Positions 1 through 64,000 of a stretch of DNA of 64,000 nucleotides are shown one piece after another. Source of the stretch: Amycolatopsis sp. WQ 127309. Lineage in GTDB: Bacteria > Actinomycetota > Actinomycetes > Mycobacteriales > Pseudonocardiaceae. Made by a program: the position numbers and the translations under genes. Under the pieces are notes generated by a model. It saw nothing but the letters and a program-made list of their open reading frames with translations. It ran no database searches and was not told where the DNA came from. The stretch is taken from NCBI RefSeq assembly GCF_023023025.1, contig NZ_CP095481.1:10367001-10431000 (forward strand), in the 5' to 3' direction. Positions within the stretch are counted from its first letter, which is position 1. Every line of letters begins with the position of its first letter.

Positions 1-834
1 CAGCCGGCGGCGGCTCGTGCTCGCGATACCGAGCGGCACCGTCGGGGGCGCCGCGGCGAGGCGGATCCGGACGACGCCGCCGTGGTGGCCGGCCGCGGAC
101 TCGGGCACGAAGGCCAGCCCGAGTCCCCCGGCCACCAGTTCGAGCGTCGACGCGATGTCGGTGGCCTCGATCGACACCGTGCGGTGCACGCCCGCCGTGC
201 GGAACAGCGCGTCGGTGGCGTCCCGGTTTCCCCAGCCGGCCGGGAAGTCGATGAAGGTCTTGCCGGCCAGGTCGGCCAGCCGCACCTCCGCGCGCCCGGC
301 CAGGTCGTGGTGTGGCGACGCCACGAGCGCCGGGGTGATCGCGGCCACCGGGTCGATGCGCACCCCGTCGGGCACGCGGCCCGGGACCAGCACCACAGCG
401 AGGTCCACCGCGCCTTCGGCGACCGCGGCGAGGTGGGTCTCCGAATGGCCGGGGCGGTGCCGCAGCCGCACGTAGACCGCGGGGTGCTGCGCGTGGAACG
501 TGCGCAGGGCCGCGGCCAGGTCGAGGGAGCCGGTCGCGAGCAGGGTCCCGATGGTGACGGTGCCGGTGAGCCCCTCTCCGCGCTGCTGCAGGTGCTCGCG
601 GGCGAACCGGGTCGCGGCGATGATCTCGCGCGCGTCGGCGAGCAGCGTGCGTCCGGGCTCGGTCAGCTCGACCCGTCGTCCGGCCCGGGTGAACAGGTCC
701 AGGCCGAATTCGGCCTCGAGCCGGCGTACCGCGGTGGACGCGGCGGACTGGACCACGCCCGCCCGGCGCGCGCCCGCGGTGAAGCCGCCCTCCTCGGCGA
801 CGGCCACGAAGTACTCCAGCTGGTGTAGCTCCAC
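1..834 (-). CDS. LysR-family transcriptional regulator (3' end beyond window)
   Basis: The protein begins MELHQLEYFVAVAEEGGFT, the typical LysR winged-helix start, and continues into a periplasmic-binding-protein-like effector domain (GTVTIGTLLATGSLDLAAAL). I place the start at the GTG at 834 because the conserved N-terminus begins exactly there and no in-frame ATG precedes it. The reading frame stays open to base 1, so about 278 residues are seen and only a short C-terminus is missing. It is divergent from the CocE-like hydrolase at 942. A perfect inverted repeat lies between the two genes, so control of the hydrolase and SnoaL-like genes by this regulator is likely (inference from the classic LysR arrangement). 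The effector is unknown. Confidence 0.9.
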   Translation of the reverse strand, partial: MELHQLEYFVAVAEEGGFTAGARRAGVVQSAASTAVRRLEAEFGLDLFTRAGRRVELTEPGRTLLADAREIIAATRFAREHLQQRGEGLTGTVTIGTLLATGSLDLAAALRTFHAQHPAVYVRLRHRPGHSETHLAAVAEGAVDLAVVLVPGRVPDGVRIDPVAAITPALVASPHHDLAGRAEVRLADLAGKTFIDFPAGWGNRDATDALFRTAGVHRTVSIEATDIASTLELVAGGLGLAFVPESAAGHHGGVVRIRLAAAPPTVPLGIASTSRRRL

Positions 835-843
835 GATCCCATA

Positions 844-862
844 CTATCGCGCTACGCGATAG
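844..862. promoter_or_regulatory. Inverted repeat, probable LysR operator
   Basis: CTATCGCG, a 3-base centre and CGCGATAG form a perfect 8-bp inverted repeat in the 107-bp gap between the divergent lysR (834) and hydrolase (942) genes. Its place and symmetry fit the recognition site of the adjacent LysR protein. This has not been shown. Confidence 0.6.
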
Positions 863-941
863 CAGGATTGTCGATCATCGCTGGACGCGATGACCGGACC
901 GGACGACGGTGGTGAGGAGAACACCGACGAGAGGAGCTCCC

Positions 942-2582
942 GTGATTCGGGAAGAGATCCAGATCGCGATGAGCGACGGCGTCGCCCTCGGCGCCAGGGT
1001 GTACCGGCCGGCAGGCCCCGGCCCGTTCCCGGCGCTCTTCGCCGCGTCGCCGTACCGCTACGACAACGACGACCTCCCACCGAGCATGGTCTTCTTCTGG
1101 CTCGAGACCGGCCCGATCGAGTTCTACGTCGAGCAGGGCTACGCCTACGTCCACGTCGACGTCCGCGGCACCGGCAAGTCGGAAGGACAGTACGGCTTCC
1201 TCGACCGTCGCGAGCGCCGCGACCTGGCCGAGGCCATCGAGTGGGTGGCCGGCCGGGAGTGGTCGACCGGCAAGGTCGGGTCGATCGGCATGTCCTACTA
1301 CTGCATGGCGCAGTGGATGATGATCTCCGAGCGGCCCCCGCACCTGACCTGCGCCGCACCCTACGACGGTCACTACGACCCGTACCTGGGCTGGGCCTAC
1401 CCCGGCGGGGTGATGTCGACCTTCATGTGGTGGTGGTGGAACGCTTCCGTGCGCGTGGCCAACAAGCACCCGGCCAACGGCTCCGCGCCCCGCGGCCTCG
1501 ACGTCGACCTCGACGCCTTGCTCCTCGAACATCCCGAACGGGACGAGTTCTGGGCCGAGCGGGACTTCGAGTCCGCCTTCGCCGACGTCGACATCCCGGT
1601 CTACTCCATCGGCAACTGGGCCAAGCGCGAACTGCACCTGGGCGGCAACCTGCGCGCCTTCCAGCTGCTGGGCGGTCCGAAGAAGCTCAAGGTGCTGGAC
1701 CTGGCCAGCGGTGCGGAGGCGCTGCGGCTGTTCGCGACGGTGGAGTTCCACCGGGAGGTGCTGCTGCCGTTCTACGACCACTACCTCAAAGGTCTCGACA
1801 CCGAGTACACCCAGCGCCCGACCGTCGAGTACACCCTGGCCGGCAGCAGGGAAACCGTCGCGGCCGAGCAGTGGCCGCCCGGCGACGCCACCTACACGCC
1901 GTTGTACTTCGACGGCCGCACGAGCGGTTCCGTCACATCGGTCAACGACGGGAGCCTCGTGCCCGAGCCGGGCGCCGACTCGAGCACCTCCTACGACTAC
2001 CCGAAGGAGAACTGGCTGCTCGGCCCCGTTGTCATGACGCCCGCCGGGCCCGACACCGTGCGCGAGACCATCACGTTCACCTCGGCGCCCCTGGCCGAGG
2101 GCGTCGACGTCGCCGGGCCGGTCGAGGTCGTCACGCACCTGTCCTCGACCAGGGAGGACACGCAAGTCGTCGTGCGGCTCTGCGAACAGCTGCCCCAGGA
2201 CGACGCGCGGCGATCAGCCGGGATCCAGCCCCCGTCGCGGATCGTCAGCAAGGGCTGGCTCCGAGCGGCCCACCGCGCGCTCGACGAGGTGGCGAGCGTG
2301 CCGGGCGAGCCACGGCACCTGCACACGAAGGCCGAACCGCTGCCGCCCGGGGAGCCGGCCGAGCTGCGGATCGCGCTCGTCGGCTGCGGGCACCACTTCT
2401 CCGCCGGCTCGCGCATCCGCGTGGAAATCGCCTGCATGGACACCAAGTTCACCGACGACCAGTTCCACCACGCCTTCCTGCCGACCCAGGTCGGCAGCGA
2501 CACCGTGCACCTCGGCGCCACCCACCCATCGCACGTCCTGCTGCCCGTGCGCGGTCGCAGCGACCTGCCCTTCGCCGACTGA
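942..2582 (+). CDS. CocE/NonD-family alpha/beta hydrolase (peptidase S15-like)
   Basis: This 546-residue enzyme has the X-Pro dipeptidyl-peptidase/cocaine-esterase layout: an alpha/beta-hydrolase core, then a C-terminal jelly-roll. An N-terminal strand (MSDGVALGARVYRP) leads to the HVDVRGTGKSEG segment and to the nucleophile elbow GMSYYC with its serine near residue 117. The C-terminal part (SAGSRIRVEIAC) matches the beta-sandwich domain. The GTG at 942 has a GAGGAGC ribosome site 5 bases upstream, so the in-frame GTG at 909 is less likely. Family members hydrolyse esters or amides; the substrate cannot be read from sequence. A SnoaL-like gene follows 23 bases downstream, probably in the same transcript, and the pair faces a LysR gene. 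Confidence 0.88.
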   Translation: MIREEIQIAMSDGVALGARVYRPAGPGPFPALFAASPYRYDNDDLPPSMVFFWLETGPIEFYVEQGYAYVHVDVRGTGKSEGQYGFLDRRERRDLAEAIEWVAGREWSTGKVGSIGMSYYCMAQWMMISERPPHLTCAAPYDGHYDPYLGWAYPGGVMSTFMWWWWNASVRVANKHPANGSAPRGLDVDLDALLLEHPERDEFWAERDFESAFADVDIPVYSIGNWAKRELHLGGNLRAFQLLGGPKKLKVLDLASGAEALRLFATVEFHREVLLPFYDHYLKGLDTEYTQRPTVEYTLAGSRETVAAEQWPPGDATYTPLYFDGRTSGSVTSVNDGSLVPEPGADSSTSYDYPKENWLLGPVVMTPAGPDTVRETITFTSAPLAEGVDVAGPVEVVTHLSSTREDTQVVVRLCEQLPQDDARRSAGIQPPSRIVSKGWLRAAHRALDEVASVPGEPRHLHTKAEPLPPGEPAELRIALVGCGHHFSAGSRIRVEIACMDTKFTDDQFHHAFLPTQVGSDTVHLGATHPSHVLLPVRGRSDLPFAD

Positions 2583-2605
2583 CGTCGATCCGGGAAGAGG
2601 ACTCC

Positions 2606-3058
2606 ATGGACACCACCGGCAAGCTCGAATGGCTCTACGACCGGACGCTCATCAGCGACGTGCTCCACCGTTTCGCCCAGAACCTCGACACGAAGCACTG
2701 GCAGGACTGGCTCGACCTGTTCACCGAGGACGGCGTGCTGGAGCTACCGGGCAACCACAAGAACAAGACGGTGCTGCAGGCCGACGGGGGTCCCAAGGGC
2801 CTGATGGCCATCCACGGCACCCACCACATGAGCAGCAACCACCGCATCGACATCACCGGCGACTCGGCGCGCACCAACTCCTACGTCCAGGCGATGCACG
2901 TCGTCGAACCCGACGACGAAGCCGGCGACTGGATGGTCGGCGGCTGGTACGACCACGACCTCCGCCGCACCGCCGACGGCTGGAAGATCGCCCGGGTCCG
3001 GCTGACCACGGTGTGGCGGCACGGCAAGTTTCCGGGCTTCGGCCACGCGCACACGTGA
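2606..3058 (+). CDS. SnoaL-like (NTF2-fold) protein
   Basis: This 150-residue protein has the small alpha+beta-barrel pattern of SnoaL-like/NTF2 proteins. An N-terminal helix pair (LISDVLHRFAQNLDTKHWQD) is followed by WLDLFTEDGVLELPG, then GTHHMSSNHRIDI and a final strand DGWKIARVRLTTVWR. Members act as small dehydratases, isomerases or binding proteins on hydrophobic or aromatic substrates. The start is supported by GGAAGAGG 7 bases upstream. The gene sits 23 bases after the hydrolase, so both probably act on one compound. No catalytic role can be assigned. Confidence 0.8.
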   Translation: MDTTGKLEWLYDRTLISDVLHRFAQNLDTKHWQDWLDLFTEDGVLELPGNHKNKTVLQADGGPKGLMAIHGTHHMSSNHRIDITGDSARTNSYVQAMHVVEPDDEAGDWMVGGWYDHDLRRTADGWKIARVRLTTVWRHGKFPGFGHAHT

Positions 3059-3203
3059 GCAACTGTTGCGGCCACCGGGGCCGAAGACACCCTGGGTGTG
3101 CCGCGGTCGGAGGTCGAGCGAATCGCCTCCGAGCGAGCACCCGCCTCCGAGCCCCATCCGCGGCCTGCGAGAGCAGGGTCAGCAGCAAGTGGGCAAGGGA
3201 TAC

Positions 3204-3941
3204 TCAGCTCTGGCCCATGCCACCACCGGCGAAGAGCTCGGTGCCACTGACGAAGCTGGAATCCGCGCAGGCGAGGAAGAGCACAGCCGTGGCGATCTCG
3301 TCGGGCCGGCCGAGGCGGCCGATGGTGGTGAGCGCCACCAGGTGGTCGCGGTGCTCCGGGGTGATCGTCTGGAGTGCGGCGGTGTCGATCGGACCAGGGT
3401 GCAGGACGTTCACCCGGATCCGCCGATCCGCCAGCTCGGCGCTCCAGACGCGCGCGAGGGCCGCCAGCGCGTTCTTGCTGGCCGAGTACAGCGACGACCC
3501 GGGCATCGCCTTCACCGCGGCGGCTGACCCGTTCAGGATGATCGACCCGCCGCCGGTCATCAGCTCCACGGCCTTCTGCGCGGTGAACACCGTGCCCCGG
3601 ACGTTGATACCGAAGATCCGGTCGTAGCTTTCCAGCGTCACCTCGGTGAGCGGCTCGACAAGCGTGCCGGCCGCGGCGCTGGCGAACAGCACGTCGAGCC
3701 GCCCCTCTTCGGCTCCGATCCGATCGAAGAGGCGGTTGATGTCGTCCAGGCTCGCGCCGTCGGCGACGACGCCGCGGGCGCGCGGTCCGAGCCGCTCGAC
3801 GGCTTCGTCGAGCACTTCGGGACGTCGCCCGGTGATGTAGACGACCGCGCCTTCGGCGATGAACTTCTCCGCCGTGGACAGGGCCATCCCGGTCGATCCT
3901 CCGGTGATGAGCGCAATCTTCCCGGCGAGCTTGCCTGGCAT
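3204..3941 (-). CDS. SDR-family NAD(P)-dependent oxidoreductase
   Basis: A classical short-chain dehydrogenase of 245 residues. It shows the TGGSTGMALSTA dinucleotide motif near residue 13, an NVRG segment, a catalytic serine in LNGSAAAVK, the YSASK Tyr-Lys pair and HPGPIDTAAL. I chose the ATG at 3941 because the Rossmann fold starts directly after MPGKLAGKIALITGG and an AGGAG lies just upstream. The upstream in-frame extension reads as low-complexity filler. The neighbouring AraC gene (4023-4991) is co-directional and could be its regulator. The substrate is unknown. Confidence 0.9.
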   Translation of the reverse strand: MPGKLAGKIALITGGSTGMALSTAEKFIAEGAVVYITGRRPEVLDEAVERLGPRARGVVADGASLDDINRLFDRIGAEEGRLDVLFASAAAGTLVEPLTEVTLESYDRIFGINVRGTVFTAQKAVELMTGGGSIILNGSAAAVKAMPGSSLYSASKNALAALARVWSAELADRRIRVNVLHPGPIDTAALQTITPEHRDHLVALTTIGRLGRPDEIATAVLFLACADSSFVSGTELFAGGGMGQS

Positions 3942-4022
3942 GTGGTCTCCTCGTTCTTGATCAGGAGTCCAGCGTGACCTCGCGGACCGGCCTCCGGCGA
4001 CCACGATCCGTGCCGTCTCGGA

Positions 4023-4991
4023 TCACCCCTCCGTGCCAAGCCGGCGCCTGGTGTCCCCCGGGCTCTCGCCGAAGCGGGCCCGGTACGTCCGGGCGAAGTG
4101 TCTCGGCTCTCCGGCTCCCCAGCGTTCGCAGATGGCGGCGACCGAGAGGTCGGGACGCTCGATGACATCGGCACGGCACCGGTCGAGGCGGCGGCCGCGG
4201 ATGTAGGAAGCCACCCCCTCCCCGATCTTCTCGAACAGCCGGTAGACCGTTCTCCGGGAGACGTGGTGCGCGGCGGCGATCTGCTCCACGCCGAGGTGGG
4301 GATCGCGCAACCGGAGTTCGACGTAGGTCTCGATCCGGCTCCGCAGCCGGTCGTCCGCGGTCGTCCCGCCGTGCGGAAGACCGGCCAGCGTGGCCGTCAT
4401 CAACTCGCCCGCGGCGTCCGCCGCGGCTCCCAGCGATTCGGGCTTGAGCAGCCTCGCGACCCGCAACGTCGCATCGACGTGCTTGAGCAGCAGCCCACCG
4501 GTCTCGTCCACCGGCTGTGCGACGCCGAGCGCGGCGGTGAGCGCGCTGCGGCGAGGCACGGTGGTTTCCGCGGCGAACGCCATGATCACCCGGGCGCCCT
4601 CGCCGTACTCCACCACGAGCCGCGCGGCGGAGGTGGCGATCGTGAACTGCCCCGCCGACAGCACGGTCTCCGCACCCGCGTGCCGGATGCGGACGTCCCC
4701 GCCCACGGGCGCCAGCAGGTAGAACACGGGTGCGGGAGTGACGCTGTCCTCCCCGCCGAACTGCCAGCTTTGCTCACCCTTCGCGCCGGCGAAGGTCTCG
4801 AGAAAAGACGTGCGCGACGTCACGAGCTCTTTGTCCACCCGGAACCTCGAGCCGCCCGCACCGACACAGGCCTGCCAGCCGACAGTGTTCCCCGCCACCG
4901 GTATCCGGCACGCGTACCGCATGCCTTGTTCCGGCGCACGTCCTTCTTCGTGGAAGTGCTGGAACTCCGCCACCGTGTTCGTCGAACCCAC
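4023..4991 (-). CDS. AraC-family transcriptional regulator
   Basis: 322 residues. The N-terminal two thirds form a cupin-type sensing domain (PVFYLLAPVGGDVRIRHAG). The C-terminal about 100 residues hold the two AraC helix-turn-helix units: LGVEQIAAAHHVSRRTVYRLFEKIG, followed by SVAAICERWGAGEPRHFARTYRARFGESPG. It starts at a GTG preceded by AAAGGA. The organisation resembles AraC_binding_2 regulators of aromatic or cosubstrate catabolism. It lies immediately upstream of the co-directional SDR gene, which suggests, but does not prove, a regulatory link. Confidence 0.88.
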   Translation of the reverse strand: MGSTNTVAEFQHFHEEGRAPEQGMRYACRIPVAGNTVGWQACVGAGGSRFRVDKELVTSRTSFLETFAGAKGEQSWQFGGEDSVTPAPVFYLLAPVGGDVRIRHAGAETVLSAGQFTIATSAARLVVEYGEGARVIMAFAAETTVPRRSALTAALGVAQPVDETGGLLLKHVDATLRVARLLKPESLGAAADAAGELMTATLAGLPHGGTTADDRLRSRIETYVELRLRDPHLGVEQIAAAHHVSRRTVYRLFEKIGEGVASYIRGRRLDRCRADVIERPDLSVAAICERWGAGEPRHFARTYRARFGESPGDTRRRLGTEG

Positions 4992-5101
4992 GCCGCATCC
5001 TTTCAGGCTCGAACCCGGTCTTTCCCGGGCCGGGCCATTCCGATGCTAGATCCACCAGGAGCACCATCTGCTCCTTGATCATGTGAGGTGCGACAAGCAT
5101 C

Positions 5102-5365
5102 ATGACCCGCCACACCGTCCTGCCATCCCCTGACGACGTCCAGGCTGCCCTCTCCGCCATGGCCCGCGACGGCAACCAGGTCAGCGTGCTCGCCCTCGCC
5201 CAACGCCTCGGCCTGGCCAACAGGAGCCCGCGACCTCGCGCACGCCAACGCCGTGCTGCGAACGCAGAACCACGACCTACGCCGCCAACTGGACCTCGCC
5301 TGCGCCCAGATCCAACGCCTGACACTGGAAAACGATCAGCTCCGGGGACCGGCCCACGCCACGGC
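5102..5365 (+). pseudogene. Frameshifted HTH/coiled-coil accessory protein remnant (mobile-element type)
   Basis: One frame from 5102 encodes a helix-turn-helix segment (SVLALAQRLGLAN). Coding then continues in another frame from about 5225 as ARDLAHANAVLRTQNHDLRR followed by QLDLACAQIQRLTLENDQLR, a clear coiled coil. Joined, the two halves resemble the small DUF6262/TnpC-like proteins encoded beside transposon integrases. That match is from memory and unconfirmed. The conserved stretch that should link LGLAN to ARDL is absent, so a small deletion plus frameshift is likely. No integrase or terminal repeat is nearby. Confidence 0.5.
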
Positions 5366-5738
5366 ACGCGCCTACCTCGACGCCGGCACCTCCGCCGAAG
5401 CCATCTGCGAAACCGCCCCGCCGTGGGCCGACGTCGGGACCGGCTCCTCGCGACGTTCGCCGCCCTGCTGGTCCTCGCATTCTCGGCCGGGATCGACCTC
5501 CAGCCCGGTGCTTGCAGGTATCCGAGCGGATCCTCCTGGTGCTTCAAGGCCACGGCGAACGATGGGCACAGCACCACAACGCCCGGGTCGCGCTCAACGT
5601 CCTGAGAAACCTGAGCAGGCGTCGGCCCGATGAGAACTTCGTCGCTCTCCGGACCAGGTTGCTCGATCCGGGCTACGCCGAGGCCGCAGTGCTGGCGCCG
5701 TCGCAGCTGCTGGCTCGGACTCGAGATCCCGGACATGC
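5366..5738. other. Gene-free stretch after the remnant
   Basis: I see no convincing coding sequence here. Short open frames exist on both strands, but their composition is Arg/Pro/Ser-rich and none resembles a known family. It may be further decayed mobile-element DNA. Confidence 0.4.
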
Positions 5739-5773
5739 GGAAGGGCCCCGCACGAGGTGTGCGGGGCCCTTCC
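5739..5773 (-). terminator. Terminator hairpin of hupB
   Basis: A perfect 15-bp stem (GGAAGGGCCCCGCAC, complementary arm ending at 5773) with a 5-base loop lies 19 bases after the hupB stop. No U-tract follows, as is usual for actinobacterial hairpins. Confidence 0.8.
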
Positions 5774-5792
5774 GGCTTTCGAGTGAGCGAAC

Positions 5793-6479
5793 CTACTTCT
5801 TGGCGGCCGACGTGCGCTTGGCCGGGGCCTTGGCTGCGGCGGGCTTCTTCGCCGCCGCGGTCTTGGTGGCGGCCGGCTTGGCCGCCGCCTTTGCCCGGGT
5901 GGTGGTGGCCTTGGCGGCGGTGGCCTTGGCCGGGGCGGCCTTGGCGGCCGCGGTCTTCGGGGCGGCCTTGGTGGCGGTCGCCGCCTTGGTCGCGGTGGCC
6001 TTGGCGGCCGGCTTCGCCGTGGTGGCGCGCGTGCGGGTGGCCGTCGCGCGGGCGGTGGCCGGCTTGGCCGCGGCCGCGCGGGGCGTGGTGGCCCGCGTGC
6101 TGGTGGCCTTCGCCGGGGCCGACGCCTTCGCCACGGACGCACGAGTCGTCGTGGACGCCGCCGTGGCGCGCTTCACCGGCGCGACCTTGGCCAGCTTCTT
6201 CGTGCCGGAGATGACGTCCTTGAAGGTGGTGCCGGCGCGGAAGGCGGGCACGTTGGTCTTCTTGACCTTCACGGCCTGACCGGTGCGCGGGTTGCGAGCG
6301 GTGCGGGCCGCACGGGCGCGCTTCTCGAACACACCGAAGCCGGTGATGTTCACCTTCTCGCCCTTGTTGACCGTCCGGATGATGATGTCCACCAGACCGT
6401 CGACGGCCTGCGCAGCCACCTTCTTGTCGTCACCCAAGCGCTCCGACAGAGCCTCGATCAGCTGGGCCTTGTTCGTCAT
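5793..6479 (-). CDS. hupB: Nucleoid-associated HU protein with Lys/Ala-rich tail
   Basis: 228 residues. Residues 1-95 are a complete HU fold (MTNKAQLIEALSERLG, GFGVFEKRARAARTARNPRT, VPAFRAGTTFKDVI), including the DNA-binding arm. The rest is a histone-H1-like tail built from TAAKAA/PAKATA-type repeats rich in Lys, Ala, Thr and Pro. This is the actinobacterial HupB/Hlp architecture, which compacts the chromosome and is an essential or stress-linked protein in mycobacteria. An AGGA sits before the ATG. A sigma-70-like promoter is visible upstream and a strong hairpin downstream, so the gene appears monocistronic. Confidence 0.95.
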   Translation of the reverse strand: MTNKAQLIEALSERLGDDKKVAAQAVDGLVDIIIRTVNKGEKVNITGFGVFEKRARAARTARNPRTGQAVKVKKTNVPAFRAGTTFKDVISGTKKLAKVAPVKRATAASTTTRASVAKASAPAKATSTRATTPRAAAAKPATARATATRTRATTAKPAAKATATKAATATKAAPKTAAAKAAPAKATAAKATTTRAKAAAKPAATKTAAAKKPAAAKAPAKRTSAAKK

Positions 6480-6533
6480 TCCAGTCCTCCAAAGTGGAAC
6501 TCGTCAGGCCCGTACTGGCCGACGTCACACAGA

Positions 6534-6561
6534 GTATTACCAGAACGGCCGAATCTCCAAA
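6534..6561 (-). promoter_or_regulatory. Probable housekeeping promoter of hupB
   Basis: On the minus strand TTTGGA, 16 bases and TAATAC give a good -35/-10 pair. The -10 box lies 54 bases before the hupB ATG, an ordinary leader length. Confidence 0.5.
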
Positions 6562-6873
6562 CCCGGCGACCGCGAACTTCGTTGTGCCGCACCGCAGAGG
6601 GGTCGGCGAGGCGTCCATATAGGACATCGTGATGTCGATCATCTGTTCTAATCTCGACCACCCGGCAACGAGCTGACTGCGGCCAGGTTCCCGGCTCGAT
6701 ACTCGGTCCTGAGCAGGTCAAGGCTTGCCGCAGCTCCGGAATCGACACGCCGTCCACCTGGTCCGCCTGCTCAGCGCGGCGCCGTACCCGGCTTCCTGAC
6801 GCCCCGCGAGGTTTCCGATCGGGCGCCCCGGGAATCCGAGGGGTACGACCAAGATCGGGAAAGAGGGCCTCCC

Positions 6874-8001
6874 ATGAGGGCATTGGTGTACCAAGGACCG
6901 TACGACGTCACCGTCAAGGACGTCGCGGACGCGCGGATCGAGGACCCCAAGGACGCGATCGTCCGGATCACCACGACCAACATCTGCGGCTCGGACCTGC
7001 ACATGTACGAAGGCCGCACCGACGTCGAAGAAGGCAAGGTCCTCGGCCACGAGAACATGGGCGTCGTCGAGTCCGTCGGCGATGCCGTCGAGCGGATCGC
7101 GGTCGGCGACCGCGTCTCGCTGCCGTTCAACATCGCGTGCGGGACCTGCGGCAACTGCTTCAAGGGCCTGACCGGCTTCTGCCTGCGCGCGAACCCCGGT
7201 TCCGCGGGCGCCGCGTACGGCTACGCCAGCATGGGCCCCTACAACGGCGGCCAGGCCGAATACCTGCGCGTGCCGTGGGCCGACTTCAACGCGCTCGTGC
7301 TGCCCGAAGGCACCGAGCACGAACTCGACTACACGATGCTCTCGGACATCTTCCCGACCGGCTGGCACGGCGTCGAACTCGCCAAGATGCAGCCCGGCGA
7401 GACCATCGTCGTCTACGGCGCCGGGCCCGTCGGTCTCATGGCCGCGCACGCCGCCAAGATCAAGGGCGCGTCCCGCGTCTTCGTCGTCGACCAGCAGCCC
7501 GACCGGCTCAAGCTCGCCGAGCAGCTCGGCGCGATCCCGATCGACCGGTCCACCGGCGACGCCGTCGAGCAGCTCACCGACCTCACCGGCGGCGGCGCCG
7601 ACCGCGGGGTCGACGCGGTCGGCTACCAGGCCCACGGCGCCGACGGCGTCGAGCAGCCGGAGATCGTCCTCAACGAGCTGGTCGCCGCGGTGAAACCGAC
7701 CGGTGGCATCGGCGTCGTCGGCGTCTACGTGCCGCAGGACCCGGGCGCCGAAGGCGAACTCGCCAAGCAGGGCAAGCTGGCGTTCGACTACGGCACGTTC
7801 TTCTTCAAGGGCCAGTCGATGGGCACCGGCCAGTGCAACACCAAGCAGTACAACGCGCAGCTGCGGGATCTGATCACCGAAGGCATCGCCACGCCGGGGT
7901 TCCTGGTGTCGCACGAACTGAGCCTCGACCAGGCCGCCGAAGGGTACGAGCACTTCGACAAGCGCGAGGACGGCTGGACGAAGGTCGTCCTGCACCCCTG
8001 A
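6874..8001 (+). CDS. Zinc-dependent dehydrogenase, formaldehyde dehydrogenase (glutathione-independent) type
   Basis: 375 residues of the medium-chain dehydrogenase superfamily. Catalytic zinc ligands are seen in NICGSDLHMYEG (Cys) and LGHENMGVVE (His, Glu). The structural zinc loop ACGTCGNCFKGLTGFC has its cysteines. The nucleotide-binding motif is YGAGPVGLMAAHAA. The GPYNGGQAEYLRVPWADFN stretch and the length are typical of the Pseudomonas-type formaldehyde dismutase/dehydrogenase group, which keeps its NAD bound. The 394-bp upstream gap to hupB holds its promoter and a GACATCGTGATGTC palindrome (6623-6636). Together with the nearby PQQ alcohol dehydrogenase it could oxidise the aldehyde product (inference). 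Confidence 0.88.
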   Translation: MRALVYQGPYDVTVKDVADARIEDPKDAIVRITTTNICGSDLHMYEGRTDVEEGKVLGHENMGVVESVGDAVERIAVGDRVSLPFNIACGTCGNCFKGLTGFCLRANPGSAGAAYGYASMGPYNGGQAEYLRVPWADFNALVLPEGTEHELDYTMLSDIFPTGWHGVELAKMQPGETIVVYGAGPVGLMAAHAAKIKGASRVFVVDQQPDRLKLAEQLGAIPIDRSTGDAVEQLTDLTGGGADRGVDAVGYQAHGADGVEQPEIVLNELVAAVKPTGGIGVVGVYVPQDPGAEGELAKQGKLAFDYGTFFFKGQSMGTGQCNTKQYNAQLRDLITEGIATPGFLVSHELSLDQAAEGYEHFDKREDGWTKVVLHP

Positions 8002-8015
8002 CCACCGAGGAACTC

Positions 8016-8051
8016 AAGCCGTGACCGGCCCGTCAGGGCAGGTCACGGCTT
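8016..8051. terminator. Bidirectional terminator hairpin
   Basis: AAGCCGTGACC and its perfect complement flank a 14-base loop between two convergent genes (stops at 8001 and 8065). Confidence 0.75.
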
Positions 8052-8064
8052 CCTCGCTTGAACC

Positions 8065-8544
8065 CTACAGATCGACGGTTTCGTTGGTGCCGGGGTCAGG
8101 AGCCGACCCGGTGACCCGCGCCTTGGCCATCTCGAACAACGCCCGCGGCTTGCCGCCGGGGGTCGTCCAGTACTCCGCCGACTGCGCGTCCACCTTGAGC
8201 AGCACGACGTCCGCGTCCTCCGGACCACCCGGGAACCACGCCTCGACGAACTCGTTCCACAAAGCCTTCTTCCGGGCGACGTCGTCCACCACGGACGCGG
8301 CACCGCTGAGCGACAGCCACGAACCGGAGCCGGCGTAACCGACGTTGACCCGGCTGTCGCGGGCGACCTCGGCCACCATGTCGGCGCTTCTCGCGACGAA
8401 GAACCACGCCGACCCGTCGAACTCCACCCGCTGACCGGTCATCGGCCTGCTCACCAGCTTGCCGTCGGCCTGGTGGGTGGTGATCATCGCCGTACCGACC
8501 TTCTTCGCGATATCGGTGACGATCTGGTTGTCTTCGGCACTCAT
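8065..8544 (-). CDS. Pyridoxamine-5'-phosphate-oxidase-fold general stress protein
   Basis: 159 residues with the split-barrel flavin/F420-binding pattern: GTAMITTHQADGKLVSRPMT, then WFFVARSADMVAEVARDSRV and VNVGYAGSGSWLSLSGAASV. It ends with LKVDAQSAEYWTTPGG, as in the general-stress FMN-binding split-barrel proteins. These bind FMN or F420; few have a proven reaction. The start ATG at 8544 begins directly before the fold. Convergent with the dehydrogenase, sharing a terminator. Confidence 0.88.
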   Translation of the reverse strand: MSAEDNQIVTDIAKKVGTAMITTHQADGKLVSRPMTGQRVEFDGSAWFFVARSADMVAEVARDSRVNVGYAGSGSWLSLSGAASVVDDVARKKALWNEFVEAWFPGGPEDADVVLLKVDAQSAEYWTTPGGKPRALFEMAKARVTGSAPDPGTNETVDL

Positions 8545-8720
8545 GTCCGCTCCGCTCTCTCGACGATGTCGCGTGGTCAGGCCGGGTGGACAGCGTCCGG
8601 CCGGCGGACGGCGGTGCGCCCGGTCTTCTCGCTCCGGACCCGATCGCGCTTCTCGAAGTCGTGAGTCATGCTTGGGTTTTCCCGTTTTCGGCCGGTTTAC
8701 TCATCCACCGCGCCGGCAGT

Positions 8721-8918
8721 TCACCAGTACCGCACGGAACAGATCCAGCACGGCGCCGACTTCTCGTCGTGCTCGCACAGTGCGTTGCAGGCGGCTTTCG
8801 CCCGCCCGTGGTCCGTCAGGCGTCCGCGCAGCCACTCGCGTACGGTCAGGCGCCGGAGGCCGGGCAGCTCTGGGGCATCCGCGTCGTGCTCCCGCTGGAA
8901 CCATCTTCTGGCGGCCAT
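8721..8918 (-). CDS. Small hypothetical protein with C-terminal cysteines
   Basis: A 65-residue open frame with a protein-like composition: MAARRWFQREHDADAPELPG, then a basic helical stretch (LTVREWLRGRLTDHGRAK), then CNALCEHDEKSAPCWICSVR. The C-x4-C...C-x2-C arrangement could bind metal. It sits alone between the stress protein and the GAF-LytTR gene, co-directional with both. No family is recognised. It may be spurious. Confidence 0.4.
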   Translation of the reverse strand: MAARRWFQREHDADAPELPGLRRLTVREWLRGRLTDHGRAKAACNALCEHDEKSAPCWICSVRYW

Positions 8919-8967
8919 GGGGACGGCACCTCGTCGTCTCGGGGTACTGGAAGCGCTTTCCCGCTGG

Positions 8968-10404
8968 TCACACTCCCAGCATGCGCCGCAGGTCCGGGGC
9001 GTGGCGCCGGGAAACGGGGACCAGCTCGTGGGTCCGGGAGTCCATGATCAGGAACAGCTCTCCCTTGATGCCCCGCTCCACTTCCGCCACCCGGCGCAGG
9101 TTCACCAGGAAACGGCGGTGCGCCCGGCGGAATCCGTAGGACGTCAGGGACCGCTCGACGTTGTCCAGGCCGCGGGTCGCGGCCTGGATCCGGCCCCGTT
9201 CCGTGACCAGCCAGACGATGTTCCGCTGGGCCTCGGCGTAGCGGATCTCCGACGGGGCCAGCAGGACCAGCCGGTCGTTGCGCATCCCGATGACGCACCG
9301 GGGCAGCGGTCCGACGACGTCGTCGGCGCCTCCCTCGTAGGCCTCCCCCTCAGCCACCCCGAACGCGCACAGCATGCCCACCACGTGGTTCGCGTCGACG
9401 ACGGATCGCACGGTCACCGGCGTGGGCTCTTCACCGGGACGAACCGGCAGCCGGGCGTGGCCGCTCCACTCGGCGCTTCCCCGCGCCCGGTCCTTCGCCC
9501 ACCGCAGCACTTCCGGCAGTCCCGTGATGTCCGGGGTCCACCGCCGCGCCGGTTCGGTCACCCCCGTGACGATGCGGGCTTCGCCGGTCAGCCCGAGCAT
9601 CGCGACGGCCGATTCGTTCGCGGCGAGCACGTTTCCCCCGCGATCCACCGCCAGGAACGAACCACCGGCGTGCGCGCACTTCCTGGTGAACTCGGCGACG
9701 ACCTTGTCGGCTTCGTAGATGGCGCGCCGGTAGATCTCCTGTTCCACGAACGCGGCCGCTTGCGTCAGCCACGGCGGCACGCGCTCGGACAGCGCCGCGT
9801 TCCACCGCGAGATGTTGATCGACGCGACCGGCGCACCGGTCACCACGTCGCGGATGGAAGTGCCCGCGCACGCCCACTGGTGGAACGCTTCGCACCAGTG
9901 TTCCGGCCCCGTCACGGTCACCGGACCGGACACCTCGAGCGACGTCCCCATCCCGTTCGTGCCGGTGCACTCCTCCGACCACGACGACCACGGCGCGAGG
10001 TTGTGCAGTTCGGCGCGCCGCTGCGCGGTGGGGTCGCCCCAGGCGCCGAGGACGCGCCCGTCCCCGTCCGTCACGGTGACGACGGCGCCGTCGCGCTCCA
10101 CTTCCCGGCCGGCCAGCGCGCCGAGGCCGCCGAGCGCGGTGAAGATCACGCCGGTGTCGCTCCGCCGGCCCTCTTCGCCCCGGGCCTCCGGCGCGACGTC
10201 CAGCGCGCGGTCCACGTCGTAGCGATCCCGGCACCGGTACCACGAGGCGAGAATCTCGGGCCGAACGCCCGTTTCGATGTTTTCGCCCCCGGCGAAGTCC
10301 TCCCACGCCCGGGCCACTTCCTTCGCCGACGAGGTGGCCATCAGGGAGCCGGCGGACCCGGGCCGGCTCGGTGCGATCACCAGTGGCGGCACTGTCCCGG
10401 TCAT
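8968..10404 (-). CDS. GAF-LytTR transcriptional regulator (copy A)
   Basis: 478 residues. The N-terminal half resembles the sensor part of AcoR-type activators: RPEILASWYRCRDRY, then a GAF-like domain with the signature ECTGTNGMGTSL and a WACAGTSIRDVVTG segment. A PAS-like middle follows (FLAVDRGGNVLAANESAVA). The C-terminal about 100 residues are a LytTR DNA-binding domain (IVWLVTERGRIQAATRGLDN, YGFRRAHRRFLVNLRRVAEVE). The AcoR-type AAA+ domain is absent, so it should not depend on sigma-54. A strong AAGGAGGT lies before the ATG. It is a divergent paralogue of the gene at 10724. Confidence 0.85.
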   Translation of the reverse strand: MTGTVPPLVIAPSRPGSAGSLMATSSAKEVARAWEDFAGGENIETGVRPEILASWYRCRDRYDVDRALDVAPEARGEEGRRSDTGVIFTALGGLGALAGREVERDGAVVTVTDGDGRVLGAWGDPTAQRRAELHNLAPWSSWSEECTGTNGMGTSLEVSGPVTVTGPEHWCEAFHQWACAGTSIRDVVTGAPVASINISRWNAALSERVPPWLTQAAAFVEQEIYRRAIYEADKVVAEFTRKCAHAGGSFLAVDRGGNVLAANESAVAMLGLTGEARIVTGVTEPARRWTPDITGLPEVLRWAKDRARGSAEWSGHARLPVRPGEEPTPVTVRSVVDANHVVGMLCAFGVAEGEAYEGGADDVVGPLPRCVIGMRNDRLVLLAPSEIRYAEAQRNIVWLVTERGRIQAATRGLDNVERSLTSYGFRRAHRRFLVNLRRVAEVERGIKGELFLIMDSRTHELVPVSRRHAPDLRRMLGV

Positions 10405-10723
10405 CGCGACCTCCTTGTCGCCGGGCGAAGGATCTCACGACTTGTCCACGCCGTTCGGCCGCTTCGCTGTAGAACTACCCGGACGGACGGGTGGGCTGGC
10501 GAAGAATTCCGGGCAGGCTCCGAGCATATGCCCGGCTGGTGGCCGAACACCGTCCCGACCGCCGGTGGGTGAATGGCCGCCGCCCGTCATCGCCGCACCA
10601 CCGTTCGTGGGACGTTCGCCCGCAGTCATCACGCGCGGCTTGCCCTCGCTCCGATGCCCGGTTTAGCTTGCTACGAAGGCCAATCGCCGCGCCCGGGCCC
10701 GACAGACCAAAGGCGGTCTCCCC
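10405..10723. promoter_or_regulatory. Divergent promoter region of the two GAF-LytTR genes
   Basis: A 319-bp gap with no gene. On the plus strand TTGCCC (10640), 18 bases and TAGCTT (10664) make a plausible promoter 55 bases before the 10724 start. LytTR proteins bind direct repeats; I could not identify a convincing pair by eye. Confidence 0.35.
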
Positions 10724-12118
10724 ATGGCACAGGTACGCCAGCTCGACCCGAGCTCCCGCGGCCGTGGTGGCGCGTCGGTGTTCCAGGCGTGGGAGCGGTT
10801 CGCGCGGGGCGGGGACGACCTCAGCGGGGTGCGGCCCGAGATAGCGATCTCCTGGCACCGGTGCCGGGACCAGTACCGGGTCGACCCGGGCCTGACCGAA
10901 GCCCCGGCGGCCGTCGCGGAGGTCGGCCACGCGCTGGAGCACGACGTCGTGTTCGCCGAGCTCGGCTTCCGCGCCGCTTCGCTGGCCCACGAGGTCGGCA
11001 CCCTCGGCGGCATCGTGACCATCACCGACGGCACCGGCCGGGTGCTGGCCCAATGGGGTGACCAGGCCACGCAGGACGTCGCCGCCGAAGCCAACCTGGC
11101 CCGGTGGTTCTGCTGGTCCGAGGGCGCCACCGGGACGAACGGCATGGGTACCGCGCTCATGTCCTACGCCCCGGTGCTGATCCGCGGCGCCGAGCACTGG
11201 TGCCGGGCGTTCCACGACTGGACCTGCGCCGGGGTGGCGGTCCGGGACGTGGTGACCCGGGAACCGGTCGCGGTGCTCAACATCTCGTGCTGGCGCGGCG
11301 ACCTCCCCGGCACGGTGGGAGCCTGGCTCGGCAACGCCGCCACGATGACCCAGCGCATCCTGCGCCGGCGCGCCAGGGACGACGGCGCCGAGCTGATGGC
11401 CGCCTTCGGCCACGTCAGGTCGGGCTCGAGCGCGGCGCTCGCGGCCGTGGACGCCGCGGGCCGGGTCGTGCTCGCCGACGACACGGCGGGCGTGCTCCTC
11501 GGCATCCCGGGCTCCACCCCGGCGCCCGATCCCGCGGTGCGGTGGAAACCGGAGCTGCCGGAGTTCATCCGGGCCGCCAAGCACGCCGCCGCGCAGGCGG
11601 TGCGCAATCCCGACTGGGCCGGTTCGACGCAGATCTCCACCCGGCTGGCCAGCGAACCGACGTCGATCAGCTTCCAGCCGGTCTTCCTGTCCGGGCACCT
11701 GGTCGGCAACGTCGTTTCGTTCGGTGTGGCCGAAGGGGATCCGTTGCCCCGGGCGAAGGAGGACGTGCCGCCGCACGTGCAGCCGCACCGGATGGTCGCG
11801 ACCCGCGAGAACCGCATGGTCCTGCTGTGGCTGCCCGAAGTCTCCTTCGCCCAGTCGGACGGCAACGACGTCTGGCTGTCCACCGACCAGGGACTGCTGC
11901 GCTCCGCCTCGCCGGGCCTCGACCGGCTCGAAGCCGAGCTGACCGGTTCCGGGTTCCTCCGGGTGCACCGCCAGTACGTGGTGAACCTCAGCCGGATCCG
12001 GGAGGTCGAGCGCCGGCACAAGGGCGAGCTGTTCCTGGTCATGGACGACGACGCCCAGACCATGGTGCCGGTCTCCCGGCGGAACGCCCCGACCGTGCGC
12101 CGGGCGCTGGAGATCTGA
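10724..12118 (+). CDS. GAF-LytTR transcriptional regulator (copy B)
   Basis: 464 residues, the same architecture as its divergent neighbour. An N-terminal helical segment (RPEIAISWHRCRDQY) precedes a GAF-like domain with EGATGTNGMGTAL and WTCAGVAVRDVVT, a middle domain (LAAVDAAGRVVLADDTAGVL), and a C-terminal LytTR domain (DVWLSTDQGLLRSASPGLDR, SGFLRVHRQYVVNLSRIREVE). The two proteins are paralogues by clear motif correspondence but are diverged. The gene ends 10 bases before the convergent Cys-rich gene at the tail of the quinoprotein block, so this pair are the nearest candidate regulators of that block (inference from position). Confidence 0.85.
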   Translation: MAQVRQLDPSSRGRGGASVFQAWERFARGGDDLSGVRPEIAISWHRCRDQYRVDPGLTEAPAAVAEVGHALEHDVVFAELGFRAASLAHEVGTLGGIVTITDGTGRVLAQWGDQATQDVAAEANLARWFCWSEGATGTNGMGTALMSYAPVLIRGAEHWCRAFHDWTCAGVAVRDVVTREPVAVLNISCWRGDLPGTVGAWLGNAATMTQRILRRRARDDGAELMAAFGHVRSGSSAALAAVDAAGRVVLADDTAGVLLGIPGSTPAPDPAVRWKPELPEFIRAAKHAAAQAVRNPDWAGSTQISTRLASEPTSISFQPVFLSGHLVGNVVSFGVAEGDPLPRAKEDVPPHVQPHRMVATRENRMVLLWLPEVSFAQSDGNDVWLSTDQGLLRSASPGLDRLEAELTGSGFLRVHRQYVVNLSRIREVERRHKGELFLVMDDDAQTMVPVSRRNAPTVRRALEI

Positions 12119-12128
12119 CCGGCGCTCG

Positions 12129-12326
12129 TCAGCCGCGGTACCGGTGCACGTCGCAGACGCAGTACATCAGGCGGCAGTCGAAGCACGCGGGCTTGTCGAC
12201 GCACGTGATGCAGCGCCCGCAGCGCACCGGCTCGGTGTGCCGTGCGACGTCGTCGGGCCCGTAGCGCTCGCCGCAGTACAGGCACGGCAACCGCACGCTC
12301 CCGGGTACCGCCGGCTGGTCCATCAC
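12129..12326 (-). CDS. Small cysteine-rich, probable zinc-ribbon protein
   Basis: 65 residues with nine cysteines in pairs: LPCLYCGERY, VRCGRCITC, ACFDCRLMYCVC, ending DVHRYRG. Paired cysteines with conserved spacing suggest two zinc-binding knuckles. It lies downstream of the PQQ alcohol dehydrogenase on the same strand but behind a strong hairpin, so it may be expressed only through read-through or its own promoter. The function is unknown. Confidence 0.65.
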   Translation of the reverse strand: MMDQPAVPGSVRLPCLYCGERYGPDDVARHTEPVRCGRCITCVDKPACFDCRLMYCVCDVHRYRG

Positions 12327-12342
12327 ATCACCTCGGTCCCGT

Positions 12343-12374
12343 GGCCGAGCCGTCGCCGCGGCGACGGCTCGGCC
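12343..12374 (-). terminator. Terminator after the PQQ alcohol dehydrogenase gene
   Basis: A perfect 14-bp stem (GGCCGAGCCGTCGC and complement) with a CGCG loop lies 20 bases beyond the dehydrogenase stop codon. Confidence 0.75.
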
Positions 12375-12394
12375 GCGTCAGCGGTGGTTTCCCG

Positions 12395-14077
12395 TCACAG
12401 GGCGAAGACGATCAGCGCGGCACCGTGTCCCTGACCGGACATGCCGGGGACGATGCCCTCGAGCCAGCCACCCCAGCCGACCGGCACCGCGATGTACTGC
12501 TTGCCCTCGACGCTGTAGGTGCTCGGGCTGCTGTGGTGACCGCAGCCGCACTGGAAGCTCCAGAGCTTCTCCCCCGTTTCCGCGTGCAGCGCCAGGAAAT
12601 CACCCGCGGGCGTGCCGGCGAACACGACGTTCCCCGCGGTGCTGAGGGTCGACGCGGCCATCGGCATGCTGTCGAGCCGGTGGCGCCACCTCTCTTCACC
12701 GTGGGAGTCGAACGCGCTGACCGAGCCGGCCATGTCGTCGACGTCGACCTCGACGGCGGCACCCCAGTAGGGCATGCCCTCCTTGAACTCGCGGCGACGC
12801 CGGGTGGCGGTGGCGCCCACGTCGGCCACCGGGACGTAGAACAGGTCGTGGTCCGGGTTGTACGACGCGTGCGTCCACTCCTTCGCGCCGGCGGGGCCGG
12901 GGAAGAAGTGGCAGGGCTCGCCTTCCTTGTCCGGGTACTTCCGCGCGGTCACCTTGCCGTCGCGGGTGATGACGCCCCAGTCGATCCGGTCGACGAACGG
13001 CGTGACGTGCTGCAGCTCGCCGTTGGTGCGGTCGAGGACGAACATGTACCCGTTCTTGTCGAAGTGGGCCAGCAGCTTCTTGCCGTCCCGCTCGAACAGG
13101 GTCATCTCCATCGTGGAGTCGTAGTCCCACAGGTCGTGCGGGGTGAACTGGTAGTGCCACTGGATCTCGCCCGTGTCGACGTCCAGCGCGACCACGCTGT
13201 CGGTGTAGAGGTTGTCCCCTACGCGGACGTCGCCGTCGAAGTCGGGAGCCGGGTTCCCGGTGCCCGCGTAGTAGAGGTTCAGCTCCGGGTCGAAGCTTCC
13301 GGTGACCCAGTGGTTCGCGCCGCCGCGCTGCCAGGCCTCGCCGTCGGCGGGCCAGGTCTCCGAGCCGGGCTCGCCCGGCTTCGGCACGGTGTAGGTGCGC
13401 CAGCGCCGCTCGCCGGTCTCGAGGTCCCAGCAGTCGATGTGGCCGCGGACGCCGTACTCGCCGCCGGAGGACCCGGTGATGAGGGTGTCCTTGATGACCA
13501 GCGGGGCGATCGTGGCGCTCTCGCCGGCTCGTACGTCGCCGATGGGCTTCTGCCAGACCTTCCGCCCCGTGGTGGCGTCGAGCGCGACCAGCTGGGCGTT
13601 CTGGGTCACCATGTAGACCTTGCCGCTCGCCACCGCGCAGCCGCGGTTGACGTTGGCGCAGCACAGGGTCACGTCGATCGGGATCGCGTGCTTGTAGCGC
13701 CACAGCTGCTCGCCGCTCTTCGCGTCGAGCGCCCAGAGCCAGCCGTCCCAGCCGGTGACGAACATGACGCCGTCGACGACCAGCGGGCAGGCCTCGAACG
13801 CGTAGGTCGACGTCGAGGCGATCATTCCGCTCGCCCCCGCCTGGAAGATCCAGGCGACCTTCAGGTCCTTGACGTTCCCGGCGTCGATCTCCTCGAGCAG
13901 GCTGTGCCGCTTGCCGTCGTAGTCGCCGTAGTAGGTGATCCAGTTGTGCGATTCGCTGCGTGCCCGGAGGATGCGCTCGTAGCCGAGGCCGCGCGTCACG
14001 TCCGGCGCGCGGTGCGGCAGGTTGGACAGCTTGCCGTGGTCGATCGCCTTGCCGGCGTCGAGGTATTCGATCGTCAT
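12395..14077 (-). CDS. PQQ-dependent alcohol dehydrogenase with lanthanide-type signature
   Basis: 560 residues of the quinoprotein eight-bladed propeller. The vicinal disulfide pair is Cys139-Cys140, followed by NVNRG. Metal/PQQ ligands line up as Glu207 (GGEYGVRG) and Asn275 (GTGNPAPD), with the catalytic Asp318 in PHDLWDYDS. Asp320, two residues on, is the extra aspartate that marks lanthanide-dependent XoxF/ExaF-type enzymes; calcium MxaF has Ala there. No cytochrome c domain is present. The ATG at 14077 has AGGAA upstream. From that start I see no signal peptide, which is unusual because family members act outside the membrane. The gene follows the cupredoxin-like gene by 16 bases. The alcohol substrate is not defined. 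Confidence 0.9.
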   Translation of the reverse strand: MTIEYLDAGKAIDHGKLSNLPHRAPDVTRGLGYERILRARSESHNWITYYGDYDGKRHSLLEEIDAGNVKDLKVAWIFQAGASGMIASTSTYAFEACPLVVDGVMFVTGWDGWLWALDAKSGEQLWRYKHAIPIDVTLCCANVNRGCAVASGKVYMVTQNAQLVALDATTGRKVWQKPIGDVRAGESATIAPLVIKDTLITGSSGGEYGVRGHIDCWDLETGERRWRTYTVPKPGEPGSETWPADGEAWQRGGANHWVTGSFDPELNLYYAGTGNPAPDFDGDVRVGDNLYTDSVVALDVDTGEIQWHYQFTPHDLWDYDSTMEMTLFERDGKKLLAHFDKNGYMFVLDRTNGELQHVTPFVDRIDWGVITRDGKVTARKYPDKEGEPCHFFPGPAGAKEWTHASYNPDHDLFYVPVADVGATATRRRREFKEGMPYWGAAVEVDVDDMAGSVSAFDSHGEERWRHRLDSMPMAASTLSTAGNVVFAGTPAGDFLALHAETGEKLWSFQCGCGHHSSPSTYSVEGKQYIAVPVGWGGWLEGIVPGMSGQGHGAALIVFAL

Positions 14078-14093
14078 GGTGGTTCCTGCCTTT

Positions 14094-14549
14094 CTACGGC
14101 CGCGGCTGGGCGGGTCGGTCGAGCTTGGCCTCCGGCGGCACTTCACCGGTCACGACGATGGCGGCGGTCAGGCCCCGGCCCTCGTCGTTGCCGGCCGGCG
14201 AGCCGTACCAGTAGCAGCCGGGACCGTCCAGTTCGATGGTCGCACTGCCCTTCGAGTGGTTCAGCAGGCCGATGAACTGCTTGTCCCCGTTGCTGGGCAG
14301 CAAGCAGGCGTGGGTGTTCTTGTCGTCGTTGATGATCGTCAGCTCGAGGACGCCGGAGTGCGGCATGATCAGCACCCCCGGTTCCCACGCCATGGCGTCC
14401 TCACGGATCCGGATGGTCGCTTCCATCGTCCCGTCGGCCCGCTCGGTCGCCTTGGCGATCGTGCCGGACCCGAGCACGGCACCGATGGTCGCCTTGTTCT
14501 GTCCGCGGAGATCGACCAGGAGGTCTTCTCGTTCCTGGGCAGTCGTCAT
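14094..14549 (-). CDS. PQQ-associated cupredoxin-like protein (MSMEG_3727-type)
   Basis: 151 residues. The beta-rich pattern (GVLIMPHSGVLELTIINDDK, IELDGPGCYWYGSPAGN, GLTAAIVVTGEVP) matches the small protein that accompanies PQQ dehydrogenases in actinobacteria; I recall a family named after MSMEG_3727. It looks like a cupredoxin sandwich, but the usual Cys-x2-His-x3-Met copper loop is replaced by CYWYGSPAGNDEG, so a type-1 copper site is doubtful. No signal peptide is visible. I choose the ATG at 14549 because the AGGAGG lies 8 bases before it and overlaps the alternative GTG at 14558. It is the first gene of a two-gene operon with the dehydrogenase. Confidence 0.75.
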   Translation of the reverse strand: MTTAQEREDLLVDLRGQNKATIGAVLGSGTIAKATERADGTMEATIRIREDAMAWEPGVLIMPHSGVLELTIINDDKNTHACLLPSNGDKQFIGLLNHSKGSATIELDGPGCYWYGSPAGNDEGRGLTAAIVVTGEVPPEAKLDRPAQPRP

Positions 14550-14685
14550 CGGACCCACCTCCTACAGGTGCTTCGGACTTCTGTTGTCCTGCAACGCGTT
14601 CGGACTCTACCTCCGGGCCCGTCCGCACGATATCCGTTGCCACAGAACAGCCCGGCCCCACCGTTCGCCCGGCGAGAGGTACCGT

Positions 14686-16902
14686 TCACCGCAGGTCGAA
14701 CCGGTCTAGTTCCATGACCTTCACCCACGCCGCGACGAAGTCCCGGACGAACTTCCCGCCCGCGTCGTCGCTCGCGTACACCTCCGAAAGCGCTCTCAGC
14801 TCGGAGTGCGAACCGAAGAGGAGGTCGACCCGGCTCGCGGTCCACTTCACCTCCCCGGTGCCCCGGTCGCGGCCCTCGTAGATCGCGCTCCACCGGTCCC
14901 CGCTCCCCTTCGGCGCCCACACCGTCGCCATGTCCAGCAGGTTGACGAAGAAGTCGTTCGTCAACGACCCCGGCGCCGAAGTCAGCACCCCCACCGGAGA
15001 ACGCCGGTGGGTGACGCCGAGCACCCGCAGCCCGCCGAGCAGCACGGTCATCTCGGGTGCGCTCAAGGTCAGCAGGTTCGCCCGGTCGATCAGCAGGTGC
15101 TCGGGCGGCAGCCGGAAGCCGTCGCGCAGGTGGTTCCGGAAGCCGTCCGCCCAGGGGTGCAACACGCCGAACGACTCGACGTCGGTCCACTCCTGGGTCG
15201 CGTCGGTGCGCCCGGGCCGGAACGGGACGCCGGCGTCGTGGCCGCCGGCCGCGGCGGCGCGCTCCACCGCGGCGCACCCGCCGAGCACGATCAGGTCGGC
15301 CATCGAGATCCGTTTGTCCCCCGGCTGCGCGGCGTTGAACCGCTGGTGAATCCTTTCCAGCACGGGCAGGACGACGTTCAGCTGCCCGGGTTCGTTGACC
15401 GGCCAGCCGCGCTGCGGTGCGAGCCGGATCCGCGCGCCGTTCGCCCCGCCGCGCTTGTCGCTGTCGCGGTAGGTCGAAGCCGACGCCCACGCCGTCGCCA
15501 CGAGCTGGGTGACGCTCAGGCCGGAGCCGAGGATCTCGCGTTTGAGGGCGGCGACGTCGCCGGCGTCCACGAGCTCGTGGTCCACCGCCGGCACCGGGTC
15601 CTGCCAGATCAGCGGTTCGGCCGGGACGAGCGCCCCCAGGTACCGCCGGCGCGGGCCCATGTCGAGGTGGGTCAGCTTGAACCAGGCCCGCGCGAACGCG
15701 TCCTCGAACTGGTCCGGGTGCTCCAGGAACCGCCGCGAAATCGCCGCGTAGACCGGGTCCTCCTGCAGCGAGAGGTCCGTGGTGAGCATGACCGGGTGGT
15801 GTTTCACGTCCGGGTCGAAGGGGTCCGGCACGGTGCCTTCGCCCTGGCCGTCGGCCGGGATCCACTGCCACAGGCCGGCCGGGCTGAGCTCGACGTCCCA
15901 CTTGTACTCGAAGAGCGTCTCGAAGAACGTGTGGTCCCACGCGGCGGGCGTGCGCGTCCACATCCCTTCCAGTCCGCTGGTGACCGTGTCGGCCGCGATG
16001 CCGCTGCCGTGCCTGCCGGTCCAGCCCAGGCCCTGCGCGGTGAGCGGCGCGGCCTCGGGTTCGGGCCCGCAGACCGCGTTCGGCTCCGCCGGGCCGTGGG
16101 TCTTGCCGAAGGTGTGCCCGCCCGCGATGAGCGCCACCGTCTCCTCGTCGCCCAGTCCCATCCGCTTGAAGGTCTCCCGGATGTCGCGGGCGGCGAGCCG
16201 CGGGTCGGGGTTGGTGGCCGGGCCCTGCGGGTCGACGTAGATCAGCCCCATCTCGGTGGCGGCCAGGGGTTCGTCGAGCTCGCGCAGGCCGCTGTAGCGC
16301 TCTTCGGCCAGCCACTTGCGTTCCGGACCCCAGTACGTCTCGTCGGGTCCCCACACCTCGGGACGGCCGCCGCCGAACCCGAAAGTCTTGAAGCCCATGG
16401 ACTCCAGTGCCCGGTTGCCGGCGAAGACCATCAGGTCCGCCCAGGAGATCCGGCGCCCGTACTTCTTCTTGACCGGCCACAGCAACCGGCGCGCCTTGTC
16501 GAGGTTCCGGTTGTCCGGCCAGCTGTTCAACGGGGCGAAGCGTTGCATGCCGGCAGCGGCGCCGCCCCGGCCGTCGCTGACGCGGTAGGTGCCCGCGGCG
16601 TGCCAGGCCATGCGCAGCACGAGGGGACCGTAGTGCCCGAATTCGGCGGGCCACCAGTCCTGGGACGTCGTGAGCACCTCGTCGACGTCCCGCGCCAGTT
16701 CGCCGAGGTCCACCGTCGCGAATTCCGCGGCGTAGCCGAAGTCCGGGAGCGAGCGCCGGTGCAGGGCCGTCAGGTCGACCCGGTGCGGCCACCAGTCGTT
16801 GGGGTCACCGTTCGCCACCGGCGGGTTCCGCCGGGCCGCCCGGGTCGTGCCCAGGACCTTGTCGTAGGTGCGGTAGACGTGGGTGTCGGGGTTCTCGGGC
16901 AT
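14686..16902 (-). CDS. katG: Catalase-peroxidase KatG
   Basis: 738 residues, the two-domain KatG length. The N-terminal heme domain has the distal Arg97, Trp100 and His101 ([11 protein letters not shown]) and the proximal His263 ([10 protein letters not shown]). Trp100, Tyr222 ([11 protein letters not shown]) and Met248 form the autocatalytic Met-Tyr-Trp adduct needed for catalase activity, at the same spacing as in mycobacterial KatG. The C-terminal domain is the usual heme-less duplicate. It removes hydrogen peroxide in the cytoplasm. The gene sits between the MntP-like gene and the PQQ dehydrogenase pair on the same strand; no furA/oxyR neighbour is seen. Confidence 0.96.
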
Positions 16903-16919
16903 CCGGTGTCACCCACGGT

Positions 16920-17468
16920 TCAGCCGAAGGCCAGTGGCAGCAGGATCGCCGCGCCGAGCAGCGCGATCCCGCTGAACAGGTCGGACCGGACCCGGACGAC
17001 CTTGGCGGCCAGCCGCCCCACGTACAGGCCGGCGAACGACATGAGCACGGTCATGCCGCCGAAGGCCAGCATCGGGACCACGAGGGAGAACCCGGCGATG
17101 CCCAGGCTCGTGCCGGCGATGAAGTTGTCGATGCTCAGCGAAAGCGGCATCCCGAAGAGCGTCACCCAGGGGTGGTCCATGTCTTCGGGCTCCGGGTGCC
17201 GGATCGCCCCGACGATGAAGTACACCCCGTACAACCCGAGCGCGGCCGCCCCGATGTACTCGGCCCAGTCACCGAGGAAGTCGCCCAGGAAGTGACCGAG
17301 GAATCCGCCCAGCAGCGGCCCCACCGCGTCCCACACGCCGAAGACGAGGGCCACCTGCAGAGCGCGCCGCCAGCCGAACGGGATGGTGCCGATGGCGATC
17401 GACGAGCGGAAGTTGTCGAGACTGAGACCGAAGGCGAGGGCGATCAGCGGAAGGAATTCAAGCGTCAC
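16920..17468 (-). CDS. MntP-like manganese/divalent cation efflux protein
   Basis: 182 residues with six predicted membrane helices in two repeats, each carrying the acidic MntP motif: GLSLDNFRSSIAIG near the start and SLSIDNFIAGTSLGIAG after the centre. Family members export Mn(II). The GTG at 17468 has a GAGGTGG 5 bases upstream; an in-frame GTG 9 bases earlier is also possible. It lies 17 bases before katG on the same strand, so manganese export and peroxide defence may be co-transcribed. A hairpin separates it from pqqA. Confidence 0.82.
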   Translation of the reverse strand: MTLEFLPLIALAFGLSLDNFRSSIAIGTIPFGWRRALQVALVFGVWDAVGPLLGGFLGHFLGDFLGDWAEYIGAAALGLYGVYFIVGAIRHPEPEDMDHPWVTLFGMPLSLSIDNFIAGTSLGIAGFSLVVPMLAFGGMTVLMSFAGLYVGRLAAKVVRVRSDLFSGIALLGAAILLPLAFG

Positions 17469-17503
17469 TCGAACCACCTCGGGAGAAGGACCAGGGTGGC
17501 GGA

Positions 17504-17535
17504 AGGCCCCGGTCGGATTCCGGGAGCCGGGGCCT
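17504..17535 (-). terminator. Terminator at the end of the pqq operon
   Basis: AGGCCCCGG and its complement form a 9-bp stem with a 14-base loop, 24 bases after the pqqA stop codon. Confidence 0.6.
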
Positions 17536-17559
17536 CACGCCGACACGGGGACTCTGCGG

Positions 17560-17634
17560 TCAGCCCCGGTAGAAGTAGCCGGTGACCTCAGCGCACACCT
17601 CGACGATCGTGTACTCCGGAGTTTCCCACTGCAT
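17560..17634 (-). CDS. pqqA: PQQ precursor peptide PqqA
   Basis: A 24-residue peptide (MQWETPEYTIVEVCAEVTGY, then FYRG). It carries the Glu-x3-Tyr pair (EVTGY) whose side chains PqqE joins to build pyrroloquinoline quinone. A strong AGGAGG lies just upstream of the ATG. It is placed after pqqE, 121 bases from its stop, rather than at the head of the operon as in most bacteria. The gene is very short, so routine gene callers may miss it. Confidence 0.88.
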   Translation of the reverse strand: MQWETPEYTIVEVCAEVTGYFYRG

Positions 17635-17755
17635 GTTTTCCTCCTCTGTCGCGGACATCGAAGAGCATCTGGGATCCGGCGGAGGCGCTACAACCGATCT
17701 TGAACCAGCGGTCGGCAACCGGTGCCGAACGGCGCTCCGCGGCCCACGAATGGGA

Positions 17756-18856
17756 CTACCGCTCGTGCGCCGGAACCGTCGGCCCGCGGTGGACGAGCTG
17801 CCCGCCGGGATCTTCCCGGTTGGCCCGGAGCAGGACGTCCTGCACCAGGTGGTGGTCCGGCGAGTGCTTGCACACCGGATCGGTGCGGCCCGCGTCGCCG
17901 GTCAGCGCGAAGGCCTGGCACCGGCAGCCGCCGAAGTCCAGCTCCTTGCGCGGGCAGCTCCGGCACGGGCCGGGCATCCAGTCCGTGCCCCGGAACGCCT
18001 CGAACGCGGCCGACTTCGTCCAGATCCACGCGAGGTCGTGGTCGCGCACCGAAGCGAACTCCATCGTCGTGATCCCGGCGGCCACCGGGCAGGGGTAGAC
18101 GACGCCGTCCGGGGCGACGGTCAGCGCCGTGCGCGCCCAGCCGCCCATGCACGGCTTGGGGTAGGTCTCGTAGTAGTCCGGGAGGATCCAGAGCAGTTCC
18201 AGCCGCTCCGCCAGTTCGGCCTTCCGGCGGGCGTAGACGCCGACCGCCTCGTCCAGCTGGGCCTGGCTCGGCATCAGCGGTTCGCGGTTGCGCAGCGCCC
18301 AGCCGTAGTACTGGGCGTTGGCGAGCTCCAGCCGTTCGGCGCCCCACTTCACGCAGACGTCGATGATCGCGTCCAGCCGGTCCAGGTTCAGCCGGTGCAG
18401 GACGACGTTCATGTTCAGCGGCAGCCCGGCGTCGCGGATGACGCGCGCGGCCGCTTCCTTCTTGTCGAAGCGCTTGCTCGCCGCGATCAGGTCCGTCGCC
18501 TCGGCGGCGTCGCCCTGGATGCTCAGCTGTGCGCTGTTGAGCCCCGCCGCGACGAGCGATTCCGCGCGGCGCTCGGTGAGCCCGAGGCCGCTGGTGATGA
18601 GGTTCGTGTACAGGCCGAGGCGGCGGCACTCGGCGACCAGCGTCTCCAGATCGCCGCGGACGAGGGGTTCGCCGCCCGAAAAGTGGACCTGCAGGACGCC
18701 GAGCCCGGCCGCTTCGCCGAGCACCCGCAGCCAGTGCTCGGTGCCGAGCTCGTCCTGCCGCTCGAGCAGCGCCAGGGGGTTCGAGCAGTAGACGCAGTGC
18801 AGCGGGCACCGGTGGGTGACCTCGGCCAGCAGGCCGTAGGGCGGCGGCGCGGTCAT
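17756..18856 (-). CDS. pqqE: PqqA peptide cyclase PqqE
   Basis: A 366-residue radical SAM enzyme. The [4Fe-4S]/SAM motif is Cys17, Cys21, Cys24 (CPLHCVYC), followed by FSGGEPLVRGDL. The C-terminal SPASM region carries the auxiliary-cluster cysteines (KPCMGGW, VYPCPVA, GPCRSCPRKELDFGGCRC). It forms the Glu-Tyr carbon-carbon bond in PqqA with PqqD as chaperone. The ATG overlaps the pqqD stop in an ATGA, so the two are translationally coupled. Confidence 0.97.
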   Translation of the reverse strand: MTAPPPYGLLAEVTHRCPLHCVYCSNPLALLERQDELGTEHWLRVLGEAAGLGVLQVHFSGGEPLVRGDLETLVAECRRLGLYTNLITSGLGLTERRAESLVAAGLNSAQLSIQGDAAEATDLIAASKRFDKKEAAARVIRDAGLPLNMNVVLHRLNLDRLDAIIDVCVKWGAERLELANAQYYGWALRNREPLMPSQAQLDEAVGVYARRKAELAERLELLWILPDYYETYPKPCMGGWARTALTVAPDGVVYPCPVAAGITTMEFASVRDHDLAWIWTKSAAFEAFRGTDWMPGPCRSCPRKELDFGGCRCQAFALTGDAGRTDPVCKHSPDHHLVQDVLLRANREDPGGQLVHRGPTVPAHER

Positions 18857-19128
18857 GTGACCACCACCCAGCCGCGGCCGCTGGCGTCCTGGAGGAACGC
18901 CATGACGTCGCTGGTGAGATCGGTCGCCTCGAAGTCGTGCTCGAGCCGCTCGACCAGCTGCCGCACGGTCCGGCTGCCGTCGCAGAGTCCCAGGATCGCC
19001 GCGCCGGACTTGTTCAGGAGCACCACCCTCTCGGGTAGCAGCAGCAGCTCCACGTCCCGGACGCTGTCGTGCTTGAGCACCGCCTTGGTGGCCAGCCGGG
19101 GCGTGGCCGTCAGGTCGCCGGTGTCCAT
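18853..19128 (-). CDS. pqqD: PQQ biosynthesis chaperone PqqD
   Basis: 91 residues, the normal PqqD size. It has the winged-helix pattern LATKAVLKHDSVRDVELLLL, then LNKSGAAILGLCDGSRTVRQ and LVERLEHDFEATDL. PqqD binds PqqA and delivers it to PqqE. Its ATG overlaps the pqqC stop by one base (TGATG), and its stop overlaps pqqE. Confidence 0.95.
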   Translation of the reverse strand: MDTGDLTATPRLATKAVLKHDSVRDVELLLLPERVVLLNKSGAAILGLCDGSRTVRQLVERLEHDFEATDLTSDVMAFLQDASGRGWVVVT

Positions 19129-19832
19129 CACGAACTCTTGCCGTACGCGAGCTGCACGGCGTCGAGCAGGCTCCAGAGGACGTCGCACTTGAACTCCAGC
19201 GCCCGCGCGCAGGCGTCCTGCTGCTCCCGGGACGTCGCGTGGCCGAGCACCAGGTCGAGCAGGTGCGCGATGTCTTTCGGCTGCTGGGTGAGCCGGGCCC
19301 GGAAATAGTCCAGGCCTTCCGGCGCGATCCACGGGTAGTGGTGCTCGACGTCGGTGATCCGGCGGCTGAGCAGATCCGGCGCGAACAGCTCGGTCAGAGC
19401 CGACGCCACGGACTCCAGCCACGGCCGCCGGCGGCAGAAGTCCACGTAGGCGTCCACGGCGAAGCGCACGCCGGGCAGCACCGTGTCGTTGTCGAACAGC
19501 TGCTCGCGGGTCAACCCGACGGCTGCGCCCAGGCGCACCCACTTCTCGAGGCCGCCCTCGTCCCCCGTGCGCCCGTCGTGGTCGATGATGCGCTGGATCC
19601 ACCGGCGCCGGTCGTCCCGGCCGGGGAGCTTGGTCAGGATGAACGCGTCCTTCACCGGCAGGTTCACCTGGTAGTAGAAGCGATTCCGCACCCACCCCCG
19701 GAACTCCTCTTCGGTCAGCGAGCCCGCGTGCATCCGTTCGTTGAACGGGTGCAGGTGGTGGTACCGCTTCTCCCCGATCGACCGCAGCCGCGCTTCGAAC
19801 TCCTCCGTCGCTTCCGAGGACCAGGCGTTCAC
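19128..19832 (-). CDS. pqqC: Pyrroloquinoline-quinone synthase PqqC
   Basis: 234 residues of the heme-oxygenase-like all-helical fold. HHLHPFNERMHAGSLTEEEF, RNRFYYQVNLPVKDAFIL and RRITDVEHHYPWI hold the substrate-binding histidines, arginines and tyrosines of PqqC. It performs the final cofactor-free oxidation and ring closure to PQQ. The start is a GTG whose last bases form the pqqB stop (GTGA). Confidence 0.96.
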   Translation of the reverse strand: MNAWSSEATEEFEARLRSIGEKRYHHLHPFNERMHAGSLTEEEFRGWVRNRFYYQVNLPVKDAFILTKLPGRDDRRRWIQRIIDHDGRTGDEGGLEKWVRLGAAVGLTREQLFDNDTVLPGVRFAVDAYVDFCRRRPWLESVASALTELFAPDLLSRRITDVEHHYPWIAPEGLDYFRARLTQQPKDIAHLLDLVLGHATSREQQDACARALEFKCDVLWSLLDAVQLAYGKSS

Positions 19833-20722
19833 ACTTCCACCTCCAAGCCGGCCCGACCGACCTCGATGCCCAGGTCCGTCAGCCGGCGTCGCTCCGGGGA
19901 CTCTTCGTCGAGGATCGGGTTCGTGTTGTTGATGTGCGTGTAGATCTTCCGCTTCGCCGGCAGCGCGGCCAGCGCGTGAGCGGAGCCGTCGGCGCCACCG
20001 ACGGGCAAGTGTCCCATCGAGCGCCCGGTCCGGCTTCCCGCGCCCTGGCCGGACATTTCGTCGTCCGTCCAGAACGTGCCGTCCAGGAAGACGCAGTCGG
20101 CCGGCGCCACCTGCTCGGCGAACGCCGCGTCCCACCGGGGCAGCGTCGGCGCGTACACCACGGTTCCGCCCGTCACCCGGTCTTCCAGGCGGAACCCCAC
20201 CTCCCACTCGGCCGAGGCGCCCGGACGCCCGACGTAGCGAGGTGGCTTGGACCCGGTCGGGAAGGCCGTCACGCGCAACCGGTCGTCCAGGTCCAGGGGC
20301 CGGCCGGTGTCGAGCCGGGACCAGGAGAGGTCGGCGTAATCGCTCAGCAGGTCCCGGACCGGGAAGGACGTGGTCAGCGCTTCGAGCACGGGCGACGTCC
20401 CGTACACCGTCAGCGCCGATCCCTCCCGCAGCACCAGCAGGCCGATCGTGTGATCGAACTCCGCGTCCGTCAGGAGCACCCCGGCCACCGGTGTCTCGCG
20501 GACTTCCGGGCCCGGGTGCAGCGCGGGATCCGCCGCGATCTGGTGGTGGACGTCCGGGGTCGCGTTCAGCAGGAACCACCGCTCACCGGTTCCGGAGACG
20601 GCGATCCCGGCGTGGGTCGTCGCGGCTTCGGTCTTGGCACGGGCCTTCCGGCAGCCGGCGCACGCGCAGTTCCACTGCGGATATCCGCCGCCGGCCGCGA
20701 CTCCGAGACAGTGCACGAACAT
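19829..20722 (-). CDS. pqqB: PQQ biosynthesis protein PqqB (metallo-beta-lactamase fold)
   Basis: 297 residues. The N-terminus (VHCLGVAAGGGYPQWNCACA) and the CxCxxC-like metal cluster (CACAGC) are diagnostic. LLTDAEFDHTIGLLVLREG and YTHINNTNPIL supply metallo-beta-lactamase ligands. PqqB oxidises the tyrosine-derived part of the crosslinked precursor. This is the first gene of the pqqB-C-D-E-A series. I choose the ATG at 20722 because the conserved start falls there; the upstream extension is not conserved-looking. Confidence 0.95.
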   Translation of the reverse strand: MFVHCLGVAAGGGYPQWNCACAGCRKARAKTEAATTHAGIAVSGTGERWFLLNATPDVHHQIAADPALHPGPEVRETPVAGVLLTDAEFDHTIGLLVLREGSALTVYGTSPVLEALTTSFPVRDLLSDYADLSWSRLDTGRPLDLDDRLRVTAFPTGSKPPRYVGRPGASAEWEVGFRLEDRVTGGTVVYAPTLPRWDAAFAEQVAPADCVFLDGTFWTDDEMSGQGAGSRTGRSMGHLPVGGADGSAHALAALPAKRKIYTHINNTNPILDEESPERRRLTDLGIEVGRAGLEVEV

Positions 20723-20824
20723 GGCTGTTACCTTCTGCGCCCCGCGCCGGGCCCGGCAACCGATCACGAACGACCGGCACCGGATCACGGACGAACGGCG
20801 GCCCTCCCCGCACGAGCGGAACGG

Positions 20825-21247
20825 TCAGTTCGCCGGGGTGCGGATTCCGGCCAGGCGGGCCGCCGCGGCGAAGCCGTCGTCGGTGCCGGGCCAGTGGGCG
20901 CGCACGGCGTCGAGTCCCGCGCGGCGGACGACGCCGCGGAGGACGGCCGTGACGATGATGGCGTCGTCGGCGTGGCCGAGCACCGGGATGAAGTCGGGGA
21001 TCAGGTCGATCGGCATGGCGAGGTAGACCAGCAGGAGACCGAGCCGGATCCGGACGCCGCGGGGCAGGGCGGGGTCCGCGGCCAGGCGCCGGATGAGCCG
21101 CAGCACGTCAGGCAGCAGCCGCAGGGCCTCGCGCAGGAGACCGCCCCGCGGCCGGACGACGACGAGCGCGACGATCAGCGCGAGCCAGGCCAGCACGAGC
21201 GCGATGGCGGCGCCGATCAGCAGGTCCCACCAGAACGAGCCGGTCAC
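20825..21247 (-). CDS. DUF1232 (YkvA-family) membrane protein
   Basis: 140 residues. An N-terminal membrane helix (residues 8-30) is followed by a basic linker and the DUF1232 core YLAMPIDLIPDFIPVLGHAD, which is nearly invariant in the family. The function of YkvA proteins is not established. It stands 102 bases upstream of pqqB on the same strand and may be a separate transcript. Confidence 0.85.
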   Translation of the reverse strand: MTGSFWWDLLIGAAIALVLAWLALIVALVVVRPRGGLLREALRLLPDVLRLIRRLAADPALPRGVRIRLGLLLVYLAMPIDLIPDFIPVLGHADDAIIVTAVLRGVVRRAGLDAVRAHWPGTDDGFAAAARLAGIRTPAN

Positions 21248-21419
21248 TGCCGGCCGACGGCGCGAAGCCGCGGTGCCGGGTGGCCACGAGGTTCGACACC
21301 CATCCCGCGCACGTTACGCCCGTGACATCAGGCTGGTCCAGGCGTGACACCAGCGCCGAGGCATCCATCACGGTCCTGTGTGGACGAACGACCTCGGGTA
21401 CCGGTTCGCGTCGGGCTGC

Positions 21420-22118
21420 TCAGCTCGTTCCGGTGAGGTGGGCGTAGGCGACGATGTTGTCCAGGTAGCTGCGCGCCGCTCGGTCGAAGTCGCCACCGCA
21501 GGTGACCAGGCGTAGGCCCGCGTACTCGACTGCTCCGTAGACGTCCTCCGCCGGGAATCGGCTCTTCGGGTACTGCCTCAGGGCGTCGACCGTGAACGTG
21601 GCCGTTCTGCCGTCGCTGCGGCGGATGTGGATCTCGGCCCCCGGTGTGAGCTTGGACAGCCGGTAGAACACGGCCGGGCCGCGGTAGGAGTCGATGTGGC
21701 CCAGGATGACCGACGCGCCCGCCTCGCCCGGGGTCGGGCCGTAGTCGTACCACCCGGCTCTGCTGAAGTCCTTGGGCGACTCGACGGTCCGGTCGGGGTT
21801 GAGGCCCAGCGACAGCAGCGAACCGTCCACGCCGATGCTGGGCACCTGGATCGAGACCGGCGTCGACCGGGGCAACGGCACCGTCGGGCGGGGGGCCGGG
21901 CGGCCGGTGGGCGTCGTGGGCGGCGGGGTCTTCGTGGCCGGTGCGGGGATGCTGCCGGCCGCGGCGACGGGGTCTGGGCCGGGCTTGTGGGTGACGCCGG
22001 CCCAGACCAGGCCGCCGCCGGTCAGGGCCAGCACCACCGCGAGCGCCGGCAGGAGCACGCGGCGGCGCCGGCGGGCGTCGACACGACGCCCGCCGGGCTC
22101 GGGAACCTGGTCAGCCAC
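21420..22118 (-). CDS. Class F sortase
   Basis: 232 residues. A basic N-terminus and one membrane helix (about residues 18-38) are followed by a Pro/Thr-rich linker. The catalytic domain shows IQVPSIGVDGSLLSLGL, the catalytic histidine in LGHIDSYRG and the catalytic cysteine in LVTCGGDF. Class F sortases are actinobacterial transpeptidases that attach surface proteins. The GTG start lies inside the end of the upstream ferritin-like gene (8-base overlap), so the two are coupled and that protein is a candidate substrate. Confidence 0.88.
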   Translation of the reverse strand: MADQVPEPGGRRVDARRRRRVLLPALAVVLALTGGGLVWAGVTHKPGPDPVAAAGSIPAPATKTPPPTTPTGRPAPRPTVPLPRSTPVSIQVPSIGVDGSLLSLGLNPDRTVESPKDFSRAGWYDYGPTPGEAGASVILGHIDSYRGPAVFYRLSKLTPGAEIHIRRSDGRTATFTVDALRQYPKSRFPAEDVYGAVEYAGLRLVTCGGDFDRAARSYLDNIVAYAHLTGTS

Positions 22119-22869
22119 GGGTTTCTTCGTCGTCGCCCGGACGGCGGTGGCGGCCCACGGCGACCGCCGCCGCGCCGGCGACCAGGACCGCTCCGGTGGC
22201 CGTGAGGGCGATGCCGGTCTTGTCGTCGCTCGCACCGCCCGCGCCCATCGCCGGGGCGCCCTTCGGCACGGTCGGCGTGGCGACCAGGAACGGCGCGACG
22301 GCGGCGAGCACGGTCGCCTTGTCCTTCGGCGTCTCGGTGTTGCCCATGAAGACCCCGCCCTTGGCGGGCAGGCCGAGCAGGTTCCCGACGACCGCCGCGT
22401 GCCGGGCTTCCACACCGAAGATGCCCGCCGCGGCCTGCAGGATGGTCTTGTCCTTGACGAAGCCCGCCGCACCGAGGTAGGCGCCGACACCGACGTTCTC
22501 GAAGGTGTGGCTGGCCGTCAGGAAGCTCATGCGGTTGTCGAACGCGGCCCCGAAGTTCACCATCGGCGCTTCGACCGGGGTCCCGCCCAGCTTCTTGATC
22601 GTCGCGGTCAGGGTCGTGACGTGCGACTCCTCGTCGGACTGGATCTGCTTGAGGTAGTCGGCTTCCGCTCCTTCGAGGGAGACGGCTTTGTTGCCCTGGA
22701 CGTAGAACGCCGATTCGAGGTACTCCAGCGTCAGCGCGTAGTTGAGGACGTCGAGGTCGCTCCCGAAGTCGCCGGCCTGGGCCAGCGCCCAGCGGTTGTT
22801 GAGCGCGCCGAGTGCCAGCTGGGGCGAGACGTCGGTGGCCTGCCCGTGGATGAGATCACGCCTGTTCAT
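22111..22869 (-). CDS. Ferritin-like domain protein with C-terminal membrane anchor
   Basis: 252 residues. The core is the four-helix bundle of the desiccation/ferritin_2 group: LDVLNYALTLEYLESAFYVQ, DEESHVTTL and GVEARHAAVV provide the E..ExxH metal-ligand pattern. The C-terminus has a hydrophobic helix (TGIALTATGAVLVAGAAAVA) and then a basic RHRR tail, like a cell-wall sorting tail, but I see no clear LPxTG. No N-terminal signal peptide is obvious; MNRRDLIHG keeps a twin-arginine. The gene overlaps the sortase gene, which suggests anchoring at the surface (inference). Confidence 0.8.
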   Translation of the reverse strand: MNRRDLIHGQATDVSPQLALGALNNRWALAQAGDFGSDLDVLNYALTLEYLESAFYVQGNKAVSLEGAEADYLKQIQSDEESHVTTLTATIKKLGGTPVEAPMVNFGAAFDNRMSFLTASHTFENVGVGAYLGAAGFVKDKTILQAAAGIFGVEARHAAVVGNLLGLPAKGGVFMGNTETPKDKATVLAAVAPFLVATPTVPKGAPAMGAGGASDDKTGIALTATGAVLVAGAAAVAVGRHRRPGDDEETRG

Positions 22870-22896
22870 GAGTGCTTTCCTTACGAGGTCGGGAAG

Positions 22897-23553
22897 TCAG
22901 GAGAGGAACGGCTTGACGATGGCGAGGACTTCGTCCTTCGTCCGCTGCTTCTCGATGGGCGCGGGGAACGGCGCGCCGCCCATGAGCGAGGCCAGCACGG
23001 CCGCGTGCCGCGACTCCACACCGGCGATGGACGCGGCCGCGCCCAGCACGTCACCGCTCTTGATCAGCCCGACCTGACCGTGGTACGCCGTCACGCCGAC
23101 CTCTTCGAAGGTGGACGCCGCTTTCAGGAAACCCGCCTTGTCCTTGAACGTCTCGTCCGGGTACTTGATCGCCGGCTTGGCGACCGGGGTGCCGCCGAGC
23201 TGCTTGATCAACGCCGTGACCGCCGTGACGTGCGCGCTCTCGTGGTCGGCGATCTCGGTGATCAGCTCGAGTTCACGGCCGCTGACGAGCTTCTTCGCCA
23301 GCCCCATCGTGTAGAAGTCCGACTCCAGGTACTCGAGCGTCAACGCGTAGTTGAGGATCTCGAGATCACCCGCGTCACCGGCGGCCGGCGCGGCGATCGC
23401 CGAGGTCACCACCGACCCCAGGCCGCCCGCGACCAGGGTCGCGCCGACCCCGACCAGACCCGCCATCCGGAGGAAGGCCCGGCGGTCGGTCTCGCCGGCG
23501 ATACCCAGCACCGGCTTACCGCCGAAAACCCTGTCGTTCCTGAAAGATCGCAT
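22897..23553 (-). CDS. Tat-exported ferritin-like domain protein
   Basis: 218 residues. A twin-arginine signal (DRRAFLRMAGLVGVG, ending AIAAPAAG) precedes the same four-helix ferritin_2 fold as its neighbour: LEILNYALTLEYLESDFYTM, ADHESAHVTAV and GVESRHAAVL. It is a paralogue of the gene 27 bases downstream, and the two appear to form one operon with the sortase. I start at the ATG 23553, which gives a normal Tat leader. Members are linked to stress or desiccation, without a proven reaction. Confidence 0.82.
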   Translation of the reverse strand: MRSFRNDRVFGGKPVLGIAGETDRRAFLRMAGLVGVGATLVAGGLGSVVTSAIAAPAAGDAGDLEILNYALTLEYLESDFYTMGLAKKLVSGRELELITEIADHESAHVTAVTALIKQLGGTPVAKPAIKYPDETFKDKAGFLKAASTFEEVGVTAYHGQVGLIKSGDVLGAAASIAGVESRHAAVLASLMGGAPFPAPIEKQRTKDEVLAIVKPFLS

Positions 23554-24072
23554 TCGACACCACGCTCTCTGCGCGCTGCGTCCGGCTCGAAGCCGAGCAG
23601 GCTCGTTGGTGAGATCCGGCCGGAGCAAAGACGAAAGTCAGCGAAACCGGCGATCATCCGAGTGCGGGCGGCAACCTCACCGGTTGCCGCGCACCCCGGG
23701 TCGGACCGCCTCGGCCAGATCTCGGATCGGTGTCCACCGACCACCATGGTTCGGAGGCCCACCCGATCGGGTTCACCCGGTAAGGCGACCCGGCCGGCCT
23801 GCAGAACACCCGGATTCTCCGGGCGCATCCCCGCCACCTGCGACGAAACGCACATCAGGGTGAGAAATCCCCTGACCTGATCCTCGCGAGGATCACTCTG
23901 ATGGCCCAGTCTCCGCGGCACCGGTCCGCCGGGCTTCGTCCGCGCGGCGCCGGCTCGGACCAAGCCCGACGCGCCAATGCCTCGAACGCTTCATGGACAG
24001 GCAGCCCGGCCCCCGCTGCCCGAAACGAGTTCACGTTCTGTCGTTCAGACTGCCGAGACAGGAATCGCGGCC
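23554..24072. promoter_or_regulatory. 519-bp divergent upstream region with an 18-bp perfect palindrome
   Basis: No gene is seen. TGATCCTCGCGAGGATCA at 23878-23895 is a perfect 18-bp palindrome between the ferritin-like operon and the divergent sigma factor, well placed as an operator for either. No protein can be assigned to it. Confidence 0.55.
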
Positions 24073-24603
24073 ATGGAAGAACTGCTCGAGCGGGTGGCGT
24101 GCGGAGACCGTTCCGCCTTCGACCGGTTGTACCGGGAATTCTTCGGCCTGGTCTTCCACATCGTGTTCGGCGTGGTGCAGGACCACGCGCAGTCCGAAGA
24201 GGTCACCCAGGAGACGTTCCTCGAACTCTGGGCGACAGCGGCCCGCTTCGACGTCGCGCAGGGCACCGGCGCCCGCTGGGTCACGATGATCGCGCGGCGG
24301 CGGGCCGTCGACCGGGTGCGCGCGGCACAGGCGGCGCGCGAGCGCGACAACCTGGTCGCCCGACAAGCGTTGATCCCGACCGAGCCCGATCCCAGCGAAC
24401 AGGCCCTCACCGGGGCCGAGGTCCGCAGGCTCCGGGACGCGCTGGCGAAACTGCCGAAGGAACAGCAGATCCTGCTCACGCGGGCCTACATCGACGGGGT
24501 GGCCTACCGGGAAATCGCCGCGGCACTGGGGATTCCGGTCAACACCGTGAAGTCGCGCGTGCGGCTGGCCGCGGCCAAGCTCCGGGAGCTGATCCCGCGT
24601 TGA
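24073..24603 (+). CDS. ECF RNA polymerase sigma factor, SigK-like (orphan)
   Basis: 176 residues. Region 2 is seen in FDRLYREFFGLVFHIVFGVV and SEEVTQETFLELWATAARFD, then WVTMIARRRAVDRVRAAQ. Region 4 is LPKEQQILLTRAYIDGVAYR followed by EIAAALGIPVNTVKSRVRLA. The closest relative in the window is SigK at 32541, with the same EEVTQE and RRAVDRVR motifs. No anti-sigma gene adjoins it. The ATG at 24073 has AGGAA upstream; an in-frame ATG at 23977 would add a poorly conserved leader. It faces the ferritin-like/sortase operon and could control it. Confidence 0.88.
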   Translation: MEELLERVACGDRSAFDRLYREFFGLVFHIVFGVVQDHAQSEEVTQETFLELWATAARFDVAQGTGARWVTMIARRRAVDRVRAAQAARERDNLVARQALIPTEPDPSEQALTGAEVRRLRDALAKLPKEQQILLTRAYIDGVAYREIAAALGIPVNTVKSRVRLAAAKLRELIPR

Positions 24604-24609
24604 GCGCCG

Positions 24610-24939
24610 TCAGCCCAGGACGCCCGCGACGTTCGCGCGGTCGGCCCCCAAGGTGACGTACACCCCCGCCCACGCCCGGTCGGCGTCGGACGGCGCCGCG
24701 CGGTCGCAGTACGGCTTCCGCCCGTTGGCGGTGTAGTACCGCAGCAGGGGCAGGGTTTCGTCGGTCCGGACCTGCGCCGGATCGCGGTAGCGGGCGCCCG
24801 GACCGGCCGGCTGGTGCTTCATGCAGCCGACCGGCTGGTTGCCCTCGTTGTCGAACACCGGCCCGGGATCGGGCGGGGCGGCCGAACACCCGGCGACCAA
24901 GAGCAAGCAGGCCAGTACGGCGATCACGCGCATCGTCAT
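24610..24939 (-). CDS. Small lipoprotein of the DUF4331/NicO operon
   Basis: 109 residues. The signal peptide MTMRVIAVLACLLLVAGCSA ends in a clear lipobox (LVAGC). The mature part is short, has two further cysteines (VGCMKH, PYCDRA) that could pair, and matches no family known to me. The ATG overlaps the stop of the NicO gene as ATGA, so it is the last, translationally coupled gene of the operon and should act at the outer face of the membrane, perhaps with the transporter. Confidence 0.72.
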   Translation of the reverse strand: MTMRVIAVLACLLLVAGCSAAPPDPGPVFDNEGNQPVGCMKHQPAGPGARYRDPAQVRTDETLPLLRYYTANGRKPYCDRAAPSDADRAWAGVYVTLGADRANVAGVLG

Positions 24940-26435
24940 CCGTTTCCCGTCGCGGCACGGACGGCCAGGCCGAGCCCGACCACCAGCACCAGTGTCGCGG
25001 TGAGCACCGGCATCCAGCCGGACAACCGGGCGGCCCGGGCCCGCAGCCGGTCCATGCGGCGCATCGTCTCCAGGCGGTCGCGCAGCCGGACCAGGATCAG
25101 GCCGACGGCGGTCAGGGTGGCCGCCATGCCGAACCCGTAGCCGAAGACCAGCAGGACGCCGAACCACGTCCGGCCGAGCGCGACCGCGCCCAGCAGGACG
25201 ACGAGCGCCGACGGGCTCGGGACCAGCCCCCCGGCGACCCCCATCCCGATCAGTCCGCCACGCCCGAAGCCCTGCCCATGCCCGTGTCCGTGTCCATGCC
25301 CGTGGCCGTGGCCATGCCCATGACCGTGCCCATGTCCGTGGCCGGGCGTTCCCGCTCCGGCGACGGCACCGACCAGGACCGGTTCCTCCGGCACCTGCTT
25401 CGCGCGGTTGCGCAGCGCCGTCACCAGCAGCCAGCCGCCGATGCCCGTCACCAGCAGCCCGCTCGCCACCCCGAGCCAGCTCAGCACGCTCTCCCCCGCG
25501 AGCGCGCTCGACCCGCTGATGACCAACCCCAGCAGCAGCACCCCGGCGGTGTGGGTCACCGTCACCGTCGCGCCGACGACCAGCGCGTCCCGCGTCGACC
25601 CGCGTTTCCCGGCCAGGTAGGCGGCGATCAGCGTCTTGCCGTGCCCGGGCAGGGCGGCGTGCGACGCGCCGAGGAGCAGCGACAGCAGCACGGCGAGCGC
25701 GCCCACCGCCGGGGTCAGGTCGTCGGTGCCGACCAAGCCGGTGAACGTCCGGGTGACCGTGCCGACCACCGCGTCCAGCGGCCCGAGGTGCGGGGCGACG
25801 TCGGCGGCGGCACCCCCGCCGGCCCCGGGTTCGACGCGCAGGGTGGCCTCGCGGACGTCGAGCGGGTTGGCCAGCAGGTCGTCGGGGTAGGCACGCAGCT
25901 CGTTGCTGACGCTGGACGTCGGCAGCCCGTCGGCCGGGAGGCGGACGCCGTCGCCGACGGCGGTCATCTCGCGCCAGCCGATCCGGTCGGTGCGGAAGCC
26001 GTCGCGGATCGTCAGCGTCGCGGCCCGGTCCAGCCGAGCGGGCGCGGACATCGCGCAGGTGAGCCTGCTCGTCGCGAGCCCGGCCTGGCCCGGCGGGAAC
26101 TCCAGGGTGCTGGAGTTCAGCGTCAGCGGCACGAGCCGGCCGTCGACCGTGACGGGCGTGGCCGACAGCTTGGCCGCGCAGTCGACGGCGGCCCGGGCAG
26201 CGGCCTCCGCGGCGCTGACCACGCCGTCGTGGTCGGTGTCCACGGCCGGCTTGTCCTGGACCGTCGGGATCTCCGCACTGTCCACAACGGACAACAGGTC
26301 GAGCGTGCCCGGGTGCAGCGTCAGCCCGTCGTAGTGGTTGACCGTGAAGTTCCCGAGCGGGTGCGCGGCCGCGGCCGGCGCGGCGAGGAGTGCGAGCGCC
26401 AGCAGCCCGAACAGGACGGCCACGAGCCGTTTCAC
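24936..26435 (-). CDS. NicO/RcnA-type Ni/Co transporter with EF-hand and His-rich loop
   Basis: 499 residues. A signal peptide (residues 1-23) leads to an extracytoplasmic domain of about 200 residues that contains an EF-hand-like loop (DTDHDGVVSAAE). The C-terminal half has six or more membrane helices with the NicO signature ALPGHGKTLIAAYLAGK. A cytoplasmic or external loop of eleven or more His-Gly pairs (around 25280-25350) should bind metal. NicO members export or import Ni/Co. The GTG start overlaps the TPR gene stop. The fusion of an exported domain to the transporter is notable. Confidence 0.8.
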   Translation of the reverse strand: MKRLVAVLFGLLALALLAAPAAAAHPLGNFTVNHYDGLTLHPGTLDLLSVVDSAEIPTVQDKPAVDTDHDGVVSAAEAAARAAVDCAAKLSATPVTVDGRLVPLTLNSSTLEFPPGQAGLATSRLTCAMSAPARLDRAATLTIRDGFRTDRIGWREMTAVGDGVRLPADGLPTSSVSNELRAYPDDLLANPLDVREATLRVEPGAGGGAAADVAPHLGPLDAVVGTVTRTFTGLVGTDDLTPAVGALAVLLSLLLGASHAALPGHGKTLIAAYLAGKRGSTRDALVVGATVTVTHTAGVLLLGLVISGSSALAGESVLSWLGVASGLLVTGIGGWLLVTALRNRAKQVPEEPVLVGAVAGAGTPGHGHGHGHGHGHGHGHGHGHGHGQGFGRGGLIGMGVAGGLVPSPSALVVLLGAVALGRTWFGVLLVFGYGFGMAATLTAVGLILVRLRDRLETMRRMDRLRARAARLSGWMPVLTATLVLVVGLGLAVRAATGNG

Positions 26436-27745
26436 CGCGCCGCCTTGAGCCGGTCGAGCGTCCGGCGCGCGTCCGGGGCGCCGAGCGGGGAGAAGTACGG
26501 GTTGGTGCCGAGCGCGTCCGACAGCGCCGCGACGGCGTCGGCGTCGCGGTGCAGCGCCGAGAGCGTCATACCCCGGTGGTACGCGAACGTCGCGGTGCGC
26601 CCGCCGAGCGAGGCGGCGCGGTCGAGGTAGGTCACCGCCTCGGCGTCGCGGCCGTTGAGGTGCAGGGCCCAGCCGAGGGCGTCGGCGACGAGCACATTCT
26701 GCCGGCGTCCCCATTCGGCCTGCGCGTGCGCCAGCGCACCGGCGTTGTCGCCGCGGCTCGCGGCGACGGCGGACGCGGTCAGGTCGTCGGTGACCCCGGC
26801 CGCGGCGAAGAGCCGCTGCTGGCTGTCGAGCACCGCGAACTGCTGCTCGGCCTCGGGCCCGCGGCCGGCCGCGACGAGCAGGTCGGTGTACTCCTGCAGG
26901 TACTGCGGCAGCGGCACCCGGGCGACGATGTCGCGGTAGCCGGCCAGAGCGTCGTCGACCCGGCCGCGCGCGGCGGCGACCTTGGCCCGGCCCTCCAGCA
27001 GCGAGACGTTCCGCGTGTCGACGGCCAGCCCCTGGTCGTACTCGGCCGCCGCGGCGTCGAGGTCGCCGGAGTTGAACGCGAGTTCGCCGAGGTAGTAGCG
27101 GCAGAAGGCGACGTCGCTGGGGCTGGTGGCGTCGGCGACCGCGCGTTGCAGGGCCGCCCGGGCGTCGTCGACCCGGCCGTGCAGCTCGAGGTCGTAGGAG
27201 GCGCGGGTGAAGGACGACACGCCGGGCTTGTGGTCGAGCATCCGCTGGATCGCGTCGGTGGCCCCGCCTGCGTCGCCGAGCTGGGTCAGCGCGTCGGCGA
27301 GCACGCCGTAGGACTCGGCGGTGTCGGGCAACGCGGCTTCCGCGCGTTCGCCCCAGGTCTTCCCGGCGGCGAAGTCGTGCCGGGCGTTGGCGAGCGCACC
27401 CATCCCGATCAGCGCCGGGCCGTTGCCCTCGGGCTGCTGCTGCAGGGACTTCTCCAGCGCGCCCTGCGCTTTCGGGTAGTAGGCGGGGTCCGCGGTGATC
27501 CGGGCCTGCTCGACGTAGGCGGTGCCGAGCTGGGCCCAGGTGAGCGGGTCCTGGGGCGTCCGGCGGAGCTTGTCCTGCGCGACGCTGATGCTGTGGGCCA
27601 GCGTGTTCTGCGCGACGGGGACCGGCGCGGGACCCGCGGCGGGGGCGGACTGCCCGGCCGAGACGCTCGCGACGAGCGTCACCGCGCCGGCGACCAGGAC
27701 GACGACCGCCAGGATCCGGCGCGGGCGGGTGGAGCGTTCGGACAT
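26432..27745 (-). CDS. Membrane-anchored TPR-repeat protein
   Basis: 437 residues. One N-terminal membrane helix (RILAVVVLVAGAVTLVASVS) precedes about nine tetratricopeptide units with the usual W/Y-G-A pattern (DPLTWAQLGTAYVEQARI, FAFNSGDLDAAAAEYDQGLA-like repeats, ADALGWALHLNGRDAEAVTY). TPR proteins are scaffolds, so it probably links the DUF4331 protein and the transporter at the cell surface. Its stop overlaps the NicO start by four bases. Confidence 0.82.
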   Translation of the reverse strand: MSERSTRPRRILAVVVLVAGAVTLVASVSAGQSAPAAGPAPVPVAQNTLAHSISVAQDKLRRTPQDPLTWAQLGTAYVEQARITADPAYYPKAQGALEKSLQQQPEGNGPALIGMGALANARHDFAAGKTWGERAEAALPDTAESYGVLADALTQLGDAGGATDAIQRMLDHKPGVSSFTRASYDLELHGRVDDARAALQRAVADATSPSDVAFCRYYLGELAFNSGDLDAAAAEYDQGLAVDTRNVSLLEGRAKVAAARGRVDDALAGYRDIVARVPLPQYLQEYTDLLVAAGRGPEAEQQFAVLDSQQRLFAAAGVTDDLTASAVAASRGDNAGALAHAQAEWGRRQNVLVADALGWALHLNGRDAEAVTYLDRAASLGGRTATFAYHRGMTLSALHRDADAVAALSDALGTNPYFSPLGAPDARRTLDRLKAAR

Positions 27746-27765
27746 TCGGGGACCTCACGGCCGGA

Positions 27766-27800
27766 CGCCGGTGACGGGTGCCGAGCACCCGCCACCGGCG
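27766..27800 (-). terminator. Hairpin between DUF4331 and TPR genes
   Basis: A 15-bp stem with one G-U pair and a 5-base loop lies 10 bases after the DUF4331 stop codon. It may end or attenuate transcription into the TPR-NicO part, allowing more DUF4331 protein than transporter. Confidence 0.55.
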
Positions 27801-27809
27801 TCGGTGGAC

Positions 27810-29417
27810 TTATTCGACCGCGGTACCGGGACGGCGCCGCAGCAACCACACGCCGGACCCCAGCAGCGCCGCGGCGGCCAGGCCGCCGAGCGCGGGCTTG
27901 ACCGGGAACGGGGTGCCGGCAGCGGGACCGGCGGCTCCTCCGGACGTGGCACCTCCACCGGCGGCCCCGCCTCCGCCGCCCGCGTTCACCGCGGAGTTGT
28001 GCGGCAGCGCGACGTACGGGAAGGCGCTCCCGAACGGCACGTCGTTGGCGTCCACCTTGTCCCCGGTCGCCAGCGCCGGGACGATGACGCCGGTCTGCGC
28101 GGCCCCTTCGAGCGCCTGGACCTCGATGTCGACGACGTCGTCGGTGAGCCGGCGCCCGTTCGGGAAGCCCTGCAGGTCACCGGCGAGGACGCCGAGCCGG
28201 TTCGGGTTCGCCGCGACCGGCACCGCGGTGTTGAGCCGCAGCATCTCCGACGGCGTGAACTTCTTGGCGTTGACGTCGGCGTTGTTCAGCTGCGAGTTGA
28301 GGTCCGCCTTGATCGGGCCACCGGCCTTGGTGGTGACGCCGGTCAGGAAGATCTCGGCCAGGTCGTTGCGCGGGGTCGCGGGGGCCGGGAGCCCGTAGAT
28401 GGCCTGGATCAGCTTGGGCACCTCGGGGTCGGTGACCCGGCTGACCAGCTCCGGGACGTTGTGGTCCTGGTCCGGGGTGAGCGCGTTGAACTTGTCCTTG
28501 AGCCCGGCGGGCACGACGACCTCGTTGACCAGCGGGTTGCCCAGGCGCGAGACCTGGACGTACGGGCCGGCCTGGGTGTCTTTGCCCGGGGTCTTGATGC
28601 TCAGCGACTGCCGTTCGGTGTCGCTCCACACGCCGATCACCGGGTTGCGGGCCGCGTTGCCGTTCAGCGCGAGCGCGGACTTCGGCACCTGCAGCGCGAT
28701 GGTGTTGACGTTGTAGCCGCGCAGGGTGTCCTGGCCGACCTCGGACAGGTTGCCGCCGTAGAGCAGGTCGAAGACGCGCAGGTCGAGGAAGAACGAGTCG
28801 TCGGCCTGGCCGGCGAAGCTCTTGCCGCCGCCGGGCAGGTTCGTCACGGCCTGATCGCGCAGCGCGCCGTAGTTCGGCATCGACGCCGCACCGGTGTTCG
28901 ACGGCGCCGTCTTGCCGGAGCGCACGACGTTCTTCGAGCGGCCGTACTTGTCGATCACGTCGAGGTCGTAGCTCTGGCGGAACAACAGGTTCGGGTCGTC
29001 GAGCGACGTCACCGGGCCGTTGTCGTAGAGGAACGTCGACTTGCCGCGGCGATCGTCGGTCTTGAACGTCCACCGGTAGGTCAGGTCCGGTTTGGCGTCG
29101 CCGTCGCTGTCGATGTTGATGTCGTAGTGGGCGTCGGTGGCCCAGGGGTAGAAGTTCGGGCCGCCGTTGGGTTCCTCGAACGGGTACCAGTTCGCGACCA
29201 GCGTGACGGTGTCCGGCTTGTCCGGGCTGACGAAGGCGTAGACGTCGGTGTTGTCGACCGGCGGGTCCCCGGCGATGAGCGGCGCCTCGCGGTGGCTCGA
29301 CGCGGCGGCGAGATCGGTGCCCAGGCCGATCAGCGCGCTCGTGAGCACCACACTCCCCACCGCGAGCAGGGAGAGGCCCACACGCCGGGTCCGGCGGGAC
29401 GGGAGCAGTACTGGCAT
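27810..29417 (-). CDS. DUF4331 exported protein
   Basis: 535 residues. A signal peptide of about 40 residues ends at AAASSHREAPLIAGDPPVDN, and SSHREAP...DNTDVYAFVSPD is the hallmark of DUF4331. The domain runs to about residue 470. A Gly/Ala-rich linker, one C-terminal membrane helix (residues 510-525) and an RRRPG tail then anchor it. The biochemical role of DUF4331 is unknown. Here it heads a cluster with TPR, NicO and lipoprotein genes, a combination that suggests metal sensing or capture (inference). The start ATG is preceded by a long leader of 230 bases without a gene. Confidence 0.87.
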   Translation of the reverse strand: MPVLLPSRRTRRVGLSLLAVGSVVLTSALIGLGTDLAAASSHREAPLIAGDPPVDNTDVYAFVSPDKPDTVTLVANWYPFEEPNGGPNFYPWATDAHYDINIDSDGDAKPDLTYRWTFKTDDRRGKSTFLYDNGPVTSLDDPNLLFRQSYDLDVIDKYGRSKNVVRSGKTAPSNTGAASMPNYGALRDQAVTNLPGGGKSFAGQADDSFFLDLRVFDLLYGGNLSEVGQDTLRGYNVNTIALQVPKSALALNGNAARNPVIGVWSDTERQSLSIKTPGKDTQAGPYVQVSRLGNPLVNEVVVPAGLKDKFNALTPDQDHNVPELVSRVTDPEVPKLIQAIYGLPAPATPRNDLAEIFLTGVTTKAGGPIKADLNSQLNNADVNAKKFTPSEMLRLNTAVPVAANPNRLGVLAGDLQGFPNGRRLTDDVVDIEVQALEGAAQTGVIVPALATGDKVDANDVPFGSAFPYVALPHNSAVNAGGGGGAAGGGATSGGAAGPAAGTPFPVKPALGGLAAAALLGSGVWLLRRRPGTAVE

Positions 29418-29649
29418 GCAGCAGACCTTTCACCGACGGCACCGTCGCCGGTGCCGTTCCGGGTCGTTCCCGCCCGATGCGGAAACAGCCTCCGGGCCCG
29501 TTCTTCCGGGCAAGCACGATCCCATTCGGAGCCGTGTGTGGTCCGGTTCACTCCCGAACAGGTGAACATTCCGGCCGTTGCCTTCGACCTGTTCATCTGT
29601 CTGGTGTCACCGATATTCCCTGCTCCACCGTGTCCCCCGAACTCGAGGC

Positions 29650-29937
29650 GGCGATGAGCGCGATGCCGAAGAACACCACCGTCCGGGGTGTTCGGCCTGG
29701 GATTGGGGGTCACGGCGTTCACGCTCGGCATGCGGCACGCGTTCGACGCCATCGACGGGTGCTTCACGAACTTCGCCTACGCCTGGGCGTTCGCGCGGCT
29801 TCCTGATCGTCGGGCTCTTCGTCCTCACCTGGCTGGCCGCCCTCGCCGTCTGGCACTTCGGCCGCATCGAGGAGAAGTGGAGCCCGCCCGCGGCCCCGGT
29901 GCTGCCGTCGAACGCGGAAAACCGGTCGTCGCCGTAG
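29650..29937 (+). pseudogene. Collapsed NicT (HoxN/NixA-type) nickel/cobalt permease
   Basis: From about 29688 one frame reads FGLGLGVTAFTLGMRHAFDA, the first helix and start of the RHAxDADHI motif of NicT permeases, but it jumps straight to IDG, losing the metal-binding DHI. After a frame change (near 29790) it ends as FLIVGLFVLTWLAALAVWHF, then GRIEEKWS, the family's last helix. More than 200 residues of the middle are missing. It therefore keeps only the two ends of the gene. It lies beside the NicO operon, possibly replaced by it. Confidence 0.75.
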
Positions 29938-29976
29938 CCATGGAGATTCGGCTACGGCGACGACCGGACGAAGGAC

Positions 29977-30648
29977 TTACTTGTTGGTGCCGGGGGTGAG
30001 CACCTTGTCGATGACGAAGACGGTGGCGTTCTTGGTGGGGATGTTGCCGCACAGAATCTTCGCGCCATTGACGGTCATGTTGTCCCCGGTGCCTTCAATC
30101 TTCAGCGGCCCACCGGCGGCGTTGAGGCTGTCGAGGGTGCCGGCGGACGCGAGGCCCTTGGCGTCGTAGCGCTTGCCGACGACGTGGTACTGCAGGATCG
30201 GCGACAGCTCGGCCGGCTTGCCCGCCAGCTCGTTGAACTTGGCGTCACCCAGCGCGGCGAAGGCCGGGTCGGCCGGCGCGAACACCGTGATGGCCGGCGC
30301 GCTGTTGAGGGTGTCGACCAGGTTGGTGGCCTTGACCGCGGCGACCAGCTTGGTCAGCAGCGGGTTGGTCGAGGCGGCGGAGGCGACGGGCTGCGGGCCC
30401 ATCGAGTCCAGCGAACCGGGCGCGGAACCCTGCGGCAGCTGCGAGCAGGCCGGGCCGAAGACGTCGGCGTTGGTCGTCATGCCATCGGAAGCACCGGCGG
30501 CGGCGCTGGTCGACGGGGCGGCCATCGAGGACGACGGGGCCGGGGCGCTGGAGCTGCCCGACGACGCGGTGTCGCTGCCACTGCACGCGGTCAGGGTCAG
30601 GGCGGCAGCCGCGGTGAGACCGATTCCGGCAATACGAAGCTTGCTCAT
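29977..30648 (-). CDS. Fasciclin-domain lipoprotein (MPT83-like), copy 1
   Basis: 223 residues. A lipoprotein signal ends at LTLTACSG (Cys22). A Ser/Ala/Pro linker precedes one FAS1 domain: LLTKLVAAVKATNLVDTLNS, ITVFAPADPAFAALG, LQYHVVGKRYDAKGLASA and MTVNGAKILCGNIPTKNATV. MPT70/MPT83 of mycobacteria have this form and belong to the SigK regulon. The mature sequence is identical to that of the copy at 39663; only the leader and one terminal Gln differ. A SigK-type promoter motif lies 66 bases upstream. Confidence 0.93.
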   Translation of the reverse strand: MSKLRIAGIGLTAAAALTLTACSGSDTASSGSSSAPAPSSSMAAPSTSAAAGASDGMTTNADVFGPACSQLPQGSAPGSLDSMGPQPVASAASTNPLLTKLVAAVKATNLVDTLNSAPAITVFAPADPAFAALGDAKFNELAGKPAELSPILQYHVVGKRYDAKGLASAGTLDSLNAAGGPLKIEGTGDNMTVNGAKILCGNIPTKNATVFVIDKVLTPGTNK

Positions 30649-30713
30649 GAATTCACTCCAGGGGATTACGCGGTGGAAACGGAACTTCAGCGGTTTCCGT
30701 CTTGTTGCTGGTG

Positions 30714-30740
30714 ATTCGGAACCCCCGGGGAACCGGATTG
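30714..30740 (-). promoter_or_regulatory. SigK-type promoter of fasciclin copy 1
   Basis: On the minus strand CAATCC, 15 bases and CCGAAT. This is close to the mycobacterial SigK consensus (CCATCC / CCGAAT) as I recall it, and is repeated at three other starts in this island. Confidence 0.65.
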
Positions 30741-30758
30741 GTTTCGGGGAAGGTTTTC

Positions 30759-32342
30759 TCAGGCGGCCGTGAACGTGACGTTGTGCCAGCCGGTCGCGCC
30801 GTCGGGAACGGTGCCCGCGCGCATGTCGGTCTGGGTGTAGCCGGACTTGTCGGTGGCGCGGCAGAACACCTGGTGCACGCCGGCGGGCAGGTCGACCTCG
30901 GTCCACCACATCCGCCAGGTGTTGAGGTTGACCTCCTGCGACAGCGTGGTTTGCTGCCACGGGCCCTGGTCCACGCGCACCTCGACCTTCTCGATCCCGG
31001 TGTGCTGGGCCCACGCCACGCCCGCGACGCGCGTCTTCCCCTTGGGGACGCTGGCGAACCCGCGGTGCGAATCGAACCGCGACTCCGTCTTGATCGGCGC
31101 TTCCTTGCTCCAGCCGCGCTTCAGCCAGTACGCCTGACGCGCGGCCCACGTCGTGACCTCGATGTCCACGACCCACTTCGTCGCCGACACGTAGCCGAAC
31201 AGGCCGGGCGTGACGAGCCGGGCGGGAAAACCGTGTTCCAGCGGGAGCGGCTCGCCGTTCATGCCGATGGCGAGCATCGCGCCGCGGCCTCGATCCTGGG
31301 CGGCCGCGACGGGCGTGCCGGAGGTCCAGCCGTCGACGCTGGTGCAGAACAGCTGCTCGGCGCCGGGTTTCACGCCGGCTTCCTGCAGCAGGTCGGCCAG
31401 GTCGACGCCGATGAAGTTCGACGTCGACACGTAGTCGCCGCCGACCTCGTTGGACACGCACGTCATGGTGACGGTGCGCTCGACCAGCGGCCGGTTGCGG
31501 ATGTCGTTGTAGCTGTAGCGGATTTCGCGGCCGACCATGCCGTGCAGCCGCAGGCTCCAGTCCTCGGTCCGCACCTGCGGCACCGACAACGCCGTGTCCA
31601 CGCGGTAGAACTTGTCGTTGGGCGTCAGGAACGGCGGCGTGCCCAGCTTGGCGAAGTCGGCGTCCGCCGGGATCATCGGCGCCGTGCGCGCCGGGACGAG
31701 CTTGCCGACCGCCTCCCGGGACGCGGTGGCGTCGCGGGACGAGCTGATCAGCTGCCCGCCGAGACCGGCCGCGCCGGCACCCACGACGACACCCGCGCCG
31801 CCGATCAGGAACCGCCGCCGGGACGTGCCGGTCTTCTCGTCGGTCTCCGGGTCGCGCCACACCCGCGGCGCGATCCGGTGCAGGAGAAGGAAAACCGCGA
31901 CGCCGACGATCAGGCTGGCGACCGGGGCCAGCAGCGCGACCGCGCTCAGGTCCGGGCGCTGGTAGACGGCGAACGCGCCGACCAGGCCGAACACGGCGAT
32001 GAGCACGGTGCCCGGCACCGGCGACCGTCGCGAAAGGACACCCGCGAGCGCGGCGACGCCCACCATGACCACGGCCATGCTGCCCAGCAGCACGAGCTTG
32101 TCGTAGGTGCCGAACGTGCGGACGGCGAAGTCCTTCAGCTCGATCGGCGTGAGGTCGATGGCGCCGTTGCCCACCGCGAGGTAGGGCGAGGCGTTGATGC
32201 TGATGAACCCCGCGACCAGGTGCCCGGCCGCCAGTGCGGCGGCCAGGGCGAGGACGCCGGTGAAAGCGGCCGCGAAAAACCGCAGCCGCGTCTTCCCCGG
32301 TGGCGCGGGTGTCTCGGGGCGAGCCAGTTCCGTTGCGGTCAT
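30759..32342 (-). CDS. Membrane molybdopterin-dependent oxidoreductase (sulfite-oxidase fold)
   Basis: 527 residues. Residues 20-155 hold four or five membrane helices. A twin-arginine-like RRRFLIGGAG at 175-184 and a helix follow. Then comes a sulfite oxidase/YedY-type molybdopterin domain with the molybdenum cysteine Cys295 (MTCVSNEVGGDY) and KWVVDIEVTTW. The last 100 residues form the Mo-co dimerisation domain (RVAGVAWAQHTGIEKVEVRV). It resembles mycobacterial Rv0218. The substrate is unknown; methionine sulfoxide or sulfite are possible by analogy. The promoter motif lies only 7 bases before the ATG, so the mRNA is probably leaderless. Confidence 0.88.
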   Translation of the reverse strand: MTATELARPETPAPPGKTRLRFFAAAFTGVLALAAALAAGHLVAGFISINASPYLAVGNGAIDLTPIELKDFAVRTFGTYDKLVLLGSMAVVMVGVAALAGVLSRRSPVPGTVLIAVFGLVGAFAVYQRPDLSAVALLAPVASLIVGVAVFLLLHRIAPRVWRDPETDEKTGTSRRRFLIGGAGVVVGAGAAGLGGQLISSSRDATASREAVGKLVPARTAPMIPADADFAKLGTPPFLTPNDKFYRVDTALSVPQVRTEDWSLRLHGMVGREIRYSYNDIRNRPLVERTVTMTCVSNEVGGDYVSTSNFIGVDLADLLQEAGVKPGAEQLFCTSVDGWTSGTPVAAAQDRGRGAMLAIGMNGEPLPLEHGFPARLVTPGLFGYVSATKWVVDIEVTTWAARQAYWLKRGWSKEAPIKTESRFDSHRGFASVPKGKTRVAGVAWAQHTGIEKVEVRVDQGPWQQTTLSQEVNLNTWRMWWTEVDLPAGVHQVFCRATDKSGYTQTDMRAGTVPDGATGWHNVTFTAA

Positions 32343-32349
32343 ACCCGGC

Positions 32350-32379
32350 GTTCGGCTCTGACCCGCCCAGCGTATTGGT
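32350..32379 (-). promoter_or_regulatory. SigK-type promoter of the molybdopterin oxidoreductase
   Basis: On the minus strand ACCAATAC, 16 bases and CCGAAC. The -10 element ends 7 bases before the ATG, implying a leaderless transcript. ACCAATACGC recurs in inverted orientation at 32444, upstream of sigK. Confidence 0.6.
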
Positions 32380-32443
32380 GCCGTGACCTTCCCGACACCC
32401 ACGATCACCCGAAAGGGGCGTCGGCCGCTCGGCTGGAACAACG

Positions 32444-32472
32444 ACCAATACGCACCGGGGTCGACCTCGAAC
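32444..32472 (+). promoter_or_regulatory. SigK-type promoter of sigK-rskA
   Basis: ACCAATAC, 15 bases and TCGAAC, 68 bases before the sigK ATG. It mirrors the divergent element of the molybdenum enzyme gene, which suggests autoregulation of sigK. Confidence 0.55.
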
Positions 32473-32540
32473 ATCTGAAGACAGGCCGCTCGCAGCGATC
32501 CACTGCGTCACAGGCTCGGCTCCGGCCGGGAAGGACTTTC

Positions 32541-33158
32541 ATGGCCGCCGCCGCACGCGCCACCACCGTAACCCTCCTCCATCGACCCACCGGCACCCAC
32601 CCGGACAACGCGCCCGCCACCCCCGAAGAACTCCTCCGGCGATCCGCGCTGGGCGACGAGCAGGCTTTCGCCCTGCTCTACGACCAGCTCGCGAGCCCGA
32701 TCTTCGGCACCGTGATGCAGGTCCTGCGCAGCCGCGCGCAGTCCGAAGAGGTCACCCAGGAGGTGCTGCTCGAAATCTGGCGCAAGGCCGCCCAGTTCGA
32801 CTCCGCGCGGGCGAAGGTCAGCACGTGGGCGCTGACGATCGCCCACCGCCGGGCCATCGACCGGGTCCGCTCCGAGCAGTCCGCCCGCAACCGGCAGGAA
32901 CGATCCGACCTGCTGGACATGCGACGCCCGTACGACGACGTCGCCGAGTCGACGATGTCCACTGTGGACCGCGACCTGGTCCGGGAGGCGCTGGGCGTGC
33001 TCACCGATCTGCAGCGGGAGTCGATCCTGCTCGCCTATTTCCACGGACTCACCTGCCGGGAGGTCGCCGAAAAGCTCGGCGTCGCGATCGGCACCGTCAA
33101 AACCCGCATGCGCGACGGCATGATCCGCCTGCGGGACGCGTTGGGAGCGACCCGATGA
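32541..33158 (+). CDS. sigK: ECF sigma factor SigK
   Basis: 205 residues. Region 2: FALLYDQLASPIFGTVMQVL, SEEVTQEVLLEIWRKAAQFD, then WALTIAHRRAIDRVRSEQSA. Region 4: LQRESILLAYFHGLTCREVA followed by EKLGVAIGTVKTRMRDGMIR. Identity as SigK rests on the sequence type, the directly following RskA gene (ATGA overlap) and the surrounding fasciclin and dipZ genes, which in mycobacteria form the SigK regulon. AAGGA precedes the ATG. Confidence 0.92.
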   Translation: MAAAARATTVTLLHRPTGTHPDNAPATPEELLRRSALGDEQAFALLYDQLASPIFGTVMQVLRSRAQSEEVTQEVLLEIWRKAAQFDSARAKVSTWALTIAHRRAIDRVRSEQSARNRQERSDLLDMRRPYDDVAESTMSTVDRDLVREALGVLTDLQRESILLAYFHGLTCREVAEKLGVAIGTVKTRMRDGMIRLRDALGATR

Positions 33159-33847
33159 CCACCGCCGAAGCCCACACCCTCACCGGTGCGTACGTCCTCG
33201 ACGCCGTCACCGACCTCGAACGCGCCGCCTTCGACCGTCACCTGGCCGAGTGCGGGACCTGCGCCGCGGAAGTCCGCGAACTCCGGGAGACCGCCGCGCG
33301 CCTCGGTGCCGCGATGACGGCCGTCCCCGGCAACGGCCTGCGCAGCCGGGTGCTCACCGCGGTCGCCGAGACCCGGCAGCTCCCGCCCCGGGTGGCACCC
33401 GCCGCCGCGCGACGGACGTGGCGCAAGCGCGCCACGATCGTCACCGCGTCGATCGCGGCCGCCGCCGCGATCCTGGTCGGCGGCGTCGGGATCGGCCTGT
33501 CGCAGACCGGCACCACACCGGTTCCGGTCGCCGGCTCCGCCCAGGTCCAGAACGCCTCGGACGCCGTCACCGTCCGGGCCGGCGCGGCCACCGCGATCCT
33601 CTCGCGGTCGCTCGGCCGGGTCGTCGTGACCGCCTCGGGGCTGCCCGCGCTCGACGCCGGGCACGCCTACCAGGTCTGGCTGATCGGCCCGCGCGGTCCG
33701 CAGTCCGCCGGCCTGCTGCCGGCGGGCGACGGGACGCTCGGCGCGGTCCTGCCGGGCGACACCGACCGGGTCGCCATCACCACGGAGCCCGCGGCGGGCT
33801 CGCCGCAGCCGACCACCGCCGCCGTGGCGCGGCTCCCGCTGGCCTGA
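33155..33847 (+). CDS. rskA: Anti-sigma-K factor RskA
   Basis: 230 residues. The N-terminal cytoplasmic anti-sigma domain has the zinc motif His29, Cys33, Cys36 (HLAECGTCAAEVREL). A membrane helix spans about 93-113. The extracytoplasmic RskA domain (AGHAYQVWLIGPRGPQSAGL) ends the protein. In mycobacteria RskA holds SigK until cleaved by regulated proteolysis. The start overlaps the sigK stop (ATGA), giving equal production of the pair. Confidence 0.95.
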   Translation: MTTAEAHTLTGAYVLDAVTDLERAAFDRHLAECGTCAAEVRELRETAARLGAAMTAVPGNGLRSRVLTAVAETRQLPPRVAPAAARRTWRKRATIVTASIAAAAAILVGGVGIGLSQTGTTPVPVAGSAQVQNASDAVTVRAGAATAILSRSLGRVVVTASGLPALDAGHAYQVWLIGPRGPQSAGLLPAGDGTLGAVLPGDTDRVAITTEPAAGSPQPTTAAVARLPLA

Positions 33848-33870
33848 CCGGACCCGTCGTCACAGCGAGG

Positions 33871-33911
33871 CGGGCGAGCGGGGTACCGCGATCCGGTGCC
33901 CCGCTCGCCCG
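33871..33911 (+). terminator. Terminator of sigK-rskA
   Basis: CGGGCGAGCGGGG and its perfect complement, extended by four more pairs including one G-U, begin 23 bases after the rskA stop. Confidence 0.75.
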
Positions 33912-33980
33912 GTCCGCCCGGGCCCACCACTTACGCTGTCCTGGTGCTCCGGACCGACCGGAGGCGGGGAGGCGAGCCCG

Positions 33981-35777
33981 GTGCCGGACGGCAGACCCGA
34001 CCTGGTCCTCTGCGACCCGGGGCGGACGGGCGCGTTGCACGACAGCGGGCTCTCGGCCCGCGCGGACAGCGCGATGGACCGGTTCGCCGCCATGGTCCGG
34101 GTGCAGCTGCGGGTCCCGGTGGCGCTGGTGTCCCTGGTCGAGCCGGACCGCCAGGTCTTCCCCGGCATGCAGGGGCTCCCCGAGCCGTGGGCCACCGCCC
34201 GCCACACCCCGCTCAGCCACTCGTTCTGCCAGCACGTCGTCATCACCGGCGAACCGCTCGTGCTCGCCGACGCCCGCACGGTGGCGCTGACCAGCGACAA
34301 CCTGGCCATCCCCGACCTCGGCGTCGTCGCCTACGCGGGCATCCCGCTGACCGACACCGACGGCCACGTGCTCGGCTCGCTGTGCGCGATCGACACCCGG
34401 CCGCGGACCTGGACCGGCGACGAGATCGCCACCCTGACGGACCTGGCGACGATGTGCGCCACCGAGATCCGCCTGCGCCTGGCCACCCGGCAGAGCAAGC
34501 GCGACCGCGACCGCCGGGACGAGCTGGCCACCCAGCTCGACCGCGCCCACGCCCGCAACGAGATCCTGCTCAGCGCCGCACAGGCGCTGGCCGGGAGCCG
34601 GACGCTGGCGCAGATCCGCCACGAGATCAGCTGGTTCGTCTCCGCCGAGCACCGGCCGACCTACATCGGGCTGGTCGTCGCCGAGCCCGGCGGGATGCTG
34701 CGCCGGGTGCCCGAGCCGGGCCGCCCGGCCCTCGCCGACGCCGAGTTCGGCGTCTTCCGGGCCGACGCCGCCCTGGCCACGGCGAAGGCGTTCCGCGAAC
34801 GACGGCTGCTGTGCTACGAGGACCCGGCCGCGATCGACGCGGAGTTCCCCGACGCCGTCGGGCGGCTCTACCGCGACCTGCGCCTGCACGCGACGGCCTG
34901 TGCGCCGCTCGTCGGCAGCCGGGACGTCCTCGGCGTCCTCACCCTCGGCTGGGACCGGCCGCACGCGCTCGACAGCGCCGAGCGCGCCGTGATCACCACC
35001 CTGGCCACCTACACCGCCCAGGCGCTCGAACGCGTCCGCCAGCTCGAGCGGCGGATCAGCGTGGCCCGCGAGCTGCAGGAAGCCATGCTCACGGACCTGC
35101 CGTCGGTGCCCGGCCTGCGGCTCGCGGCCCGCTACCGGCCGTCCGAGGTCGACGAAGCCGTCGGTGGCGACTGGTACGACGCCGTCCCGCTCCCCGGCGC
35201 GCCGGCCCTGGCCGTGACGGTCGGCGACATCACCGGCCACGACGTCCACGCATCCACGCTGATGGGGCAGGTCCGCAGCATGATGCGCCAGACCGCGTGG
35301 AACCTGCCCGACGCCGGCCCGGCCGCGACCGTCGAAGCCCTGGAGGCCGCCCTGACCGGGCTGGACATCCCCGCGAGCGGCACGCTGCTGCACGCGCACC
35401 TGAGCCCGGACGGCACCGGCCGCTGGGAGCTGACGAGCACCAACGCGGGCCACCCACCCCCGATCCTGGTCCACGCCGACGGCCGCACAGAGCTGCTCAC
35501 CGAGCACGACGCGCTCTTCAGCCACCTGGGCTTCCGGACCCGCGACCGCACGGACCAGCGACGGACCCTGGAGCCGGGCGACCTGGTCTTCCTCTACACG
35601 GACGGCCTCATCGAACGCCGCGGCGAAGACCTCGACCGGGCCATCGACCGCCTCCGCACGCTGCTCTCCCGGCTGGCCGGCCAGGCCCCAGAGGCCATGG
35701 CCGACGCCGCACTGGAGCACATGGTGGAGCCGGGCGGCCACGAGGACGACGTCGTCCTGCTGGCGATCGGCACCTGA
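33981..35777 (+). CDS. GAF-domain PP2C-type (SpoIIE) serine phosphatase
   Basis: 598 residues from a GTG. An N-terminal GAF domain (residues 30-170; SFCQHVVITGEPLVLADART and AYAGIPLTDTDGHVLGSLCA) is followed by a second GAF-like domain (190-335) and a short coiled linker (RRISVARELQEAML). The C-terminal SpoIIE phosphatase has metal-binding aspartates in GGDWYDAVPL, VGDITGHDVHA and GGHEDDVVLLAIG. Such RsbU-like enzymes dephosphorylate anti-sigma antagonists. The matching HATPase kinase type is seen at 46203, but no link is proven. It stands alone after the sigK-rskA terminator. Confidence 0.9.
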   Translation: MPDGRPDLVLCDPGRTGALHDSGLSARADSAMDRFAAMVRVQLRVPVALVSLVEPDRQVFPGMQGLPEPWATARHTPLSHSFCQHVVITGEPLVLADARTVALTSDNLAIPDLGVVAYAGIPLTDTDGHVLGSLCAIDTRPRTWTGDEIATLTDLATMCATEIRLRLATRQSKRDRDRRDELATQLDRAHARNEILLSAAQALAGSRTLAQIRHEISWFVSAEHRPTYIGLVVAEPGGMLRRVPEPGRPALADAEFGVFRADAALATAKAFRERRLLCYEDPAAIDAEFPDAVGRLYRDLRLHATACAPLVGSRDVLGVLTLGWDRPHALDSAERAVITTLATYTAQALERVRQLERRISVARELQEAMLTDLPSVPGLRLAARYRPSEVDEAVGGDWYDAVPLPGAPALAVTVGDITGHDVHASTLMGQVRSMMRQTAWNLPDAGPAATVEALEAALTGLDIPASGTLLHAHLSPDGTGRWELTSTNAGHPPPILVHADGRTELLTEHDALFSHLGFRTRDRTDQRRTLEPGDLVFLYTDGLIERRGEDLDRAIDRLRTLLSRLAGQAPEAMADAALEHMVEPGGHEDDVVLLAIGT

Positions 35778-35849
35778 CACCGGCGCCGTGCTCGTCTCGC
35801 TCCGCCCCCGCCAGTGCCGTGGACCGATCGGCGCGGAGGACGGGCTCGG

Positions 35850-36161
35850 CTACAGGGCGCCGGCGATGTCCGACAGCAGTGCGGTCTTCTTCTTCGCGCC
35901 GATGATCTGCTTCACCGGCTCGCCGTTCGCGAACAGGATCATCGTCGGGAGCGACATCACCTGGTAGTCGCGGGCGGTGTCCGGGTTGTCGTCGACGTTC
36001 AGCTTCACGAACGTCACGTCGCTCTGTTCGGCCGCGATCTCTTCGAGCACCGGCGTGAGCTTCTTGCACGGTCCGCACCAGGTCGCCCAGAAGTCGACCA
36101 GAACGGGCTTCTCGCTGTGGAGGACGTCGGTGGCGAAACTGGCGTCAGTGACTTCCAACAT
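35850..36161 (-). CDS. trxA: Thioredoxin
   Basis: 103 residues, a complete thioredoxin fold: VLVDFWATWCGPCKKLTPVL with the redox pair Cys29-Cys32, the cis-proline in VMSLPTMILFANG, and the C-terminal helix. AGGAGAAG precedes the ATG. It directly follows the collapsed trxB, the usual trxB-trxA order, so this thioredoxin must be reduced by a reductase encoded elsewhere. It is co-directional with dipZ and may be expressed with it. Confidence 0.95.
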   Translation of the reverse strand: MLEVTDASFATDVLHSEKPVLVDFWATWCGPCKKLTPVLEEIAAEQSDVTFVKLNVDDNPDTARDYQVMSLPTMILFANGEPVKQIIGAKKKTALLSDIAGAL

Positions 36162-36164
36162 GGC

Positions 36165-36548
36165 TTCTCCTCATGGTTGTGCTGTGTTCGGCGAGCCGGC
36201 GTTCCGCGTCGATCGCGGCGCTGCAGCCGGAGCCGGACGCGGTGATGGTGTCCTTCAGCTTCAGGCCCTCGACCTTTCGTCAGGAAGGTCGCCTCCTCCA
36301 TCGCCGAGTCGCCACCACCGGCGACCACGATGTCGTGGTCGCGGAAGAAGGTCCGGACCCATGATGCCGTCGCGAAACCCGGGGAAGTTCTCGACCTCGG
36401 TCGTCGTCATCAGCGCGCCACCGAACTGCGTGCCCTCGAACACCAGCGGTTCGAGTTGCGCCCGCGCCGCGTAAACGGCAGCGGTGTATCCGGCAGGACC
36501 CGACCCGACGACGATCAGGCCCCGCACCTCTTCTTGTCCCTCAAGCAT
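36165..36548 (-). pseudogene. trxB: Thioredoxin reductase gene with two large internal deletions
   Basis: Three segments of TrxB survive in order. The N-terminal FAD motif is intact ([20 protein letters not shown] through [14 protein letters not shown]). Next, in another frame, comes [20 protein letters not shown], then TFLTK, from the NADPH domain. Last is LKDTITASGSGCSAAIDAER, then RLAEHS, from the C-terminus. About 80 and 130 residues are missing at the two joins, including the catalytic CATC. Only about 384 of roughly 950 bases remain, so it cannot encode an active reductase. The ribosome site and ATG at 36548 are still present. Confidence 0.88.
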
Positions 36549-36567
36549 TTCCGTGGTCCTCGCGTGC

Positions 36568-38334
36568 TCAGTCGAAGGTGAACGAGTAAGCCTGCAGACC
36601 CGGGCTGAGCGTCAACGTCAGCTGGCCGGTGTGCAGGTCCGGCGTCTGCGTCAGGCGGTACAGGTTCGGCGTCCCGGACACCTTGATCGTGCGCGACGGG
36701 CCGTCGCCGTTCGCGATCGTCACCGTGCCCTCGCCCGCCAGCACCAGGTTCGTGCTCCTGGCCGTGTACCCGAGCCGGACCTCCGCGCCCGCGCCCGCCG
36801 TGGACTTCTCGTAGTCGACCGTCCAGTTGCCGGCGAACGCGACCTTGCCGTCCGGCACCACCGACGGGAACGCGTAGCTCGTTTCCTTCTCCAGCGCCAG
36901 CGGGGTTCCGCCCGGGGCGTAGGTCTTCGGCAGCTCGCCGCGGCTGAGGTACGTCTCGCGGGTCGTGCGCTGATCCGTCGGCCTGGTGTCGGGCAGGTCG
37001 CCCGGCGCCGGCAGGGCCACACCCGGCTTGGCCTGCTGCAGCAGCTGCCGGACCAGGTTCTCCGTCTGGTCGTAGTCGCCTTCACCGAGCTTGAAGTAGC
37101 GGACCTGCCCGGTCGCGTCGATCAGGTAGCGCGCCGGCCAGTACTGGTTGCGGAAGTTGTTGAACGTGCTCGTCTCGTTGTCGATCGCCACCGGGTAGGT
37201 GATGCCGAACTTCTTCGTCGCGGCCTCGACGTTGCCCTTGTCGTGCTCGAACGCGAACTCCGGCGTGTGCACGCCGACGACTTCGAGACCGTCGGCCTGG
37301 TAGCGGGAGTAGAGGTCCTTGATGTGCGGGATGCTGCGCTGGCAGTTGATGCAGGAGTACGTCCAGAAGTCGACCAGCACGACCTTGCCCTTGAGCCCGG
37401 CCATCGTCTGCGGCGAGCTGTTGATCCAGGCGTCGATGTTCTCGAACTCCGGCGTCGGCCCGCAGTCGCGCAGCCGGCCCTGGTCGTTGTTCGCGCACTT
37501 GTCCAGCGCCTGGTTGCTCGCGTCACCGAGGTTCGACAGCCGCAGCTTGCCGATCGCGTCGCTGCCCTCCACCTTCTCCTGCAACGCACCCGTGTAGTCC
37601 GGCAGCTTGGTCTGCAGCAGCGACGGCAGGTCGAAGTACAGCGCCACCGCGAGCAGCAGCATGACGACGCCGCCGATCGCGCGGACCTTGCCGTTGTTCT
37701 TGCGGAAGAACTTCACCCGCTCCGAGATCTTGGCCCCCGCCAGAGCGAACACCAGCAGCGGCGCGGTCGCGCCGATCGCGAAGGACACGGTGAGAGCAAC
37801 CGTCTCGACACCGATCTTGCCGTTGGCCGCGGCGATCGTGATCGCGGTCAGGACCGGTCCGGCGCACGGGACGTACAGCAGCCCGAGCCCCAGCCCGAGG
37901 CCGAAGCCGCCGCCGTTGGGGTTGACCTTCCGCTGCGGCAGCTTCGAGAACGGCTTCTCCAGCAGGCGTTCCAGCGGCGGGACCAGCAGGCTCAGGCCCA
38001 CGACCGACAACACGACCAGCCCGACGATCCGCAGGATGTCGTCCGGCAGGTTCAGCGCCTTGATCAGCAACGAGCCGAGCAGGGTGAAGACGGTGAAGCT
38101 CAGCACGAGCCCGCCGATCACCGCGTACGGCCGCCGGTTGCGGGCCCGTTGCTGCTTCCGGGTCGCCACCGCGACCCCGCCGTCCCCCGCGACGTCCGGC
38201 TCGGGCGGTGGCTCACCGTCGGCCGTCTTCTTGGCTCCACCGGCGAAGAACACGACCGGCAGCACCGGCAGGATGCACGGCGACACCCCCGTGATCAACC
38301 CGCCGAGCAAACCGATCAGGATCAAGGTCCACAT
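36568..38334 (-). CDS. dipZ: DipZ: CcdA-thioredoxin-like fusion, membrane thiol-disulfide transfer
   Basis: 588 residues. Residues 1-240 are a CcdA/DsbD-type membrane domain with its redox cysteines Cys20 ([11 protein letters not shown]) and Cys157 ([10 protein letters not shown]). An extracytoplasmic TlpA/thioredoxin domain has Cys328-Cys331 ([11 protein letters not shown]) and [21 protein letters not shown]. The C-terminal about 130 residues are the DipZ carbohydrate-binding-like sandwich. It should carry electrons from cytoplasmic thioredoxin to exported proteins. In M. tuberculosis dipZ lies between mpt83 and mpt70 and is SigK-dependent, matching the neighbourhood here. Confidence 0.95.
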
Positions 38335-38497
38335 CGCCGCACTCCTCCGAAGTCCCCGGCCCGTCGTCCGAGGGCCTGCGTCGGTCATTCGCGGCAGCCA
38401 CGGCTCCAGGTGGGTACTTTTTTCCGCGTTATCGGTTCGAACAATCCTCTGGATCCGCAAGTGCGGAATACTGGGCCCCGGCGGGGAGGAGGTGGAG

Positions 38498-38953
38498 ATG
38501 GAACGGACGCGGGTCGCGGTACTGCTGGACCGCCACCAACCCGGCCGGTCACCGCGCTCGATCGCGGCGTCGGCCGGCCTGCCCTCCCTGGGCGACTGGC
38601 TCCGGCCGGGCGAACGGCCCGCCGAGCTCATCCCACCGGAGGCGATGATCCGGGTGGCGATGACGCTCGACCTGCCGGTGTCGATGGTCTCGCGCGCGTT
38701 CACCGGGACGTGGTACGACCTCAACGGCTGGGAGTGGAACCACTTCCACCGCGGCGACCGGGTCGTCGTGTTCAGCGCACCCGATCCCGCGACGGGCGCG
38801 CGCCAGGCCACCCGCGGCACCGTCCGCGACGTCGACCCGCTCGACATCATCGAGGTCGAGTTCGACGACGGCACCCGCTACAGCCGGATCCCGGAGACCG
38901 AGGGCATGATCTGCCACGCGAGCGGCGGGTGCCGCTGCGGCCTTCCCCGGTAA
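38498..38953 (+). CDS. Hypothetical HTH plus small beta-domain protein
   Basis: 151 residues after a GGAGGAGG ribosome site. The N-terminal half (RVAVLLDRHQPGRSPRSIAA, then PEAMIRVAMTLDLPVSMVSR) resembles a XRE-like helix-turn-helix. The C-terminal half (FHRGDRVVVFSAPDPATGAR, then VDPLDIIEVEFDDGTRYSRI) looks like an SH3-type barrel and ends in CHASGGCRCG. I know no family. CAATCC, 16 bases and CGGAAT lie upstream at 38442-38469, a weaker match to the SigK-type motif. It is divergent from dipZ. Confidence 0.7.
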   Translation: MERTRVAVLLDRHQPGRSPRSIAASAGLPSLGDWLRPGERPAELIPPEAMIRVAMTLDLPVSMVSRAFTGTWYDLNGWEWNHFHRGDRVVVFSAPDPATGARQATRGTVRDVDPLDIIEVEFDDGTRYSRIPETEGMICHASGGCRCGLPR

Positions 38954-38973
38954 CGCGTTTCGGCCGACGGCAA

Positions 38974-39013
38974 AACGGGCGGGGCACCGGAGGTATCCGG
39001 TGCCCCGCCCGTT
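38974..39013. terminator. Bidirectional terminator
   Basis: A perfect 17-bp stem (AACGGGCGGGGCACCGG and complement) with a 6-base loop lies between two convergent genes ending at 38953 and 39033. The arms end in AAAA/TT, so it can work both ways. Confidence 0.85.
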
Positions 39014-39032
39014 ACGGGGTACGAGGAACAGC

Positions 39033-39308
39033 TCAGCCGAGGTCGAACAGGCCACCGCCGCCGAGCAGGCCGTCGTCCCAGCCGCCGTCGTGACCGCCGT
39101 CGTGACCGTAGTGGCCGCCGGTGATCCGCAGGCCGATCAGGATGCTCAGGTTCAAGCCGTGGTCGTGGTGGTGGTGATCGGCGACCGCGGCGGTCACCTG
39201 CGGAGCCGCGGTGGAGGCGGACGCCGCCCCCGGCGCGATCAGCAGGAAGCCGAGTGCCGCGGCCGGCAGTGCGGCGGTCGCCAGGACGCGACGGCGGAGT
39301 GTGCTCAC
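39033..39308 (-). CDS. Small secreted His/Gly/Asp-rich protein
   Basis: 91 residues. A clear signal peptide (RRRVLATAALPAAALGFLLI, cleavage near ASA) precedes a mature part of about 58 residues with DHHHHDHG and HYGHDGGHDGGWDDG. The His/Asp/Gly clusters suggest metal binding. No family is recognised. It has AAGGAGA before its ATG and shares a terminator with the gene at 38498. It lies inside the SigK island, so its control by SigK can be asked. Confidence 0.68.
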   Translation of the reverse strand: MSTLRRRVLATAALPAAALGFLLIAPGAASASTAAPQVTAAVADHHHHDHGLNLSILIGLRITGGHYGHDGGHDGGWDDGLLGGGGLFDLG

Positions 39309-39662
39309 GGTGATCTCCTTCTCCTCGAACGAACAACGGACCTGATCCCGGCGGGATCACTGGTCGTTCGCCGCCGCTGTGGGCGAAAGACGGGCACCGG
39401 ACCGTGGACCACGCCTGTGGGTGACGAGCGGAGTTTCCGGCGAGCACGGTCCACACCGGACGCCGTGATCTCGGCGGCGGACGTTCCGGAAGCACGTCCG
39501 TTCACCTGATCGAGTTAATCGTGCGACCGGACCCGTCCGCCGCCGCGGCGGCTGCGAATCCCAGCACGACGCACCGCCGAAACGTTCCGGCGGTCGTGCC
39601 GGACCACCGGCACCAGGTAGTCCACAGTGGACTGCTTCAGCCGCTCAATAGGAGTGATCTTT
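39309..39662. other. 354-bp gene-free region upstream of fasciclin copy 2
   Basis: No gene is seen. It holds the divergent starts of the secreted His-rich gene and the fasciclin gene, including the SigK-type motif at 39556-39582. Confidence 0.5.
39556..39582 (+). promoter_or_regulatory. SigK-type promoter of fasciclin copy 2
   Basis: GAATCC, 15 bases and CCGAAA, 81 bases before the GTG start. Same spacing as the motif of copy 1, with one substitution in each box. Confidence 0.5.
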
Positions 39663-40337
39663 GTGACCAAGCTTCGTGTCGCCGGAATCGGCATCGCCGC
39701 GGCTGCCGCCCTGGCCCTGACCGCGTGTGGCAGCAGCGACACCGCGTCGTCGGGCAGCTCCAGCGCCCCGGCCCCGTCGTCCTCGATGGCCGCCCCGTCG
39801 ACCAGCGCCGCCGCGGGTGCTTCCGATGGCATGACGACCAACGCCGACGTCTTCGGCCCGGCCTGCTCGCAGCTGCCGCAGGGTTCCGCGCCCGGTTCGC
39901 TGGACTCGATGGGCCCGCAGCCCGTCGCCTCCGCCGCCTCGACCAACCCGCTGCTGACCAAGCTGGTCGCCGCGGTCAAGGCCACCAACCTGGTCGACAC
40001 CCTCAACAGCGCGCCGGCCATCACGGTGTTCGCGCCGGCCGACCCGGCCTTTGCCGCGCTGGGTGACGCCAAGTTCAACGAGCTGGCGGGCAAGCCGGCC
40101 GAGCTGTCGCCGATCCTGCAGTACCACGTCGTCGGCAAGCGTTACGACGCCAAGGGCCTCGCGTCCGCCGGCACCCTCGACAGCCTCAACGCCGCCGGTG
40201 GCCCGCTGAAGATCGAAGGTACCGGCGACAACATGACCGTCAACGGCGCGAAGATCCTCTGCGGCAACATCCCCACCAAGAACGCCACCGTCTTCGTCAT
40301 CGACAAGGTGCTCACCCCCGGCACCAACAAGCAGTAA
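39663..40337 (+). CDS. Fasciclin-domain lipoprotein (MPT83-like), copy 2
   Basis: 224 residues from a GTG preceded by AGGAG. The signal peptide (MTKLRVAGIGIAAAAALALT, lipobox ending at Cys22) differs from copy 1 at six or seven positions. From residue 25 on, the protein is identical to copy 1 apart from an extra C-terminal Gln. The FAS1 motifs are the same. Near-identity at DNA level in the mature part points to recent duplication or gene conversion. It probably mediates surface adhesion or receives thiol/redox modification with DipZ (inference). Confidence 0.93.
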   Translation: MTKLRVAGIGIAAAAALALTACGSSDTASSGSSSAPAPSSSMAAPSTSAAAGASDGMTTNADVFGPACSQLPQGSAPGSLDSMGPQPVASAASTNPLLTKLVAAVKATNLVDTLNSAPAITVFAPADPAFAALGDAKFNELAGKPAELSPILQYHVVGKRYDAKGLASAGTLDSLNAAGGPLKIEGTGDNMTVNGAKILCGNIPTKNATVFVIDKVLTPGTNKQ

Positions 40338-40385
40338 GCACTTCCGGGCCTCCACTACCTCCCTTGCGGGTGGCCCGGTGACGAC

Positions 40386-40424
40386 GACCGCCGCAGCCCG
40401 GTGATGACCGGAGCTGCGGCGGTC
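40386..40424 (+). terminator. Terminator after fasciclin copy 2
   Basis: GACCGCCGCAGC and its perfect complement form a 12-bp stem with a 15-base loop, 48 bases after the stop codon. Confidence 0.65.
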
Positions 40425-40598
40425 GCGTTGTGCGCGCTGGACAAGCGCGCCCGAAAGACCTGACGGCGGATTGCACGAGTCCGCCGCCGGGGGACGCCGA
40501 AGCGGCGGCGTTCCGCCGGTCGTCGCCACCGCCGGATCACTCCAGGGCCGTGGCGGCGACCGGCCCTCCCCGACGCGATTTCCGCGCCCCGCAAGCGA

Positions 40599-42971
40599 TC
40601 AGACGGTCTCGCCCAGCATGCCGCGCAGCACTGTCGCGATCGTGCGCCGGTCGGTCACCCCGAGCTTGCCGCGGATGCGGGCCATGTGGTGCTCGACGGT
40701 CTTGCCCGAGATGTGGAGCTGTTCCCCGATCTCGCGGTAGGTGTGGCCCTCGACGACCAGCCGGCCGATGTCGCGCTCGCGCGGGGTCAGCGTGGTCGCG
40801 GCCGCCGTGTCCGTCGTGGCCGGCTTCGCGGTGGCCCCGGCCGAGAACCTCTTGGCCGCACGCAACAACGTCACCATCGCCGTGCGGTCGGTCGCGCGGA
40901 TCGCCGCCTGCCCGGCGAGCCTCGCGGCGTCCCACCGGAGCCCGGCGCGGTGCAGCTGCTCCGCGGCGGCCAGCACGGCGTCGCCGTCCACGGTGCCGCC
41001 GAGCACCGCGAGCCACGTGTCACCCGCCGCGGCCAGTGCCGGCCCCAGCCGTCCGGACGCCGAGGCGAAGGGACGCAGGGTCTCGCGTGCGGTCTCGCGG
41101 TCCCCGGTCACGACCGCGGCGTGGAACACCGACCAGTTCAGCCACGCCGACCACAACGCCGGCGAGCCGAGCCGCTCCAGCAGCGCGACGGCCCGAGCGT
41201 GGTGGGACGCGACGCGGAAGCTCTCCTCGACCCGCGCCGCCGCCACGAGCAGCTCGCCGAGGGGCAGCAGCGTGAACAGGTCGACCGGCTGGCGCATCAT
41301 CGCCTCGTAGGCCGCGGGCCAGCGCGCGCGGACCGCGTCCGGGGTGTCGCTGCGCCGCGCCAGCCCGAGGTCGAGGGCGTGCAGGAAGAGTTCGTCGCGT
41401 GGAGCCAGCGGTCCGCGCACGGCCGCGCGGTGGGTTCCGGCGGCGGCCAGGTCGCCGCGGAGCATCGCGGTCCAGCCGAGCAGGAGCGTGTGCCGGTCGC
41501 CGCCGGCGGCGCGGGTGAGGACGCCGTGGGCGAGGTCGAACTCGGCGGCGTGCACCGCCACCAGGGCGGCCAGCGCGGCCGGGGAATCCGGCAGGAGGTG
41601 ACCGGTACCGTCGGCCGCCGCGGAGTCGGCCGCGGCCAGCAGCGTCGCCAGCGCGGCTTCGGGACGGCCGGACACCGACTCCCGGATCCCGTCCAGCAGC
41701 TGCCCGGCGACGTGCCCGTAGGCCGGGAGCGGCCCGGCGGCTTCCGGTTCGCCGGGTCTCGCCTCGCCGAGGGCGATGCCGGCTAGGTCGGCCAGCCGTC
41801 TCGCGCCCGGCTCCCCCGACCAGCGCAGGAGCTCGGCGCCGCGGGCCAGGTCGCCGCGGCGGGCGATGACCGTCCCCGCGACCAGCGCGCCGCGCGTCCG
41901 GTCTTCGGGCGTGGCGGAGTTCAGGAGTTCGTCGCCGAGGGCCAGCGCCGTGTCGAGCCGTCCCGCGCGGACGGACGCGCTGGCCCAGCCCGGGGCCAGC
42001 CGCGTCCGCGAGCTGCCACCGCGAGCCGCGGCGGCGTAGAGGTCGGCCGCGAGCGACGGGTCGCCGGCGAGCGCCTCGCCGGCCGCGGCCTCGAGCCCGG
42101 CCCGCACGACCTCGCCCGCGGCCCCCAGGCGCAGCAGTTCGCGGGCGACCGGCAGCACCGGCTGCCCGGCGGCCAGCAGGACGTCGAGCATCCGGACCAG
42201 CACGGTGAGCTGGCGGTCGACGCCGACGTGCTCGCGCAGGGCGCGCACGACGAGCGGGGGCACGCTGTCGCCGGCCGCGAGGAGCCCGGCGCCGCGGACC
42301 CGGGTGACGACCGCGGAGACGTCGTCGCGGTCCAGGTCCAGGGCCGCCGCGAGCAGCTCGAGGTCACGGCCGCTCCCGGCGCCGGCCACGACGAGGTAGG
42401 TCCGGCCCGGTTCGCCGAGCAGGTCCAGCTCCGAGCGCAGCTCGTCGATCAGCTCCCCCGCGCCGGACAGCCGCAGCCAGTGCGTCACCAGCCGGGGCAG
42501 CCCCGCCGTAGCCCGCTGGGCCGACGCGGCCTGATCGCGCGTGAGGGACCGGCCGAGCGTCTCCTGGGCGAACCGGGCAATGTCGTCGGCGGCCCACGCG
42601 GTGAGCCGGATGTGCCGGGTGCCCGGGAGGATCAGCTCCGCGGCGAGGGCGCCCGGCGCCCCGGGCGTGTGCGTGAGCACCAGCCGGTCCGTCGCCCCGG
42701 CCAGCCCGGCGAGCGTCGCGCGGGCCGCGCCGTCGAGGGTGTCGGCGTCGTCGAGCAGGATCGCCGCGCCGGGCGGGACCGGCCGCTCGGCGAGCGTGTC
42801 CCGGCCGATCACCGCGACGCCGGCGTCGCGGTAGTGCCGGCCGATCGCGCTCAGCATCGTCGACTTCCCGTGGCCGGGCGGGCCGGACAGGATCACCCGG
42901 ACCGGGTCCGCCGGTCGGGTGGCGATCCCGGTCAGCAGGTCACGCAGCTGCGGGGGCAGCAGCTCCTTCAC
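40599..42971 (-). CDS. LuxR-family regulator with N-terminal ATPase domain (LAL-like)
   Basis: 790 residues. The Walker A motif GPPGHGKSTM begins near residue 30, with Walker B ILLDDADTLD about 40 residues later. A long helical middle (about 250-700) has a TPR-like Ala/Leu pattern. The C-terminal LuxR helix-turn-helix is LTPRERDIGRLVVEGHTYRE followed by IGEQLHISGKTVEHHMARIR. This is the large ATP-binding LuxR (LAL/MalT-like) form, which uses ATP and an inducer to activate genes. It is divergent from the IniB-like gene, a likely target. Confidence 0.9.
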   Translation of the reverse strand: MKELLPPQLRDLLTGIATRPADPVRVILSGPPGHGKSTMLSAIGRHYRDAGVAVIGRDTLAERPVPPGAAILLDDADTLDGAARATLAGLAGATDRLVLTHTPGAPGALAAELILPGTRHIRLTAWAADDIARFAQETLGRSLTRDQAASAQRATAGLPRLVTHWLRLSGAGELIDELRSELDLLGEPGRTYLVVAGAGSGRDLELLAAALDLDRDDVSAVVTRVRGAGLLAAGDSVPPLVVRALREHVGVDRQLTVLVRMLDVLLAAGQPVLPVARELLRLGAAGEVVRAGLEAAAGEALAGDPSLAADLYAAAARGGSSRTRLAPGWASASVRAGRLDTALALGDELLNSATPEDRTRGALVAGTVIARRGDLARGAELLRWSGEPGARRLADLAGIALGEARPGEPEAAGPLPAYGHVAGQLLDGIRESVSGRPEAALATLLAAADSAAADGTGHLLPDSPAALAALVAVHAAEFDLAHGVLTRAAGGDRHTLLLGWTAMLRGDLAAAGTHRAAVRGPLAPRDELFLHALDLGLARRSDTPDAVRARWPAAYEAMMRQPVDLFTLLPLGELLVAAARVEESFRVASHHARAVALLERLGSPALWSAWLNWSVFHAAVVTGDRETARETLRPFASASGRLGPALAAAGDTWLAVLGGTVDGDAVLAAAEQLHRAGLRWDAARLAGQAAIRATDRTAMVTLLRAAKRFSAGATAKPATTDTAAATTLTPRERDIGRLVVEGHTYREIGEQLHISGKTVEHHMARIRGKLGVTDRRTIATVLRGMLGETV

Positions 42972-43253
42972 GACGGTCGCACCTCCGAACCCGGCGACCC
43001 GTTCTGGTCACCGCAAGAGGTTCGGGCCAGCACGGGCGCGCAGATGGGCGGTTCGACCCCGGGTTCGCGGACGAGACCTGCGCCACACCGGCGCCCGATC
43101 CCCTAACGGCTGAGGCGTCCCCCTCAGGGGTGGTCAAGATCGTGACTAGGCGTCAGACCTGATGTGGCCGCCACCGGGCCGGCCTTAGCGTCGGTGCGGT
43201 CGATGATCCCCGTGATCGGCGACGTCACCTGCCCCCCACAGAGAGCCTGGTCG

Positions 43254-44132
43254 ATGAACCCCGCGCAGTCGCTGTACGAATTCACGCTCAACCTGCTCAA
43301 CGACCCGTCCGCCCGCGGCTCCTTCGGCCAGGACCCGCAGCAGACGCTGAACGACGCGGGCCTCGGCGACATCTCCGGCGCCGACCTGCACGACATCCTC
43401 CCGCTCGTGCTCGACTTCGCGCCCGTCGGCAACCTGGGCGGCGAGAACGGCCTCGACCTCGGCTCCATCACCGGCCAGGCCAGCGCGATCGAGCAGCTCA
43501 AGGCCCTCACGCAGAACCTGGCCCTCGGCGACGCCACCTCCGAGAACAACGTGCTCGGCGCGGTGAGCGGGATGACCGCCCTCACCCAGAACATCACCGA
43601 CCCGTTCTCCGCCGCGGGCGACCTCGCCGGCAGCATCGACCACGTCGGCGGCGGCCAGCTCGACCCGGTCACCACCGTGACCGGCGCGGTCGGCGACGTC
43701 ACCGGGCACGTGGCCGGCGGCGACGTCACCGGCGCCCTCGACGGTGGCAACCTCACCTCGGGCCTGCAGAACGTCTCCGGCCTCACCTCGGCCGTCGACG
43801 GCGCGCAGGGCGTCGGCTCGACGATCGGCGACCTCACCGGCTCGCTGGGCGCGAACACCGGCCTGGAGCACACCGTCGGCGATGTCGTGAACCAGGCGAC
43901 CGCGCACCTGGGCGACGTCTCGCACAACGGCACCCTCGGCGACGTCACCACCCACCTGGGCGATGTCACCAGCCACGTCGGCGACATCGCCTCGCACGGC
44001 GACGTGTCCGGCGTCTCCGACGTCCACGACGTCGTCGGCAACATCGGCGACGGCGCGCTGAGCGGCTCCATCGGCGCCGACCTGAGCCACCTGTCCATCG
44101 GCTCCGGCAACGACTTCCACCTGCCCCACTGA
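43254..44132 (+). CDS. IniB N-terminal-domain protein with GDVT/GDVS repeats
   Basis: 292 residues. The first about 45 residues (MNPAQSLYEFTLNLLNDPSA, then GSFGQDPQQTLNDAGLGDIS) match the IniB N-terminal domain of mycobacterial isoniazid-inducible IniB. The rest is a low-complexity series of short Gly-Asp-Val units (VGDVTGHVAGGDVTGALDGG, THLGDVTSHVGDIASHGDVS) lacking cysteine. No signal peptide is seen. In mycobacteria IniB responds to cell-wall stress. The 281-bp upstream gap is shared with the divergent LuxR gene, and a strong terminator follows. Confidence 0.8.
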   Translation: MNPAQSLYEFTLNLLNDPSARGSFGQDPQQTLNDAGLGDISGADLHDILPLVLDFAPVGNLGGENGLDLGSITGQASAIEQLKALTQNLALGDATSENNVLGAVSGMTALTQNITDPFSAAGDLAGSIDHVGGGQLDPVTTVTGAVGDVTGHVAGGDVTGALDGGNLTSGLQNVSGLTSAVDGAQGVGSTIGDLTGSLGANTGLEHTVGDVVNQATAHLGDVSHNGTLGDVTTHLGDVTSHVGDIASHGDVSGVSDVHDVVGNIGDGALSGSIGADLSHLSIGSGNDFHLPH

Positions 44133-44146
44133 CCTTTCCGGTCACC

Positions 44147-44182
44147 GCACGAGGCCTTCCGGTACGCCGGAGGGCCTCGTGC
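44147..44182 (+). terminator. Terminator of the IniB-like gene
   Basis: A 16-bp stem (GCACGAGGCC...TCCGG with one G-U pair) closed by a TACG tetraloop begins 14 bases after the stop. Confidence 0.8.
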
Positions 44183-44189
44183 CGTCGGG

Positions 44190-44541
44190 GCGTCGAACAG
44201 CCCTGGGTCGCCCTGCTCGTCTGCCGGGGCAGGTGACCGATGTGGACACGCGTGGTGATCGACGACAGTCCCGCGTCGAGCAGGCGCAGCACCTGGGCCC
44301 GGGTCCAGCCGGTCGTCGCGGCGACCTCAGGACGGCGTCGGCGAGGGCCGCCTCCAGCAGCGCCGCGTCGCACCGCGGCCCCGGCTCGGCCCGCAGCGCC
44401 CGGACCACCAACACCCGGATCCGGCGCGCGGAAGCCACGTTCCCGGCGGGTTCGCCCGGCACCGCGGGCAGCAGCCGCACGCACAGCCGGCGGGCGACCC
44501 CTGGACGGAAGACGATCACCCGATCCGGCGATCCACACCAA
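44190..44541 (-). pseudogene. Possible frameshifted remnant of a small HTH protein
   Basis: On the minus strand one frame gives [20 protein letters not shown] and [13 protein letters not shown] shift near 44330 then leads to [20 protein letters not shown], a helix-turn-helix-like stretch. The two parts read naturally if joined, but I know no family and the whole may be chance in GC-rich DNA. Confidence 0.3.
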
Positions 44542-44651
44542 TCCGCGATCGGCGCGGCCCCGAAAGGGGAAGGTCCACGAAGGATCCGCCCAGCGCCGGG
44601 AATCCGACGGTGGGTTACGCCCGCCCTGCGCGGGCGGGGAGGAGTTCGTCC

Positions 44652-45656
44652 GTGTTTGGCAAGCGTTACGCCGCTTCGATGATCAACCGGAGCGCGGAGA
44701 ACGACCAGGACCGCCGCCGCTTCCTCAAGGCCGCCGGTATGACCGGGCTCGGCGTCGTCGGCGCCGGTGCGCTCGGCGGTCTCACCAACGGGACCGCGTC
44801 CGCGGCCACCGCACGACCGGCCGCGGCCGCCGCGGCGGCCGCGGCGAGCGGGGTGAGCGACGGGGCGGTGCTCAACTTCGCCCTCAACCTCGAGTACCTC
44901 GAAGCCGAGTTCTACCTGCACGCCGTCACCGGCAAGGGCCTCGCCGACGCGATGACCACCGGCACCGGCACCCGCGGCGGCGTCACCGGCGGCCGCGCGG
45001 TGAAGTTCAAGACCAAGGCCGCCAAGCAGTACGCGCAGGAGATCGCCGGCGACGAGAAGGCGCACGTCCAGTTCCTGCGTTCCGCCCTCGGCTCCGCCGC
45101 CGTCAGCCGCCCCGCGATCGACCTGCAGTCCAGCTTCACCGCCGCGGCCCAGGCCGCCGGCCTGGTCAAGCCCGGCCGCAGCTTCGACGCCTTCGCGTGC
45201 GAGGAGAACTTCCTGCTCGCCGCGTTCCTCTTCGAAGACGTCGGCGTCACGGCCTACAAGGGCGCCGCGCCCTTGATCACCAACAAGACCTACCTCGAAG
45301 CCGCGGCGGGCATCCTCGCCGTCGAGGCCTACCACGCGGCCAACATCCGCAGCGCGCTCTACCAGCACAACGAAGGCATCCTCGGGCTCGGCCTGCTCGG
45401 CCGCGACCTCCGGGAGGCCAGCGTGAAGCTGTCCAACGCGCGGGACAGCCTCGACGGCCCGACCGACGACGACCAGGGCGTCATCGACAGCCACGGCAAC
45501 GCCAACATCGTCCCCACCGACGCCAACGGCATCGCCTACAGCCGCTCCCCCGGTCAGGTCCTCAACATCGTCTACCTGACGAACAAGGCCGCCACCTCCG
45601 GCGGGTTCTTCCCCAAGGGCGTCAACGGCGAAGTGAACACCAGCGCCGCCAACTGA
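44652..45656 (+). CDS. Tat-exported ferritin-like (ferritin_2/DUF4439-like) protein
   Basis: 334 residues. The twin-arginine signal is [20 protein letters not shown], with cleavage near TASAAT. The core repeats the four-helix pattern of the proteins at 22111 and 22897 ([53 protein letters not shown]) but is longer, with a C-terminal domain ending GEVNTSAAN. The GTG at 44652 has GGAGGAG upstream; an earlier in-frame GTG gives no conserved residues. A tatB gene follows, fitting the Tat signal. Confidence 0.85.
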
Positions 45657-45670
45657 GCACCGGCCGCGGC

Positions 45671-45703
45671 GGGTGCCGGGTTCCGTCGGGGAATCCGGCA
45701 CCC
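45671..45703 (+). terminator. Hairpin between the ferritin-like gene and tatB
   Basis: GGGTGCCGG and complement form a 9-bp stem around a 15-base loop in the 76-bp gap. It may limit read-through into tatB. Confidence 0.5.
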
Positions 45704-45732
45704 ACCGCGTCCTGCCCGGAAAGGAGATCACG

Positions 45733-46065
45733 ATGTTCGGACTCAGCGCCGAGCACCTGCTCGTCCTGCTCGTGGCCGCGCTGTTCATCATCGGCCCCGA
45801 ACGGCTGCCCGGCGCGCTCACCACCGTCCGCAAAGCCGTGGTGAAGGGCAAGAACGCCCTCGGCGCGATGCAGCAGCAGATCACCGACGAGGTCGGGCCC
45901 GAGTTCGAGCAGCTGCGCAAACCCCTGCGGGAGCTCAATCAGCTGCGCGGCATGGATCCCCGCGCCGCGTTGACCCGGTTCGTCCTGGATCCGGCGCCGG
46001 CTCCGGTTGTGCCTGCCGTGCCTCGTGCGCCCAAAGTGTCCGGTGTGGACATGGAAGCCACCTGA
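45733..46065 (+). CDS. tatB: Twin-arginine translocase subunit TatB
   Basis: 110 residues. One N-terminal membrane helix with the Glu of TatA/B-type proteins (MFGLSAEHLLVLLVAALFII then GPERLPGALTTV) is followed by the amphipathic helix (RKAVVKGKNALGAMQQQI) and a charged, Pro-ending tail. The GPERLP turn and length fit TatB rather than TatA. TatB docks twin-arginine substrates on TatC. It lies directly behind a Tat-signal ferritin-like gene, away from any tatAC, so it may be an extra copy. AAGGAG precedes the ATG. Confidence 0.88.
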   Translation: MFGLSAEHLLVLLVAALFIIGPERLPGALTTVRKAVVKGKNALGAMQQQITDEVGPEFEQLRKPLRELNQLRGMDPRAALTRFVLDPAPAPVVPAVPRAPKVSGVDMEAT

Positions 46066-46202
46066 TTCCCGGCCGCACCACGCAAACCGTTCCGCTCGCC
46101 GTCACGCCGCGCTCGTCGAAGTGGCCGACGCGCCTGGCGGGGTCGGGCCGGTCGGCTGGGGCTCGAACCCCGGCCAAAGGCCAGTGCACCAGCACGCGCG
46201 GC

Positions 46203-46601
46203 TCAGCCGGCGACGACGTCGGCCCACACCGTCTTGCGGGCGGTGCCGTGCGTGACGACGCCCCACCGGCGGCTGATCGCGTCGACGAGCAGGAGCCCCC
46301 GCCCCCGCGTGTCGCCCGGCGACGACCCGCCGAGCCGTAGCCCGAGGTCCGGCCGCGGGTCGTCGACCTCCAGCCGGACCGGGGAACGGCGAGCCCGGTA
46401 CCGGACGCGCAGCGCCTGCACGCCGTGGGCGTGGTCCAGCGCGTTGGTGACCAGCTCGGTCGCCAGCAGCAGGACGTCCTGGACACCGTCGGGCGAGGCG
46501 CCCTTGAGCACGCGTCGCAGCCACCCCCGCATGGCCGCGAGGTCGGGTACGGCACCGGCCTCGAAGCGGTATTCACGAGTGGACTGGTCCGGGTCGTCCA
46601 T
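46203..46601 (-). CDS. Anti-sigma regulatory factor-like ATP-binding protein (HATPase_c_2)
   Basis: 132 residues. It shows the reduced GHKL fold: the N box LLLATELVTNALDHAHG, DDPRPDLGL and the lid GDTRGRGLLLVDAISRRWGV. This is the RsbW/SpoIIAB-like serine kinase type common in actinobacteria. Partner switching with a PP2C enzyme (two in this window, at 33981 and 55773) is typical, but the pairing here is unknown. Confidence 0.87.
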   Translation of the reverse strand: MDDPDQSTREYRFEAGAVPDLAAMRGWLRRVLKGASPDGVQDVLLLATELVTNALDHAHGVQALRVRYRARRSPVRLEVDDPRPDLGLRLGGSSPGDTRGRGLLLVDAISRRWGVVTHGTARKTVWADVVAG

Positions 46602-46690
46602 GAGGTCCTTTGCCGAGCGATGGGGAGCCGACGACTGCGTCTCCCCCCGGGGTTACCCGGACGACCGGCGATTACTCGCGAACCGGGCCA

Positions 46691-47272
46691 TCAGCGCGAG
46701 CCGGCGTGCACCGTGGGCCGGTAGACCAGCTCCTGCGTGCGGCCGTCCAGGGTCCGGGTCTCCAGCAGCTCCAGATCGAAGTCGGCCGCGCCGTGGAAGA
46801 TCGGGGCCTGTCCCGTCCGGCCGCTGATCACCGGGAAGAGCGTCACCTGGACGCGGTCCACCAGCCCGGCCGCCAGCAGGGCGCGGTTCAGCGACAGGCC
46901 CCCGTGGGACCGCAACGGGACGTCGGACTCCTCCTTGAGCCGGGTGACGACGTCGACCGCGTCGCCGGTCACCACCGTCGCGTCCGGCCAGCCCAGGGGC
47001 TCTCGCAGGGTGCTCGACAGGACCGTCGCCGGGAGGTTCCGCATCCTCGTGACCCACGGGTCGGAGACCTCGGCGGGACTCGCGGCCAGCATCGCCACGT
47101 GCTCCCGGAACGTGCCGGCGCCGAAGACCATCCGCTGCTCTTCGTCGTACAAGGCGTGGCGGCGGGCGAGCAGCTCGGGGCCCTGCTTGCCCCAGTAGCC
47201 ACCCCAGTCGCCGTGGTGGGAGCCGAAGCCGTCGAGGGTGGAAAAGACGTCGAACGTGTACGTGGCGGTCAT
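46691..47272 (-). CDS. Dihydrofolate reductase-family (RibD C-terminal-like) protein
   Basis: 193 residues with YTFDVFSTLDGFGSHHGDWG at the N-terminus, LSSTLREPLGWPDATVV, the SHGGLSLNRALLAAGLVDRV nucleotide-binding segment and a closing strand. This matches RibD/DHFR-type reductases of unknown substrate. An AGGAG precedes the ATG. Confidence 0.85.
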   Translation of the reverse strand: MTATYTFDVFSTLDGFGSHHGDWGGYWGKQGPELLARRHALYDEEQRMVFGAGTFREHVAMLAASPAEVSDPWVTRMRNLPATVLSSTLREPLGWPDATVVTGDAVDVVTRLKEESDVPLRSHGGLSLNRALLAAGLVDRVQVTLFPVISGRTGQAPIFHGAADFDLELLETRTLDGRTQELVYRPTVHAGSR

Positions 47273-47377
47273 GGCGTTCTCCTCGCGAGCGGTGCGCGGG
47301 GACCGGTCCGGTGCCGGCCTCTCACCTCCACCACGAACGCACTCGCCGCCATCCGACACCGCGGGGTCGGGCGGCGC

Positions 47378-47959
47378 TCAGCGCAGCTGGACGCGCCCCA
47401 GCAGGCGGTCGACGACCTCGGCCAGCGGCTGCTCGCCCGGACCTTCCAGCCACCGCACGATCCCGGTCCGCACGACCGCGAGGAACGTCGCCGTCATGAG
47501 GCGGGCCAGTTCGTCGTCGACGCGGCCGCCGCGGGCGAGCAGCACCGCCGTGAGGTCGCGTTCCAGGGCGATCTGGTCGCCGGCCTGCTGCGCCAGCAGC
47601 GACGGGTGCCGCCGGAGCAGCCGCAGCTGCGCCACCCACTGGGGGTCGGGCACGGGCCGCGCCTGGTAGAGCCCGCGGCTCGCCGCGCGCAGCGCCGCCC
47701 ACGGCTCCTCGCCGGCCGGCCTGCTCTCGACCAGGGCCACCAGCTCCCGGGTCCGCTCGCGGTCGGCGTGCAGGATCGCGTCTTCCTTGTTCGCGAAGTA
47801 GTTGGAGAACGTCCGCCGGGACACGCCCACCTCGTCGGCGATGTCCTCGACGGTGACGCCGTCGAGGCCGCGCTCCACCGCCAGCCGCAGCGCCGCCTCG
47901 TGCAGCGACTGCCGCGTCGCCGCCTTCTTGCGCGTGCGCAGCGTGTCGAGGGTGTCCAT
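47378..47959 (-). CDS. TetR-family regulator of the adjacent MFS exporter
   Basis: 193 residues. The N-terminal helix-turn-helix is VTVEDIADEVGVSRRTFSNY followed by FANKEDAIL. The C-terminal ligand domain is of the common MftR/acyl-regulator type. It is divergent from the exporter gene at 48045, and a near-perfect 14-bp inverted repeat lies between the two starts. Repression of the exporter relieved by its substrate is the normal arrangement. Confidence 0.9.
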   Translation of the reverse strand: MDTLDTLRTRKKAATRQSLHEAALRLAVERGLDGVTVEDIADEVGVSRRTFSNYFANKEDAILHADRERTRELVALVESRPAGEEPWAALRAASRGLYQARPVPDPQWVAQLRLLRRHPSLLAQQAGDQIALERDLTAVLLARGGRVDDELARLMTATFLAVVRTGIVRWLEGPGEQPLAEVVDRLLGRVQLR

Positions 47960-47986
47960 GCCGACAGCTTAACGACGGGCCCATAG

Positions 47987-48016
47987 TGCCCATTGCGCAA
48001 GTTTGCACAGTGGGCA
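47987..48016. promoter_or_regulatory. TetR operator between tetR and the MFS gene
   Basis: TGCCCATTGCGCAA and TTGCACAGTGGGCA pair at 12 of 14 positions around a 2-base centre, 28 bases upstream of each regulator/exporter start region. Confidence 0.7.
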
Positions 48017-48044
48017 ATAATTTACGGAGACGTGAAGGAGTCCT

Positions 48045-49598
48045 GTGAAAGCGGAGAGAAACGAGGCGGGCGCGATGCGGCACCGCGAGGTGCTGGAGTC
48101 GCTGTCCGGGCTGCTGCTCGCGCTGTTCGTGGCCATGATCAGCTCGACGGTCGTCTCGACCTCGCTGCCGCTGATCATCGGCTCGCTGAACGGCACCCAG
48201 ACCCAATACACGTGGGTGGTCACGGCCACCCTGCTGGCAGCCACGGCCACGACCCCGATCTGGGGCAAGCTCGCCGACCTGTTCAACAAGAAGACGCTGG
48301 TCCAGGTCGCGATCGTGATCTTCGTGGCCGGGTCGACGATCAGCGGCTTCAGCCAGGACACCGGGCAGCTCATCGCCGCCCGCGCGTTCCAGGGCATCGG
48401 CGTCGGCGGCCTGCAAGCCCTGGTCCAGGTCGTGATCGCGGCGATCATCCCGCCGCGGGAACGCGGCCGGTACAACGGCTACCTCGGCGCCGTGATGGCG
48501 GTGGCGACGGTCGGTGGCCCGCTGCTGGGCGGCCTGATCGTGGACGTGCCGTGGCTCGGCTGGCGCTGGTGCTTCTTCGTCGGCGTGCCGATCGCGGCGC
48601 TCGCGTTCGTCGTCCTGCAGCGCACGCTCAAGCTGGAGACCGTGCGCCGCGACGACGTCCGGGTCGACTACCTAGGCGCCGGCCTCATCGCCGCGGGCGT
48701 GAGTGTCCTGCTGATCTGGGTTTCCTTCGTGGGCAACACCTTCGCCTGGGGCTCCTGGCAGACCGCCGTGATGGTGGCGGGCGGTCTCGTGCTCCTCGCG
48801 CTGGCCGTGCTGGTGGAGCTGAAGGTCCGCGAACCCGTGGTACCGCTGAAGATCGTCGTCCAGCGCACCCCCGCGCTGGCGATCATCGCCAGCCTCGCGG
48901 TCGGCATGGCCATGTTCGGCGGCGCGGTGTTCCTCGGCCAGTACTTCCAGATCGGCCGCGGCTTCTCGCCCACCGAGGCCGGTCTGCTGACCATGCCGAT
49001 GATGGCCGGTGTGCTGGTCTCCTCGACCGTCTCCGGCCGGTTGATCAGCCGCACCGGCAAGATCAAGCCCTACATCGTGGCCGGCAGCGTGATCCTGGTG
49101 GCCGGGTTCCTCGTGCTGGGCCTGGTCGACCACGCCACGTCACTGTGGCTGATCGGCGTCGCGATGGCCGTCGTCGGCGTCGGGGTCGGCATGACCATGC
49201 AGAACCTCGTGCTGGCCGTGCAGAACGACGTGCCCCTGCGCGACCTCGGCTCGGCGAGCGCGTCGGTCACGTTCTTCCGGTCACTCGGCGGCACCATCGG
49301 CATTTCGGTGCTGGGCGCCGTCCTGGCGAACCGGGTGACGGCCGACCTGTCCGCGGCGCTGCACGTGCCCGCGGGCCAGGCGTCGACCGGCGGCGTCAGC
49401 GCGTTGAACCTCAAAGCCCTGCCGCCGCAGGTGCAGACGGTCGTCCACACCGTCTACGGCGACGCGACCGCGCACATCTTCCTGATCTCCGCGGCGGTGG
49501 CGGTCGTCGGCGTGATCGCGGCGCTGCTGCTCAAGCCGATCACCCTGCGCACGACGATCGACGTCGAGCGGAAGACCGAAGCGCCGGTCGCGGGGTAG
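48045..49598 (+). CDS. MFS multidrug exporter, DHA2 (EmrB/QacA) family
   Basis: 517 residues with 14 predicted membrane helices. Motif A (GKLADLFNKKTLVQVAI), motif C-like GYLGAVMAVATVGGPLLGGL and the QYTWVVTATLLAATATTPIW region are diagnostic of DHA2 proton antiporters. It should expel hydrophobic compounds. The start is a GTG behind AAGGAG. It is divergent from its TetR gene and followed 9 bases later by a universal stress gene. Confidence 0.93.
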   Translation: MKAERNEAGAMRHREVLESLSGLLLALFVAMISSTVVSTSLPLIIGSLNGTQTQYTWVVTATLLAATATTPIWGKLADLFNKKTLVQVAIVIFVAGSTISGFSQDTGQLIAARAFQGIGVGGLQALVQVVIAAIIPPRERGRYNGYLGAVMAVATVGGPLLGGLIVDVPWLGWRWCFFVGVPIAALAFVVLQRTLKLETVRRDDVRVDYLGAGLIAAGVSVLLIWVSFVGNTFAWGSWQTAVMVAGGLVLLALAVLVELKVREPVVPLKIVVQRTPALAIIASLAVGMAMFGGAVFLGQYFQIGRGFSPTEAGLLTMPMMAGVLVSSTVSGRLISRTGKIKPYIVAGSVILVAGFLVLGLVDHATSLWLIGVAMAVVGVGVGMTMQNLVLAVQNDVPLRDLGSASASVTFFRSLGGTIGISVLGAVLANRVTADLSAALHVPAGQASTGGVSALNLKALPPQVQTVVHTVYGDATAHIFLISAAVAVVGVIAALLLKPITLRTTIDVERKTEAPVAG

Positions 49599-49607
49599 GT
49601 GGCCACG

Positions 49608-50138
49608 ATGAGCCCCGCCGAGCTCGACGCGTTCGGGTCCAACGCGTTCGGGTCCAGTGCATTCGGGTCCAGTGCTTTCGAGTCCACTGTGGAGCGGTTC
49701 GGCCCGCGCCGGGGCCCGGCGGCGCGGGCCATCCTGGCCGGGGTCGACGGCTCCGACACCGCGATGCGGGCGGCCGCCTACGCTTTCGGCCTGACGCGGC
49801 GCCAAGGCGGCCGGCTGATCGTCGCCTTCATCGCGCGACACTCGGCCCTGACGACCCTCGGGCCGCCGGTCGCCGCCGCCGTCGAGCACGACACGACGTG
49901 GCAGGTCTACACCGAGCTGCGCGACCAGATCCGGTCGGGCGCCGAAGAACTCGAGGTGCCGGTGACGCTCCTCAAGATGTTCGGCGACCCGTACACGGCG
50001 TTGCGCGACACCGCCGATCGCTGCCAGGTGGACACGGTCGTCGTCGGCGCGTCGCAGAAGGCGGGTCACCGCTTCGCGGGCTCGGTCGCCACGAAGCTGA
50101 TCAGGGCGGGCCACTGGCCGGTGCTGGTGGTGCCCTGA
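49608..50138 (+). CDS. Universal stress protein with an N-terminal pentapeptide repeat
   Basis: 176 residues. Before the Usp domain there is a repeat of four AFGS(N/S)-type units, encoded by 15-bp direct repeats at 49629-49688. The domain has AILAGVDGSDTAMRAAAYA and VVGASQKAGHRFAGSVATKL, close to the ATP-binding G-x2-G-x9-G(S/T) motif. I chose the ATG at 49608, with AGGTGG upstream; a GTG directly at 49599 is possible. It is probably co-transcribed with the exporter. Confidence 0.8.
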   Translation: MSPAELDAFGSNAFGSSAFGSSAFESTVERFGPRRGPAARAILAGVDGSDTAMRAAAYAFGLTRRQGGRLIVAFIARHSALTTLGPPVAAAVEHDTTWQVYTELRDQIRSGAEELEVPVTLLKMFGDPYTALRDTADRCQVDTVVVGASQKAGHRFAGSVATKLIRAGHWPVLVVP

Positions 50139-50147
50139 GGACACCGC

Positions 50148-51053
50148 TCAGGCCGTCACCGCGCGTTCGACGTGCAGGGCGAGGAACGCGTAGACCCGCC
50201 GGACCAGCTCGGAGTCGCCGCCCATGAGGTCGTACCCGTGGTCGACGCCGCGGATGTCGTAGTGCTCCACCAGCGCGCCGGCTTCCGCGAGCTTGGCCGC
50301 GTAGGCGACGGCTTCGGCGCGCAGCCGGTCGTACTCGCAGGTGAGCACGAGCGCGGGTGCGATGCCCACCAGGCCGTCGCCGTTGCTCCCCCACGCCGGT
50401 GACGCCAGCGGGTCGGTGCGGCGGGCGGCGTCGGGGATGTAGGCGGTGTCGAAGACCTCCCCCATCCACGGCCGGATCACCGCGCCCCGCGGCGCGGGCT
50501 TGGCCGCGGCCGGGGTGACGAGGTCCAGCGGCGGGTAGTGCAGCACCTGCACCGCGATCGCCGGACCGCCGTCGCGCAGCGCGAGCCGGGACGCCGCGGC
50601 CGCGAGCGAGCCGCCGGCGCTCTGCCCGCCGACGCACAGCCGCCCGCCGGCCCACTCGCGCTCGGGCGCGGCCGCCCACGTCAGCGCGTCGTGGACCTGT
50701 TCGCACGGCACGGGGAACCGCCGGGCCGGCGCGAGCGCGTAGTCGACGTTGACCACGACCACCCCCGCGTGCTCGGCGAGGTACCGGCACAGCGGGTCGT
50801 CCCCGATCGGGGCGCCGATCACGAACCCGCCGCCGTGGGCGTTGACGTACACGCCCCGGGCGTCTCCCGGCGGGCGGTACAGGGTGGCGGCCATCGGGCC
50901 GTGCCGGGTCGGGATCGTGATTTCGCCGGTGCGGCCGGGAATCTCGGGGAACAGCGGACGCGGTTTGACCGCCCGCGCGGCGGCGGCCCCCAGCAGGCGG
51001 GCCACCCCGTCGGCGACGAACGGCTTCGACAGGATCGACACGGACGACCTCAC
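50148..51053 (-). CDS. Alpha/beta hydrolase, hormone-sensitive-lipase (HSL) family esterase
   Basis: 301 residues. It has the oxyanion motif HGGGFVIG, DYALAPARRFP, the nucleophile elbow GGQSAGGSLA, an acid near EYDRLRAEAV and the catalytic histidine in RGVDHGYDL. HSL esterases cleave short acyl esters. The GTG start overlaps the DUF3237 stop (GTGA), so it is coupled to the upstream TetR-DUF3237 genes. Confidence 0.9.
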   Translation of the reverse strand: MRSSVSILSKPFVADGVARLLGAAAARAVKPRPLFPEIPGRTGEITIPTRHGPMAATLYRPPGDARGVYVNAHGGGFVIGAPIGDDPLCRYLAEHAGVVVVNVDYALAPARRFPVPCEQVHDALTWAAAPEREWAGGRLCVGGQSAGGSLAAAASRLALRDGGPAIAVQVLHYPPLDLVTPAAAKPAPRGAVIRPWMGEVFDTAYIPDAARRTDPLASPAWGSNGDGLVGIAPALVLTCEYDRLRAEAVAYAAKLAEAGALVEHYDIRGVDHGYDLMGGDSELVRRVYAFLALHVERAVTA

Positions 51054-51487
51054 TTCGCGGTGACTTGGTGGAACTGCAGCGAAACCCCGCGCGGCCGGGC
51101 GCCGTCGAGCAGCGGGACGAGCGTGCCGACGAGAACGGCGTCGTTGAGCCAGGCGTACGGGCCTTCGGGCGCTTCGACGCGCGGGCTCGTGACAATCCCC
51201 CGCGCGGTGAACGCGCCGGTGTTGGTCACGGTGAGCACGACGCCGTCGTCGGTGCGGATCAGGTACTTCGCCGTGACGGCGGCGACGCCGTCACCCCGCA
51301 CGACGCTCCAGTCCGCGCCGATGCCGAGCACCTCGCCGGTGACGCGCGGGCCGTCGGCGCGGCCGCCGGTGATCGGGATGACGCGCCGGTGCCCGGCCGG
51401 CGTCACCCCGGCGTCGATCGGCTCGGCGATCAGCACCTCCAGCCTGGCCACCAGTTCCATCGTCAGTTCCGGGTGGGTCATCGTCAC
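51050..51487 (-). CDS. DUF3237 protein
   Basis: 145 residues. A beta-barrel-like pattern (VIPITGGRADGPRVTGEVLG, IGADWSVVRGDGVAAVTAKY, LIRTDDGVVLTV) is typical of DUF3237. The biochemical role is unknown. It sits between a TetR gene and an esterase gene and overlaps both by four bases, so the three are one translational unit and probably one pathway. Confidence 0.85.
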   Translation of the reverse strand: MTMTHPELTMELVARLEVLIAEPIDAGVTPAGHRRVIPITGGRADGPRVTGEVLGIGADWSVVRGDGVAAVTAKYLIRTDDGVVLTVTNTGAFTARGIVTSPRVEAPEGPYAWLNDAVLVGTLVPLLDGARPRGVSLQFHQVTAK

Positions 51488-52050
51488 GCTTCCCTTCTCG
51501 CGCCGAGGGTGTGCAGGATGCGGCCGAGGCGATCGGCAAGGTCCCCGGGATCGAGCGTCTCCTCGGCACCGAGCAGCCAGGCGTTGATCACCGCGCCGGC
51601 GCCCCCGGTGAGGAACACGGCGAGGTCGTCGGCCGTCCCGGCCGGCACGCGGTCGCCGAAGAGCGCCCGGACGGCGTGGCGGTTGACCGGCGCGAGCAGC
51701 TCACCCAATGCGGTGGTCAGCGCGAACGCGCACGGGCCGGTGAGCAGGGCGCGGTAGAACGCGCGGTGCGCGGCGAAGTGCCGGGCCGTGGCGAGCACCG
51801 CGGCGCGCCCGGACTCCCGGGCGGGCAGCAGCTCGCGCCGCGCGAGGTCGAGCGCCGCGGCGACCAGCAGCGCGTCCCGGTCGGCGAAGTGCAGGTAGAC
51901 GAGCTGACGGCTGACCCCGGCGGCTTCGGCCAGGTCGGTCACCGGGACGCTCGCGCTGCCGCGGCCGGACACCAGCCGCACGGCCGCCGCGTACAGCGCC
52001 GCCCGCGACCGGGCGGCCCGCGGGTCACGGCTGTCGATGCTCACCCGCAC
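51484..52050 (-). CDS. TetR-family regulator, first gene of the DUF3237-esterase operon
   Basis: 188 residues from the GTG at 52050 (or GTG 52044). The helix-turn-helix is VPVTDLAEAAGVSRQLVYLH followed by FADRDALLVAA. It has a typical C-terminal helical effector domain. It likely represses its own operon. The start has no strong ribosome site, so the exact start is uncertain. Divergent from the HEAT gene at 52136. Confidence 0.88.
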   Translation of the reverse strand: MRVSIDSRDPRAARSRAALYAAAVRLVSGRGSASVPVTDLAEAAGVSRQLVYLHFADRDALLVAAALDLARRELLPARESGRAAVLATARHFAAHRAFYRALLTGPCAFALTTALGELLAPVNRHAVRALFGDRVPAGTADDLAVFLTGGAGAVINAWLLGAEETLDPGDLADRLGRILHTLGARREA

Positions 52051-52087
52051 TTTATAGACACCTGTCAAAGAACTGGCAAGCGCCTTG

Positions 52088-52108
52088 ACCTTGACACCGT
52101 GACAAGGT
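52088..52108. promoter_or_regulatory. Inverted repeat, probable MerR operator
   Basis: ACCTTG, 9 bases and CAAGGT just upstream of the HEAT gene. MerR proteins bind such symmetric sites within the promoter. The MerR protein is encoded in the same transcript at 52783, suggesting autoregulation. Confidence 0.5.
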
Positions 52109-52135
52109 CTTCACTGGGCGCAGGAGGTGATCACC

Positions 52136-52789
52136 GTGAACCCGACCCTGTTCGACGCGCTGGGCGCCGGGAACTCGTCGACGCGGCTGCAGGCGGCCCT
52201 GGAGGCCGGCACGCGCGCCGAGCCCGGCTTCGCCGACACGCTCGTGGCGCGGTCCGCGATCGAGCCGGACTTCTTCGTGCGCGACATGCTCACCTGGGCC
52301 CTGACCCGGCTCCCGGCGGACGTCACCGTGCCCAAGCTGCTCGGGGAGCTCCGGTCCGAACACGCGCAAGCCCGGAGCCAGGCCCTGCACACGCTGTCCA
52401 AGATCGGCGACGCCGCGACGTGGCCCGCGATCACGCCGGCGCTGCTGCGCGACGCCGACGACGAGGTCGCGCGCAGCGCCTGGCGGGCCGCCGTCGTCCT
52501 CGTCCCGGACGGCGACCGCGGCGAGCTGGCCGCGGAGCTGGTCACGCAGCTCGGTCGCGGCGACCGGACCGTGCGGCTGAGCCTCAGCCGGGCGCTCGTC
52601 GCGCTCGGCGACGGCGTCGAGCCGGCGCTGCGGCCGGGCCTGGCGAGTGCCGACCCGGCGGTGCGGGCGCACGCCCGTGCCACGGAACGGCTGCTGCGCG
52701 ACCCGGACGCCGCGTTCGACCCGGGCGTCGACGAGGCCAAGCGGATCGTCGCGCTCGGCCCGGAGCACTCGGGCGGGACGTCGTGCTGA
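52136..52789 (+). CDS. HEAT-repeat protein
   Basis: 217 residues made almost wholly of HEAT-like helix pairs (VRDMLTWALTRLPADVTVPK, ARSQALHTLSKIGDAATWPA, EVARSAWRAAVVLVPDGDRG, AVRAHARATERLL). These form a curved protein-binding scaffold. I choose the GTG at 52136, eight bases after AGGAGG; the GTG at 52127 lies inside the ribosome site. It overlaps the following MerR-HEAT gene by seven bases. Confidence 0.78.
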   Translation: MNPTLFDALGAGNSSTRLQAALEAGTRAEPGFADTLVARSAIEPDFFVRDMLTWALTRLPADVTVPKLLGELRSEHAQARSQALHTLSKIGDAATWPAITPALLRDADDEVARSAWRAAVVLVPDGDRGELAAELVTQLGRGDRTVRLSLSRALVALGDGVEPALRPGLASADPAVRAHARATERLLRDPDAAFDPGVDEAKRIVALGPEHSGGTSC

Positions 52790-53802
52790 TCGGCGAGGTG
52801 GCGCGCCGCTCGGGGGTGAGCAGCCGGATGCTCCGGCACTACGACACCCTCGGGCTGGTGCGCCCGACCGGGCGCACCGTCGGCGGCTACCGCGAATACG
52901 CGGCCCGGGACATCCGCCGGATCTTCCACGTGGAGAGCCTGCGGTCACTGGGGTTGTCGCTGCGCCAGATCGGCCGGGCGCTGGAGGATCCCGCCTTCGC
53001 ACCGGCCACGCTGGTCGGCGACCTCATCCGGCGGACCGAAGACCGGCTGCGGCGGGAGCGGGAGCTGCTCGACCGGCTCCGGGCGGTCGACGCTTCGGCG
53101 CCCGAGGGCTGGCCGGACGTCCTGGGCATCATCGAGCTCCTGCGCGGGCTCGACTCGGCCAGTGCCGCGCGCCGGCAGCAGGCCGTCCTGGCCCCGGCCG
53201 ACGACGTGCCGCTGCCGGCCGACCTGCTGGCCGGCGCGGTCCTGGCCGAGGCCGACGCGAACGTCGCCGGCGCCCTGCGGTGGGCCCTCGCGCGGGCGGG
53301 CGGCGACGGCGTCGCGAGCCTGGCGCCCGGCATGACCTCGGCGGACGTCGACGTCCGCCGGCGCGCGGTCCGGGCGATCGCCGGGTTCGCCGGCGCCGAG
53401 GCGACCGCGCTGCTCGCGGCGGCCCTCGGCGACCCGGACCCGGCCGTGCGCCGGCACGCCGCGCTGGCGTCGGCCGCGCGCGGCGAGACCGCGGCCGTGC
53501 CGACGCTCGTCACGATGGTGGTCGAGGGCACGAACGACGTCGAGGCGGCGGAGCTGCTCGGCGCGCTGTCCCGGGATGCCTCCAGCGCGGACCGGATCAT
53601 GAGCGCGCTGACCGCCGAGCTGGCCGCGCCCACCGCGGACTCCGCGGTGCGGATCCGCTTGACCCAGGCCTTCGCCGAGATGCCGCCGGCGCTCGCGAAG
53701 GACGTCCTGCGGCGGCTGGCCGGCGACGAGGACCGGGCCGTCGCGCTCATCGCCGCGGCCCTCGCGGGCGTGCTCGAAGACCGGCTCAGTGCGGAAGCTT
53801 GA
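52783..53802 (+). CDS. MerR-family regulator fused to HEAT repeats
   Basis: 339 residues. Residues 1-70 are a MerR winged helix ([40 protein letters not shown]). A dimerisation coiled coil ([20 protein letters not shown]) follows. From about residue 150 come four or five HEAT-type helix pairs ([40 protein letters not shown]). Most MerR proteins have a small ligand domain here instead. It is in one operon with the pure HEAT protein, a probable partner (inference). Its end overlaps the convergent response regulator by 17 bases. Confidence 0.82.
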
Positions 53803-54223
53803 CCACCGTGACGAAGAAGCTGTCGATCTGGCGGACGGCCTCGACGAAGCTGTCGAAGTCGACGGGCTTGGTGACGTAGGCGTTGGCGTGCAGGTCGTAG
53901 CTGCGCGCGATGTCCTCCTCGGCCTCGGACGTCGTCAGCACGACGACCGGGATGCTCCGCAGCTCCGGGCTGGCCTTGACCTCGGCGAGCACCTCACGGC
54001 CGTCCCGGCGGGGCAGGTTGAGGTCGAGCAGGATCAGGCCGGGCCGCGGCGCGTCCTCGTAGGGCGGCTCGCGCCGGAGGAACTGCAGCGCCTGCTCGCC
54101 GTCGGAGACGACCGACAGGGTGTTGCGGATCTTGTAGTGCTCGAACGCTTCCCGCGTCATCAGGACGTCGCCGGGGTCGTCCTCCACGAGCAGGACGTCG
54201 ATCGGTTCCGGGGTCTGGGTCAT
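53786..54223 (-). CDS. Single-domain response regulator (Rcp1-like)
   Basis: 145 residues, one receiver domain: acidic pair in [20 protein letters not shown], phospho-Asp in [20 protein letters not shown], Thr in VVVLTTS and Lys in [10 protein letters not shown]. No output domain is present. Rcp1-type receivers accept phosphate from phytochrome-like kinases. Its ATG overlaps the kinase stop (ATGA). Confidence 0.93.
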
Positions 54224-55776
54224 GCCGCGTCCTGTTCTTCGGCGACGGCACCGGCGAGTTCCGGGGCCACGAGTGCGGGGAGGGTGAATCGGAAGCACGT
54301 GCCTTCGGCGACTTCGGTGTCCAGCCAGATGCGGCCGCCGTGGTGCTCGACGATCTTGCGGCACATCGCCAGGCCGATCCCGGTGCCCGGGTAGTCGCCG
54401 CGGCCGTGCAGCCGCTGGAAGATCACGAAGATCCGCTCGGCGTACTGCGCGTCGATCCCGATCCCGTTGTCCGTCACGGAGAACACCCAGTCCGCGCCGT
54501 CGCGCTCGGCGGCGACGGTGATCTCGGGTGGCCGTTCGCCGTGGAACTTCACGGCGTTGCCGATCAGGTTCTGGAACACCGCGGTCAGCAGCGACTGCTC
54601 ACCCCGCACCGGCGGCAGGCCGTCGGCGACGCTCACCCGCGCGCCGGCGTCGGCGAGCACGCTCTCGAGGTTCGCCGTGGCCGTGGCCACCAGCGCCGCC
54701 GTCTCGACCGCCACCGGCTCGCCACCGCGGCGGCCGACGCGGGAGAACGCCAGCAGGTCGTTGATCAGCACCTGCATCCGCTTGGCGCCGTCGACGGCGA
54801 ACCCGATGTACTGCTCGCCGCGCTCGTCGAGCTTGTCGTGGTAGCGCTTCTCCAGCAGCTGGCAGAAGCTGGTCACCTTCCGCAGCGGCTCCTGGAGGTC
54901 GTGCGAGGCGACGTAGGCGAACTGCTCCAGGTCGGAGTTCGACCGCTCCAGGGCGTGCGTCCGGGCCTCCAGCAGCGTGTGGGCCCGCTCCAGCTCGGCC
55001 ACCTCTTCGAGGATGCGCCGGCGCATCACGTCGACGTCGGCGCCGAGCTGGCGCACCTCCCGGGGCCCGGTCGCCACCACCGGCCGGTGCAGGTCGCGCG
55101 CGGCCGTGTCGCGCACCGCGGCGGCCAGCTGCTGGATCGGCCCGACCACGGCCCGGCGCAGGCCCGCGAACAGCAGGACGAACGCCGCCGCGATCACCAC
55201 GGCGATGGTGACGAGGATCCAGGTCAGCAGGTTCGTCGCGGCCGCGAGGTCCGCGCGGGCGTCCAGCCGGGCGGCGTCGAGGTGCGCGTCCTGCTCGGTG
55301 AGGCGGCCGCGCAGCGCGTCGAAGAGCTTCTTGTCCTGTTCCACCTGCCCCGCCGTCGGCGCGGGGCCGCCCGGCGCCGCCTGGGCGAGGGCCGCCCCAC
55401 GCCACGCGTCGGCGCCGGCCAGGACCGCGGCGAGGTCGCGCCCCGGCGCGGTGTCCGGGGTGGCGCCCAGCCGGCGCAGCTCCGCCACGGCCCGGTCCTG
55501 GTCGGCGAGCCCGGCCCGGTACGGCTCGAGGAACTCCTGCTGCCGGGTCAGCAGGTAACCGCGGATCCCGGTCTCCTGGTCGACCAGCGCCGTCGAGAGG
55601 GCCTTGGCCTGCAGCAGCTGCGGCCCCACCACGTCGAGCAGCCGGCTCCGGGCGTCGTCGAGGCGGGACAGCGCGAGCGCGCCGCCCGCGAGGGCGCCGA
55701 CGAGCAGGACGGCCTCGACGAGCGCCAGCACCCCGGCCCAGCGCCGCAGCGGCCAGGACGCGCGTTCCCGCGTCAT
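54220..55776 (-). CDS. CHASE3/HAMP sensor histidine kinase
   Basis: 518 residues. The first membrane helix (residues 11-35) is followed by an extracytoplasmic CHASE3 domain ([20 protein letters not shown]), a second helix (185-207) and HAMP. The dimerisation/phosphorylation site is His in [19 protein letters not shown], and the ATPase motifs are [17 protein letters not shown] and [18 protein letters not shown]. It matches phytochrome-like HWE/HisKA kinases of light- or stress-sensing systems. It overlaps both neighbours by ATGA, so the PP2C-kinase-regulator order is one unit. Confidence 0.94.
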
Positions 55777-57005
55777 CGGGCTCCTCCGGCGGCTCGCTGG
55801 GTGAGCAGGACCAGCGCGATGTCGTCGTCCACCGGGCCGTCGTTCAGCTGCTGGACGCGGCCGATCAGGGCGTCCAGCGCCGCACCGGCGTCACCCGGCC
55901 CGGTGAGGAGCTCCCCGGCCAGCGCGGCCATCCGGGTGCGGCCGAGGCGATCGCCGCCGCCGGAGCGGCCCTCGAAGATGCCGTCGGTGTAGAGCAGCAG
56001 GGACCAGCCCGGCGCCAGCGCGACCTCGGTCTGGCGCCGGGGCCGCTTCAGCGGGAGGCCCAGCGGCGGGCCCAGGCCGTCGGAGGACAGGAACTCCACC
56101 GGGCCGGCCCCGCCCAGCAGCAACGGCGGCGGGTGCCCGGCGAGCACCATCCGCGCGGACGTCCGGTCCGGGGCCACGGTGACCACGCACGCGGTGGCGA
56201 ACAGCGGCTCGATCCGCTCGTTCACCAGGACCCGGTCGACCGTGGCCAGCACCTCGGTGGCCGGCAGCCCGGCCAGCACCAGGGCCCGCCACGCGATCCG
56301 CAGCGCCACGCCCAGCGCGGCTTCGTCCGGGCCGTGCCCGCAGACGTCCCCGATGATCACCTCGACGGTGCCGTCGGCGAGCTCGACCGTGTCGTAGAAG
56401 TCGCCGCCCAGCAACGCGCCGTCGCGGCCCGGGCGGTAGCGGACCGCCAGGCCGAGGCCGTCGTCGGCGAGCAGCGGGGTGGGCAGCAGGCCGCGTTCGA
56501 GCCGCGCGTTCTCCCCCGCGAGCAGCTGCTGCTCCAGGAGCCGCTGTTCGGCGCCCTCGGCTCGCCGCCGTTCCCAGGCGTAGCGCATGGCGCGCATCAG
56601 CAGCGGGCCGTCGACCTGGTCCTTGCCGAGGTAGTCCTGGGCCCCGGCGGCCACGGCGGCCACGCCGGTGGCGGTGTCGTTCTGCCCGGTCAGCACCACG
56701 ATGGCGCTGCCCGGGCTGTGTCGGCGCAACGTCGTGAGGGCGGTCAGGCCGGACGCGTCGGGCAGCTGCAGGTCGAGCAGCACGCAGTCGACGCCCCCGA
56801 CGTGCGGCAGCGCGGCCGCCAGGGTCGCCACCCGCAGCAGCGTGATCCGCTCGGCCTCGACCGGGACGTCGGCGAGCATCTCCTCGACCAGCAGCGCGTC
56901 GCCGTCGTCGTCCTCGACCAGCAGCACCGAGAGCCGGTTGACCGCGGACGGCAGCGAAAGCGGGGGCACCGTGACGCGGGTGGAGCCGACCGAAGGAGCG
57001 GTCAC
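55773..57005 (-). CDS. Response regulator fused to PP2C-type (SpoIIE) phosphatase
   Basis: 410 residues. The N-terminal receiver (LSVLLVEDDDGDALLVEEML, phospho-Asp in CVLLDLQLPDASGL, Lys in YLGKDQVDGP) is joined by a coiled linker to a SpoIIE phosphatase (LLGGDFYDTVEL, IGDVCGHGPDEAAL, DGPVDDDIALVLL). Phosphorylation likely switches the phosphatase, as in RsbU-like output. It is the first gene of the three-gene operon with a histidine kinase and a single-domain regulator. Confidence 0.93.
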   Translation of the reverse strand: MTAPSVGSTRVTVPPLSLPSAVNRLSVLLVEDDDGDALLVEEMLADVPVEAERITLLRVATLAAALPHVGGVDCVLLDLQLPDASGLTALTTLRRHSPGSAIVVLTGQNDTATGVAAVAAGAQDYLGKDQVDGPLLMRAMRYAWERRRAEGAEQRLLEQQLLAGENARLERGLLPTPLLADDGLGLAVRYRPGRDGALLGGDFYDTVELADGTVEVIIGDVCGHGPDEAALGVALRIAWRALVLAGLPATEVLATVDRVLVNERIEPLFATACVVTVAPDRTSARMVLAGHPPPLLLGGAGPVEFLSSDGLGPPLGLPLKRPRRQTEVALAPGWSLLLYTDGIFEGRSGGGDRLGRTRMAALAGELLTGPGDAGAALDALIGRVQQLNDGPVDDDIALVLLTQRAAGGAR

Positions 57006-57270
57006 GACATCGAGCCTCTCTCGAATGAGGCCTCACCAAGCCGCCCGCACACAGGCCACCGGATCAGGCGTAACGGCGCCCGCACAGGCAAGGCCACCGG
57101 CGGCTGTGTTTTTCAACCGCGCGCACTGTATCCCGGGGTGATCCAGCGGAACCAGACCGGTGGCGCACAACGGACCCGGTCGCCCGCCACGTGACGTACT
57201 CGCTCGATGCGGTGAACGACCCGGCCGGGGCTCGTCGCGCGGGTACCCCACCCGAAACGAGGAGGCGACG

Positions 57271-57675
57271 ATGGCCGGCAACGATCTGCTGGGGTTCCTG
57301 ATCATCGGGCTGATCTTCGTGGTGGCGGACGGCCAGGTCCTCCACCGCGACGGCCGGCGCTACCTGCGCGGCCCGGACGGCGCCGGCGGGCCGACGGCGA
57401 CGATGGTGGTGACGGTCTTCCACCTCGTCGCGCTGGGCCTGCTGGCCCTGCTCTCGGTGATCGGCCCCGGGTGGTCGGGCTCGGCGCCCGCGCTCGTCGG
57501 CCGGGTCGGCGTGTTCCTGCTCCTGCTGGCCGTGGTGCACGCGGCGACGCTGTCGGCGCTGGTCCGCCGGCGCCAGGACGCTCGCGTGCGGACCCGCTTC
57601 CCCGGGAGCGACCCGGACGCCGCCGGCCCGCACGTCAGCCCGGACCTCGGGAACCACGGCCCGTACCGCACCTGA
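57271..57675 (+). CDS. Small integral membrane protein, unknown
   Basis: 134 residues behind GGAGG. Three hydrophobic stretches are visible (LLGFLIIGLIFVVADGQVL, VTVFHLVALGLLALLSVIGP, VFLLLLAVVHAATLSALV), with a polar tail DLGNHGPYRT. No family is recognised. It stands alone between the phosphatase operon and a convergent SDR gene. Confidence 0.72.
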   Translation: MAGNDLLGFLIIGLIFVVADGQVLHRDGRRYLRGPDGAGGPTATMVVTVFHLVALGLLALLSVIGPGWSGSAPALVGRVGVFLLLLAVVHAATLSALVRRRQDARVRTRFPGSDPDAAGPHVSPDLGNHGPYRT

Positions 57676-57699
57676 CCCGGCGGCCGCTGGACCTGTTCG

Positions 57700-58425
57700 C
57701 TACCAGGGCACCACGCCGTTGTCGTCGAAGAAGCCGCCCGTCGGGCCGTCGGCCGGCAGGGTCGCGAGGCGGATCGCCGTGACCGCGCCCTGTTCGGGGG
57801 TGCGCACGCCGCGGAAGCCGTTCAGGTCCGTCGCGACGTAACCCGGGCAGGCGTTGTTGATCAGGATGTTCGTGTCGCGCAGTTCCTTGGCGTACTGGAC
57901 GACGACGGCGTTGAGGAACGTCTTCGACGGCATGTACGCGGCGGACAGGAACCCGAAGTCGGCGTCCGCCGCGGACTGCCGGGTCAGCGAGCCGGTTTCG
58001 CTGGACAGGTTGACGATCCGCGGCGAGGCCGAACGGCGCAGCAGCGGCAGCATCGTGTTGATCACCCGGATCACGCCGTACACGTTGGTCTCCACGGCCG
58101 CGCGCACGGTGCCGAGGCCGACCTTCGTGGGCTCCTGCGGGAAACCGCCGACGACCGCGGCGTTGTTGACCAGGACGTCGAGGCGGCCGAAGCGCTCGTC
58201 GAGGAGCACGGCCGCGGCGGTCACGCTCGCGTCGCCGGTCACGTCGAGGGGTACGCCGAACGCGTCGGCGCCGCCCGCGCGCAGCTTCGCCACGGCGGTC
58301 TCGCGCCGCTGCTCGTCGCGGGCGCCGACGCCCACGCTCCAGCCGAGCGCACCCAGGCCGGCCGCGATCTCGTACCCGATTCCCTTGTTGGCGCCGGTGA
58401 CCAGCGCGATCGTCTTTTCACTCAT
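57700..58425 (-). CDS. SDR-family oxidoreductase
   Basis: 241 residues. TGANKGIGYEIA is the cofactor motif. LVNNAAVVGG and a serine in VNLSSETGSL are followed by the Tyr-Lys pair YMPSKTFLN. It is close to plant-type carbonyl reductase-like SDRs in Streptomyces. It is divergent from a LysR gene, with a 9-bp inverted repeat in the gap, so it is probably that regulator's target. Confidence 0.9.
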   Translation of the reverse strand: MSEKTIALVTGANKGIGYEIAAGLGALGWSVGVGARDEQRRETAVAKLRAGGADAFGVPLDVTGDASVTAAAVLLDERFGRLDVLVNNAAVVGGFPQEPTKVGLGTVRAAVETNVYGVIRVINTMLPLLRRSASPRIVNLSSETGSLTRQSAADADFGFLSAAYMPSKTFLNAVVVQYAKELRDTNILINNACPGYVATDLNGFRGVRTPEQGAVTAIRLATLPADGPTGGFFDDNGVVPW

Positions 58426-58478
58426 GAACTCGAGCTTGGCCGCGCCGCGGCCGGGCACCAACACCGTCCGCGTCGGCG

Positions 58479-58501
58479 ATCGATACCCGGCCGGTATCGA
58501 T
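58479..58501. promoter_or_regulatory. Inverted repeat, probable LysR operator
   Basis: ATCGATACC and GGTATCGAT, separated by 5 bases, form a perfect inverted repeat 13 bases before the lysR ATG and 53 bases before the SDR start. A T-N11-A core is contained in it. Confidence 0.65.
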
Positions 58502-58514
58502 GTAGCGTGAGGTC

Positions 58515-59369
58515 ATGGAGACGCGCGAGCTGCAGTACTTCGTCGCCGTCGCCGAGGAACTGCACTTCGGCCGCGCGGCCGAGCGTCTGGGCATGGCCCA
58601 GCCCCCGCTGTCGCGCGCGATCGGCCTTCTCGAACGGCGGCTCGGCGTCACGCTGTTCGAGCGCACCAGCCGCTCGGTCACGCTCACCGACGCCGGATCC
58701 GTGCTGCTGGCCGAGGGCCGCGCCGTCCTCGGCGCGCTGGCCGCGGCCGAGCGGCGCACCCGGCGGGCCGCGACCGGCCGGACCGGGCTCGTCCTCGTCA
58801 CCAAGGCCGGCGTTTCCGGTGACCTGCTGAAGGAACTGCTCGCCGCGTACGCCGCCGAGCCGGACGCCGCCGACGTCGACGTGCTGCTGTGCGAGGCCCG
58901 CGAGCAGGAACGGCTGTTGCGCGACGGGCAGGCCGACGTCGCGCTGATGCACTGGCCCTACGACTCGACGGCCGGGTTCGACACCGAGGAGCTGGGCACC
59001 GAGGGGCAGGTCGTGATCCTGCCGGCCGGGCACCCGCTCGCCGGCCGGTCGCACGTCCGGACCGCCGACGTCGCGGCGCTGCCCGACCTCCCGATGGCCC
59101 GCTGGCCGCGTCCCGACGGCGGTTATCCGGACGGCCCGGGCGCCGAGGTACGGAACCTGACCCAGCTCTACCAGCTGATCGCGCTCGGCCGGACCACGGT
59201 GATCCTCGCCGAGTCGTGCCGCACCCACCTGCGCGCGGACCTCGCCGCCGTGCCGGTCGTCGACGCGCCCGCCGTGACGACGGTGATCGCGTGGCCACCG
59301 CACAGCCGGTCCCGCGCCGTCGCCGGCCTGGTCCGCGCCGCGTCACGCGAGCACGCGGCGACCCGCTAA
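58515..59369 (+). CDS. LysR-family transcriptional regulator
   Basis: 284 residues. The winged helix is ELQYFVAVAEELHFGRAAER followed by LGMAQPPLSRAIGLLERRLG, and the effector domain ends SRAVAGLVRAASREHAATR. It faces the SDR gene. Copies of its last 40 bases appear further downstream (59435-59560). Confidence 0.92.
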   Translation: METRELQYFVAVAEELHFGRAAERLGMAQPPLSRAIGLLERRLGVTLFERTSRSVTLTDAGSVLLAEGRAVLGALAAAERRTRRAATGRTGLVLVTKAGVSGDLLKELLAAYAAEPDAADVDVLLCEAREQERLLRDGQADVALMHWPYDSTAGFDTEELGTEGQVVILPAGHPLAGRSHVRTADVAALPDLPMARWPRPDGGYPDGPGAEVRNLTQLYQLIALGRTTVILAESCRTHLRADLAAVPVVDAPAVTTVIAWPPHSRSRAVAGLVRAASREHAATR

Positions 59370-59560
59370 ACCGTCCGGATCCTCGCCCCACCCACCACAC
59401 CGACCGCGCTCGCGCGGCCGTCGCACAGTCGACCCGGTCGACACCGCGTCGCACGACCAGCGCCCGCTCAACCGCCCGGGTCCTCGGCCCGCACAGCCGA
59501 ACCCGCACCACCGCGCGACTGGTCCGCGCCGCGTCGCGCGAGCACGCCGCGACCCGCTGA
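59330..59560 (+). repeat. Decaying tandem copies of the LysR 3' end
   Basis: The last 40 bases of lysR (59330-59369) recur at 59521-59560 with three mismatches, and an intermediate, more decayed copy is visible at about 59438-59487, including the sequence after the stop codon. The third copy still reads LVRAASREHAATR. This is a local tandem duplication of the gene end in the otherwise gene-free 302-bp gap. Confidence 0.6.
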
Positions 59561-59609
59561 ACCCTTCACCCCGGGCGTTGACTTCCGGCAGCGCCGGTGG
59601 TTCGCTTTC

Positions 59610-59623
59610 TGGGAGCGCTCTCA
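59610..59623. promoter_or_regulatory. CebR/LacI-type operator upstream of the glycosidase
   Basis: TGGGAGCGCTCTCA differs by one base from the palindrome TGGGAGCGCTCCCA used by CebR, the cellulose/cellobiose repressor of actinobacteria. It lies 49 bases before the glycosidase start. Confidence 0.6.
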
Positions 59624-59671
59624 GCCATCTTGCATTCTGTTCGATCCGGACGAGTGAGGGATGGACTCTTC

Positions 59672-61714
59672 ATGACAGCTCGACCACTTCGCCGCGCCGT
59701 CACGGCCGCGGCGGTCCTGCTCGCCGCGGGCCTGGCCGGGGCCGCCCCCGCCACCGCGGCCGAGCCGGACGTCGCCGTCACCGTGAACGCGCGGGCCGGC
59801 CTGGCCTCCGTGGCGGACACCGCACTCGGGGCCAACCACGCCGTCTGGGACAGCCAGCTCGGCACCGACACCGTGGCCGGCCTGCTCGGCGACGCCGGCG
59901 TGCGCGTGCTGCGCTACCCCGGCGGTTCCTACGGCGACATCTACCACTGGAAGGACAACACCGCGCCGGGCGGCTACGTCGCACCGGACACCGACTTCGA
60001 CACCTTCATGGGCGGCGCGCGGCGCACCGGGGCCCAGCCGATCATCATCGCCAACTACGGCACCGGCACACCGCAGGAAGCGGCGGACTGGGTCCGGTAC
60101 GCCAACGTCACCAAGGGCTACGGCGCCCGCTACTGGGAGATCGGCAACGAGCTGTACGGCAACGGCCACTACGGCGCGAACTGGGAAGCCGACAACCACG
60201 CCGACAAGAGCCCCACGGCCTACGCCAACGGCGTCGTCGCCTACGCCGCGGCCATGAAGGCCGTCGACCCGTCGGTCAAGATCGGCGCGGTGCTGACGAC
60301 CCCGGCGAACTGGCCCGACGGCATCGTCGGCGACGGCGACACCGCCGACTGGAACCAGACCGTGCTGTCGATCGCCGGTCCCCATGTCGACTTCGTCGTC
60401 CTGCACTGGTACCCCGGCGGCGCCACGGCGGCGGAGGCGCTCGCCAAGCCCGAGCAGGTGGACGACATGGTGTACGTCGTCCGGCGCGAGATCGCGCAGT
60501 ACGCGGGCGCGAACCCCGGGCGGATCGGCGTCGCGCTCACCGAGACCAACACCTCGGTCGGCATGGACACCCAGCCCGGCGCGCTGTTCGCCGCCGAGAC
60601 GTACAGCACGATGCTGGAGAACGGCGTGTTCACCGTCGACTGGTGGGACACGCACAACGGCGCGTCGCAGGTGTCCACAGTGGAGGGTCAGACCGACTAC
60701 GGGGACATGGGGATGCTCTCCAGCGCGACGTGCCTGGGCGACGTCTGCGAGCCGCCGCTGAACACGCCGTTCGCGCCCTACCACGGCTTGAAGATGCTGA
60801 GCCTCTTCGCGCGCCCCGGAGACCAGCTGGTCCGCGCGGGGACGAGCGAGCCGCTGGTCACCGCGCACGCCGCCCGCCGGCCCGACGGCGATCTTTCCGT
60901 GCTGCTGGTCAACAAGGATCCCGGCAACGCCCACACGGTCGCCGTCGATTACGCCGGTTACGCCCCGGCCGCCACGGCGTCGAAGGTGTACACCTTCACC
61001 AACGGCGCGACGTCGATCGCGGAGGGCGCCGGCGGCAGCAGCACGAGCCGGACGCTGCCGCCGTACTCGCTGACCACGCTGGTGCTGCACCCGGCGACCG
61101 CGGTCACCGGAGCCCCGGCCGCACCCGGTCCGGTGACAGCCGGCCAGGTCACCGACCGTTCGGCGACGCTCACCTGGCCCGCGGCCGCGCCCGGCGGCCA
61201 CCCGGTCGCGAAGTACGAGGTCTACCGGACCGTCGGCACGACCAGTGAGGCGTGGGGCGAGACCGCGGGCAGGTCGTTCACCGTCGGCAACCTCGTCCCG
61301 GGCAGCCGGTACACGGTCAACGTGCTGGCGCGGGACACGGCGGGCACCGTCTCCTGGGCGTCGCCGTCGCTGACGTTCACCACGGGCGCGCCGGCGCGGA
61401 GCACGTGCGCGGCCACGATGTCCGACGTCACCGACTGGTCGAGCGGCTTCGTCGGCGGCGTCCACCTCACCAACACGGGCACGAAACCGGCGCCGAACTG
61501 GACGTTGACCTTCACCTGGCCGACCGCGCGGCAGCACCTCACCGGCGGCTGGAACGGCACCTGGACCCAGACCGGCACCACCGTGACGGTCACGTCGGCC
61601 ACGGCGCTGGCCCCGGGCGCGAGCGTCGACCCGGGCTTCACGGCCGACTACGGCGGCCCGAACATCCTGCCGACGGCGTTCACCCTGAACGGCACCCTCT
61701 GCAGCGCGTCGTGA
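59672..61714 (+). CDS. Secreted arabinofuranosidase-like glycosidase with FN3 and CBM2
   Basis: 680 residues. A signal peptide (1-30, ends ATAA) precedes a TIM-barrel catalytic domain (about 40-470) like family GH51/GH39-type alpha-L-arabinofuranosidases. The acid/base is probably Glu160 (RYWEIGNELYGN) and the nucleophile Glu291 (GVALTETNTSVG). A fibronectin type III domain (480-570) and a cellulose-binding CBM2 (577-680, starting CAATMSDVTDWSSGFVGGVH, disulfide Cys to LCSAS) follow. It would act on plant cell-wall polysaccharide outside the cell. The exact GH family is uncertain. A CebR-type operator lies upstream. Confidence 0.87.
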   Translation: MTARPLRRAVTAAAVLLAAGLAGAAPATAAEPDVAVTVNARAGLASVADTALGANHAVWDSQLGTDTVAGLLGDAGVRVLRYPGGSYGDIYHWKDNTAPGGYVAPDTDFDTFMGGARRTGAQPIIIANYGTGTPQEAADWVRYANVTKGYGARYWEIGNELYGNGHYGANWEADNHADKSPTAYANGVVAYAAAMKAVDPSVKIGAVLTTPANWPDGIVGDGDTADWNQTVLSIAGPHVDFVVLHWYPGGATAAEALAKPEQVDDMVYVVRREIAQYAGANPGRIGVALTETNTSVGMDTQPGALFAAETYSTMLENGVFTVDWWDTHNGASQVSTVEGQTDYGDMGMLSSATCLGDVCEPPLNTPFAPYHGLKMLSLFARPGDQLVRAGTSEPLVTAHAARRPDGDLSVLLVNKDPGNAHTVAVDYAGYAPAATASKVYTFTNGATSIAEGAGGSSTSRTLPPYSLTTLVLHPATAVTGAPAAPGPVTAGQVTDRSATLTWPAAAPGGHPVAKYEVYRTVGTTSEAWGETAGRSFTVGNLVPGSRYTVNVLARDTAGTVSWASPSLTFTTGAPARSTCAATMSDVTDWSSGFVGGVHLTNTGTKPAPNWTLTFTWPTARQHLTGGWNGTWTQTGTTVTVTSATALAPGASVDPGFTADYGGPNILPTAFTLNGTLCSAS

Positions 61715-61833
61715 CCACCGGTGCCGGGCGGTAAGCCCGCCCGGCACCGCGGCTACGGCGAATGCCCGATGGTCAACGGCGCCGGTTTCCGGCACGGTGG
61801 GAGGTTCCGGATCGCTGGAGCGGAGGGCTCGCC

Positions 61834-62028
61834 GTGCCTCGTCGTCGTGTGCCCGAACCCGCCACCGGCGGCACCGCCGGGCGGGTCTTCCTCCCGGTGA
61901 TGCTGGTCCTCTTCGGCCTGGGCACGGCCGTGGCCATGGTCCTGGTCCTGGTCCTGGTCCTGGTCCTGGTCCTCCAGATCACTGTCCACATCCCCCGAAA
62001 TCCCTCCACAACCCCGCATCTTTCGTAG
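61834..62028 (+). CDS. Small single-span membrane protein with a repeat-encoded helix
   Basis: 64 residues from a GTG behind GGAGGG. The membrane helix is VFLPVMLVLFGLGTAVAMVL, extended by a run of Leu-Val pairs encoded by six TGGTCC repeats (61937-61972). Short tails. No family is recognised. Confidence 0.5.
   Translation: MPRRRVPEPATGGTAGRVFLPVMLVLFGLGTAVAMVLVLVLVLVLVLQITVHIPRNPSTTPHLS
61937..61972 (+). repeat. Hexanucleotide tandem repeat (TGGTCC)x6
   Basis: Six perfect 6-bp units inside a small open frame. A change in copy number would lengthen or shorten the Leu-Val helix without shifting the frame. Confidence 0.85.
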
Positions 62029-62306
62029 CGAAAGTGGCGTCCTGGGGGGCCTGGCCGACGAAATCGGCCACGGCGGCGAGACGTCGCCGTGGCTCGTGCT
62101 GGCGTTGCTGGCCTCCGCGGTGCAGCTGGCCGGCGTGGTCGCCGTCGGCTTCCGGCGGCGCTGGGGGCGCGAAGGTGTTCGCCGGGGTGCTACTGGACCT
62201 CAGGCAGGTGACCGGCGCGAGCGCGCTGCTGATCATCGGGAAGATCGTCGTGGCCGGCCTGCTCGCCGCCGCGATCCTCCTCCGCTGGGACGACCTGGCC
62301 GAGTGA
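62021..62306 (+). pseudogene. Two-helix membrane protein with a one-base frameshift
   Basis: One frame gives LADEIGHGGETSPWLVLALL and ASAVQLAGVVAVGFRRRWG. After the G-run at 62163-62167 the next frame gives AKVFAGVLLDLRQVTGASAL followed by LIIGKIVVAGLLAAAILLRW. One extra G would join them into a sensible protein of about 90 residues with two membrane helices. It is a frameshifted gene or a sequencing error; the true start is not clear. Confidence 0.5.
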
Positions 62307-62696
62307 CGCGCGGCGCGCCCACGGCCGGGCCTCGCGCCAGGCCAGGTACCCGGCGAAGATCGCGGCGGTGCCGCGCGCCTCGGAACGCGTCTCGAGGAAC
62401 TCGTCCAGCAACGTGAAGAGCAGGTCGACCGCGAGCTGACGGCCGTCCCCCGCCGCTTCGTCGTGCCACCCCGACGTGCGGCCGGGGAAGGCCAGGTACA
62501 GCACCAGCGACGTCCAGGTCAGGTTGCCGCCGGTGCCGACCCGGGGCACGAGCGACTCCTTGAAGCCGGTCAGCAGCCCGCCGTCGTTGCCCGCGTCCAC
62601 ACCGAGCAGGTACGTGCAGTAGTCGTGGTAGCTGCCGTCCAATCCGTACAGCTGCGGACGCCGGTGGATGTCGGCGAAGTGCTTCCGGTGGTCCAC
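62190..62696 (-). CDS. Hypothetical actinobacterial protein
   Basis: 168 residues from a GTG with GAGGAGG upstream. MDHRKHFADIHRRPQLYGLD, SYHDYCTYLLGVDAGNDGGL and FKESLVPRVGTGGNLTWTSL are clearly protein-like, then LAVDLLFTLLDEFLETRSEA. No family name is known to me. The last about 35 residues overlap the plus-strand frameshifted gene and look less natural, so the true end may be earlier in relatives. Confidence 0.72.
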   Translation of the reverse strand: MDHRKHFADIHRRPQLYGLDGSYHDYCTYLLGVDAGNDGGLLTGFKESLVPRVGTGGNLTWTSLVLYLAFPGRTSGWHDEAAGDGRQLAVDLLFTLLDEFLETRSEARGTAAIFAGYLAWREARPWARRASLGQVVPAEEDRGGEQAGHDDLPDDQQRARAGHLPEVQ

Positions 62697-62828
62697 GGTC
62701 CTCCTCGCGAGCGCTCGGTTCAGCGTAGTCCTTGACGAACCGCGCACCGCCTCCTTAGGTTGTCGGTCATAGGACGTCGGACATCCCATGTCCTACCACT
62801 CCATCCCCTCAGCGAGGAGGCGGAACCG

Positions 62829-64000
62829 GTGTCATCGAAACGCCGAGCGGGCGCGATCCTGCTGGCCGCGGCCGTGGTCTGGCTGCCCTTCACCCGGGCG
62901 GCCTCGGCCGCCGACCGAGGATGCGCGTCCTCGGTGCCGTTCACCTCCGGCACCGAGGGATACGACACCTTCCGGATCCCCGCGGTGGTGCGCGCCGCGA
63001 ACGGGTCGCTGGTGGCGTTCGCCGAAGGCCGGCGCGACTCGGCCGGCGACTCCGGCGCCATCCGGACGGTGTCCCGCTCGTCGCGCGACGGCGGCTGCAC
63101 CTGGGGCCCGCTCGCCGTGGTGACCACCAACGGCGACGCCACCGCGGGCAACCCGACGCCGGTGCTGGCCCGCAACGGCGACCTCGTCCTCCTGACCGTC
63201 CACAACGGACTCGTCTCGGAGAAGCAGATCATGACCGGCGCGGCGTCGGAGCAGGACACCCGCCGGGTGTTCGTCCAGCGCAGCGGCGACAACGGCCGCA
63301 CCTGGAGCGCCGCGCGCGACATCACCGCGGACACGAAACGGCCCGGCTGGCGGTGGTACGCCACCGGTCCCGGGCACGCCACGCTGCTGCGGCACGGCCC
63401 GCACGCGGGCCGGATCGTCGTGCCCGCCAACCATTCCAGCTCGCCGCCGGCCGGCTCGGCCGACGTCGGCACCGAGGCGAAGTACTACGGCGGCCACGAC
63501 CTCTACAGCGACGACGACGGCCGCACCTGGCACATCGGCTTCACCGACGACCGCACCGACGGCGTCGTCGCCGCGAACGAGACCTCGGCGACGGAACTGC
63601 CCGACGGCACGCTCTACTTCTCCAGCCGCAACCAGGGTTCCGCGGCCGAGCACCGGGTCGACGGCTACAGCGTGGACGGCGGCAAGACGCTCGTGCGGCC
63701 GTACCGGGCGCAGCCGGCGCTGTCCGGGACGAAGGTCGAGGGCAGCGTGCTGCAGACGACGATCCCGTGGCTGCTGCTGTACTCCGGCCCCTCCGACCCC
63801 GCGACGCGCGCGGTGATGCAGCTGCGGCTGAGCACCGACCGCGGGCGCACCTGGATCCCGGGCCGGACGCTGACCACCGGGCCCGCGGCGTACTCCGACC
63901 TCGTGCAGGCCGACCCGCTCACCGCCGGGCTGCTCTACGAGACCGGCACGGCCGGCCCGTACGAAACCATTGTGTTCCACCGCATCCCGCTCACCCGGGT
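62829..64000 (+). CDS. Secreted exo-alpha-sialidase (3' end beyond window)
   Basis: At least 390 residues. A signal peptide (1-27) precedes a six-bladed propeller with YDTFRIPAVVRAANGSLVAF (the FRIP motif with catalytic Arg), ADHRGCAS-type start, and Asp-boxes SRDGGCTWG, SGDNGRTWS, SDDDGRTWH and STDRGRTWI. TKVEGSVLQTT and YSDLVQADPL supply the nucleophile-pair Glu/Tyr regions. It hydrolyses terminal sialic acid outside the cell. AGGAGGCGG precedes the GTG. The reading frame is still open at base 64000, a few residues from the expected end. Confidence 0.92.
   Translation, partial: MSSKRRAGAILLAAAVVWLPFTRAASAADRGCASSVPFTSGTEGYDTFRIPAVVRAANGSLVAFAEGRRDSAGDSGAIRTVSRSSRDGGCTWGPLAVVTTNGDATAGNPTPVLARNGDLVLLTVHNGLVSEKQIMTGAASEQDTRRVFVQRSGDNGRTWSAARDITADTKRPGWRWYATGPGHATLLRHGPHAGRIVVPANHSSSPPAGSADVGTEAKYYGGHDLYSDDDGRTWHIGFTDDRTDGVVAANETSATELPDGTLYFSSRNQGSAAEHRVDGYSVDGGKTLVRPYRAQPALSGTKVEGSVLQTTIPWLLLYSGPSDPATRAVMQLRLSTDRGRTWIPGRTLTTGPAAYSDLVQADPLTAGLLYETGTAGPYETIVFHRIPLTR

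Follow-up and report, generated by a model that had tools for sequence, protein, structure and literature searches.

A probable extended SigK-type regulon, partly joined into one island, in Amycolatopsis sp. WQ 127309

In the window analysed here, a stretch of 64,000 nucleotides from the genome of the soil actinomycete Amycolatopsis sp. WQ 127309, one promoter-like motif recurs in front of several genes, among them a gene pair for a SigK-type sigma factor and its anti-sigma factor (Table 1). This raises the question of whether these genes form one regulon and which sigma factor reads its promoters. Judging from sequence comparisons, we consider it highly likely that the locus forms an island belonging to an ECF regulon of the SigK type, in which SigK-loaded polymerase would read promoters of the form CAATMC-N15/16-NCGAAH. 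The original prediction had proposed such an autoregulated island from four start-region motifs; fas1, MoOx and sigK-rskA, the autoregulation and the link through a SigK-type motif are supported, and fas2 by way of the fourth site, an HTH gene and dipZ are not.

Table 1. Genes and promoter elements of the island (coordinates of the window).
Feature	Position	Strand	Support
fas1, fasciclin-domain lipoprotein (MPT83-like), 223 aa	29977..30648	-	PF02469 3.1e-29; lipobox-like start in translation
fas1 SigK-type promoter CAATCC-N15-CCGAAT	30714..30740	-	matrix score 33.8; conserved in relatives
MoOx, molybdopterin oxidoreductase, hydrophobic N-terminal part, 527 aa	30759..32342	-	PF00174 6.3e-41
MoOx SigK-type promoter CAATAC-N16-CCGAAC, -10 end 7 nt before ATG	32350..32377	-	
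sigK1-rskA1 SigK-type promoter CAATAC-N15-TCGAAC	32446..32472	+	matrix score 12.5
sigK1, ECF sigma factor, SigK subfamily	32541..33158	+	NF007228 SigK 245 bits, cut-off 226
rskA1, anti-sigma factor, RskA_C and HX3CX2C (zinc-anti-sigma type) N-terminus	33155..33847	+	PF10099 3.4e-19, PF22618, NF052375
GAF-GAF-SpoIIE phosphatase, just 3' of rskA1	33981..35777	+	PF07228, PF01590
Thioredoxin, downstream of dipZ	35850..36161	-	PF00085 5.2e-33
dipZ (DsbD_TM and thioredoxin-like)	36568..38334	-	PF02683, PF17991
Fourth site of the original prediction, GAATCC-N15-CCGAAA, out of register	39556..39582	+	matrix score 7.5
Decayed homologue of fas2 promoter, CGAAAC-N15-CCGGAC, 58 nt before GTG	39578..39604	+	alignment with G078
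fas2, fasciclin lipoprotein	39663..40337	+	PF02469 3.2e-29
fer1 candidate SigK-type promoter CAATCC-N15-CCGAAA	44539..44565	+	matrix score 6.7
fer1, exported Ferritin_2 protein, twin-arginine-like start	44652..45656	+	PF13668 1.7e-46 on 44679-45656; GTG start, VFGK

All four predicted strings are present in the window, the second and third having been given 2 nt too long. The pattern [CG]AATMC-N15/16-YCGAAH matches these four places and the site before fer1, and none of 300 dinucleotide shuffles reached this count of five (mean 0.12, maximum 1); the narrower CAATMC-N15/17-NCGAAH occurs four times, with 0.09 expected from 100 shuffles. A genome-wide pattern scan found 10 matches to CAATMC-N15/16-CCGAAH in 11.13 Mb and none to a reversed control pattern, which preserves base composition but not codon use. 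Eight of the 10 precede a correctly oriented gene, against a baseline of 3-6% of positions that would qualify as such in the window and eight other stretches of this genome; of the other two, one is intragenic and one is without a called gene nearby. Since 6 of 19 strict matches in three other genomes fall within called genes, the genome-wide matches are not all promoters. Assignments as upstream or inside depend on a codon-usage caller, because this caller, trained on eight window genes, provided the gene calls outside the window, and some of its starts are wrong (those in L126, L215 and L218 appear so).

In relatives, the gap between MoOx and the fasciclin gene contains CAATCC-N15-NCGAAT in 39 of the 68 loci compared, and none of the other spacings from 10 to 21 occurs; with permuted hexamers, the number of matching gaps averaged 0.011 and never exceeded 5. 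The intragenic matches of other genomes would suit a chance origin in a GC-rich genome, where CAAT and CGAA stand out, but with these permutations and the shuffles of the window we regard chance as exceedingly improbable. For scoring, we used a matrix of 41 sites, all from other genomes and all with N15 spacers; the training sites were pattern-selected, so the fixed hexamer columns are circular, and the spacing, the last -10 base and the flanks are not. A score of at least 12 is reached by 42 of 43 Amycolatopsis gaps (35 of which belonged to the training set; 7 of the 8 held-out gaps) and by 0/43 on the opposite strand. Outside Amycolatopsis, where the motif drifts or is missing, 9 of 25 gaps reach a score of 12, with 3 among the 19 not in training. 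Across the gaps of relatives, hexamers and the spacing of 15 are fixed and the spacer is free; in G078 the whole fas1 promoter is identical. Among 44 fas copies from 14 genomes, 35 score at least 12; the nine below are fas2 (11.7), L195 (11.0), L221 (6.3) and six without a match (L199, L204, L209, L215, L218, L223).

Upstream of MoOx, whose protein matches the NCBIfam models SoxC, SorA, SorT and MsrP below their cut-offs, the promoter of G078 keeps both hexamers and differs at 4 of 16 spacer bases. The matrix misses the window site (score under 6) because its training set contained no spacers other than N15. Of 80 loci, 25 show a loose match upstream of MoOx; L019, with the closest MoOx (95% identical), shows none. 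The MoOx start is resolved in only 10 of these 25 loci, and in all 10, found among 18 loci whose MoOx aligns from residue 1, the -10 element ends 7 nt before the ATG, for which reason the MoOx mRNA is probably leaderless. This distance also bears on whether the motif might instead be bound by a conserved activator or repressor and be no -35/-10 promoter at all: two half-sites at a fixed spacing could suit a protein dimer, but they form neither a palindrome nor a repeat, the 7 nt to the start codon fit a promoter, and the motif tracks SigK-type loci, which makes a regulator site very unlikely. Sites 1-3, which all have counterparts at the same places in related genomes, look like real SigK-type promoters of fas1, MoOx and sigK-rskA, and the fourth site has no such counterpart.

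The sigK1 and rskA1 reading frames overlap, and both the N- and C-terminal RskA domains were found. The best solved relative of SigK1 is the SigK of 4nqw (5.5e-43), the Rhodobacter RpoE being weaker (2.1e-21). In SigK1 both redox cysteines are replaced by alanine, likewise in its orthologues of G078, G079 and G074, and SigK2 and SigK3 retain both. The pair (Cys133/Cys183) is given in PMC7509140 as present in 94% of ECF18 and 56% of ECF19 proteins; as it is common but not universal, its loss does not bar SigK1 from the family. The sigK1 promoter of G078 has unchanged hexamers and 3 of 15 different spacer bases, and a loose motif precedes 12 of 24 sigK genes in related loci. The SpoIIE phosphatase gene adjoins rskA in G078 as well; the matrix scan found no SigK-type site of its own.

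Which sigma factor reads these promoters is less clear-cut, since the genome holds three SigK-RskA pairs and SigK1 may therefore not act at every site. SigK2-rskA2 immediately precedes fas3, and the gap between the two contains a perfect site. At 10.53 Mb and outside the window, SigK3 sits in an amine-oxidase/DUF1365 locus with the neighbours of what we take to be the M. tuberculosis-type arrangement (amine oxidase, DUF1365, CMAS and DUF1295 with sigK and rskA); these neighbours do not occur around SigK1. When 30 loci of this type from across the order were examined, 11 had C[AC]ATCC-N15-[CG]CGAA[TCG] upstream of the amine-oxidase gene (Amycolatopsis 5/5, elsewhere 6/25), compared with 7 matches in the remaining 160 kb of these loci on both strands; two of the six motif-bearing loci outside Amycolatopsis have the CCATCC form, and CCATCC/CCGAAT is what we assume to be the mycobacterial SigK consensus. 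The promoters could be real and be read by another sigma factor of the same specificity, be it SigK2, SigK3 or an unrelated ECF factor, with SigK1 serving a subset. The positions of SigK2 and SigK3 would suit this, as would the many relatives that carry MoOx-fas and the motif without a sigK match in the stretch examined, and the sigK1 -10 element, TCGAAC here and often ACGAAC in relatives, is unlike the CCGAAT of the fas type. However, the genes found divergent from MoOx in the nearest relatives are of the SigK1 type (65-90% identity), as is the one beside fas-dipZ in G079, so that we rate this alternative as a real possibility but not the probable one. The same promoter type recurs elsewhere in the genome, before fas3, fas4 (with a variant site), a secreted protein gene and the amine-oxidase/DUF1365 and cyclopropane-synthase genes, and the three paralogues therefore probably share or divide one regulon. 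A Lipoprotein_15 gene (L015), a STAS gene (L012) and an alpha/beta hydrolase gene (L013) were considered as further candidate members.

The second fasciclin gene had been predicted to join through the fourth site. The fas2 domain is 98% identical to fas1 at the DNA level, and its orthologue in G078 (L195) has CCATCC-N15-CCGAAC 58 nt before the start. In the alignment with G078, the CCGAAA of the fourth site, meant as a -10 element, overlaps the homologous -35 element; the site is out of register and was rejected as the fas2 promoter, and the homologous promoter itself appears from its sequence to have decayed in the window. Another candidate, CCGTCC-N15-GCGAAT at 39533-39559 (score 11.7), does not lie at the homologous place. 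The weak match before the HTH gene at 38498 (38442-38469, score 6.1) reads CGGAAT and breaks the otherwise conserved CGAA; we rejected this gene as a target, for which Pfam gave only a sub-threshold DUF4314 and tblastn listed no match in 80 loci. For dipZ, assigned earlier to the SigK-linked set, the matrix scan found no SigK-type site upstream in the window, where two genes separate it from fas2. In relatives, dipZ (E<=1e-100 in 13 of 80 Amycolatopsis genomes) stands beside fasciclin genes with a site each in G020, G002, G006 and G018, and beside one fasciclin gene in G079; in all, the fas-dipZ gaps of five Amycolatopsis genomes besides the present one carry paired sites, one with sigK-rskA attached, and the dipZ-thioredoxin order recurs in four genomes besides this one. 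The idea that dipZ is conserved in the MoOx-sigK island was rejected, since none of 80 MoOx loci has a dipZ match at 1e-10; sigK (at least 45% identity) occurs in 24 of these 80, in several orders. A single regulon of all four predicted sites, with fas2, the HTH gene and dipZ, would draw on the G078 site and the paired gaps, but the decayed fas2 promoter, the siteless dipZ and the broken CGAA of the HTH gene render it unlikely. We less surely include fer1 as a target: sites precede fer-like genes in G030, G007, G019 and L040, and among six fer loci scanned, L040 scores 23.6, L025 only 7.5 and four are without a site; in addition, no site precedes fer in L156, L159, L160 and L237.

That loci are joined here was borne out in relatives: in G079, dipZ, fas, sigK and rskA adjoin one another and each of the three promoters has the motif, while a stretch of 13 kb in G071 holds fer, fas, a dipZ remnant, fas, MoOx, sigK and rskA. 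In the SigK regulon as we picture it, SigK1 would be held by the membrane protein RskA1 until an envelope signal inactivates the latter; SigK-loaded RNA polymerase would then read the CAATMC-N15/16-NCGAAH promoters and raise sigK1-rskA1 itself (autoregulation), the leaderless MoOx mRNA, fas1 and, less surely, fer1. Its function would most likely be to protect and repair the proteins and lipids of the envelope when photo-oxidation or other oxidants have damaged them. A more far-reaching reading, which we hold to be speculative and rather unlikely, is that an ancestral SigK split in Amycolatopsis into two paralogues with the cysteine pair and the window one without it, the latter dedicated to an envelope-repair island (leaderless MoOx, fasciclin lipoproteins, ferritin-like protein) answering photo-oxidative stress; gene conversion would hold the dispersed fasciclin genes, up to four in number, at near identity, and they would serve this same regulon as a dosage array; the window SigK, because the pair is missing, would be freed from sigma-side thiol control.

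The closest known system is the SigK-RskA regulon of the M. tuberculosis complex, presumably Rv0449c-Rv0444c plus mpt83-dipZ-mpt70. Both have a SigK-family sigma factor, RskA and fasciclin lipoproteins, with dipZ beside fasciclin genes in relatives, and share the two-part motif C[AC]ATCC-N15-CCGAAT, seen here at the level of the genus and of the order. In contrast, the window SigK is the paralogue without the redox pair, RskA1 has an HX3CX2C motif that the RskA chain of 4nqw lacks, sigK1 is served by a promoter of its own next to MoOx, the targets include MoOx and perhaps Ferritin_2, the amine-oxidase/DUF1365 genes lie elsewhere in the genome around SigK3, and the mpt83-dipZ-mpt70 arrangement of dipZ adjoining fasciclin genes with a SigK site each is absent from the window. 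According to PMC7509140, M. tuberculosis sigK is autoregulated via the Rv0449c promoter, and an mpt83-sigK-rskA cassette (Veyrier et al. 2008, as cited there) likewise has a fasciclin gene adjoining sigK-rskA and a SigK site; here, MoOx is included, the gene orders are several and there are three SigK-RskA pairs. Cassette and motif are already in print, and the targets, the paralogue split and the proposed fasciclin gene conversion are additions; among the literature matches listed, titles and abstract openings describe no such regulon.

The RpoE-ChrR singlet-oxygen regulon of Rhodobacter sphaeroides (ECF11) is alike in its described targets, with a fasciclin gene (RSP_1409) and CfaS (PMC7074977) and with UfaO, a DUF1365 protein of furan fatty acid synthesis (PMC7380195), but neither its ECF group nor its type of anti-sigma factor is that of the island, where the two proteins assign to SigK and RskA. 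In PMC9861118, the stimuli of SigK-RskA are termed obscure, and light is described as inducing mpk83 and mpk70 in M. kansasii; dipZ was not induced by it, despite a putative SigK site, which weakens the light argument. Two mycobacterial antigens, MPT70 and MPT83, are under SigK-RskA control, and the conserved Amycolatopsis targets (MoOx, ferritin-like proteins in some species and amine-oxidase/DUF1365/CMAS) point to oxidant or photo-oxidative envelope damage as a candidate signal. With SigK paralogues that keep the cysteine pair and one that lacks it, this genome offers a natural experiment on SigK redox control, and a regulon known from tuberculosis bacteria would gain ferritin-like proteins and a molybdenum enzyme as further members.

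The window (GC 72%) covers positions 10367001-10431000 of one 11.13 Mb contig, and its genes were assigned by Pfam and NCBIfam profiles; the molybdopterin oxidoreductase (MoOx) stands near the SoxC/SorA/MsrP families, with NCBIfam matches below cut-offs.

Main features of the island and the basis of their assignment
Feature	Coordinates	Strand	Basis or remark
fas1, fasciclin lipoprotein	29977-30648	-	Pfam/NCBIfam
MoOx, molybdopterin oxidoreductase	30759-32342	-	Pfam/NCBIfam
sigK1	32541-33158	+	NCBIfam SigK, 245 bits vs cut-off 226
rskA1	33155-33847	+	Pfam/NCBIfam
GAF-SpoIIE phosphatase	33981-35777	+	Pfam/NCBIfam
thioredoxin	35850-36161	-	Pfam/NCBIfam
dipZ	36568-38334	-	Pfam/NCBIfam
gene at 38498			sub-threshold DUF4314 match only (Pfam/NCBIfam)
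fas2	39663-40337	+	Pfam/NCBIfam
fer1, Ferritin_2 protein	44652-45656		outside the limits of the original prediction

All four promoter-like strings that the original prediction had assigned to fas1, MoOx, sigK1-rskA1 and fas2 are present, and the motif is commoner than chance, with five matches in the window vs a mean of 0.12 in dinucleotide shuffles (0/300 reaching five). The fifth match, missing from the earlier list, lies at 44539-44565 upstream of fer1. The genome-wide tests combined pattern searches with selected stretches. The strict motif CAATMC-N15/16-CCGAAH has 10 matches in the whole genome and its reversed control none; by our own gene calls eight of them lie 5' of a gene on the correct strand, as do 3-6% of positions in the window and eight stretches of the genome, one is intragenic (L011), and for one no gene is called nearby (L014). 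With N allowed at the first -10 position, six more matches appear, among which those 5' of genes belong to sigK1 and to the CMAS gene of the SigK3 locus. The strict motif occurs in 60/60 genus genomes, our own included, with 372 matches in total vs 12 for the reversed pattern, the former inflated by an eightfold repeat in one genome.

Comparative evidence comes from 80 MoOx loci of relatives, nearly all Pseudonocardiaceae, to which some genomes contribute two. MoOx adjoins a fasciclin gene in 68, and the same gaps that the original prediction proposed to compare bear out the fas1-type motif: CAATCC-N15-NCGAAT is found in 39/68 and never at spacings of 10-14 or 16-21, and letter-permuted hexamers give a mean of 0.011 (maximum 5). 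A looser pattern permitting spacings of 15-17 finds 41 gaps, all N15, in which the free final -10 base is T in 39. A motif matrix trained on those 41 sites, all from other genomes, gives the fas1 site of the window a score of 33.8, followed by sigK1 (12.5) and position 39533 (11.7). At score 12 it finds a site in 42/43 Amycolatopsis gaps and 9/25 others, counts that include the 41 training gaps, and none on the opposite strand in 68 gaps; among the 27 held-out gaps, the counts are 7/8 in Amycolatopsis and 3/19 elsewhere.

For MoOx itself, the start could be resolved in 18 loci (protein aligning from residue 1), ten of which carry the motif within 80 nt. In all ten, as in the window, the -10 hexamer ends 7 nt from the ATG, which predicts a leaderless MoOx mRNA. 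Another 15 loci have loose matches at differing distances from the aligned MoOx part, their starts not being resolved, and the other 55/80 have no loose match upstream of MoOx, including L019 with the closest MoOx (95%). In G078, the nearest relative found, the hexamers of the MoOx and sigK1 promoters are identical to ours, with 4/16 and 3/15 spacer bases changed, respectively; the fas1 spacer is identical there, so that fas1 is informative in more distant species only. A sigK of at least 45% identity occurs in 24/80 MoOx loci, with varying gene order and orientation, and 12 of these 24 have a loose match upstream of it.

The assignment of fas2 through the site at 39556-39582 did not hold. The alignment with its G078 orthologue extends beyond the gene end and reveals CCATCC-N15-CCGAAC there, ending 58 nt 5' of the start; the aligned window letters, CGAAAC-N15-CCGGAC at 39578-39604, lie at the same distance from fas2 and are read as its decayed promoter by this alignment. 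The proposed site overlaps this homologous one in the wrong register. The weaker match claimed before the putative HTH gene at 38498 reads CGGAAT (38442) and lacks comparative support. The proposed joining of loci separate in M. tuberculosis is valid within the genus. In five Amycolatopsis genomes (G020, G002, G006, G018, G079) a dipZ of ~50% identity faces a fasciclin gene across a gap with SigK-type sites on both strands; G079 continues from this fasciclin gene through a further site into sigK (78% identical) and rskA, and G071 holds fer, fas, a dipZ remnant, fas, MoOx, sigK and rskA within 13 kb. The matrix scan found no SigK-type site upstream of the window dipZ, nor were such sites seen at the four other dipZ loci scanned (L147, L148, L155, L162). 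The window dipZ is thus probably outside the regulon; for M. tuberculosis, PMC9861118 reports SigK-dependent promoters at all three of mpt83, mpt70 and dipZ. Between thioredoxin and dipZ, a 95-aa open piece (36261-36548), queried as a piece only, matches pyridine nucleotide-disulphide oxidoreductases, perhaps as a disrupted gene for thioredoxin reductase.

Besides fas1 and fas2, two further fasciclin genes are dispersed in the genome (653362-654024, 9485805-9486476). The domains of the four share 96-98% DNA identity with their nearest copy; their flanks and signal peptides are divergent. As fas1 and fas2 are 98% identical here and their G078 counterparts 100%, vs only ~94% between the genomes, the copies show concerted evolution, probably through gene conversion. 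Clustering of 42 copies by genome exceeds all 200 label shuffles; several are nearer to a copy in another genome.

The genome encodes two more SigK-RskA modules. Downstream of SigK2 (57% identity to SigK1; 654918-655487) lie rskA2, a perfect site and the third fasciclin gene. SigK3 (54%; 10531648-10532196) sits in an apparent operon, amine oxidase-DUF1365-sigK3-rskA3, opposite CMAS and DUF1295 genes (Pfam), an arrangement we take to be that of M. tuberculosis Rv0449c-Rv0444c. The divergent gap holds CAATCC-N15-GCGAAG and CAATCC-N15-GCGAAT; M. tuberculosis sigK is described as autoregulated via the Rv0449c promoter (PMC7509140). Amine-oxidase homologues occur in 43/101 genomes across the order, and C[AC]ATCC-N15-[CG]CGAA precedes the gene in 11/30 loci examined, always at N15 (14-17 permitted): 5/5 in Amycolatopsis and 6/25 elsewhere (three other families; two CCATCC, four CAATCC). 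The remainder of these loci (160 kb, both strands) gave seven matches and three for the reversed pattern. Compared with 4nqw SigK, the three sigma factors SigK1, SigK2 and SigK3 score much alike (150.5, 157.4 and 151 bits). Both Cys133 and Cys183 (names from PMC7509140), placed by alignment to the 4nqw chain and not by residue number, are retained in SigK2 and SigK3; SigK1 and its G078, G079 and G074 orthologues have Ala at the two positions. All three RskA proteins carry HX3CX2C, which is absent from the 4nqw RskA chain. Within 22111-24603, a fourth SigK-like ECF sigma gene (24073-24603, 39% to SigK1) faces two Ferritin_2 genes, has no rskA-like gene called next to it and is preceded by a weak match, CAAGCC-N15-TCGAAC (23961, score 6.7). 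A G070 stretch (L156) has an rskA-like gene (6461-7210, 58%) with no called sigK adjacent; it also contains fas, a fer2-like gene and a gene related to that of a 323-aa secreted protein.

That secreted protein's gene carries CAATCC-N16-CCGAAA in our genome, as do its relatives at two G071 loci and one G070 locus. Among 44 fasciclin copies from 14 genomes, 35 have an upstream score of at least 12, and fas4 of our genome has CGATCC-N15-CCGAAC (14.7). Of 19 strict sites examined in three other genomes, three precede fas, three fer-like genes, two the amine-oxidase gene and one a peroxiredoxin-like gene; five lie inside genes besides the L126 site, which, scored as within a gene, probably also precedes an amine-oxidase gene. 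The remaining sites have no assignment. SigK-type sites were also seen before an HATPase_c_2 gene (L237 9152-9655, G071) and a STAS gene (5892963-5893357, own genome), and the SpoIIE phosphatase lies downstream of rskA1; these may be partner-switching components linked to the SigK regulon. Another strict site (10281699; L119 6096-6726) precedes a Lipoprotein_15 gene adjoining a further ECF sigma gene. Since other Amycolatopsis genomes also have strict sites whose spacers end similarly (AACCGGCACCGAA), this one may instead belong to the neighbouring sigma factor.

PMC7509140 already describes the mpt83-sigK-rskA cassette and the conservation of SigK sites in Actinobacteria; it contains neither 'molybd' nor 'fasciclin'. 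Among the papers listed, judged by title and abstract start, we found no report of MoOx or Ferritin_2 in a SigK regulon, which is not proof of absence. From family knowledge, RskA1 would keep SigK1 at the membrane, loss of this control would free it, and SigK-polymerase would then transcribe sigK1-rskA1, MoOx, fas1 and perhaps fer1. Function is judged here by content, namely MoOx, fasciclin and ferritin-like proteins and, at SigK3, genes for lipid modification. Published work states that mpk83 and mpk70 but not dipZ are light-induced in M. kansasii (PMC9861118), that in R. sphaeroides the RpoE regulon for singlet oxygen includes a fasciclin gene and CfaS (PMC7074977), that UfaO of furan fatty acid synthesis carries DUF1365 (PMC7380195) and that UV decreases RskA in an actinobacterium (PMC8965627). 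Together with the gene content, these reports make photo-oxidative or oxidant stress of the envelope our preferred signal, a reading to which we would give perhaps an even chance.
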